From positions 1 through 33,128 of the forward strand of contig JAGGWK010000081.1 in assembly GCA_021157525.1 (NCBI GenBank): a stretch of 33,128 bases of DNA, in the 5' to 3' direction. The notes under the pieces are model-generated. The model searched no databases and was not told where the DNA came from. It saw nothing but the letters and a program-made list of their open reading frames with translations. Position numbers and translations under genes: made by a program. This document shows, in pieces, positions 1 to 33,128 of the stretch. The number at the start of each line of letters is the position of its first letter. The first letter of the stretch is position 1. Source of the stretch: Candidatus Cloacimonadota bacterium (GTDB taxonomy: Bacteria > Cloacimonadota > Cloacimonadia > Cloacimonadales > TCS61).

Positions 1-167
1 ACAATGCCGCTTTCCAGCCGCACCTTGATGCCATGGGGATGGTTTGGTGATTTGGTAAGCAGAGTTTCTACGATGCCGTCGGTGAGCCGCCCGGTTCGCT
101 GATCTTGTTTCCGGACTATCTTCACCCGCATGCCGGGTTTTATATTGCTGCGTCTTGTTCCGCTCAT
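1..167 (-). CDS. YwbE family protein (DUF2196), 3' end outside the window
   Basis: Reading the minus strand from the ATG at 165-167 gives a protein beginning MSGTRRSNIKPGMRVKIV, followed by KQDQRTGRLTDGIV and HPHGIKVRLESG. This is the pattern I know from the small YwbE family (about 60-65 residues), so only the last few residues are missing. A purine-rich ribosome binding site (AAGGGAG) lies about 6 bases before the ATG. The family is small, basic and beta-rich, and its biochemical role is not established. It is divergent from ispG with an 88-base spacer. The family call rests on motif recall. Confidence 0.7.
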   Translation of the reverse strand, partial: MSGTRRSNIKPGMRVKIVRKQDQRTGRLTDGIVETLLTKSPNHPHGIKVRLESGI

Positions 168-197
168 TATTCTCCCTTCTTGTGGGCAAAATAGTGC

Positions 198-224
198 TTG
201 ACCAAATAAAATGTCAATTATTTA
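198..224 (+). promoter_or_regulatory. Possible promoter of the ispG operon
   Basis: TTGACC at 198-203 and TATTTA at 219-224 are separated by 15 bases, shorter than ideal for a sigma-70 promoter, about 30 bases before the ispG start. The TGACC is also matched by an inverted GGTCA at 229-233, so the spacer may fold or bind a regulator. Weak evidence; no other promoter candidate is visible in this short spacer. Confidence 0.25.
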
Positions 225-255
225 GACAGGTCAGAGAATAAAATGAGGAAAAAAT

Positions 256-1311
256 ATGATTAAACGCAAACAAACCCGGGTAATTCACCTGGGATCGATA
301 CCCATCGGAGGAAATAACCCCATCACCATCCAGTCAATGACCACTACCCACACATCGGATATTGATGCCACCGTAGCTCAGGCTCGGGCATTGGTGCAGG
401 CAGGATGCCAGATCCTTCGGGTGGCAGTGCCCGATGAAGCTGCTGCACATGCCATTCCTGAGCTGGTAAAACAGATTTCCGTGCCCTTGATCGCCGATAT
501 CCATTTTGATTATCGCCTTGCACTGAAATCCATAGCCGGGGGCATTCATGGTCTACGACTCAACCCCGGTAATATCGGCGGAATGGATCGGGTTCGTGCA
601 GTGGTAGATGCAGCTCGTGAGCACCAGATACCGATCCGTATCGGGGTAAACAGCGGATCTTTAGATCCCGTCATCCAGAAAAAATACGGCGTAACCGCCC
701 AGGCAATAGTGGAGAGCGCGCTGCAACATGTACGCATCCTTGAAGAGGCAAACTACGCTGAGATGAAAATCTCGGTGAAAGCATCTTCGGTTCCTCTTAC
801 CATAGAAGCATACCGATTGCTGAGTAGCAAAGTCGATTATCCGCTGCATCTGGGGGTTACCGAGGCAGGAACCAGTTTCAGCGGAACGATAAAATCCGCG
901 GTAGGTATAGGTGCTTTGCTGGCTGAAGGCATCGGTGACACCTTGCGGGTTTCCCTCACGGCAGACCCGGTGGAGGAGGTGATTGTGGCCAAGGAAATTT
1001 TGCGGGTATTGGGAATCCGTAAAGGACTCAACATCATCTCCTGCCCTACATGCGGACGCACCCAGATCAACCTCATCGGCATCGCCAGAGAAGTGGAAAA
1101 ACAACTGATTCCCTATGCTGCCAAAGATATCACCGTTGCTGTGATGGGATGCGTGGTAAACGGACCCGGCGAAGCCAAAGAAGCGGATTACGGTATTTGC
1201 GGCGGCGATGGCGTGGGGCTGGTATTTAAAAAAGGCGTCATCACAAAACGGGTACCTGAAGCACAGCTTATCGACGCCCTTCTGGACGAGATCAAGGCTG
1301 ATGCGGATTAG
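256..1311 (+). CDS. ispG: 4-hydroxy-3-methylbut-2-enyl diphosphate synthase (IspG/GcpE)
   Basis: IspG makes HMBPP from methylerythritol cyclodiphosphate, the penultimate step of the MEP isoprenoid pathway, using a 4Fe-4S cluster. The 351-residue protein has the usual length for the bacterial single-subunit form. The N-terminal TIM-barrel part (about 1-250) carries the family's QSMTTTHTSD segment. The C-terminal part carries the cluster ligands C263 and C266 (CPTCGRTQ), C299 and E306 (GCVVNGPGE), spaced as in E. coli IspG. A GAGGAA ribosome binding site sits 5 bases before the ATG. The stop codon overlaps the start of the next gene by 11 bases, so the two are translationally linked. No key residue is missing. 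Confidence 0.97.
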   Translation: MIKRKQTRVIHLGSIPIGGNNPITIQSMTTTHTSDIDATVAQARALVQAGCQILRVAVPDEAAAHAIPELVKQISVPLIADIHFDYRLALKSIAGGIHGLRLNPGNIGGMDRVRAVVDAAREHQIPIRIGVNSGSLDPVIQKKYGVTAQAIVESALQHVRILEEANYAEMKISVKASSVPLTIEAYRLLSSKVDYPLHLGVTEAGTSFSGTIKSAVGIGALLAEGIGDTLRVSLTADPVEEVIVAKEILRVLGIRKGLNIISCPTCGRTQINLIGIAREVEKQLIPYAAKDITVAVMGCVVNGPGEAKEADYGICGGDGVGLVFKKGVITKRVPEAQLIDALLDEIKADAD

Positions 1312-2959
1312 GCTTCACCTTCTATTTCTTGCATTATTCGCTGCATCTGCGGTATGGAGCATCGTCATACGGGATATACAATTCCACGGCGCGACGCTCT
1401 TTTCCGAAGCCCAGTTGGCAAGCAGTATCCAGTCCCAGCCGGGTAATGAATTTCACTTTGCCACAGCTAATGAAGATGCTGCCCGGCTGTTGAACCGATA
1501 TCTGCAGGAACGCCATTTTACCATAAAGATATTTGGTCCCGAAGCCCGCACAAACAGTGATAACACGGTGAGCGTGATATTTACCATAGATGAGGCATCG
1601 GCGATGGCCCTGGAGACGTTGCGCTTTGATGGGAACCAATACATTTCCGATCAGCAGTTGCGGGATGCATTGCCAACCAGTCTGCTGTTGCGGGATATGC
1701 CATCTTACCTGGAAACCCTCCTCGATGTATACACTTCCTCGGGATTTCTTTTTGCTCAGGTAGCGTTGGATAGTTTGTGGCTGGCGGATAACGCTCTGGG
1801 TGTGGAATTGAAGATGTATGAGGGGCGGGAATGCCGATTTTCCCGCTATCGCTTTTTGGGAAATACTGCCACCCGAGAGCAAACACTGCTGAAGATTTCC
1901 CGTCTGACCCAGGAACGCACCTACACTCCTGCCATCCTTGACCAGGCAGCTGCCACCATCGCCCGTAAATCCTACATCCAATCCTGCACCATTACTCCTC
2001 TGGATGCAAACACGTTGCAGATAGAGGTAAAAGAGGGAAAGATGAGCAGTATTTCGGCGCTTTTGGGACTCAGCAGCGCTCACTCTTCTACCATCACCGG
2101 CTATGTGGATCTGGAATTTATGAATCTCTATGGCACCGACCGCTCCCTGGCATTTCATTGGCAGCAACTTAAAAAAGATCGCAGTTCCGTTGAGCTGGCG
2201 TATCACGAAGCCGGGCCACTTCGCTATCCGGTGAGTGGAGATATCAGCCTCTATCGGGAAGAAGTGGATTCTACCTACATCAAATCCAACGCAAACCTGC
2301 AGCTCTACTACTACACAGCCGCCCATGACTGGGGTCTGTCTGCATCCTGGGAGCAATACAGTCCCGGTACCAGAGACGATGCTCTGGCTATAGAGCGGGC
2401 GACCTACCGCACAATCGGCGCTTTTTGGCGTTACAACAACACCGACCACAGCTATAATCCCACTCGCGGGCAATCCACGGAAGTACACTACTACACCCGC
2501 ATCAGCAACCTCCAGGGTAAAAGCACGCCCCGGCAAGGGGCCGAAGCTTCAGTCATCCTGTACCACCCCATAAACAGCCGCACCGTGGTGAGTACCGGCA
2601 TCCATGGCAAAGTACTGGAAAACAAAGCTCTTAGTGCTTTCGACTATTTTTATCTGGGAGGAAATAAAAATCTCCGTGGCTTTGTAGAGGACGCCTTTTT
2701 TGGGTACCGGCTGGGATGGATAAATGCCGAGCTGCGCTATCTCCTGTCACGCAATTCTCGTGGCTTTGTGTTTGTGGATTATGCCGTGGTACAAAATCAG
2801 AACTACAGCTACTATGACTTAGTGGGAACCGGCGTGGGATTGCGCCTGCAAACCCGACTGGGATTGCTGGGAATTGACTACGGAATCGGGTATCATAACG
2901 GCACAATACGAAATCCCCTTGACGGAATCCTTCATGTTGGGATAAAAACCAATTTATAA
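1301..2959 (+). CDS. Omp85/TamA-like outer membrane protein (POTRA domains plus barrel)
   Basis: This is a 552-residue predicted outer-membrane protein. I place the start at the ATG at 1301, inside the ispG stop region, because the protein then begins with a normal signal peptide (MRIRLHLLFLALFAASAVWS). Residues about 20-235 look like three POTRA-type repeats (beta-alpha-alpha-beta-beta, with SIVIRDIQFHG and LETLRFDGN starts). Residues about 245-552 are a beta-barrel rich in alternating aromatics. The conserved Omp85 loop motif is present as GGNKNLRGF. The length fits TamA or short surface-antigen D15 proteins better than full BamA (about 800 residues). A role in assembly or transport of outer-membrane proteins is a family inference. 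Expression is probably coupled to ispG. Confidence 0.85.
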   Translation: MRIRLHLLFLALFAASAVWSIVIRDIQFHGATLFSEAQLASSIQSQPGNEFHFATANEDAARLLNRYLQERHFTIKIFGPEARTNSDNTVSVIFTIDEASAMALETLRFDGNQYISDQQLRDALPTSLLLRDMPSYLETLLDVYTSSGFLFAQVALDSLWLADNALGVELKMYEGRECRFSRYRFLGNTATREQTLLKISRLTQERTYTPAILDQAAATIARKSYIQSCTITPLDANTLQIEVKEGKMSSISALLGLSSAHSSTITGYVDLEFMNLYGTDRSLAFHWQQLKKDRSSVELAYHEAGPLRYPVSGDISLYREEVDSTYIKSNANLQLYYYTAAHDWGLSASWEQYSPGTRDDALAIERATYRTIGAFWRYNNTDHSYNPTRGQSTEVHYYTRISNLQGKSTPRQGAEASVILYHPINSRTVVSTGIHGKVLENKALSAFDYFYLGGNKNLRGFVEDAFFGYRLGWINAELRYLLSRNSRGFVFVDYAVVQNQNYSYYDLVGTGVGLRLQTRLGLLGIDYGIGYHNGTIRNPLDGILHVGIKTNL

Positions 2960-2978
2960 AATGAAATAAGGAGGAACG

Positions 2979-3794
2979 ATGGAGCACACTGGAAAATTAA
3001 AAGTCGGCGTTTATGTCGACGTATCTAATATCGCTCAAAATGGTGGTTATGGTATGCAGTATGATGTGTTGAGAAAATTTGCCTGCCGCAATGATGGGGT
3101 GGCTATACGGCTGAATGCCTATGTAGCCTTCGACGAAGAGAAGGCTGCACGAAATATTATTTATCGAAAAAAAACACAGAGCTTTCACTCACAATTACGG
3201 GATTTCGGGTTTAAAGTAATAGAAAAAAAAGTTAAATGGTATACCGATGAAAGTGGTGCCCGCTACGGAAAATCCAATGCAGACCTGGATATGGCCGTGG
3301 ATGCATTGATGCAATCAGAGCGATTGGATTATGTATTAATTGTAACCGGTGACGGCGATTTTATTCAGGTGGTTCGGGCGTTGCAAAACAAAGGATGCCG
3401 GGTAGAAGCCCTGGCTTTTAGTAATGTATCTCATGATCTCCGCAACGAAGCGGATGTCTTTACCTCGGGATATCTGGTTCCAAATCTGGTGGCATCCGAA
3501 GTAAATGGTGATCCCAAAAAACGGCGCAGCCGTGGCATCTGCTATGCCTATTATCCAGACAAAGGATATGGATTCATCCGGTTTTTGCGCAATGTAGAAG
3601 GTGGATTGTGGATTACCGATTCCCGCAAAGAAGAATCACCCTATGGCACGGCCTTTATCCATAGCTCAAAACTTCCCCCGGAAGTAGATTACAGTGCCCT
3701 GCCAAACAGAGAGATGATCTTTGAATTTGACATCAAGGAAGTGGAAGATCGCGGCCTCCAAGCTGAAAACGTAACGTTGGTTTATCAATATTGA
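2979..3794 (+). CDS. NYN-domain (LabA/DUF88) nuclease-like protein with C-terminal cold-shock domain
   Basis: This is a 271-residue protein of two recognisable parts. Residues about 7-170 form a NYN/PIN-fold domain with acidic candidates D14 (DVSNI), D102/D104 (NADLDMAVDA) and D125/D127 (TGDGDF). This is the metal-binding set of LabA-like ribonucleases. Residues about 185-271 resemble a cold-shock OB fold: KGYGFI (195-200) matches RNP1, AFIHSS (225-230) matches RNP2, and AENVTLV near the end matches the CspA C-terminus. An RNA-cleaving domain tethered to a nucleic-acid-binding domain is the natural reading; substrate unknown. AAGGAGG lies 5 bases before the ATG. It sits 19 bases after the barrel gene and 1 base before the phosphatase gene, so it belongs to this operon. 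Confidence 0.85.
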   Translation: MEHTGKLKVGVYVDVSNIAQNGGYGMQYDVLRKFACRNDGVAIRLNAYVAFDEEKAARNIIYRKKTQSFHSQLRDFGFKVIEKKVKWYTDESGARYGKSNADLDMAVDALMQSERLDYVLIVTGDGDFIQVVRALQNKGCRVEALAFSNVSHDLRNEADVFTSGYLVPNLVASEVNGDPKKRRSRGICYAYYPDKGYGFIRFLRNVEGGLWITDSRKEESPYGTAFIHSSKLPPEVDYSALPNREMIFEFDIKEVEDRGLQAENVTLVYQY

Positions 3795-3795
3795 T

Positions 3796-4701
3796 ATGAA
3801 AAACCATGAGTTGTTTGCGGTTATCGATGTGGGTACCAATAATGTACTCTTTCTCATGGCCTACCGCACAACCGACGGCATTATCATCAAAAAACGCCTT
3901 TCCTCAGTCTCCCGCATGGGGCATTACATCTCTGGCGGGAGACTGAAATCTTCGGGGTTAAAAGCCATCAAGAGCATCCTGCGTGACTACATCACCTACG
4001 CCCGGCTCTTCACCGATGCCATTATCGTGGTGGGTACCAGCGGCTCCCGACAGATAACCAATATTGCCGACATCAGTAACTGGATGGAAAAGAACTTCGG
4101 CCTCCGCTATCAGATTATTTCCGGTGAACAGGAAGCGCGATACAACGGCATTGCCAACGCTGCCGAATTTCCTGCAGAAAATATTTTGCTCTTCGACATC
4201 GGAGGCGGCAGCACTGAGTTTACTATGATGCAGGGAAACACGGTGATCGGATGGGCATCCTTACCTCTGGGTATTCACCGGCTGGATAAGGAATTTGGCA
4301 GAAACGCCATTGCCAAACAGGATGCCATAAATGATATCCTGCAAGACTTTTCAGCGCCGTCACTCACCGATACTACCGTGATAGGCGTGGGAGGAACCAT
4401 CACCTCCCTGGCAGCCATCCATCTGGGATTGAAGCAATATGACTCGGCAGTAGTCCACAAAAGCACCCTTACTCTGGGCCAATGCCAAAAGATTTTGAAC
4501 CGCTTCTCACAGATGGCACCGCTACAACGCAGAGATGCACTCCCCTTTGAGCCAGCTCGCGCCGACATCATAGCCACGGGTACTATGATCGTGTGTCAGG
4601 TACTTCACCATCTGGGCTGCAACCGCTGCATGGTGAGCGACCGGGGTCTGCAATTTGGCATCCTGGCATTGCCCGACGACGAATTTACCGCATTCTTATA
4701 A
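3796..4701 (+). CDS. Ppx/GppA-family phosphatase (short, catalytic domains only)
   Basis: This protein belongs to the ASKHA-fold exopolyphosphatase/guanosine pentaphosphatase family, which removes phosphate from polyphosphate or pppGpp. The N-terminal phosphate loop is DVGTNN (11-16), followed by SGEQEARYNGI (110-119) and the second phosphate loop DIGGGSTEF (134-142). At 301 residues it has only the two catalytic subdomains, as in short Ppx1-type enzymes. It lacks the C-terminal HD-like domains of E. coli Ppx and GppA (about 500 residues). The start is 1 base after the NYN gene stop, indicating coupled translation. Whether polyphosphate or pppGpp is the substrate cannot be read from the sequence. 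Confidence 0.88.
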   Translation: MKNHELFAVIDVGTNNVLFLMAYRTTDGIIIKKRLSSVSRMGHYISGGRLKSSGLKAIKSILRDYITYARLFTDAIIVVGTSGSRQITNIADISNWMEKNFGLRYQIISGEQEARYNGIANAAEFPAENILLFDIGGGSTEFTMMQGNTVIGWASLPLGIHRLDKEFGRNAIAKQDAINDILQDFSAPSLTDTTVIGVGGTITSLAAIHLGLKQYDSAVVHKSTLTLGQCQKILNRFSQMAPLQRRDALPFEPARADIIATGTMIVCQVLHHLGCNRCMVSDRGLQFGILALPDDEFTAFL

Positions 4702-4714
4702 TCAAGAAGGATTC

Positions 4715-5533
4715 ATGGAAGAATTACGGAATATCTTACAACATCAGAAATCTTCACCGATAGAGATATCCATCAAGGGACAACGTATCGGAAGAGACAA
4801 TTTAACCATCATAGCAGGGCCCTGCACCATCGAGAATTATCCTGATCTCAAAGAGATAGCGGTTCAGCTGAAAGCCCGGGGCATCGCCCTGTTTCGAGGT
4901 GGCACCTACAAGATGCGCACTTCACCCTACGATTTTCAGGGTTTGGGCATGGAAGGGCTGAAAATCATCAAACGGGTAAGCGATGAAACCGGGATGATAT
5001 CGGTTTCGGAAATCGTCTCCAGCGAAGATGTGAAAGCTATGAGCAACCATGTGGACATCCTGCAGGTAGGCACCAGGAACATGCACAATTACCGACTTTT
5101 AAATCACTTGGGAAAAATCTCAAATCCCATCATCCTCAAACGGGGCATGAGTAGCACCATCCAGGAATGGCTACTGGCTGCCGAGCACATTTTAGCCGGA
5201 GGAAATCCTAATGTGATACTGTGCGAACGGGGCATACGTACCTACGAAAATTTTACCCGCAACACCCTCGACATCTCTGCCGTGCCGCTGGTAAAGGAGC
5301 TCAGCAACCTCCCCATCATCGTTGATCCCTCCCACAGCTCCGGCCGCCGCTTCATGATAAAATCCCTCAGCTTCGCTGCCATCGCCGCCGGCGCTGACGG
5401 CCTCATCATCGAAACCCATAGCCGTCCCGATACCGCTATCTGCGATGCCAGCCAAACCATCGATTTTCCCGTGCTGGACGAAATCCTCGCCGGCATTCCG
5501 CAACTTTTACCGCTCTGGTCAAAACACCGCTAA
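4715..5533 (+). CDS. aroF: 3-deoxy-7-phosphoheptulonate (DAHP) synthase, type I-beta, without regulatory domain
   Basis: It condenses phosphoenolpyruvate with erythrose 4-phosphate, the first step of the shikimate pathway. The start at 4715 follows an AAGAAGGA site; an in-frame upstream extension would lie inside the phosphatase gene. Motifs along the 272 residues are AGPCTIE (34-40), RGGTYKMRTSPYDFQG (61-76), LKRGMSS, LCERGIRTYE and DPSHSSGRR. These are the barrel residues for metal, PEP and sugar phosphate. The length equals the bare catalytic barrel, with no ferredoxin-like/ACT or chorismate mutase domain for feedback control. KDO8P synthase is a possible relative, but the RTSPYDFQG and ERGIRT motifs favour DAHP synthase. 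Confidence 0.93.
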   Translation: MEELRNILQHQKSSPIEISIKGQRIGRDNLTIIAGPCTIENYPDLKEIAVQLKARGIALFRGGTYKMRTSPYDFQGLGMEGLKIIKRVSDETGMISVSEIVSSEDVKAMSNHVDILQVGTRNMHNYRLLNHLGKISNPIILKRGMSSTIQEWLLAAEHILAGGNPNVILCERGIRTYENFTRNTLDISAVPLVKELSNLPIIVDPSHSSGRRFMIKSLSFAAIAAGADGLIIETHSRPDTAICDASQTIDFPVLDEILAGIPQLLPLWSKHR

Positions 5534-5549
5534 AACCAACGGAGTTTTT

Positions 5550-5735
5550 ATGCTTTCTGTCATTTATTCAACTCGGGATGCCATCCCCATCATGACCTTG
5601 TCAGGTCGTTTCGACGACCTGGGAGTATGGATTTTTGATGAGAAGCGCGAGGACCCTTCCCCCGTTAACTGCCCACGGTACTCAAGCTGGCAGAAAAGGA
5701 GGCTCTCAAGCGGGAAGTGAACGTCTGTCACACCA
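5550..5735 (+). pseudogene. Decayed STAS-like (anti-sigma-antagonist) gene remnant
   Basis: An ATG at 5550 behind an ACGGAG site opens a 56-codon frame ending at 5720. Its first 31 residues look like the start of a STAS domain: VIYSTRDAIPIMTLSGRFD, a beta strand then the typical LSGRFD turn. After about residue 36 the reading loses character. A coding-like stretch (LPTVLKLAEKEALKREVN and on to CHTTE) continues in another frame to a TGA near 5735, as expected from deletion plus frameshift. A full STAS protein is about 100 residues, so this is most likely inactive. It could also be a short unrelated ORF; the family assignment is tentative. Confidence 0.35.
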
Positions 5736-5781
5736 CTGAGTGAGTGGATTTTTGCGATAGACTACACAAATAGATGCAAAC

Positions 5782-5813
5782 ATCCCGCCCCGGAAATATT
5801 TTCGAGGCGGGAT
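5782..5813. terminator. Near-perfect palindrome between convergent genes, likely bidirectional terminator
   Basis: The 32-base inverted repeat has outer arms ATCCCGCC and GGCGGGAT, then one mismatch and a further 7 pairs (CGGAAAT with ATTTTCG, one wobble). It lies between the plus-strand aroF/STAS remnant and the minus-strand OsmC gene, whose stop is at 5822. The T-tracts on either side are poor, so termination strength is uncertain, but location and stem favour a shared terminator. Confidence 0.6.
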
Positions 5814-5821
5814 AATTATAG

Positions 5822-6256
5822 TTAAACGATCTTAGGCGTAATCTTTACACCTTTCAATGTATCAGAAACCGGACACCGCTCTTTGATCAGCACCTTGAGT
5901 TTGTCGATGTTTTCCTGCGGTGATGGTGAATCAATGTGGATGAGAAACCGAATTTCCTGGAATCCCATACGGACGTCAGGATTTATTCCCAAAAATCCAT
6001 CGGGGTCAAGATCTCCTTCGATATCTACCGAGATGTCCTTCAGATCGACCTTGCAGAGCTTCGCAAAGGAAACGCCACAAATTACGATGCAACCACCGAA
6101 AGACGTTAACAACATTTCAACCGGATTCATGGCAGTATCTGAACCGCCAAGTCCCTTGGGCTCATCCATGGATACTTCAAACCCGCGAGTGCCACCGGTA
6201 GCAACTAAACTCTTGCCACTCCATTTCACCTTTGATGTAAATAGTGCTTTAGCCAT
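5822..6256 (-). CDS. OsmC/Ohr-family protein
   Basis: This is a 144-residue member of the OsmC superfamily, thiol peroxidases that reduce organic hydroperoxides or act on related sulfur chemistry. The N-terminal strand region is followed by GGSDTAMNPVEMLLTSFGGC, placing C56 (and C60) at the start of the central helix. The second cysteine is C128 in KERCPVSDTL. This is the two-cysteine arrangement of the family. AGGAGG lies 7 bases before the ATG. It is a single-gene unit, convergent with the aroF operon. In this YhfA-like branch the physiological substrate is unknown, so peroxidase activity is a family-level prediction. Confidence 0.88.
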   Translation of the reverse strand: MAKALFTSKVKWSGKSLVATGGTRGFEVSMDEPKGLGGSDTAMNPVEMLLTSFGGCIVICGVSFAKLCKVDLKDISVDIEGDLDPDGFLGINPDVRMGFQEIRFLIHIDSPSPQENIDKLKVLIKERCPVSDTLKGVKITPKIV

Positions 6257-6566
6257 TATTCACCTCCTGATCCTTTTTTTTGGGTTACATTCCTTACACG
6301 ATGATTTTCACGTCAATCATTATTCCCATTAATTTTTTATAGTGTTGCATGATTTTACTCCTCATAGGCTGAATTGAGTTCAGTTTCCCGGGTATAGCCA
6401 GCTAGCGCAGCTTAACGTATTTTGTATCAGTTAGTTACTACTTTCAGCAGTGTTCAAATAACTGGGTCTGTAAATGATCTGAATTTTTGCGAAACATCCT
6501 TCCTTCCAGTTTCAATTTTCTGGTGTCAACGTATGTTTCTCCTGTTTAATGGGAAGAGGTTTTTAG
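6257..6566. other. Non-coding stretch between OsmC gene and DUF1670-like fragment
   Basis: About 310 bases, AT-rich, with several short homopolymer runs. It must hold the minus-strand promoter of the OsmC gene; TATAAA-like and TTGACG hexamers are readable on the minus strand, but I cannot pair them convincingly. A 5-bp inverted repeat (CTGAA/TTCAG) lies near 6370. Nothing else is recognisable. Confidence 0.5.
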
Positions 6567-6925
6567 AGGGAAGCCAGGATTGAATTAAAAAGTTTTGAGG
6601 GAGAGTTTTTGTATGAGTTGATCCACTCCTACGAACTCTCTCCCAAATTAAGTGATCAGATTCTAATATCAGCTAAGATGAGCCTTTTGCGAACTAAGGA
6701 ATTGCGAGAGAGTAAATTAGCAGCGGTGGTAGTAGATATTGATAAGAAGAGTGGCAAGCCTATAGAAAAGATGAAAAAGAAAAGGGTAGTTCTTACTTTG
6801 AATAATGGATTGGAATATATGTCCAGCTTGGAGCAGTTTGGTAGATCAGGTTTACGCCAGGTAATAATTCAACGAATAACCGATGAAGCGTGTCGCCGTA
6901 ACGCAGCAAAGAGGTTATTCTGTGT
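6567..6925 (+). pseudogene. Fragment resembling a DUF1670-family protein
   Basis: The open frame begins after a TAG at 6564-6566 and has no convincing start; the first usable codon is a TTG at 6609. About 110 residues read as a genuine protein segment: ELKSFEGEFLYELIHSYELS, LRTKELRESKLAAVVVDIDK, KKRVVLTLNNGLEY, and RSGLRQVIIQRITDEA. I associate these with the interior of DUF1670 proteins (from memory, uncertain). After ITDEA the frame turns into low-quality sequence and runs into the 3' end of the convergent TonB-receptor gene. Both the N- and C-terminal parts of the family are missing, so this is a truncated remnant, probably of a mobile or horizontally acquired gene. Confidence 0.4.
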
Positions 6926-7011
6926 GTCATGTCATACTCTTGACGCAGATGGAAAGTTTCTTTCACGTTGTTCTTTGCGGGGAGATAAGGGAAACAGAGC
7001 ACCGATGCCGG

Positions 7012-9282
7012 TTAAAACTCCCATTCAACACCTACAATGGGTAGAAACGTCCATTGATATACCTCTTCGATTTTCTGAGTTTCATCATTCCAGTAGTATT
7101 CGGCGATGTTCTTCTGCCCGTAGGCATTCCACACACTGGCGTAGAGTACCAAGTTGGTTTTCTTAAAGAACAAGCGACGATCCAGACGCAGATTTAGCGA
7201 ATGGTAATCGGGATAACGCTGGCTGTTTATCTGCGCTGCATCCAGCACACCGTAGTGGTTTTGCATCGATTTTTCCACATCCAGTGGAGTGTAGGGTACA
7301 CCGCCGGCATAGATCCAGCGCAAGCTCATTTCCCAGCCGGAACTGGGTTTGTAGCCACCTTCAAAGCTTACAATAAACTGATTGTCATAGTTACGGTCGC
7401 GCCAGGTGCCATCCAGTCCACAATAGGCAGAGTGAAACCAAGTGGCACTGGCCAGGCCGTAGATGTTTTCAGCCAGTTTCTTCTGCACCAGCAGTTCTAC
7501 GCCGCGACTGAGTGCTCGGCCTGTATCTTTGAGGTCTTCGTAGTTGTTAAAAAAGTCGTCATCCAGTATAAAGAGTCCCGGCTGAGAGGGGTCCATGGGG
7601 AAACGGGCGTAATCTTTTTGATAGGCTTCTATTACCAGGCGGGTGTTGGGCGTGAGCAGATGCTCCATGCCCAGAATGTAGTGGATGGCTCGGGGATTTA
7701 GCAGGTTTTCGTTAGCACTGTTTTGTGCCAGCAGCAAGAGGGGAATGCTCTGGTAGTACATGCCCCAGGATGCATTGAGGGATGTACAACCGCTGAGCTG
7801 CCACTTGCAGGCCAGGCGGGGTGCAATATCGGTTTGGTGATTGTAACTGAAATAATCGGCCCGCAGGCCGGCGGTGAAGGATATGCTCTGCAGAGGTGAA
7901 TAGTCGCAACTGATATACGCTGCGGCTTTGGTGGCCTGCACGTCTTTGTACATTGCCAGGGAAGGGATGGTATCTCCCGTGGCGTTGGTGGTTTCGGCCA
8001 ACCAGTTGTCATAGCTGTGATACAGGTGTTTCAGTTCGCCGCCAAAATCAAGGCCCAGATTGTCACTCAGGATTGCATGATTTGAATTGCGCATTTTAAA
8101 CTCCTGCTCAAGAGTACGGTTTTTAATGGCATAATTGCCGGTAAAGGTCTCGTAAAAGTCCTCATCATAATCGTTGTAGGTGTAAGCCAACGAGGTGTTG
8201 GAATGCAGTTTGGGATTCCACACGGCCTTCCAGTTTACCCCGGCAGTACCTTGGTAGAGGTCTTGATTGCCAAAGTGGCTCATGGCGTTATCCACAGCAT
8301 TCTGCTGGTCGGGTGCATTGTGGTCATCGGCAAAGATGCCCAGAAAACTCAACTTCTGCATGGGATTGAACTCATAACTTATTTTAGCCTGAGCATCGCC
8401 ATAGGTGGGTGCCACCGAAGTGCCTGTATCAAAAGTATCAATTACGTATTGCAGATAACTGCGTTTCACCGCCAGCATGGCAGAACACTTTTTGCTCAGT
8501 GGCCCTTCCAGGATGCCGCCAATACCGGCCCAGTTGAAATCCATCTGCCCATTAAACTCACGTCGGTTGGCATCCCGGAAGTCAATCTGCATGATGGATG
8601 ACAGCTTGTCGCCATACTGCGCACTGAAACCGCCGGTGCTGAGGGTTACATCTTCGATGAAATCGACATTGAGGATGCCAATCGGCCCACCAGACGAGCC
8701 CTGATGGGGAAAGTGATTAATGTTGGGTACTTCGATGTTATCGATGATAAAGGCGTTTTCCATGGGATTGCCCCCGCGCACGATCAAGTTGTTGGATTGG
8801 TCGTTTACCTTGGCTACGCTGGGCAGCGAAAGCATAATCCGGCTCACATCCCCAGCCGCCCCGGGAGCGCGTCTGATCTCTTCGTGGGAGAAATTGATTA
8901 AGCTGGTTTTCTCCTCTTCGGTAGCAGAAAAATATTCGATTTTACTCGTCACTCCGGCTATCTCGATCATCTGCCGGTGCAACTCCATATTCTGGGTGGT
9001 GGTACGGCTGGAGCGGATGATAACATCAGTTTGTACTGCAGGTTTGTAGCCGATGCGCTGAAACCGCAGTGTGTAGCTTCCCACCGGCAGATTGGTGATG
9101 TAGTATTCGCCCTTGTCATTGGTGTATGAGCCCTGTTCCAGTTCCTGGATTATCACGTTTACATTACTCATAGGCAGCGAGCTGGATGCATCCGTGGCTC
9201 TGCCCGCGAGGTGCCCTGTCTGGCCGTACATCAGCCAGGAAAGGGTAAGTAGTATTGCTAATAGAAAAATGTTCTTGTTCAT
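7012..9282 (-). CDS. TonB-dependent outer membrane receptor with carboxypeptidase-regulatory-like N-domain
   Basis: This is a 756-residue outer-membrane receptor for energised uptake of an unknown ligand. The signal peptide is MNKNIFLLAILLTLSWLMYG. Residues about 24-105 form a carboxypeptidase regulatory-like beta-sandwich (GRATDASSSLPMSNVNV, LPVGSYTLRFQRIGY). The plug, about 130-240, carries NNLIVRGGNPMENAFIIDNI and GGFSAQYGDKLSS. The rest is a barrel ending in a terminal Phe (GVEWEF), as expected for barrel assembly. AAGGAGA precedes the ATG. The gene follows tetR by 35 bases on the same strand, so the regulator probably controls its own receptor. Ligand specificity cannot be inferred, and no SusD-like partner is present. 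Confidence 0.92.
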   Translation of the reverse strand: MNKNIFLLAILLTLSWLMYGQTGHLAGRATDASSSLPMSNVNVIIQELEQGSYTNDKGEYYITNLPVGSYTLRFQRIGYKPAVQTDVIIRSSRTTTQNMELHRQMIEIAGVTSKIEYFSATEEEKTSLINFSHEEIRRAPGAAGDVSRIMLSLPSVAKVNDQSNNLIVRGGNPMENAFIIDNIEVPNINHFPHQGSSGGPIGILNVDFIEDVTLSTGGFSAQYGDKLSSIMQIDFRDANRREFNGQMDFNWAGIGGILEGPLSKKCSAMLAVKRSYLQYVIDTFDTGTSVAPTYGDAQAKISYEFNPMQKLSFLGIFADDHNAPDQQNAVDNAMSHFGNQDLYQGTAGVNWKAVWNPKLHSNTSLAYTYNDYDEDFYETFTGNYAIKNRTLEQEFKMRNSNHAILSDNLGLDFGGELKHLYHSYDNWLAETTNATGDTIPSLAMYKDVQATKAAAYISCDYSPLQSISFTAGLRADYFSYNHQTDIAPRLACKWQLSGCTSLNASWGMYYQSIPLLLLAQNSANENLLNPRAIHYILGMEHLLTPNTRLVIEAYQKDYARFPMDPSQPGLFILDDDFFNNYEDLKDTGRALSRGVELLVQKKLAENIYGLASATWFHSAYCGLDGTWRDRNYDNQFIVSFEGGYKPSSGWEMSLRWIYAGGVPYTPLDVEKSMQNHYGVLDAAQINSQRYPDYHSLNLRLDRRLFFKKTNLVLYASVWNAYGQKNIAEYYWNDETQKIEEVYQWTFLPIVGVEWEF

Positions 9283-9317
9283 GGTTCTCCTTATGGACGG
9301 TATAGCTGCGTTATCAG

Positions 9318-9905
9318 CTATGCTGTTGGTTTGGTTGTGTAGGTTTGCATCAAGGTGTCTATAAATTGCTGCTGATCCTGAGGCAGGGTGAGATCAAGCT
9401 GGTCAAAGCGGTGAAACATAGGGGACATCATGCCGGCGAACAGTATGGTGCTGAAGAGCTGAGTTGTAACTACTTTGTTGTGGGGTTCTTTGAGTATGGG
9501 CTGGATGAGATTGTGCAGCCGATTGAGAAAGACTGTGAATTTTTGAGTGAAATCCTCTGAGTATTCATTTTCATTGAAGATGGCAGAGAAATGGGCTTTG
9601 GTAAGATTGGGGTAGCGGATGATACCCTGCAGGGTGTCGGTGAGAAAACTGCGCAAGGCCTCGGTTGGAGCGCTTTCCCACAACTGCTGGTAGTCATTGA
9701 TGTTGTTCACAAATCCTTCGTTCAATGTTGCATCCATGGCTTGCTTGAGCAGAGCTTCTTTTGAACCGAAATGATAGTTCACTGCTGCTACGTTTACTTC
9801 GGCGCGTTGGGCGATCTTACGAACCGTTACCTGGCTGATGCCAAATTCCTCAATACACTCGATGGTTGCCAGGATGATGGCTCCCTTTACTTCGTCGCTA
9901 TGCAT
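9318..9905 (-). CDS. TetR/AcrR-family transcriptional regulator
   Basis: This is a 195-residue repressor-type protein. The N-terminal helix-turn-helix (about residues 8-55) contains FGISQVTVRKIAQRAEVNVAAVNYHF, with the recognition-helix end NYHFGSKEALL typical of the family. The C-terminal ligand-binding half is all-helical and family-variable. The ATG is preceded by AGGAGG. It is the first gene of a two-gene unit with the TonB-dependent receptor, behind a promoter with two palindromic half-repeats. Autoregulation together with the receptor is therefore likely; the effector is unknown. Confidence 0.9.
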   Translation of the reverse strand: MHSDEVKGAIILATIECIEEFGISQVTVRKIAQRAEVNVAAVNYHFGSKEALLKQAMDATLNEGFVNNINDYQQLWESAPTEALRSFLTDTLQGIIRYPNLTKAHFSAIFNENEYSEDFTQKFTVFLNRLHNLIQPILKEPHNKVVTTQLFSTILFAGMMSPMFHRFDQLDLTLPQDQQQFIDTLMQTYTTKPTA

Positions 9906-9958
9906 GGGTTCCTCCTGTTACATATAAAGCCTCACATAGAGAAGCTTTACAGAATATT

Positions 9959-9995
9959 AAAACATATATTTAAAACATATGTTTGAAAAAAACAA
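9959..9995 (-). promoter_or_regulatory. Promoter and twin-palindrome operator of the tetR-receptor unit
   Basis: Two adjacent 13-base repeats occupy 9959-9971 (AAAACATATATTT) and 9972-9984 (AAAACATATGTTT). The core of the second, AAACATATGTTT, is a perfect 12-base palindrome; the first departs by one base. On the minus strand a TTGTTT (-35, 9990-9995) and TAAATA (-10, 9967-9972) are spaced 17 bases apart, so the perfect palindrome fills the spacer. This is the expected geometry for TetR-type repression. Binding is an inference. Confidence 0.5.
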
Positions 9996-10305
9996 GAGAA
10001 CTCTTATGGTCAAGGACTTTTTCCTTTCTGGTCAACTTGTATGTTTGCCAACCTACAAAGTGTTAGCAGAAATGAGATATCTAGACTTCGCCCGACATGA
10101 CAGCGTTTCAAACTATCATTTCAAACCAATTTTATTGGGGCTGCCCCACAGCCAAAAACTGAGACCTCTACTCTTCATTCCTCAACGGAAGGTCGCCACA
10201 CAAGTCCACTACGGTTCCGGCGTCTCCGGCTAAGGCCGATACGCAGCGACACAGCGAAGTGACAGTCACCCTGCAACATTCCCATAATTCGATTAATTCG
10301 TAATT
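9996..10305. other. Intergenic stretch between tetR promoter and dprA
   Basis: No convincing gene is present. Short symmetric elements are visible: TGGGGCTGCCCCA around 10136-10148, GTGACAGTCAC around 10259-10269, and a CCGG-rich stretch near 10217-10235. I cannot assign a function. An 84-codon open frame on the plus strand here has no family features and I do not regard it as a gene. Confidence 0.4.
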
Positions 10306-11391
10306 TCAAAATAGCGGAGCAATATTATTCCCTGCGGTTTTGCGGATAAGACCTTTGAGCTCCAGCATCAGCAGAAGGGTGGAAAGCTCCCCCATCTCCA
10401 GTTGCGATTCCATCAACAGCAGATCAAACTGGATTTCCGGCCGATGCTTCAGCAGCAGTTTGTAGAGATTTTTCTCATCGGGAGTCATTTCGGGAAGTTG
10501 CTCACCGGCAGAATGCATCATCAGCTGGTACTCTTCCAGGATGTCCTGAGCAGAAGTGACGATCTTGGCTCCCAGCTTTATCAGGTAATTGGGTCCTTCC
10601 GCTTCGGGACGATTCACATCCCCGGGAAGGGCAAAGACGTCGCGGTTTTGGTCCATGGCAAACTTGCTGGTGAGCAGCGCGCCGCTTTTGCGAGAACCTT
10701 CTATCACCAGAGTACCCAGGCTCAACCCGGAGATAATGCGGTTTCTGGTGGGAAAATGCCATCGTTCCGCCCGACTTCCGGGGCACCGTTCCGAGATCAG
10801 GAGTCCACCCTTTTCCAGGATGCCAGCCGCCAATTCCCGGTGCCGGGATGGATATATCTGATCTGTTCCCGTACCCATCACTGCCAGGGTTTGTCCTCCT
10901 GCATCCAGTGCTGCGGTGTGAGCAGCGCCATCCACCCCAAAGGCCAGACCACTGACGATGGTAAAACCTGCTCGCGCCAGTTCCAAAGTGATGCGACGAG
11001 TTTGGGCAATGCCATAAGCGCTGGCTTTGCGGGTACCTACCACGGCAAAATCCCGCTGAAAAAGCTCTTCCCGCCACTGGCCACGATAGTACAAAATCGG
11101 CGGAGGATCGAAAATGGTTTTTAGTTGGGCAGGATAGTCAGCATCTGTGATGGTAATGTATTTGATGGAATATTTCTCCACCAACTTGGTGATGCGCGGC
11201 CAATCCTCCGGCTCAACCGGGTTGCGCAATTGCTCCTTCACTGTTTGAGAAATCCAGTCAAGATCGTCGATTTGTTCCGGATGGCTCCACAAATCTGCCG
11301 GCGAGGCAATTTCCTGAGCCAGACGGGTCACTCCGGCATCTCCCAGTCCAGAAATCCGAAGCAACATAATCCAGGCTTTTAACGAATCCAT
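10306..11391 (-). CDS. dprA: DNA-processing protein DprA (Smf)
   Basis: DprA loads RecA on incoming single-stranded DNA during natural transformation. In the 361 residues, an N-terminal SAM/HhH-like region (about 1-70, RISGLGDAGVTRL) precedes the Rossmann-like core. The core carries VVGTRKASAYG (118-127), SGLAFGVDGAAH (147-158), MGTGTDQIYP, FPTRNRIISGLS (213-224) and EGSRKSGALLTS (231-242). A C-terminal winged helix (about 300-361) is present, as in full-length DprA proteins. It appears as a single gene; an AGGAA site precedes the ATG. All signature motifs are intact. Competence itself is not demonstrated by this gene alone, since dprA is widespread. Confidence 0.96.
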   Translation of the reverse strand: MDSLKAWIMLLRISGLGDAGVTRLAQEIASPADLWSHPEQIDDLDWISQTVKEQLRNPVEPEDWPRITKLVEKYSIKYITITDADYPAQLKTIFDPPPILYYRGQWREELFQRDFAVVGTRKASAYGIAQTRRITLELARAGFTIVSGLAFGVDGAAHTAALDAGGQTLAVMGTGTDQIYPSRHRELAAGILEKGGLLISERCPGSRAERWHFPTRNRIISGLSLGTLVIEGSRKSGALLTSKFAMDQNRDVFALPGDVNRPEAEGPNYLIKLGAKIVTSAQDILEEYQLMMHSAGEQLPEMTPDEKNLYKLLLKHRPEIQFDLLLMESQLEMGELSTLLLMLELKGLIRKTAGNNIAPLF

Positions 11392-11500
11392 TTTTTGTTC
11401 CTGCGTATCTGATAATTTTGTAGCAAGCTTTACGAAAAGAAGTTAGCGGTCAAGGTTTTCGATTTTTACGTACCGGGATGCATCCAGTAGTTGGGATGTG

Positions 11501-11938
11501 TTAATCGTATTTTTTCCGCAAATCTTCCGTACCCAGGGTCGGTTTGATAATGCTTGCCCACTCGGTAGATCTCCATGTGTTCAGGTTTTGATGAGTGATG
11601 AAATATTTCTGCGGTATAGGATGCGTACCGATAACTACGGAAATGTGATACTTTTCTTCGATAAAACGTTTGAACGGCAAAATCCGGGGACATGGAGGAT
11701 AGCCCACAACCAATCCAGTGGCCAAGTGTATGACTTCAGCTCCGTTGTCTATCATCTCCTGAGGTGCGTATTCAATGTTTCCGCCGGGGCAACCACCACA
11801 GCTGGTGTAGCCAACGATTTCCACCTCTTCATCCGCACCATACCGATCAAAGGCACCTTCACGATTTTTGAGTGCCCGGAAACATTTCCCTCCGGCACAG
11901 CTTTTGTAACGATCACAAATGATAATCCCGATTTTCAT
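11501..11938 (-). CDS. CGGC domain-containing protein
   Basis: This is a 145-residue cysteine-rich protein of the CGGC family, presumed to bind metal or to have redox chemistry; function unproven. Cysteines are at 8, 14 and 19 (ICDRYKSCAGGKC), 47 and 50 (TSCGGCPGG) and 83 (GYPPCPRI), the family pattern. H71 in VIHLATG may be a further ligand. AAGGAG precedes the ATG. It lies downstream of the giant TPR-AAA gene on the same strand, separated by 142 bases that include a short coding-like remnant. Family identification is firm; any role is not. Confidence 0.85.
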   Translation of the reverse strand: MKIGIIICDRYKSCAGGKCFRALKNREGAFDRYGADEEVEIVGYTSCGGCPGGNIEYAPQEMIDNGAEVIHLATGLVVGYPPCPRILPFKRFIEEKYHISVVIGTHPIPQKYFITHQNLNTWRSTEWASIIKPTLGTEDLRKKYD

Positions 11939-11939
11939 T

Positions 11940-12047
11940 TCAGTTCTCCTTCAATACACGGATTTGTAATTCATCACCGATATTGGCAACTTCTTTATCA
12001 AGAACGACAGTGCCACAGCGCCCTCCGATGTTTTTCCAACCTCGGAG
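11940..12047 (-). pseudogene. Short coding-like remnant between the TPR-AAA gene and the CGGC gene
   Basis: On the minus strand an open frame without ATG, GTG or TTG reads LRGWKNIGGRCGTVVLD, then KEVANIGDELQIRVLKEN, and ends in TGA at 11940-11942, two bases before the CGGC ATG. The pattern of glycines and alternating valines looks like the C-terminal strands of a real protein. The frame is the same as that of the upstream TPR-AAA gene beyond its TAA stop. I cannot name the family. It may be the tail of a deleted gene; chance is not excluded. Confidence 0.3.
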
Positions 12048-12060
12048 GTTTTTATTAATT
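12022..12060 (+). terminator. Hairpin with T-tract (plus orientation)
   Basis: Arms CCTCCGA (12022-12028) and TCGGAGG (12042-12048) enclose a 13-base loop and are followed by TTTTTATTAATT. This is the shape of an intrinsic terminator on the plus strand, yet no plus-strand gene precedes it. Transcripts from the minus-strand TPR-AAA gene would meet the same hairpin without a T-tract. It overlaps the coding-like remnant, so it may be fortuitous. Confidence 0.3.
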
Positions 12061-12080
12061 GTCCCTCTCTTTTGTGAGTA

Positions 12081-15000
12081 TTAAAATCCTATCTTTCTGC
12101 CGGATGTTTTATCGGTGGGCTCCGGTGCCGGGCTCTCGTCAATCACCCGTTTGATATCATCGGAATGAATGGTGAAGAGGTCGCCGGTGGAGAGATCGGT
12201 GTTTTCGGCAATGCGGAAGGATTGAGCCTGCACCACTTTCTCAAAGATATTCCGCACCAGTCGTCCATTGCCAAAGGTGGCATTGCGGTTGGTGTAGCAT
12301 TGGTGGAAGTAACCGTGCAGCCGTTCTTCTGCTTCTTCGATGAGGGAAAATCCTTTCGATCGGGTAAGTAGTTTAAAGATACCCAGCAATTCATCCTGGT
12401 TATAATCCAGAAAATTGAAGTAGCGATTGAACCGCGATTCCAGTCCGGGATTGGATTTGATGAAGGCCTGCATCTCCTTTTTGTAGCCGGCCACGATCAC
12501 AATAAGGCGGTCGCGGTCGTCTTCCATGCGCTTCAGCAGGGTGTCGATGGCTTCCTGGCCAAAGTCGTTACCACTGCCTGCGGGCTTGAGGGTGTAGGCT
12601 TCATCTATAAAGAGAATGCCATCCAGCGCCTCGTCGATGAGGGCATTGGTGCGGGGTGCAGTCTGGCCTACATATTCCGCCACCAGTTTACTGCGATCCA
12701 CCTCGATCACATGTCCTTTCTTAAGGATGCCCAAAGCTTTGAAGATGCGTCCCATCAAACGGGCTACAGTTGTTTTGCCTGTGCCGGGAGGGCCGTAAAA
12801 TACGGTGTGCAGGGAAATGGGTGTGCCACTGTGCCCCTGCTCCGAACGCATCTGCTCCACCTGCAAAAAGCGCATCAGTTGCTGGATATCGTCTTTGATG
12901 TTATTCATGCCGATGAGCTTATCCAGTTCGGCCAGCACATCATCCAGGGATTCTTCGGGTTCTTCATTAAAATCGCTGCCAATCACCGCATTGATGTCGC
13001 CTTCGGTAATGGTGAGGAGGGTTTTTTCATCGATGTTCACGAACTCGGCAATGCGGAAGGATTGGATTTGAATCACCCGCTCCATCAGGTTGCGCACCAT
13101 GCGACCATTACCAAAGTTGGCGTCACGCTTGGAGTAGAGGTGCGTAAAATAGCGGAGCAATTTATCGGATGCATCTTCGGTGAGCTGGTACTGCTTGCTT
13201 TTGAGGAAAGCATTGAAAAGATAGAGCAGCTCATCGGGTTTGTAATCCAGAAAATTGAAATAACGGTTAAAGCGGGAGCGGAGGCCGGGATTGGAGGAGA
13301 GGAAGCGATCCATCTCGGTTTCGTATCCTGCCACGATAACCACCAGGCGTTCCCGTTCGTCTTCCATCCGTTTCAGGATAGTGTCGATAGCTTCCTGGCC
13401 AAAGTCTTTACCGCCTCCTTCGGGCTTGAGAGTGTAAGCTTCATCCACAAAGAGAATACCGTCCAACGCTTCATCTATTAGTTTATTGGTCTCTTTGGCT
13501 GTCTGGCCGATATATTCCGACACCAGTTTGCTGCGGTCAACCTCTACCACGTGGCCTTTTTTGAGGATACCCAGAGCGCGGAAGATTTTCCCCATCAGCC
13601 GGGCGACGGTGGTTTTGCCGGTGCCGGGAGGTCCCATAAACACGGTGTGCAACGAAAGAGGCATCGCTTCCATCCCCCGCTCTTTGCGCATTTTGTTGAC
13701 CCGCAAAAACTTCATCAATTGATCGATATCCTGTTTGATGTTCTCCATCCCCACCAAGGCGTTCAGCTCTTCCATCACCGCTTCCACATTTACAGGGCCG
13801 GGATCATCGCCAACGGATGAGGTGCTGGATGCAGAGCTTCCGGTGGTGCTGGATGTCGGTGGATTTGCCACAGCATCTCGGGCATTCTGCAGATTTTCTT
13901 TATACACATCGTCGGGACTGAGGGCGATGGCCTTTTCATAGAAAGGTATTGATTCGGCGTATTTTTCCAGCCAATACAGCACGTTTCCCACATGATTATA
14001 AAAGCCGCCGTTTTTATGCCCAGCTGCGATGGCTTTGCGTCCATATTCTTCTGCCATTGAATAGTCTTCGAGATTTTTGGCAGCGTACGAAACATTGGAA
14101 AGATAGAGATGATTATCGGGTTTTTTGACGATGGCATCCTTGTAATGAATGATAGCCTGAGCATAATTTTCCAGTCCATAATAGAGGTCTCCCAGCAGGT
14201 TGTGGTAATGTGCCGCCTGAGGCTTTATCTGGATGGCTTGCTGCACATAGGGAATGCCAGGCTGATAGTTGTCCATACGCTCGTAGCAGTAGCCGATATT
14301 GCCGAGATATTCTCCATTTCCAGGATGCAGCTGGTTAGACTTGATGTAGCAATCCAAGGCCTGTTGATACTCTTTTTTCTCAAAAAAAGTATCTCCCTTC
14401 GTATTCCATCGTTTTGCTTCAGCAGCATTGGCGGGAGTGGGGCTACTGAATTGTGTTCTACCGGATGCATCCCGCTCTTCTACAGCATTTTTACGATTGT
14501 TGATAAAGGTCTCATTGCCAGGGTCGCGGCTGATTGCTTTGTCATAAAGCGCAATGGCACCCTGGAAATCCTTCAACCAGAAAAGAATATTTGCCACATG
14601 ATTGTAGAAGATTGCGCTATCTCGTCCTAGTTCGATGGCTTTCAGCCCATGGATTCTGGCAGTTTCATACTGTTCCAAATTCTTGGCGGCATAGGCGATA
14701 TTAGCATGATAAAGGTGCTTGGTGCCGTCTTGAGTGATGGCATCCTTGTAATGAATGATAGCCTGAGTATAGTTTTCCAGCCCATAATAGAGGTCTCCCA
14801 GCAGGTTGTGGTAATGTGCCGCCTGAGGTTTTACCTGAATAGCCTGTTGAACATAGAGAATGCCCGGTTGATACTGCTTGAGCCGCTCGTAGCAGTAGCC
14901 GATGTTGGAGAGATATTCGCTATTCCCAGGATGCAGCTGATTTGCTTTGAGATAGCAATCCAGGGCTTTTGAAAAATCCTTATTCTCGAAATATCCATCG

Positions 15001-16454
15001 CCGGTTTTGTTCAGTTTTTTGGCTTCTTCTCCCGTGTCAGGCGCATATTTCCGGGCATTATTCAGGTTGTTCTGATACACTTCGGTATTCGGTTCTTTGT
15101 CTATCGCCCGCTGATACCATGGAATCGCCAGCCTGTACTTGCCATCATTGTAGAGGCAATTGCCCACCATGTTGTAGGCGCTGGCAGTATCTTTCCCGCT
15201 GGCCACTGCTTTTTCAAAGTGTAGCAGTGCTTCTTTCCATTTTTTCTGGCTATAGTAGCTATGAGCGATATTCATCCAGCCCTGGGCGTAGGAAAGGTCT
15301 GCGCCGACGGAGCGCTGATACCACACCAGAGCGGTCTCTTTCTTTTTGAGGTTACTGTAGCACACGGCGATGTCGTTGTATGCCACGGCAAAATGGGGGT
15401 CGACTTCGATGGCTTTCCGGTAGTGCTGGATGGCGGTGACATAGTCCTTCTGATCGTAAAAGGTGTCGCCGGTTTTGTAGTGCATCCGGGCTTGTTCACG
15501 ACTGTAGGCCGGAGGAGCTTGATGCATCCTTTCTTGAGTAAAGGTTACGTTTTTCTGATACGTCTGGTCAGCTGGATCTAGAGTGGCAGCTTTTTGGAAA
15601 TAGGGCAAAGCCTGGGAATAGAGCTGTAAATTGGCAAAGGCGATACCGGCACGATTGGCAGACAGTGCGTCCAGCGGGCCAAGAGCTTCTTGTCTCTGCA
15701 CAAAATAGAGAGCGCGGAGATTGTCTTTCAGGGTGAGACACGTCCCGGCTAGACTGCCAAAGGCCGATTGATATTGGGGATTAATAACCAGTGCACGCTC
15801 GTACCACAGCTGGGCAAGATCATAGTTGTCCAACCAGGAATTGGAGACGGCGATATTGTAATATGTCACTTCGCTGTTGGGATTGAAAAGCATGGCGCGC
15901 TTGTAGCTTTCGATGGATTCAGCATAATTTTTGGCATTGAATGCTGTGCTGGCTGCGGCGGTATGTTTTTTCGATTCTTCCAGATCGTAGGTGGGTTCGG
16001 CCGCCAATTCATCTTTTGCCAGTTTCAGGTTGTCTTTGAAAACCTGCTCATCATTATTGAGGATAATTGCCTTTTGATAATATTCTGCTGCCATACGATA
16101 ATTGGCCAGATTGTAAAAAACAATACCTGCACGATTCATCAAAGAGGCATCTTCCAAACCCCTTACCAAGGCATCGTCTATCACATCCAGAGCGCGAAGG
16201 AATTCTTCGCTTTGTACCAGGCTGGAGATGAGAAAATCGATGGTTACGGCATGTGTGGGCTGAATGGCTCTGGCCTGGAAAAAAAGCTTGGCGGCAGCGG
16301 TATATTTCTCTGTTTTGTAAAGACATAAAGCCAAATTAAACAGAGTATCATGATCATTGGGATTCTTTGTCAGAGACTTTTCAAAAAGAGGGATTGCTTT
16401 TTTAAATTTTCCGGCATTCATGTGCCGCAATCCTGCATCGTAATTCTTATCCAT
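12081..16454 (-). CDS. Giant TPR protein with two CbbX/SpoVK-type AAA+ domains
   Basis: This protein has 1457 residues. I choose the ATG at 16454 because GGAG lies 6 bases before it; the ATG four codons earlier lacks a site. Residues 1-862 are about 20 tetratricopeptide repeats in five super-repeats, each closing with a YxxNLxxAR-like segment. A Ser/Thr-rich linker (about 863-886) follows. AAA+ domain 1 has Walker A GPPGTGKT at 941-948, Walker B ILFVDE at 1000-1005, arginine-finger candidates R1059/R1061, and GNGRMVRN as sensor 2. AAA+ domain 2 has Walker A at 1221-1228 and the same later motifs. Such domains form hexameric remodelling ATPases (Rubisco activase CbbX, SpoVK, EccA). No signal peptide or membrane segment, so cytoplasmic. 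The substrate is unknown; TPRs probably supply it. Confidence 0.9.
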   Translation of the reverse strand: MDKNYDAGLRHMNAGKFKKAIPLFEKSLTKNPNDHDTLFNLALCLYKTEKYTAAAKLFFQARAIQPTHAVTIDFLISSLVQSEEFLRALDVIDDALVRGLEDASLMNRAGIVFYNLANYRMAAEYYQKAIILNNDEQVFKDNLKLAKDELAAEPTYDLEESKKHTAAASTAFNAKNYAESIESYKRAMLFNPNSEVTYYNIAVSNSWLDNYDLAQLWYERALVINPQYQSAFGSLAGTCLTLKDNLRALYFVQRQEALGPLDALSANRAGIAFANLQLYSQALPYFQKAATLDPADQTYQKNVTFTQERMHQAPPAYSREQARMHYKTGDTFYDQKDYVTAIQHYRKAIEVDPHFAVAYNDIAVCYSNLKKKETALVWYQRSVGADLSYAQGWMNIAHSYYSQKKWKEALLHFEKAVASGKDTASAYNMVGNCLYNDGKYRLAIPWYQRAIDKEPNTEVYQNNLNNARKYAPDTGEEAKKLNKTGDGYFENKDFSKALDCYLKANQLHPGNSEYLSNIGYCYERLKQYQPGILYVQQAIQVKPQAAHYHNLLGDLYYGLENYTQAIIHYKDAITQDGTKHLYHANIAYAAKNLEQYETARIHGLKAIELGRDSAIFYNHVANILFWLKDFQGAIALYDKAISRDPGNETFINNRKNAVEERDASGRTQFSSPTPANAAEAKRWNTKGDTFFEKKEYQQALDCYIKSNQLHPGNGEYLGNIGYCYERMDNYQPGIPYVQQAIQIKPQAAHYHNLLGDLYYGLENYAQAIIHYKDAIVKKPDNHLYLSNVSYAAKNLEDYSMAEEYGRKAIAAGHKNGGFYNHVGNVLYWLEKYAESIPFYEKAIALSPDDVYKENLQNARDAVANPPTSSTTGSSASSTSSVGDDPGPVNVEAVMEELNALVGMENIKQDIDQLMKFLRVNKMRKERGMEAMPLSLHTVFMGPPGTGKTTVARLMGKIFRALGILKKGHVVEVDRSKLVSEYIGQTAKETNKLIDEALDGILFVDEAYTLKPEGGGKDFGQEAIDTILKRMEDERERLVVIVAGYETEMDRFLSSNPGLRSRFNRYFNFLDYKPDELLYLFNAFLKSKQYQLTEDASDKLLRYFTHLYSKRDANFGNGRMVRNLMERVIQIQSFRIAEFVNIDEKTLLTITEGDINAVIGSDFNEEPEESLDDVLAELDKLIGMNNIKDDIQQLMRFLQVEQMRSEQGHSGTPISLHTVFYGPPGTGKTTVARLMGRIFKALGILKKGHVIEVDRSKLVAEYVGQTAPRTNALIDEALDGILFIDEAYTLKPAGSGNDFGQEAIDTLLKRMEDDRDRLIVIVAGYKKEMQAFIKSNPGLESRFNRYFNFLDYNQDELLGIFKLLTRSKGFSLIEEAEERLHGYFHQCYTNRNATFGNGRLVRNIFEKVVQAQSFRIAENTDLSTGDLFTIHSDDIKRVIDESPAPEPTDKTSGRKIGF
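14130..14240. repeat. Internal DNA repeat copy A (TPR super-repeat 5)
   Basis: This segment nearly matches 14736-14846 at the nucleotide level; both run from GATGGCATCCTTGTAATGAA through the region coding for AAHYHNLLGDLYYGLENY. The offset is about 606 bases. It lies in the most conserved stretch of a roughly 200-residue duplication within the TPR-AAA gene. Confidence 0.8.
14736..14846. repeat. Internal DNA repeat copy B (TPR super-repeat 4)
   Basis: This is the partner of 14130-14240. It codes for the same AAHYHNLLGDLYYGLENY segment with only scattered, mostly silent differences. That suggests recent duplication or gene conversion, since the flanking parts of the two super-repeats have diverged much further. 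Confidence 0.8.
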
Positions 16455-16492
16455 AAGACACTCCATTTTGCTGATTTATTTTTGCATATTGT

Positions 16493-16789
16493 TTATTGAA
16501 TTTCGAATTCCACTGTCAAACTTTTTCTACCGTGATTTTGTGATTTTGGTTTGATGATTAATCGTTTGGGAAGTTCAAGATCGAGAGCATATTTCCCTGT
16601 AAAATCCCCCTTTAACCTGTGGCATCTTCCTATCCGATGCGTAACCATCAATCCAAGATTGGGGATGCTTTCCAATTCATTTATCCGTTGAATTATCATC
16701 CTGGCATTTCCCGACCCATAAATCGTGGTGAGCTTTTTGAGATCACCAACAGATTCCCGAAGTTTGCGGTCTGATATTTCAACTTTCAA
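16493..16789 (-). CDS. higB: HigB/RelE-superfamily toxin-like protein, no antitoxin gene beside it
   Basis: This is a 98-residue protein of the RelE/ParE fold, the HigB-like killer proteins that cleave mRNA on ribosomes. NARMIIQRINELESIPNL and GRCHRLKGDFTGKYALDLELPKRLIIKP match the usual helix then strand series. The frame has no ATG; I use the TTG at 16787-16789, about 9 bases after an AAGAG site. HigB genes normally have a HigA (Xre-type) antitoxin gene just downstream. Here an ATGCAAAAATAA follows, then the TPR-AAA gene 38 bases on. It could be a solitary or inactivated toxin, or be controlled by an antitoxin elsewhere. Confidence 0.75.
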   Translation of the reverse strand: MKVEISDRKLRESVGDLKKLTTIYGSGNARMIIQRINELESIPNLGLMVTHRIGRCHRLKGDFTGKYALDLELPKRLIIKPKSQNHGRKSLTVEFEIQ

Positions 16790-16810
16790 AGCATCATCTC
16801 TTTTGCGGAG

Positions 16811-16861
16811 AAGCTATTTTGCCATGATATGATGTCAAATACTATTTACCTATCAGGTAAA
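16811..16861 (-). promoter_or_regulatory. Promoter and palindromic operator of the HigB-like gene
   Basis: On the minus strand TTGACA (16833-16838) and TAGCTT (16811-16816) are 16 bases apart, about 22 bases before the TTG start. Just upstream of the -35 lies the inverted repeat TTTACCT-ATC-AGGTAAA at 16845-16861, a good operator shape for an Xre-type antitoxin. The same promoter may drive the TPR-AAA gene. Confidence 0.45.
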
Positions 16862-16923
16862 CTATTCTCACGCATTACTGCCACCAGAAAGACACTATCG
16901 TTTGAATATCTTTATATTTTAGT

Positions 16924-17256
16924 CTCTTACACATCTATCTTCAGTGTAAGAGCATTAACTCCATTTTCATAGGAAAAGGCAATACTCTGAGCATTGTTAC
17001 GAATAATTACCACACCGATGTCATCGCCTTCCAGCAGATTTATTTGTTTTCCCCGGTAGCAGAAAGTAAGTTCTCGTTTCCGGCTTTTTCTGAATATGCC
17101 AGAGAAATATCGGCATTGATGAGAGAATAACCGACCTTGCACAGTTCTACGAATCACCGCCAGCACATCGCTTGCCATGGTGGAATCCAAGGTGGAGGTA
17201 GGTTCGTCAAAGAGGATGATCTCGGGGTTCATAGAGAGGCACCGGGCGATGGCCAC
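16924..17256 (-). pseudogene. Broken ABC-transporter ATPase (amino-acid/GlnQ type) fused to an unrelated tail
   Basis: The frame begins inside the family: VAIARCLSMNPE, ILFDEPTSTLDSTMASDVLAV is the Walker B/D-loop region of a polar-amino-acid ABC ATPase. The Walker A half and most of the LSGGQ signature are absent. After about 40 residues the frame is lost. Coding-like text (YSLINADISLAYSEKAG, then INLLEGDDIGVVIIRNNAQS) continues in shifted frames and looks like another protein altogether. Deletion plus frameshift make it nonfunctional. A normal protein of this type has about 240 residues. Confidence 0.7.
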
Positions 17257-17324
17257 CGGATATCATAACTTTTCCTTTCGGTTATTGAATGTCGTGAGTG
17301 GGGAATCGTGTCAAAAAAAAATTG

Positions 17325-17358
17325 GCTGCAGTATCATTCAGGCACCGCAGCTTTTTTT
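17325..17358 (+). terminator. Possible intrinsic terminator upstream of the tetR-CPBP pair
   Basis: Arms GCTGC (17325-17329) and GCAGC (17347-17351) with a 17-base loop are followed by seven T and preceded by a run of A, so it could work in both directions. The stem is short. It would isolate the tetR promoter that starts immediately after it. Confidence 0.4.
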
Positions 17359-17359
17359 C

Positions 17360-17401
17360 TTGACCTGTTAGCTTACCCATTAAACTTACCAACCGGTAAG
17401 T
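17360..17401 (+). promoter_or_regulatory. Promoter with TetR-type operator
   Basis: TTGACC (17360-17365) is a -35 candidate and TAAACT (17381-17386) the -10 region. Overlapping it is the perfect inverted repeat ACTTACC-AACC-GGTAAGT (17384-17401), 11 bases before the tetR ATG. This arrangement strongly suggests autorepression by the TetR protein encoded next. Confidence 0.65.
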
Positions 17402-17412
17402 AAGGAGAGTGA

Positions 17413-18018
17413 ATGAAGACAAAAGAACGAATCATACAAACTGCACTGAAACAGGCGCTGCTCAAAGGCTATCGCGCTACATCGCTTAATACCATTGCCG
17501 CCGAGGTGGGAGTAAGCAAGCCGGCACTGTATCACCATTTTTCCAGCAAAACAGAGCTGTTCCGTGAGGTCATCGAGTACTTCTTCAGTTTGATGCAGCA
17601 GTGGAGCCGGCAGCACAACGCTGATATCACCGGATTCCGTGATTTTCTGGAGCGGCAATTGGCGCGCATGCATACCAGCGCTGAATTTATCGGTGACGCC
17701 CTGGATGCAGAAGTGGCCATCCCGCCCTTTGCCGTAATGGAACTGCTGCTGCAGGCCGGAAAGGCAGATGCTCAGATTATTGACCGTATGGCGGCAGGAT
17801 ATGCTGTCACGCGTACAAACTTCACCCAGTTTATTGCAGCTGAGCAACAGGCTGGCGTAATAGATCCCTCCGTTGATGCAGAAGCGCTGAGTATGATGCT
17901 TCTGGCCTTGATCGAAGGGCTTGGTTTGCAGGCCCGTTTTGATCCTTCGCTGAACATGGAGGAGCGAGGTGGCGCCATTGCTCAACAGCTATGGAACTGG
18001 ATAGCAAAGGAGAAGTGA
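17413..18018 (+). CDS. TetR/AcrR-family transcriptional regulator
   Basis: This is a 201-residue protein. The N-terminal DNA-binding domain (about 1-50) contains RATSLNTIAAEVGVSKPALY and the closing YHHFSSKTELFREV, a textbook TetR helix-turn-helix. The C-terminal half (about 75-200) is a helical effector domain without recognisable ligand signature. AAGGAG precedes the ATG. Its TGA overlaps the ATG of the CPBP gene (TGATG), so both proteins are made from one message. An 18-base palindromic operator covers the promoter. It probably represses itself and the membrane protease. Confidence 0.93.
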   Translation: MKTKERIIQTALKQALLKGYRATSLNTIAAEVGVSKPALYHHFSSKTELFREVIEYFFSLMQQWSRQHNADITGFRDFLERQLARMHTSAEFIGDALDAEVAIPPFAVMELLLQAGKADAQIIDRMAAGYAVTRTNFTQFIAAEQQAGVIDPSVDAEALSMMLLALIEGLGLQARFDPSLNMEERGGAIAQQLWNWIAKEK

Positions 18019-18704
18019 TGAGTAATCTGAAACGAATTGGCGTTGAGTTGAGTGTCTGGTTTCTGGCTTGTTTTATTATGCCTATGGCTGTAATGTCCAG
18101 CGGCATTATCAAGCCAGTAATGGAGAAACTGAGCTGGTATGGTCCAGCCGAGGCAACGCAGACGGTATTGCTGCTCTGCGCACTGATCATTACACTGGTA
18201 TGGAAAAAGGGATTTGCTGCAGCTGGTTTTCGTTTTGGTTCGGGACGCCTGGTACTGATTGCCTGCGGAGTAGCGATTGCAGTTGCGGTGTCGTCTAATC
18301 TGCTTGAAGAATTGCTTTTTCCTCTGCACACTGCTATGGAGGGAGATCACCCGGCGGTGTCAGGCATCCTGCTGAAAGATGTACTTTCAATATGGATCGG
18401 TGCAAGTTTCATTGAAGAATTTCTGTTGCGGGGCGTGCTTATGCGCATCCTGATAGATGAGGGGAAACCGATGAAATTCTTTGCCTGGCAAAATATCATT
18501 CCCGCTGTGCAGTTTGGCATTATTCATCTGCCACTGCTCAGCTTCATGCCAGCGCGCATTGTGGCATCAATTGTCTTTAACGCTGTTTTACTGGGTCTTA
18601 TTGCCGGGTATTATCGCCAGAAATCAAACAGTCTGTTGCCAGCTTATTGCGTGCATATGTCCTTTAATGTTGTGATGATGCTTCTTCCTCGTTTGATGGC
18701 TTAG
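18018..18704 (+). CDS. CPBP-family intramembrane glutamic endopeptidase (CAAX-protease-like)
   Basis: This is a 228-residue multi-pass membrane protein of the Abi/CPBP (type II CAAX protease) family. The start at 18018 overlaps the tetR stop; an upstream in-frame extension would be inside tetR. Motif 1 is E133-E134 with R138 (SFIEEFLLRG), motif 2 F166-H170 (QFGIIHLP), and motif 3 H213-N217 (VHMSFN). All catalytic residues are kept. Several hydrophobic segments span about 8-28, 47-62, 78-95 and 180-200. Family members cleave prenylated or other membrane peptides, often in bacteriocin immunity or signalling; the substrate here is unknown. Co-regulation with TetR suggests an inducible response. 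Confidence 0.9.
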   Translation: MSNLKRIGVELSVWFLACFIMPMAVMSSGIIKPVMEKLSWYGPAEATQTVLLLCALIITLVWKKGFAAAGFRFGSGRLVLIACGVAIAVAVSSNLLEELLFPLHTAMEGDHPAVSGILLKDVLSIWIGASFIEEFLLRGVLMRILIDEGKPMKFFAWQNIIPAVQFGIIHLPLLSFMPARIVASIVFNAVLLGLIAGYYRQKSNSLLPAYCVHMSFNVVMMLLPRLMA

Positions 18705-18969
18705 GCTTTTTGGTCAGGGAGCGCCAGTAAAACCACTTTTTTTCATTACGATGCCACATGATGAGGGCCACAGGAATGCCAAAGAGCCAAAACACAGGAA
18801 GTGCAAAAAGGAAGGTCCCGAAGGATGCGTATTGCTCCTTGGTGACTGCCATGATCATGAAAAAAAGGATAGTGGTGCAGAGACTCCATAACAGGATGGT
18901 TACCAACACAAATCGGCCTTTACCCTGCTTGCGTCGCAATTGCCACGTACTATAAAATTCGCCTTTCAT
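18664..18969 (-). CDS. Small two-helix membrane protein, unknown function
   Basis: This 101-residue protein starts at the ATG at 18967-18969, preceded by AGGAG that overlaps the msrC stop codon (TAG). Translation is thus coupled to msrC. Two hydrophobic segments (about 19-42 and 49-72) flank a short loop, and the charged C-terminal tail (HRNEKKWFYWRSLTKKPK, then an acidic EEE run) is probably cytoplasmic. I do not recognise a family. Its last 41 bases overlap the end of the convergent CPBP gene, so the tail composition may be constrained by that gene. Confidence 0.65.
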   Translation of the reverse strand: MKGEFYSTWQLRRKQGKGRFVLVTILLWSLCTTILFFMIMAVTKEQYASFGTFLFALPVFWLFGIPVALIMWHRNEKKWFYWRSLTKKPKPSNEEEASSQH

Positions 18970-18976
18970 ACAGCTC

Positions 18977-19441
18977 CTAATGGGTGTAAATAAGATCCAC
19001 GATTGTTTGTAATCCCTTTGCGTCAGTATCGTCAAAACTGTGATGCCGCTTGCTGTCCACATCCATCACGGCCACCACTTCGCCCCGGGCATTGCGCACA
19101 GGAATCACGATTTCAGAACGGGAGCGGGCGTCGCAGGCGATGTGACCTTCAAAAGCCTCCACGTCTCCTACGATTGTTAGCTCACCGGAATCGATAGCAG
19201 CCCAACAAACACCAACGTGTTTCGTGAGCACCAGACAGGCCACCGAGCCCTGATAAGTAGTCACGGTGAGCTCTCCATCAACCAGCCGATAAAAGCCGGT
19301 CCAGAAATAATAATCAAATTTATTATGCAGCACTGCAACGATTGTTGTCATACGGGCGAAGGGGTCTGTAGTTTTGGAAAACAGCGTTGTCAGTTGCTCA
19401 ATGATCCGAGCATAACGTGCAATTTTACGTTCCATATCCAT
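18977..19441 (-). CDS. msrC: Free methionine-(R)-sulfoxide reductase (GAF-domain, fRMsr)
   Basis: It reduces free methionine-R-sulfoxide with thioredoxin. The start is the ATG at 19439-19441 behind AGAGG; the frame continues upstream but without family sequence. The 154 residues form one GAF domain: WTGFYRLVDGELTVTTYQG, then the three conserved cysteines C69 (SVACLV), C79 (GVCWAA) and C103 (GHIACDARSRSE), in the spacing of yeast and bacterial fRMsr. VMDVDS closes the domain. All catalytic cysteines are present. It is transcribed together with the small membrane protein downstream and is divergent from the large lysine/citrate operon. Confidence 0.93.
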   Translation of the reverse strand: MDMERKIARYARIIEQLTTLFSKTTDPFARMTTIVAVLHNKFDYYFWTGFYRLVDGELTVTTYQGSVACLVLTKHVGVCWAAIDSGELTIVGDVEAFEGHIACDARSRSEIVIPVRNARGEVVAVMDVDSKRHHSFDDTDAKGLQTIVDLIYTH

Positions 19442-19717
19442 AAAACCTCTGATCTTTCGGGGAATATAACTTCCCTGATTATTTTGAGATGCAACCAAAA
19501 CCGACCATGTGCCGGTGCAAAGCATCTGCTTGCTGGTAAAGATTCATCAGCCCAAAGATTGAGCAAGAAATTTATTTTTCTCCAAAGCTGATAATCCCGA
19601 TGGTTAAAAGGAGAACCTTTCTTCGGGGGCAAAATCCTCAAAATTAACGATGATTAAGGTTGACATGCACTTATGAGTACCCAACGTGACACCATTAATA
19701 ATCATACGGAGGAACAA
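19442..19717. promoter_or_regulatory. Divergent control region of msrC and the lysine/citrate operon
   Basis: These 276 bases must contain both promoters. On the plus strand a TTGACA lies at 19660-19665, but no good -10 follows at 16-18 bases. A small hairpin AAAGG-AGAA-CCTTT is at 19607-19620. I looked for a lysine riboswitch core and did not see one. Confidence 0.4.
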
Positions 19718-21040
19718 ATGGCCAAGAAAGTTACCATCTTTGGTGCCGGTCTTGTCGCAAAGCCCATGGTCGATTATTTGGCAGGTCATGGCATCGATGT
19801 TACCATCTGCGATATCGACATCACCAAAGCCCAGGCTCTCGCTGCACCACACACAAACGTAACACCCCTCGCAGTAGACAGTAGCGATGAAACCCTGGTG
19901 GAATCACTGATAGCAAAAAACGACCTGGCAGTAAGCCTTTTACCTGCTGTGATGCATCCGATTATCGCAAAAAAATGCATCTCCCTGGGCAAACACATGG
20001 TTACTGCATCCTATATAAGTCCCACCATGACGGCCATGGATAACGACGCAAAAGCTGCCGGAGTTACCATCCTTAATGAAATCGGCGTGGATCCCGGCAT
20101 CGACCACATGAGCGCCATGCGGGTGTTTGATCATGTAAAAGACAACGGCGGTCAGATCACCAGTTTTATGTCCTATTGCGGCGGTTTACCAGCACCGGAT
20201 GCAAACACCAATCCCTTGGGATACAAGTTTTCCTGGGCTCCCAAGGGCGTACTTATCGCAGCGGGAAATAACGCAACCTATCTCAAAGATGGAGCTGTGG
20301 TAGAAGTACCCGGCAAAGAGCTCTTCAGCCATTATTGGCTGCTGGACGTTCCTGGCATTGGCACCCTGGAAGCTTACCCAAATCGTAACTCTCTGGATTA
20401 TATAGACATCTATGGCTTAAAAAACGTAAAAACCATGTACAGGGGCACCCTGCGTAATGTAAGCCATTGCGATTTGTGGGTTGTTTTTGGCAAAATGGGA
20501 TTCTTTAAACAAGAGCCACAATTTGAAAATCTCAGTGGCACAGTGCGTAACTTCATCGCCACCAAAATAATGGGTTTGGCATCCGATGAAGATCTTGAAG
20601 CGGAAATCGCTGCACGCTACAAAATCCCCATCACCAGCGTAACCCTGAAGAAAATGGGCTGGCTGGGATTCTTTGACGAAACACCACTACCTATCACTTC
20701 CGGCGGCGCCATAGACGTCCTCACCGCCCTGATGCTGGACAAGATGTCCTACGCCCCCGGAGAACGGGACCTGCTGGTGATGCATCATGAATTTGAAGCA
20801 ACCTATGGTGACAAAACCCAACGTATTACCTCAACCTTGGTTGACTACGGCATTTCCGGCGGAGACACCTCCATGTCCCGCACGGTATCGTTACCCGCTG
20901 CCATCGGTGTTCGACTCTTGCTGGAAAACAAGATCACCCGTCGTGGCGTGATCAGACCCATCACCCGTGATATTTATGAACCGGTTCTCAATGAATTGGA
21001 AACCATGGATATCAGGCTAATCGAACGCTTTTACGATTAG
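19718..21040 (+). CDS. Saccharopine dehydrogenase, glutamate-forming (LYS9-like)
   Basis: It interconverts saccharopine with 2-aminoadipate 6-semialdehyde and glutamate, using NAD(P). I place the start at the ATG at 19718 behind GGAGG; 15 further upstream codons are open but lack a site. The 440 residues open with a Rossmann loop, VTIFGAGLVAKPMVDYLAG (4-22), as in LYS9 (GxGxVAxP). EIGVDPGIDHMSAMRVFD and YCGGLPAPDANTNPLGYKFSW are the catalytic-domain signatures. It is the first gene of the 11-kb operon, 111 bases before the partner reductase. In animals the two activities are fused in AASS; here they are separate and in reverse order. Direction (lysine breakdown or synthesis) is not decided by sequence. 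Confidence 0.93.
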   Translation: MAKKVTIFGAGLVAKPMVDYLAGHGIDVTICDIDITKAQALAAPHTNVTPLAVDSSDETLVESLIAKNDLAVSLLPAVMHPIIAKKCISLGKHMVTASYISPTMTAMDNDAKAAGVTILNEIGVDPGIDHMSAMRVFDHVKDNGGQITSFMSYCGGLPAPDANTNPLGYKFSWAPKGVLIAAGNNATYLKDGAVVEVPGKELFSHYWLLDVPGIGTLEAYPNRNSLDYIDIYGLKNVKTMYRGTLRNVSHCDLWVVFGKMGFFKQEPQFENLSGTVRNFIATKIMGLASDEDLEAEIAARYKIPITSVTLKKMGWLGFFDETPLPITSGGAIDVLTALMLDKMSYAPGERDLLVMHHEFEATYGDKTQRITSTLVDYGISGGDTSMSRTVSLPAAIGVRLLLENKITRRGVIRPITRDIYEPVLNELETMDIRLIERFYD

Positions 21041-21053
21041 GTATCAGAATTTG

Positions 21054-21091
21054 ATTTCGGCAGTTGCTCCTTTTTGTTCAACTGCCGAAAT
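21054..21091 (+). promoter_or_regulatory. Intra-operon hairpin with anti-Shine-Dalgarno match to the next gene
   Basis: Arms ATTTCGGCAGTTG (21054-21066) and CAACTGCCGAAAT (21079-21091) are perfectly complementary over 13 bp with a 12-base loop. Bases 21062-21071 (AGTTGCTCCT), half in the arm and half in the loop, are the exact reverse complement of AGGAGCAACT at 21142-21151, the ribosome binding site of the reductase gene. The two pairings exclude each other, so this could be a translational switch. No T-tract follows, so it is not a standard terminator. Confidence 0.5.
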
Positions 21092-21151
21092 TGGCTTCTA
21101 AACAGGCTTGGAAATTGCATCCCAACAGAAAAAAAAACGACAGGAGCAACT

Positions 21152-22444
21152 ATGAAAAAACTGGGAATAATTAAGGAAACGAAAAATAAATGGGAGCGGC
21201 GAGTTGCCCTCAATCCCGCAGCTGTTGCAGAGCTTGTACAAAAAGGATTTAGCGTGGTGGTAGAGCCCTCAGATATTCGCATCTACTCCGATGAAGCCTA
21301 TGCCAAAGCCGGAGCTCAACTTTCAGCCGATCTCACTGGATGCGACTTCATTATTGGCGTGAAGGAAATCCCCATTCCCCGCATCGTAGCCGGCGTACCC
21401 CATCTCTTTTTCTCCCACACCATTAAGGGACAAGACTACAATATGCCTCTGCTTCAACACTTTCTCGATACACAAACCACTTTGATGGATTATGAGCGCA
21501 TCGTGGATAATCAGGGCCGACGCCTGGTATTTTTCGGCACTTTTGCCGGTAATGCAGGGATGGTGGATACCCTGTGGGGGCTTGGGCAACGCATCAAGGC
21601 ACTGCACAACTTGGATACACCATTCCTCAAGATGAAGCATGCCTACCAATACGATGGATTACAAGACGCCCTGGATAAGATAAAACTCATCGGTGATGAA
21701 ATTTCCGAGACTGGTTTACCCGCTGAAATCTGTCCCCTCAATATCTTCATAATGGGCTACGGTCACGTGGCCAAAGGATGCCAGAACGTGCTGGATATGC
21801 TGCCCGTAGAATACATCACTCCCGACCAATTGCCCGCTGTGGAACAGTACAACGACCCCCACAAAATCTATGTAGTGGTCTTTAAAGAAGAGCACATGGT
21901 GGCACGCAAGGATGGTGGGGCGTTTGGCCTGCAAGATTATTTTGCACACCACGATGCCTATGAAAGCATTGTCCATCGGTATCTTCCCTATTGCAGTGTA
22001 TATATGAACGCCATTTATTGGGAACCTGATTGCCCGGTATTTTTACCAAATTCCGAACTGGCAAAGCTGCAGGACGGTAAACTGATCATCATAGGCGACA
22101 TCACCTGCGACATCCAGGGATCGGTAGAATGCACCGTAAAATCCACCAAACCCGATAATCCCATCTTCATCTTTGACGCCAAAACCGGCACCCATGTGGA
22201 TGGCCTGACGGGCAACGGTGTGGCAAATTGCGCCGTGGACAACCTGCCCTGCGAATTTTCCCGGGAAGCGTCAGACTGTTTTTCCGCAGCTCTGATGCCC
22301 TTTATGGAGCTCACCTTACGAAACGATTATGGGCTACCAATCGAAGAATCAACCTTACCTGACGAAATGAAAAAAGCGTGCATTGCACATCAGGGTGCAT
22401 TGCAACCCCGCTACCAATACTTAGCAGAGTTTTTAAAATCATAG
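21152..22444 (+). CDS. Lysine-2-oxoglutarate reductase (saccharopine dehydrogenase, lysine-forming; LKR/LYS1-like)
   Basis: It joins lysine and 2-oxoglutarate to saccharopine with NAD(P)H, or runs in reverse. The start is the ATG at 21152 behind AGGAG. The 430 residues have the alanine dehydrogenase/transhydrogenase-like fold: an N-terminal half with IIKETKNKWERRVALNPAAV, FFSHTIKGQDYNMPLL and GRRLVFFGTFAGNAGMVDTL, and a nucleotide-binding half with FIMGYGHVAKGCQNVL. Length and order match the LKR half of animal AASS (about 450 residues) rather than alanine dehydrogenase (about 370). The adjacent saccharopine dehydrogenase confirms the pathway. Its ribosome binding site can pair with the upstream hairpin. 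The stop is 9 bases before the CitD-CitE gene. Confidence 0.9.
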   Translation: MKKLGIIKETKNKWERRVALNPAAVAELVQKGFSVVVEPSDIRIYSDEAYAKAGAQLSADLTGCDFIIGVKEIPIPRIVAGVPHLFFSHTIKGQDYNMPLLQHFLDTQTTLMDYERIVDNQGRRLVFFGTFAGNAGMVDTLWGLGQRIKALHNLDTPFLKMKHAYQYDGLQDALDKIKLIGDEISETGLPAEICPLNIFIMGYGHVAKGCQNVLDMLPVEYITPDQLPAVEQYNDPHKIYVVVFKEEHMVARKDGGAFGLQDYFAHHDAYESIVHRYLPYCSVYMNAIYWEPDCPVFLPNSELAKLQDGKLIIIGDITCDIQGSVECTVKSTKPDNPIFIFDAKTGTHVDGLTGNGVANCAVDNLPCEFSREASDCFSAALMPFMELTLRNDYGLPIEESTLPDEMKKACIAHQGALQPRYQYLAEFLKS

Positions 22445-22453
22445 GAGGATGTT

Positions 22454-23671
22454 TTGGCTACTATTGCCACCGCAGGAAACAAGGGTAAATCAGTCCGCTC
22501 AGACTGTTTTGTAAGCCTCGAGCTTACCACAAAAGGTAGCATCGAGATAGACCTCACGAGCAAAGTAAAAAACCTTTTTGGCGATGCCATCACCGCCACA
22601 TGCCATGAAGTTCTGCACTTCTATGGCATCGAACACGCCATAGTCACCATAGAAGACTCCGGCGCCCTGGACTATGTGCTGGCAGCACGGCTGGAATATG
22701 CTATCAAGCAACTCACCGGTACAGGCAAGGAATTTCTTCCCCGGATGCTTCCGCAAAATACCTACGCTACAGCCCGAGATCGCTATCGCCGCAGCCGCCT
22801 CTATTTGCCGGGGAATACACCCAAGTTGGCCATCAATGCCGGGCTGCACCATCCCGACGGCCTGATCCTGGATCTGGAAGACTCGGTGGCTCCTGCCAAA
22901 AAAGACGAAGCACGCATCCTGGTACGAAACACCTTGCTGGCCTGCGACTTTTACGGCACCGAGCGCATGGTGCGCATCAATCAAATGCCACTGGGACTGG
23001 ATGATCTGGAGATGATGATTCCTCACAATGTAAACTTGGTGCTTCTCCCCAAATGCGAGTCTGCCGATGAGATCAAAGCGCTGGAAACAAAAATAGAAGG
23101 AGTAAAAACCAAGCATAATTGCAACAATCCTGTGTGGATAATGCCTATCATCGAAAGTGCTCTGGGAGTAATGAAAGCATACGAAATCGCCACTGCATCC
23201 GAGCATGTAGTAGCACTGGCTATTGGCCTGGAAGATTATACCGCAGACCTGGGAACACAACGCACCCGGGAGGGCACCGAATCCTTCTTCGCCAGATGCA
23301 TGCTGGTAAACGCAGCCCGCGCTGCCGGCATCCAGGCTATCGATTCGGTATTTTCCGACGTAAGTAACATGGAAGCATTGCGCCAGAATGTGCTCACTTC
23401 CAAGTCTCTGGGATTTGACGGCATGGGCTGCATCCATCCCCGCCAGATTCCCATAATCCACGACGCCTTTGCTCCCAACGACAAGGAAATCGATAAAGCT
23501 CAAAAAATAGTAAACGCCTTTTACAAAGCTGAAGAACAGGGCCTCGGTGTGGTTTCTCTGGGCAGCAAAATGATCGACCCTCCTGTGGTGAAACGCGCTC
23601 AACGAACCATTCACATGGCCATCGAAGCAAAGAAAATTTCGGCAGATTGGAGAGAGTCTTATGGCAAATAA
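22454..23671 (+). CDS. citDE: Citrate lyase gamma-beta fusion (CitD acyl carrier + CitE)
   Basis: This 405-residue protein joins two normally separate citrate lyase subunits. It starts at TTG 22454, 5 bases after AGGAGG; the nearby ATG at 22449 is out of frame. Residues 1-95 are CitD: S16 in SVRSD aligns with the serine carrying the phosphoribosyl-dephospho-CoA arm, followed by LTSKVKNLFGDAI and DSGALDYVLAARLE. Residues about 112-405 are CitE, the citryl-acyl-carrier lyase of the HpcH/HpaI fold: RLYLPGN (115-121), LILDLEDSVAP (137-147), MVRIN (172-176), and GCIHPRQIPI. The substrate could also be citramalate or another citrate-like acid. It overlaps citF by 11 bases. The accessory genes citC, citX and citG are not in the window. 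Confidence 0.88.
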   Translation: MATIATAGNKGKSVRSDCFVSLELTTKGSIEIDLTSKVKNLFGDAITATCHEVLHFYGIEHAIVTIEDSGALDYVLAARLEYAIKQLTGTGKEFLPRMLPQNTYATARDRYRRSRLYLPGNTPKLAINAGLHHPDGLILDLEDSVAPAKKDEARILVRNTLLACDFYGTERMVRINQMPLGLDDLEMMIPHNVNLVLLPKCESADEIKALETKIEGVKTKHNCNNPVWIMPIIESALGVMKAYEIATASEHVVALAIGLEDYTADLGTQRTREGTESFFARCMLVNAARAAGIQAIDSVFSDVSNMEALRQNVLTSKSLGFDGMGCIHPRQIPIIHDAFAPNDKEIDKAQKIVNAFYKAEEQGLGVVSLGSKMIDPPVVKRAQRTIHMAIEAKKISADWRESYGK

Positions 23672-25217
23672 TGAAGTAAAAAACGCTGTCGGCCGCATGG
23701 TGCCAACACAGATAAACGGACAGGAAGCGATCCCCTTTAAAGGTTTGAATAAACACCGCCCCACCGGACGCAAATTTGGTCCACACATCCCTACTACTAT
23801 CGATTACCCGACAGATGGAAACAAGGTAATCCACAGTTTAAAAGAAGCGTTGCAAAAAGCCGGATTGCGGGATGGCATGACCATTTCCACCCATCATCAT
23901 CTGCGCAATGGCGACTTGGTAGCCAACGAGATTTTCCGCATCGCTCACGATATGGGCATCAAAGATCTGGTGTGGTTCCCTTCGGCATCTTTCCCCTGCC
24001 ATGAACCTGTCATCGAGTACCTTAAAGACGGCACAATTCACCACATAGAAGGTAGCATGAATGGGCCACTGGGACGCTTTACCACTCGTGGCGGCATGAA
24101 AGGCGTAGGCATCCTGCGTTCTCATGGTGGCCGAGTTCAAGCGGTGCAGGATGGTGAGGTAAAAATTGATATCGCAGTTCTGGCCGCCCCGGCAGCAGAT
24201 AAATTTGGCAATGCCACCGGCCAACGGGGGCCTTCAGCCTGCGGCGTGCTGGGCTATGCAAAGCCCGATTACCTCTATGCCGAAAACGTTATCGTCGTCA
24301 CAGACCATCTGGTAGATTTCCCCTGTTTCCCCATGGAAATAGAAGGAAATTACGTAGATAGCGTGGCTCTGATAGATAAAATAGGCATTCCTGAAAAAAT
24401 TATTTCCGGCACCACACGCATCACCAAAAGCCCCGACCGGCTGTTAATCGCCGATCTCACAGCCCGTTTCGTAGAGGCCACCGGCATGTTACGGGACGGC
24501 TGCTACATGCAGAGCGGCGCTGGTGGAACATCTCTGGCTATCGGCTATTTCACCCATCAAATCTTAAAGAAAAAGGGATGGAAATCCCGTCTGGGCTTTG
24601 GCGGAAGCACTCAATACATGGTAAACATGCTGGAAGATGGCACTATGGAGCACATCCTGGATGCACAAGCTTTTGACCTGGAAGCAGTTCGCAGCATCAG
24701 CGAAAACCGCAACCACCACCAATACCCGGTATTTAACGCCTACAATTTCCACTCCAAAGGCAACCTCACCTCCATGATGGACATCATGATATTGGGCGCC
24801 ACCGAAGTGGATGTGAACTTCAATGGCAATGTGGTAACTCACTCAGACGGCTACATGCTTCACGGTATCGGCGGCTGGCAAAACTGCCTTCACGCCAGAA
24901 ACGTGATTCTCCCTGTGCCGCTGTTCCGCGACCGCATCCCGGTAATCCGCGACGAAGTAACCACCATCGTTGGCCCCGGCGAGCTCATCGACGTCATCGT
25001 CACCGAACGTGGCATCGCGATCAATCCTCTGCGCCAGGATCTGCTGGATGCCGCCAAAGGCTCTGGCCTGCCTATCAAAACCATAGAAGAGCTCAAGGCC
25101 GAAGCCGACCGCATCTGTGGCAAAGTATCCAAACCAAAGATTGGAGACAAAGTTGTGGGCGCCATCAAGTGGGTGGACGGCACCGTGATCGACGTGGTTC
25201 GCAACATAGAGGCATAA
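23661..25217 (+). CDS. citF: Citrate lyase alpha subunit, acyl-carrier transferase (CitF)
   Basis: CitF exchanges the acetyl group on the acyl-carrier arm for citrate, giving citryl-carrier that CitE cleaves to oxaloacetate. The 518-residue length is normal for CitF. Family segments include STHHHLRNGDLVAN, GPLGRFTTRGGMKG, RGPSACGVLGYA, MQSGAGGTSLA and NGNVVTHSDG. The C-terminal TIVGPGELIDVIVTERGIAINP resembles other CoA-transferase-like proteins. The ATG at 23661 lies within the end of the CitD-CitE gene (11-base overlap) with GGAGAGAG before it. Citramalate lyase alpha is a close homologue, so the substrate is probable rather than certain. Confidence 0.92.
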   Translation: MANNEVKNAVGRMVPTQINGQEAIPFKGLNKHRPTGRKFGPHIPTTIDYPTDGNKVIHSLKEALQKAGLRDGMTISTHHHLRNGDLVANEIFRIAHDMGIKDLVWFPSASFPCHEPVIEYLKDGTIHHIEGSMNGPLGRFTTRGGMKGVGILRSHGGRVQAVQDGEVKIDIAVLAAPAADKFGNATGQRGPSACGVLGYAKPDYLYAENVIVVTDHLVDFPCFPMEIEGNYVDSVALIDKIGIPEKIISGTTRITKSPDRLLIADLTARFVEATGMLRDGCYMQSGAGGTSLAIGYFTHQILKKKGWKSRLGFGGSTQYMVNMLEDGTMEHILDAQAFDLEAVRSISENRNHHQYPVFNAYNFHSKGNLTSMMDIMILGATEVDVNFNGNVVTHSDGYMLHGIGGWQNCLHARNVILPVPLFRDRIPVIRDEVTTIVGPGELIDVIVTERGIAINPLRQDLLDAAKGSGLPIKTIEELKAEADRICGKVSKPKIGDKVVGAIKWVDGTVIDVVRNIEA

Positions 25218-25227
25218 ATGGTTTCTC

Positions 25228-25255
25228 CAGAGGGAACACTTCCCCGGGGTCTCTG
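25228..25255. repeat. Small palindrome in the citF-isocitrate dehydrogenase spacer
   Basis: CAGAGG (25228-25233) pairs with TCTCTG (25250-25255) with one wobble, and GGGAA-CAC-TTCCC at 25232-25244 is an alternative internal stem. It is followed by an A-rich run to the next ribosome binding site. It may be a processing site or a worn relative of the palindromes further on. Confidence 0.35.
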
Positions 25256-25295
25256 TAAAAATAAAAAAAGTTAAATGAAAAATCAGGAGGATATC

Positions 25296-26483
25296 ATGGC
25301 AAAGAGAACAATCGTTACAATGCCCGGAGATGGCATTGGAAAAACCGTATTACCCGAGGCAATCCGCGTATTGGATGCAGTGGGCTTTGAAGCAGAATAT
25401 GTACACGCAGACATCGGTTGGGAATTTTGGTGTAAAGAGGGAAATCCTCTTCCCCGGAGAACCCTTGATCTTTTGGAGAAGCACCACATTGCCCTCTTCG
25501 GTGCTATCACATCCAAACCAAAAACCGAAGCCGCCAAAGAGTTGGCTCCAGAACTGCAGGACAAAGGGTTTGTGTATTACAGCCCCATCGTTTCCTTGCG
25601 TCAGCATTTCCAGCTGGATATCTGCCAGCGTCCCTGCAAAACCTTCAAGGGTAATCCACTGAACTTCATTCGCCGCGGACCAAACGATACCATCCAGGAA
25701 CCGGAAGTTGATGTGGTGGTTTTCCGCCAAAACACCGAAGGCCTTTATGGTGGTGTGGAATGGACAAATCCCAGCGATCAAGTGTATGATGCCATGATGA
25801 CGCACCCGAAATTCGCCAAAAACTTCGGCTGGTCTCCCAGAGAAGAATTGGCCATCTCTACCCGTATCTTTACAAAAAAATATTCGGAACGTATCTGCCG
25901 TGCCGCCTTTGAATATGCCAGAAAATTCGGCTACAAACGGGTGACACTGTGCGAAAAACCAAATGTTATCCGGGAAACCAGTGGCATGATGCTGGCCATC
26001 TGTCGTCAACTGGAAAAAGAATTCCCGGAAATCCGGTTCAACTTTACAAACATCGATGCTCAAATGATGTGGCTGACCAAAGACCCTGAAAATTATGGTA
26101 TTATTATCGCAGGAAACATGTTCGGCGACATCGTATCAGACGGCTTTGCCGGATTGATCGGCGGTCTGGGCTTTGCCTGTAGCGCCAATATCGGTGAAAA
26201 AGTGGCCATCTTCGAGCCCACTCACGGTTCTGCTCCAAAATACCAGAAGCTCAATCCATCCATCGTAAATCCCATCGCCATGATCATGAGTGCCTGCATG
26301 ATGCTTGATCACATCGATGAAGTGGAAAAAGCAAATCGCATCCGCGCCGCCATTGCCAAAGTGGTGGAAGAAGGTAAATACCGGGCATACGATATGCTGA
26401 AACTTCGGGGATCACAGGAAGTGCTGAATCAAGGCGCTGCCTCCACTACCGAAATGGCTGACGCCATCATCGCCGCTCTGTAA
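25296..26483 (+). CDS. icd: Isocitrate (or homoisocitrate) dehydrogenase, probably NADP-dependent
   Basis: This is a beta-decarboxylating dehydrogenase that oxidises isocitrate to 2-oxoglutarate. The start ATG at 25296 has AGGAGG; 395 residues. Substrate residues: S96 and R102 in SPIVSLRQ, R112, R144 (FRQNTEGLYGG), Y151, K221 (CEKPNV); metal ligands D254, D278 and D282 (FGDIVSDG). S96 sits six before the arginine, as S113 does in E. coli Icd. HGSAPKY (310-316) keeps the Lys-Tyr pair that binds the NADP 2'-phosphate in E. coli, whereas NAD enzymes usually have Asp there. The SPIVxLR wording also occurs in yeast homoisocitrate dehydrogenase, so homoisocitrate is a real alternative. It lies between citF and the HD gene. 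Confidence 0.85.
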   Translation: MAKRTIVTMPGDGIGKTVLPEAIRVLDAVGFEAEYVHADIGWEFWCKEGNPLPRRTLDLLEKHHIALFGAITSKPKTEAAKELAPELQDKGFVYYSPIVSLRQHFQLDICQRPCKTFKGNPLNFIRRGPNDTIQEPEVDVVVFRQNTEGLYGGVEWTNPSDQVYDAMMTHPKFAKNFGWSPREELAISTRIFTKKYSERICRAAFEYARKFGYKRVTLCEKPNVIRETSGMMLAICRQLEKEFPEIRFNFTNIDAQMMWLTKDPENYGIIIAGNMFGDIVSDGFAGLIGGLGFACSANIGEKVAIFEPTHGSAPKYQKLNPSIVNPIAMIMSACMMLDHIDEVEKANRIRAAIAKVVEEGKYRAYDMLKLRGSQEVLNQGAASTTEMADAIIAAL

Positions 26484-26492
26484 AACCATATC

Positions 26493-26526
26493 TTCCTGCA
26501 TCCTGGCTGGGGTCTGGACGCAGGAA
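26493..26526. repeat. Imperfect palindrome in the icd-HD spacer
   Basis: TTCCTGC (26493-26499) and GCAGGAA (26520-26526) form the outer stem, with TCC/GGA pairing one mismatch further in. It is a looser relative of the palindrome 28 bases downstream. Confidence 0.5.
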
Positions 26527-26553
26527 ACGTAGCTACGAAGATACCTCTGTTTT

Positions 26554-26577
26554 GTTCCCAGGCCCCAGCTTGGGAAC
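26554..26577. repeat. REP-like palindrome, GTTCCCA type
   Basis: GTTCCCA (26554-26560) and TGGGAAC (26571-26577) enclose G-GC-CCCA-GC-T, so the stem continues by a wobble and two GC pairs to a 4-base loop. The GTTCCCAnGC...GCnTGGGAAC pattern is a widespread REP-type element in bacteria and is shared with the two palindromes at 27171 and 27220. Confidence 0.65.
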
Positions 26578-26599
26578 ACTTTATCTATAAGGAGCAGAC

Positions 26600-27154
26600 A
26601 TGCAAATTAACGAACTGTGGCCGGAATTGGCCTGGATTGAAGATGATGAGCTGCGGAGCAAAGTAACCCGCACCTGGGAACTGGCTCTGGAGAGAAGTGT
26701 GCTTACCCCTAGAGATTTGCAAACCATTCCCTTTACCCTTCTGTGTGGCCCAGACCTCAAGGTCACATTTATGGATCACAAACGCAGCGTGGTTCACATA
26801 GCCAAAGCCGCCGGCGAAAAGTGTAACGAATTTTATCACGGAGAATTGCCCGTGAACATGGATGTGCTCATTGCCGGCGCCATCCTGGCCGACGTAGGCA
26901 AGCTGTTGGAGTATGTTCTGGATGCAAACGGCAAAGCCGTGCAAGGTACCTATGGCAAATACCTGCGCCACCCCTTCAGCGGTGTTTCTCTGGCCGAAGA
27001 ATGCGGCTGCCCCCCGGAAGTGTGCCACATCATCGCAACTCACGCCGGCGAAGGTGATATGGTAAAACGCACCACCGAAGCATATCTGGTGCATCATGCC
27101 GATTTCATGACCTTCCTTCCCTTCAAAAGTCGTTTGAAAATCAGAGAAACATAA
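26600..27154 (+). CDS. HD-domain protein with altered HD doublet
   Basis: This is a 184-residue protein with the plan of an HD metal-dependent phosphohydrolase: H60 in MDHKRSVVHIAKAAGE, then AGAILADVGKLLEY (92-105), H124 (RHPFSG), H148 (ATHAG) and VHHADFM (164-170). The catalytic HD pair is A97-D98 instead of His-Asp, so one metal ligand is missing and a classical nucleotidase or phosphodiesterase activity is doubtful. It may bind a ligand or use other histidines. AAGGAG lies 6 bases before the ATG. Its position inside the citrate/aconitase operon, flanked by palindromes on both sides, suggests a regulatory or repair role for the pathway. I cannot name a closer family. Confidence 0.75.
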   Translation: MQINELWPELAWIEDDELRSKVTRTWELALERSVLTPRDLQTIPFTLLCGPDLKVTFMDHKRSVVHIAKAAGEKCNEFYHGELPVNMDVLIAGAILADVGKLLEYVLDANGKAVQGTYGKYLRHPFSGVSLAEECGCPPEVCHIIATHAGEGDMVKRTTEAYLVHHADFMTFLPFKSRLKIRET

Positions 27155-27170
27155 CATGATCAGTCAGGCG

Positions 27171-27192
27171 TTTCCAAGCAGGAGCCTGGAAA
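27171..27192. repeat. REP-like palindrome, TTTCCA type
   Basis: TTTCCA (27171-27176) and TGGAAA (27187-27192) enclose A-GC-AGGA-GC-C. Same architecture as 26554-26577: outer stem, one odd position, a GC/GC pair and a 4-base loop. Confidence 0.6.
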
Positions 27193-27219
27193 TGAGCCAT
27201 AACAAATAAACGTATTTTC

Positions 27220-27247
27220 TGGTTTCCTAGCCCCTGCCTGGAAACCA
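27220..27247. repeat. REP-like palindrome, TGGTTTCC type
   Basis: TGGTTTCC (27220-27227) and GGAAACCA (27240-27247) form an 8-bp stem around TA-GC-CCCT-GC-CT. It ends 4 bases before the ribosome binding site of the first hydro-lyase gene, so folding could affect its translation. Confidence 0.65.
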
Positions 27248-27258
27248 AAGGAGCAAAC

Positions 27259-29061
27259 ATGTCATTAACGTTGATAGAAAAAATCCTGGCAAACCACAGC
27301 GACAAAGATGTGGTTAAGCCCGGTGAGATCATCGATATCGAAATCGATGTACGTGCCGCCCGTGACTTTGGCGGTGCAAACGTGGTGAAGAATCTCATCA
27401 ATAACGGGTTGGAAGTTGACGATCCGTCCAAAACCTTTTTTACTTTTGACTGTAATCCCACCGGCTCTGACCAGAAGTACGCCGCCAACCAGCAGTATTG
27501 CCGGCTTTTTGCCCGCGAGAAAGGCATCAAGGTCTATGACATCGATGCGGGTATCGGTACCCATCTGGTTATCGAGCAGGGGCTGGCATATCCCGGATGC
27601 ACCATTATCTCCACCGATTCTCATGCCAACATTCTGGGTGCTATCGGCGCCTTTGGACAAGGCATGGGCGACCGCGATATCGCCGCAGCCTGGGCCAGTG
27701 GTAAAAGCTGGTTCAAGGTACCCAAATCCATCAAACTCACCTTCACGGGAAAACGGCCAGCAAACATCTATGCCAAAGACATCGTGTTGAATCTGCTCAA
27801 CCGCTTTGGCGCCAATACGTTGCTGGGCTACTCGGTAGAAATGTATGGTGAAGAAATGGACAAACTCACCCTGGATGAGCGTATCACCATCGCATCCATG
27901 GCTACCGAAATGGGGGCCATCATTGTGCTCTTCCCCCCCACCGATGAAATCATCAAATTTGCCGAAGAACGCTGCGGCCGCACTATCGAGAAAGTGTTGG
28001 CAGACCCCGATGCTCACTACGACCAGGAACTGGAACTGGACATCAGCAGCTTTGTTCCCATGATCTCCCGTCCCGGACATCCTGATGACGCAGTGGACAT
28101 TGATCTGGAACGCAAGGTGAAGATCGATTCCGCCTTCATTGGCAGTTGTACAAATGGCCGATATGAAGACATGGTGGTAGCCGCAAATATCCTGAAGGGA
28201 CGCAAGATTGCCCCAGGTGTGGTTCTCAAAATTGTCCCCTCCACAAACGACGTCTGGATGCGACTTCTGGATGAAGGGATCATGAAGATATTCAAAGATG
28301 CCGGAGCGCTGGTGAGTAATGCCGGATGTGCCGGTTGCGCGGCTGGGCAGGTAGGACAAAACGGGCCGGGAGAAACCACCCTCAGCACCGGGAACCGCAA
28401 TTTCGCCGGCAAGCAGGGCAAGGGAAAAGTCTATCTGGCTTCTCCGGCAGAAGTGGCAGCATCAGCCGTTGCCGGGTACATCACCACGCCGGATGCAATT
28501 CCTGCATCCCCTGCTGAATTTGTAGCGGGCCACGAATTTTCTACTCAGGCAGTGAAACGGGCTGCATCCAGCAAAAAGCCGACAGTGATCGAAGGAAAAG
28601 TGTGGATTGTGGAGCAGGACGACATTGACACTGACATGATTTTCCACAACCGCTACCTCACCATCACCGACATCGCCGAGATGGGGCAATACGCCTTTGA
28701 TAACTTGGCAGGATGGAAAGATTTCGCCAAGAAAGCCGAAGCTGGTGACATCATCATCACAAACAAAAACTTCGGTGCCGGAAGCTCCCGCCAGCAGGCA
28801 GTGGATTGCTTTGCCGCTCTGGGAATTCAGGCCATTATCGCTGAATCTTTTGGCGCAATCTACGAGCGTAACGCCATCAACGCCGGCTTCCCGATACTTA
28901 CTTATGAAAATCTGGATTCGCTGGAATTGAAACAGCGGGATAAGATTAGAGTCAATTTTGAAACTGGCGAAATCACCAATCTGGCCAATGGCAAATCAAT
29001 CAAAATCAACCCCTTCTTTGATGTGCAGATGGAAATCTATCAGAGAGACGGATTGTTGTAG
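27259..29061 (+). CDS. Aconitase-family hydro-lyase, LeuC-LeuD fused (copy 1)
   Basis: This is a 600-residue hydro-lyase of the aconitase/homoaconitase/isopropylmalate isomerase family with both subunits fused. The large-subunit part (about 1-420) has STDSHANILGAIGAFGQGMG (118-137) and 4Fe-4S ligands C297 (GSCTNGR), C357 and C360 (AGCAGC). The swivel part (about 440-600) has DDIDTDMIFHNRYLTITD and NFGAGSSRQQAVD. The specificity loop reads YLTI, unlike the YLRT of archaeal homoaconitase or the YLVM/YLVY of isopropylmalate isomerase. Operon context (citrate lyase, isocitrate dehydrogenase) favours aconitate or homoaconitate. The start is ATG 27259 behind AAGGAG. Arg-to-Gln at the usual SSREH position (SSRQQ) is unusual. 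Confidence 0.87.
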   Translation: MSLTLIEKILANHSDKDVVKPGEIIDIEIDVRAARDFGGANVVKNLINNGLEVDDPSKTFFTFDCNPTGSDQKYAANQQYCRLFAREKGIKVYDIDAGIGTHLVIEQGLAYPGCTIISTDSHANILGAIGAFGQGMGDRDIAAAWASGKSWFKVPKSIKLTFTGKRPANIYAKDIVLNLLNRFGANTLLGYSVEMYGEEMDKLTLDERITIASMATEMGAIIVLFPPTDEIIKFAEERCGRTIEKVLADPDAHYDQELELDISSFVPMISRPGHPDDAVDIDLERKVKIDSAFIGSCTNGRYEDMVVAANILKGRKIAPGVVLKIVPSTNDVWMRLLDEGIMKIFKDAGALVSNAGCAGCAAGQVGQNGPGETTLSTGNRNFAGKQGKGKVYLASPAEVAASAVAGYITTPDAIPASPAEFVAGHEFSTQAVKRAASSKKPTVIEGKVWIVEQDDIDTDMIFHNRYLTITDIAEMGQYAFDNLAGWKDFAKKAEAGDIIITNKNFGAGSSRQQAVDCFAALGIQAIIAESFGAIYERNAINAGFPILTYENLDSLELKQRDKIRVNFETGEITNLANGKSIKINPFFDVQMEIYQRDGLL

Positions 29062-29202
29062 GGAATTGGAAATTGAGAATTAGAAATGGGAACTGCGAAG
29101 AATTCTTGGTGCAATTACTAAGAAATCGCAGGATTGATCGAATTGTTAGGAATAATGAGATCATTTCTAAGTTGAAATTTCTCATTGAATTCAGGAGGAA
29201 TT
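29062..29202. other. AT-rich spacer between the two hydro-lyase genes
   Basis: It contains GAATT-rich near repeats, a 10-base palindrome AAGAATTCTT (29098-29107), and a 9-bp inverted repeat TTAGAAATG (29080-29088) / CATTTCTAA (29162-29170) that could fold the spacer into one large hairpin before the ribosome binding site. No clear promoter. Confidence 0.4.
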
Positions 29203-30978
29203 ATGGGAAAGACTTTTGTTGAAAAAATCCTCGGTGCCCCCTGCGGCGCCATCGTTTTCCGTAAGCCCAATATCGTGCTTACTCACGATAACACGGCCAG
29301 CATCAAGGGTACCTTTCATAAAATGGGCGGCACAAAAGTTGCCGACCCCGATCAGCTGCTGGTGGTGCTGGACCATAATGCGCCGCCAACCAATGCCAAA
29401 TTGGCAAATCAATATCAGACCATCCGGGATTTCGTAAAGGATCAGGGCATCAAGAAATTTCATGATGTGGGCCAGGGAATCTGTCATCAAGTGATGAGCT
29501 ACCATGCCAAGCCGGGGATGATCATCGTTGGCAGCGATAGCCACACCTGCACCGCCGGAGCATTCAATACCCTTTCTGCCGGTATCGACCGTACCGAATC
29601 CGCCGGCATTTGGAAGCGTGGCGAAACCTGGTTCAGAGTACCGGAATCCATGAAAATCACCCTGCACGGCAAGCTGCGTCCCGGAGTCTATGCCAAAGAT
29701 ATTTCTTTGTGGATCATCGGCATGATCGGCTCCGCCGGTGCCAATTACATGAGCATCGAGTATCATGGTGAAGGGGTAAAAACCCTATCCATGGCTCAGC
29801 GCATGACTTTGGCCAATCTGGCCTCGGAGATGGGTGCCAAAAACGCGGTCTTCCCGCCCGATGCCGTTCTGGAAAAATTCCTGGGTGAAAAAATCAATAA
29901 CGGTATCTGGGCAGACGAAGATGCCCATTATCAGCGGGAAATCCAGTTGGATCTGGACAAGATATTCCCACTGGTAGCAGCTCCGCATCATGTGGATAAT
30001 GTAAAAGCCGTATCAGAAGTACAAGGCACCAAACTCAATCAAGGGCTCATCGGCACCTGCACCAACGGACGCTTGGAAGACATCGCTATCGCTGCATCCA
30101 TCCTGGATGGAAAAAAAGTAGCTGACGGCTTCCAATTGCTGGTGATTCCCGCCAGCCGCGAGATCTATCTGGATGCCATGGAAAAGGGCTATATTCGTAG
30201 CTTGATCAACGCAGGCGCCAGCGTGCTGGCCGTTTCCTGCGGCCCCTGTCTGGGTACCGGCCAAGGCATCCCGGCTGACGGCTATACGGTTATCTCCACG
30301 GCAAACCGCAATTTCAAAGGCCGCATGGGAAACAAGGAAGCACAGATTTATCTGGCTTCCCCTGCCTGCGTGGCCTACAGCGCCATCACTGGCGAGATCA
30401 CCGACCCTCGGGGATCAGCTCATAACGACGTCTATCCATATCCCAAAGCACAAAGCTCCACCGTGGACATCAAACCTGGTGACAAACGCCGGGAAAAAGC
30501 TGTGTGGAATTATGCCGATGTAGATAACCTGAACACCGACCAGATGTTCGCCGGGAACCTTACCTATCAGGTACTCAGCTCCGACCCCGCCGCCATTATG
30601 CCCCATCTCTTTGTGGATTTTGATGAGCGCTTTACCAAAGAAGTGACTGTTGGGGATGTGATCATCGCCGGTGAAAACTTCGGCTGTGGCAGCTCTCGGG
30701 AACATCCAGCCGTAGGACTTGCTCACGCCGGTGTTAAAGCTGTTATCGTAAAATCGGTGAACCGTATCTTCTACCGTTCGTCGGTAAATCAGGGTCTTCC
30801 CATTATCGTGTTGCCGGCAGTTGTGGATGCATACACTCAAGGCGACACTGTGGATGTGAGCCTGGAAGGCGGCTTTGTGAAGATCAACGGCAAGAAGTTC
30901 ACCTTTGCACCACTGCCAAAAGAATTGATGGGCATCTTTGAAATGAAAGGTCTTGTGAACTGGATAAAGGTAAATTAG
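29203..30978 (+). CDS. Aconitase-family hydro-lyase, LeuC-LeuD fused (copy 2)
   Basis: This is the second fused hydro-lyase, 591 residues, only distantly similar to copy 1. The start is ATG 29203 behind AGGAGG. Large-subunit part: VGSDSHTCTAGAFNTLSAGI (109-128) and cluster ligands C286 (GTCTNGR), C346 and C349 (SCGPCLG, the LeuC form). The swivel part (about 435-591) has DNLNTDQMFAGNLTYQ and ENFGCGSSREHPAVG, with the normal SSREH. The region corresponding to the specificity loop reads NLTY, again neither isopropylmalate- nor homoaconitase-like. Two such enzymes in one operon suggest either two successive hydro-lyase steps or two substrates. It is the last gene before a strong terminator. Confidence 0.88.
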   Translation: MGKTFVEKILGAPCGAIVFRKPNIVLTHDNTASIKGTFHKMGGTKVADPDQLLVVLDHNAPPTNAKLANQYQTIRDFVKDQGIKKFHDVGQGICHQVMSYHAKPGMIIVGSDSHTCTAGAFNTLSAGIDRTESAGIWKRGETWFRVPESMKITLHGKLRPGVYAKDISLWIIGMIGSAGANYMSIEYHGEGVKTLSMAQRMTLANLASEMGAKNAVFPPDAVLEKFLGEKINNGIWADEDAHYQREIQLDLDKIFPLVAAPHHVDNVKAVSEVQGTKLNQGLIGTCTNGRLEDIAIAASILDGKKVADGFQLLVIPASREIYLDAMEKGYIRSLINAGASVLAVSCGPCLGTGQGIPADGYTVISTANRNFKGRMGNKEAQIYLASPACVAYSAITGEITDPRGSAHNDVYPYPKAQSSTVDIKPGDKRREKAVWNYADVDNLNTDQMFAGNLTYQVLSSDPAAIMPHLFVDFDERFTKEVTVGDVIIAGENFGCGSSREHPAVGLAHAGVKAVIVKSVNRIFYRSSVNQGLPIIVLPAVVDAYTQGDTVDVSLEGGFVKINGKKFTFAPLPKELMGIFEMKGLVNWIKVN

Positions 30979-31005
30979 GGAAACCGCGGATTTTACGAAT
31001 GATCT

Positions 31006-31046
31006 ATTCTTGATGTCCAGAGTATCTGGGCATCAAGAATTTTACA
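31006..31046 (+). terminator. Strong intrinsic terminator of the 11-kb operon
   Basis: Arms 31006-31021 (ATTCTTGATGTCCAGA) and 31025-31040 pair over 16 bp with one G-U wobble and a 3-base loop, followed by the T-rich TTTACATATT. It lies 27 bases after the last hydro-lyase stop, exactly where the operon should end. Confidence 0.85.
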
Positions 31047-31166
31047 TATTTGTGGCCAGGCTATGCTTTCTGCGAAATTGATGGGATAAATGTAAATATA
31101 ATTTTACAAAAATGTCTTCTTGATTACTTTGTCTTTCATAACATGATGAATATCAAGGAGAGAGAA

Positions 31167-32291
31167 ATGAAATGGCAGGGAGAAAAAATACGTGAGTTTC
31201 TTAAGGAAAAGAAGATCACGCAGAAAGAACTAGCAGATAAACTCAAAGTAACCAGACCAACGGTATCTGACTGGATAAAAGGAAAAATCCCTAAAGGGAA
31301 AGACCTTCTTGCACTTTGCCAATATTTTGATATCCGTCCCAACGATTTATTCATTGATGATACTGAAACATTGATTACCGTACCCCAACACAGAATGCGT
31401 AGAAATGCAAAATTAACCGATGAGGTGAATCAATTATCATACAAATTAGCGCATGAATATCTAGGTGTTTTTAGAAATTATCAACACTCTCTATTAGTTC
31501 AGACCTTCAGGGATCAAGACCTGACATATGAGAACGCAAAACAGCTTGCTTATGAGCTAAGACAGCTTATTAACCTTGATGACAAAACTCCAATAAACTA
31601 TGAGTTAACTTTTGACCTTCTAAACAAACTGGGAGTGTTCGTGATTTTTTCTAAATTCCCGGTTAAAATCAAATCTTATGCTTTCAATTGTGAGATATCT
31701 AATAAGAAAGTGATGTTTGTTAACATTGAGAATAATGTCTTAGATCTTATTTTCCAACTATTACATGAAGTGATTCATCTGGTAAAAGGAGACCGACCAT
31801 TAAGGGGATATTACGACGAAGTTGAAGAGAAGTATTGTGATTTAGTCGCAAGTTATATTCAGTTTCCAGATAATTATATCAATTTAATTTACGATACCAT
31901 TATTGAGTTTAAAAATGAAGGTCGTAGAATTAATTTTATTAAGAGATATTCCTCTGAATACGGTCATGCCGGTTTTGGCGTTGTAAAAAGAATTAAAGAG
32001 AAACATCCAGATTTCAGTTTAAATATAGCACCAGCAGACGAAAATTTAAAAAAGGGTTTCCCAACGATTGGAGAGATCATACATGCAAGTAAAAATGCAA
32101 GGGACTTTGTCAACGTCTATCAGAGACTGAGCCCAAATCTCATCGACCTGATAACGTATCAACTTGATGGGTTGAGTACGCGCAAAATAGCTGAGATGCT
32201 GAATATTGAGTCCAATATTGATGCGATATCTGTCTGGAATGAATTAAATATACTGAGAAAACAGAGAGGAGCAGGTGCGAATACTATGTGA
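31167..32291 (+). CDS. Xre-HTH plus ImmA/IrrE (M78) metallopeptidase-like protein
   Basis: This is a 374-residue protein. I start at ATG 31167, preceded by AGGAGAGAG; the frame is open 39 codons further up but without a site. Residues about 5-60 are an Xre-type helix-turn-helix (KKITQKELADKLKVTRPTVS). Residues about 150-240 form the M78 peptidase with zinc motif H200-E201-x-x-H204 (LLHEVIHLVKGD) and a possible third ligand in EEKYCDLVASY. The C-terminus has another small HTH-like segment (DGLSTRKIAEMLNI). Such Xre-peptidase fusions (COG2856) act as antitoxin/regulator beside a toxin gene, or as phage or element repressors. Its end overlaps the PIN-like gene by 17 bases. The region is clearly more AT-rich than its neighbours, a sign of transfer. 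Confidence 0.9.
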   Translation: MKWQGEKIREFLKEKKITQKELADKLKVTRPTVSDWIKGKIPKGKDLLALCQYFDIRPNDLFIDDTETLITVPQHRMRRNAKLTDEVNQLSYKLAHEYLGVFRNYQHSLLVQTFRDQDLTYENAKQLAYELRQLINLDDKTPINYELTFDLLNKLGVFVIFSKFPVKIKSYAFNCEISNKKVMFVNIENNVLDLIFQLLHEVIHLVKGDRPLRGYYDEVEEKYCDLVASYIQFPDNYINLIYDTIIEFKNEGRRINFIKRYSSEYGHAGFGVVKRIKEKHPDFSLNIAPADENLKKGFPTIGEIIHASKNARDFVNVYQRLSPNLIDLITYQLDGLSTRKIAEMLNIESNIDAISVWNELNILRKQRGAGANTM

Positions 32292-32877
32292 TACATGCAG
32301 TATTTTGATGCTGATTAGAATTGCACCGGATATGTTTGTAAACCCCAAATATGAATGTGTTACTATCAATGAAGTACGTGACGAATTCATTGGTACAGTA
32401 CATTTTAAGGACAAGTATCCTTGGCGAAAAGAGTTCAAATCCCACATCAAAAGCCGTATGCTTTTAAGTAAAGCTGATATTGATAGCTACTTTCAGATTG
32501 TAAATTCACTTGCATCATCAGTAATTAACAAGAAGACAAACAGATTCTTTTCCTTGAGCCATGTTGATCAATTGATTGCTGCAACAGTTATTGGAAATGA
32601 TGATGTAACGATCTCCACTGGAGATCAGGGGCTTATCGACTTCCTCGATCAGGAATTCGATGAACAAAATGTTTACTCTCTTGAATTAGTTGTCGAGTGG
32701 CTCGAAATGCAGCTGATCAACTGGTCTGACTCAATAAAATTTGTACTGGATGACTGGGATGACAAAAACGAAAAGCCCCAACCACGTTCCGCAGCACAAG
32801 CTTTAGAACTATCGACAGGATACCGGTATACAGGTCTACTCTTTGATGATGATCACAGACAGGGTTCATTGAAATAG
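32275..32877 (+). CDS. PIN-like (DUF4411-type) putative toxin ribonuclease
   Basis: This is a 200-residue protein starting at GTG 32275 inside the end of the Xre-peptidase gene, with AGAGGAG before it. The start is fixed by the PIN signature ILCDTCSIL, which must lie at the N-terminus. Acidic candidates are D6, E33 (TINEVRDEF), D98 (SHVDQLIAA) and D117 (ISTGDQGLIDFL), the four-residue metal site of PIN nucleases. I associate the pairing with COG2856 peptidase and the length with DUF4411, from memory. A type II-like toxin-antitoxin or defence module is the best reading; RNA cleavage is inferred. Confidence 0.8.
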   Translation: MRILCDTCSILMLIRIAPDMFVNPKYECVTINEVRDEFIGTVHFKDKYPWRKEFKSHIKSRMLLSKADIDSYFQIVNSLASSVINKKTNRFFSLSHVDQLIAATVIGNDDVTISTGDQGLIDFLDQEFDEQNVYSLELVVEWLEMQLINWSDSIKFVLDDWDDKNEKPQPRSAAQALELSTGYRYTGLLFDDDHRQGSLK

Positions 32878-32929
32878 CACAAAAGGATAATACATATCGG
32901 CAATAAATATCCTCCCGTGAAAGAGCACA

Positions 32930-33033
32930 GTTTTAGCTGGGAGTCGGTCTTTCTTCAACCTGAAAGTCAATAAACTGGGATCATTCAGGTTGATAGCAAG
33001 CCTCCCCTCATCACAAAAATCGTGTGCTAAAAC
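32930..33033 (+). promoter_or_regulatory. Nested inverted repeats before the DMT transporter gene, possible structured RNA
   Basis: Three pairs of complementary segments are nested in correct order: GTTTTAGC (32930-32937) with GCTAAAAC (33026-33033), GGGAG (32939-32943) with CTCCC (33002-33006), and CAACCTGAA (32956-32964) with TTCAGGTTG (32984-32992). The element ends 42 bases before the transporter ATG. I recognise no known riboswitch; it could also be a small mobile palindrome. Confidence 0.4.
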
Positions 33034-33075
33034 CTCCATTCAAACCAATAACGCCTAAATGAAAAGGAGCGGGCG

Positions 33076-33128
33076 ATGTTGTATGGATTAGCGGGAGTTA
33101 TGGCAATTTTGTTATGGTCTCTGGCACT
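33076..33128 (+). CDS. Probable DMT/EamA-family transporter, 5' end only
   Basis: The ATG at 33076 follows AAAAGGAGC at good spacing and opens a frame to the window end, reading MLYGLAGVMAILLWSLA. A first hydrophobic helix with the LWS motif is typical for EamA (drug/metabolite) exporters such as YddG. Only 17 residues are visible, so the family is tentative. Confidence 0.5.
   Translation, partial: MLYGLAGVMAILLWSLA

Follow-up and report, generated by a model that had tools for sequence, protein, structure and literature searches.

A TPR protein with two CbbX-type AAA+ domains in a Cloacimonadota bacterium, a probable dedicated remodelling chaperone

The window analysed here, a whole stretch of 33,128 nucleotides from a Candidatus Cloacimonadota bacterium (contig JAGGWK010000081.1), encodes a protein in which a long TPR belt precedes two AAA+ domains, designated D1 and D2, both retaining all key residues. 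We propose that this TPR-CbbX-CbbX protein is probably a cytosolic chaperone dedicated to remodelling, belonging to the CbbX/SpoVK/EccA clade and combining a TPR client belt with two ATPase motors; this reading is supported by the clade signatures of the domains, by their intact motifs and because their best solved relatives are CbbX and EccA1. The component parts are ordinary, and the combination of a long TPR belt with two CbbX-type motors was met once in the genomes searched. We found no description of a TPR plus tandem CbbX architecture in the open-access literature, subscription papers lying outside the search.

The gene and the parts of its product are located as follows, with residues numbered from the first ATG (four are to be subtracted for the likely start):

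12081..16466, minus strand: TPR-CbbX-CbbX ORF, 1461 aa counted from the first ATG
13878..16454, minus strand: TPR belt of five super-repeats, aa 5-863, from Pfam TPR_1/TPR_2 and super-repeat alignment
12972..13778, minus strand: AAA+ domain D1, aa 897-1165, CbbX/SpoVK/EccA clade, all key residues present
12135..12941, minus strand: AAA+ domain D2, aa 1176-1444, sister of D1, all key residues present

A second ATG, at position 16454, would yield a protein of 1457 aa and is likely the true start, because it has a GGAG six bases before it (GGAGTGTCTTATG); this supports the start chosen in an earlier, sequence-only reading of the same DNA. That reading had also described five TPR super-repeats followed by two CbbX-type AAA+ domains, a domain content borne out by Pfam and by the super-repeat alignment. 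Over the belt, Pfam TPR_1 gave E=1.2e-84, with 11 stretches individually significant. The super-repeats are 146, 160, 161, 190 and 201 aa long; units 4 and 5 show 60% identity, and all other pairs 21-30%. Our reading of their alignment suggests about 22 TPRs, four in each of units 1-3 and five in each of units 4-5. An AlphaFold2 model of the TPR part, built from one or three sequences, was too poor for use (pLDDT 46, pTM 0.26). By inspection, the N-terminus has no recognised signal peptide or membrane segment, which is why we describe the putative chaperone as likely cytosolic.

Key residues and family membership

Pfam recognises two copies of PF00004 and two of AAA_lid_6 (PF17866), the lid expected of the CbbX/SpoVK/EccA clade, whose two stretches reached E=1.5e-32. 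The clade is further marked by GY in sensor 1, by an Asn that precedes the arginine finger and by a sensor-2 arginine (PMC10659427), and both D1 and D2 display these signatures, as AGY, NPGL and GNGR; on sequence, the two domains are assigned to this clade of classical AAA+ proteins.

D1 and D2 are 65% identical across 276 aa. Their Walker A lysines are K951 and K1231, respectively, their Walker B DE pairs occupy residues 1008-1009 and 1288-1289, the pore-loop Tyr is at 985 and 1265, and the sensor-2 Arg is R1122 in D1 and R1402 in D2. The arginine fingers, R1065 and R1345, both align with residue 194 of CbbX, which we take to be the finger of that protein; the Arg aligned with this residue is the constant arginine of the alignment. 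The sole difference noted between the domains at key sites is R1063 in D1, two residues before the finger, where D2 has E1343; relatives differ at this position. The alignment thus confirms the earlier claim that both copies keep intact Walker A, Walker B, arginine-finger and sensor-2 motifs. For each domain, the closest solved structures are those of CbbX and EccA1 (E 1e-53 to 1e-57).

Members of the clade bear varied N-terminal domains (TPRs among them, in EccA), act as chaperones with narrow targets and show no link to peptidases, and SpoVK is confined to sporulating Firmicutes and has a short, unique N-terminal domain (PMC10659427). The protein could be conceived as an orthologue of EccA, SpoVK or CbbX with a known job, that is, in type VII secretion, spore MurG activation or Rubisco repair, and its whole-protein scores of 577.7, 534.7 and 461.6 bits indeed pass the NCBIfam cut-offs for SpoVK, EccA and CbbX, respectively. 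These cut-offs are cleared because the scores of two domains add up, whereas each domain alone fails all three: D1 and D2 score 303 and 288 bits with the SpoVK model (TIGR02881, cut-off 423), 282 and 265 bits with the EccA model (TIGR03922, cut-off 467) and 235 and 234 bits with the CbbX model (TIGR02880, cut-off 459). Likewise, searches of the whole genome (2.23 Mb, 98.5% complete) gave no match to the Rubisco large subunit (PF00016), WXG100 (PF06013) or SpoIVA (TIGR02836), absences that are informative because each marker search matched control genomes. The sequence-only reading had noted no Rubisco, ESX or spore genes nearby, which holds in the window and extends, for these three marker families, to the genome. 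With single-domain scores below the cut-offs and WXG100, SpoIVA and Rubisco absent from the genome, membership of EccA, SpoVK or CbbX was rejected, and we regard such orthology, refuted on the tests made, as extremely improbable.

The three families nonetheless offer the nearest comparisons. EccA (EccA1 structure 9lur, E 2e-57) also places a TPR region ahead of CbbX-type AAA+ sequence, but it contains one such AAA+ domain, its N-terminal region of ca. 270 residues is unmatched by the window TPRs, and its ESX context is absent here; only model positions 273-553, and none of positions 1-272, find a match in our protein. The contrast with EccA drawn by the sequence-only reading was therefore a fair one. 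The red-type Rubisco activase CbbX (3syk, 3zuh) aligns with D1 and D2 in fold, Walker A and B, pore Tyr, arginine finger and sensor 2, but it is a single domain of ca. 300 aa without TPRs, and this genome lacks Rubisco. SpoVK gives the highest single-domain family score, although each window domain stays under its 423 bits. A practical corollary is that other tandem CbbX-type proteins may carry SpoVK or EccA names in public annotation, through summed domain scores.

Relatives and origin of the tandem

We searched for relatives in the phylum of the window (124 other genomes, all of one class) and in Bacteroidota. Apart from one divergent tandem, none of the 124 other genomes of the phylum contained a strong relative of the AAA+ pair. 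The exception, found in a genome of the window's own order (G038), is a tandem CbbX-type protein at positions 1411-3414 (minus strand) of locus L011, with 35-37% identity; a PP2C-like sequence, read by eye, starts in the downstream ORF, and the locus includes a run of unknown residues. Strong matches came from 104 of the 395 Bacteroidia genomes, and the best of them were mostly two-domain proteins of ca. 870 aa; proteins with two to four CbbX-type domains in tandem are common in Bacteroidota. The architecture had been presented as unusual, which was overstated, with tandem CbbX domains common in Bacteroidota and TPR-like three-domain proteins also present there; uniqueness of the tandem is ruled out by these two- and three-domain proteins.

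We distinguished three classes among the Bacteroidota proteins. Class A (L009, L010 and L132-L147) resembles the window protein in having two tandem CbbX-type AAA+ domains, both intact, but these proteins are ca. 870 aa long, their N-terminal region is not of TPR type, and their domains are 44% identical within a chain and of older origin. In the one class A N-terminal region scanned, the best 25 Pfam matches included only AAA-type families. Each of the 18 two-domain relatives checked has both AAA+ copies intact, so that the possibility raised earlier, that one copy might be inactive in all relatives, does not hold.

Class B (L114-L120 and L122-L130), from Bacteroidota other than Bacteroidia, shares with the window protein a TPR-like N-terminus followed by tandem CbbX-type domains, but has three AAA+ domains in ca. 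1200-1360 aa and a short (ca. 450 aa), weak TPR region; TPR-type families appeared among the best 25 Pfam matches in four of six proteins scanned. Six of the 48 class B AAA+ domains are degenerate. An ABC ATPase and a PF16949 permease follow half of the 16 class B genes (L115, L116, L119, L120, L122, L125, L129 and L130), within ca. 35 nt or overlapping. Class C (L112, L113, L121 and L131) combines a zinc ribbon, judged by reading the sequence, with a first AAA+ domain that is degenerate and three or four further copies; all four loci also encode a protein kinase, a PP2C phosphatase and an FHA/zinc-ribbon protein.

The nearest domains found outside the window, with 57% identity to D1/D2, belong to the proteins L192 and L193 (genomes G958 and G900), which differ from the window protein in having one AAA+ domain, ca. 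450 aa and a non-TPR N-terminus. Phage and plasmid matches were mostly single-domain and nowhere covered 80% of a query consisting of the TPR part and D1; a scan of viral contigs found nothing.

In an IQ-TREE tree of the AAA+ domains (57 rows), D1 and D2 were sisters (support 99/94), and they remained so after addition of L192 and L193 (98/96). Separate groups are formed by class A D1, by class A D2 and by each of the three class B domains, and class B D2 joins class A D2 (100/99); we did not find in the trees any grouping of the window D1 with the D1 of the class A or B proteins, or of its D2 with theirs. The sister relation of D1 and D2 therefore indicates a separate duplication, and we infer that the window tandem arose within its own gene, independently of the older tandem and triple proteins of Bacteroidota; a shared origin with the latter is rejected by the trees. 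The window tandem also looks the younger one, judging from the 65% identity between its domains as compared with means of 44-48% within class A and B chains.

Arrangement of the two motors

An AlphaFold2 model of the AAA pair, built from one or three sequences, had a pLDDT of 64 and a pTM of 0.37. Domain by domain, its best structure match was CbbX, and end to end it matched two-domain chains of the p97/Cdc48 type with an rmsd of 17-19 A; at this low confidence and high rmsd, the model does not establish the spatial arrangement of D1 and D2.

Two geometries can be envisaged for the same chaperone function. In one of them, D1 and D2 would lie side by side in one six-member ring made of three chains (D1-D2-D1-D2-D1-D2), as would suit their near equality (65% identity), which same-ring duplicates could show, the linker of only ca. 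10 residues between them (D1 ends at 1165 and D2 begins at 1176) and the two or three copies present in relatives, numbers that divide six. Class C proteins, however, have four or five domains, which are not divisors of six, and class B argues against mixed rings in a different way. All six class B domains without the Walker B acidic residues also lack their own arginine finger, and none of the other 42 has lost it, a pattern drawn from related, and hence non-independent, sequences (one change is common to L129 and L130) and one that whole-domain decay could also yield. In a mixed ring, the finger of a dead domain would serve the neighbouring intact site, and because of this the joint loss favours rings of one domain type, stacked; the rule is not universal, since the degenerate first domain of class C retains its finger Arg. 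We thus consider a mixed ring unlikely, and two stacked rings a plausible arrangement for the window protein, by analogy with these relatives.

Genomic neighbourhood and proposed function

The window also contains dprA and genes for a CGGC protein, a TonB receptor, TetR proteins and a CPBP protease; none is a known partner of the clade, and no client gene adjoins the TPR-AAA gene in the window. The contig fits the genome because its dprA resembles the copies in 30 genomes of the same family (43-60% identity, with one partial match of 66%). In 16 loci of the same family, each spanning up to 15 kb, dprA had none of the other 23 compared window genes nearby, and an empty-site comparison at dprA gave no insertion site because the family does not preserve gene order. 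The GC content of the TPR-AAA gene matches that of its flanks, with no sign of recent transfer. Elsewhere in the window, a plus-strand run at 19673-30978 comprises two saccharopine/alanine-dehydrogenase-type genes, CitE, CitF, an isocitrate-dehydrogenase-like gene and two aconitase-family genes, and is possibly a lysine or 2-oxoacid chain-extension cluster.

Directly upstream of the TPR-AAA gene lies a small ORF:

16493..16789, minus strand: RelE/ParE (HigB)-like toxin ORF, 98 aa, 33-36% identity to annotated RelE/ParE toxins

It ends 26 nt upstream of the TPR-AAA ORF, on the same strand, and the two might possibly share a transcript. In Sinorhizobium, a relative of the toxin is followed by a HigA antitoxin, whose place is taken in the window by the TPR-AAA gene. 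This arrangement could suggest an anti-phage or toxin-linked ATPase, acting either as a component of a defence cassette or as a partner of the toxin with a chaperone-like role. Such a role would agree with the inclusion of SpoVK-family ATPases in extended CoCoNuT cassettes (PMC11090510) and with the restriction of the TPR-CbbX-CbbX protein to a single genome among those searched for its phylum. However, PADLOC returned only weak matches (TRIP13, 65 bits; IetA, 60 bits), and called no defence system, and no IetS-like partner was recognised; the 98-aa ORF matches no Pfam or NCBIfam family and may itself be a remnant, with an ABC-ATPase fragment just beyond it; and the GC content does not set the gene apart from its flanks. 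We therefore deem a defence or toxin-linked role quite improbable. The fragment is an ORF at 16927-17256 (minus strand), similar by eye to part of an ABC ATPase (ILFDEPTSTLDS) and probably a gene remnant. At 31050-32291 (plus strand), 14 kb from the toxin-like ORF, the window encodes a protein with an HTH and an M78 peptidase-like part; GC content falls to 0.37 at 31501-33000, at this gene and the contig end, compared with 0.44-0.52 elsewhere in the window.

In the dedicated remodelling chaperone that we favour, the belt of ca. 22 TPRs would bind a client, delivering one particular protein or assembly to the motors, and the two CbbX-type motors would pull it by means of their pore-loop tyrosines, with ATP hydrolysed at both D1 and D2. 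Here, ATPase activity, ring assembly and threading are predicted from homology, and recruitment by the TPRs and the stacking of two rings are likewise putative.

Considering its relatives, we tentatively give a little less than an even chance to the broader idea that the CbbX clade, familiar for its single-ring chaperones, has repeatedly evolved multi-ring machines through duplication of the motor within a gene, exchanging the N-terminal belt to choose the client. Such machines would comprise two, three or four intact copies, with TPRs, a non-TPR region or a zinc ribbon as belts. The protein described here, whose TPR belt is the longest among those compared, would exemplify the two-ring form.

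CbbX, SpoVK and EccA, the characterised members of the clade, are chaperones that each have a single motor and serve a single client. If the tandem copies form stacked rings, the clade would allow one-ring and multi-ring machines with nearly identical motors to be compared. In the Bacteroidota relatives, the conserved partners (an ABC transporter pair and a kinase-phosphatase-FHA set) offer concrete client candidates.
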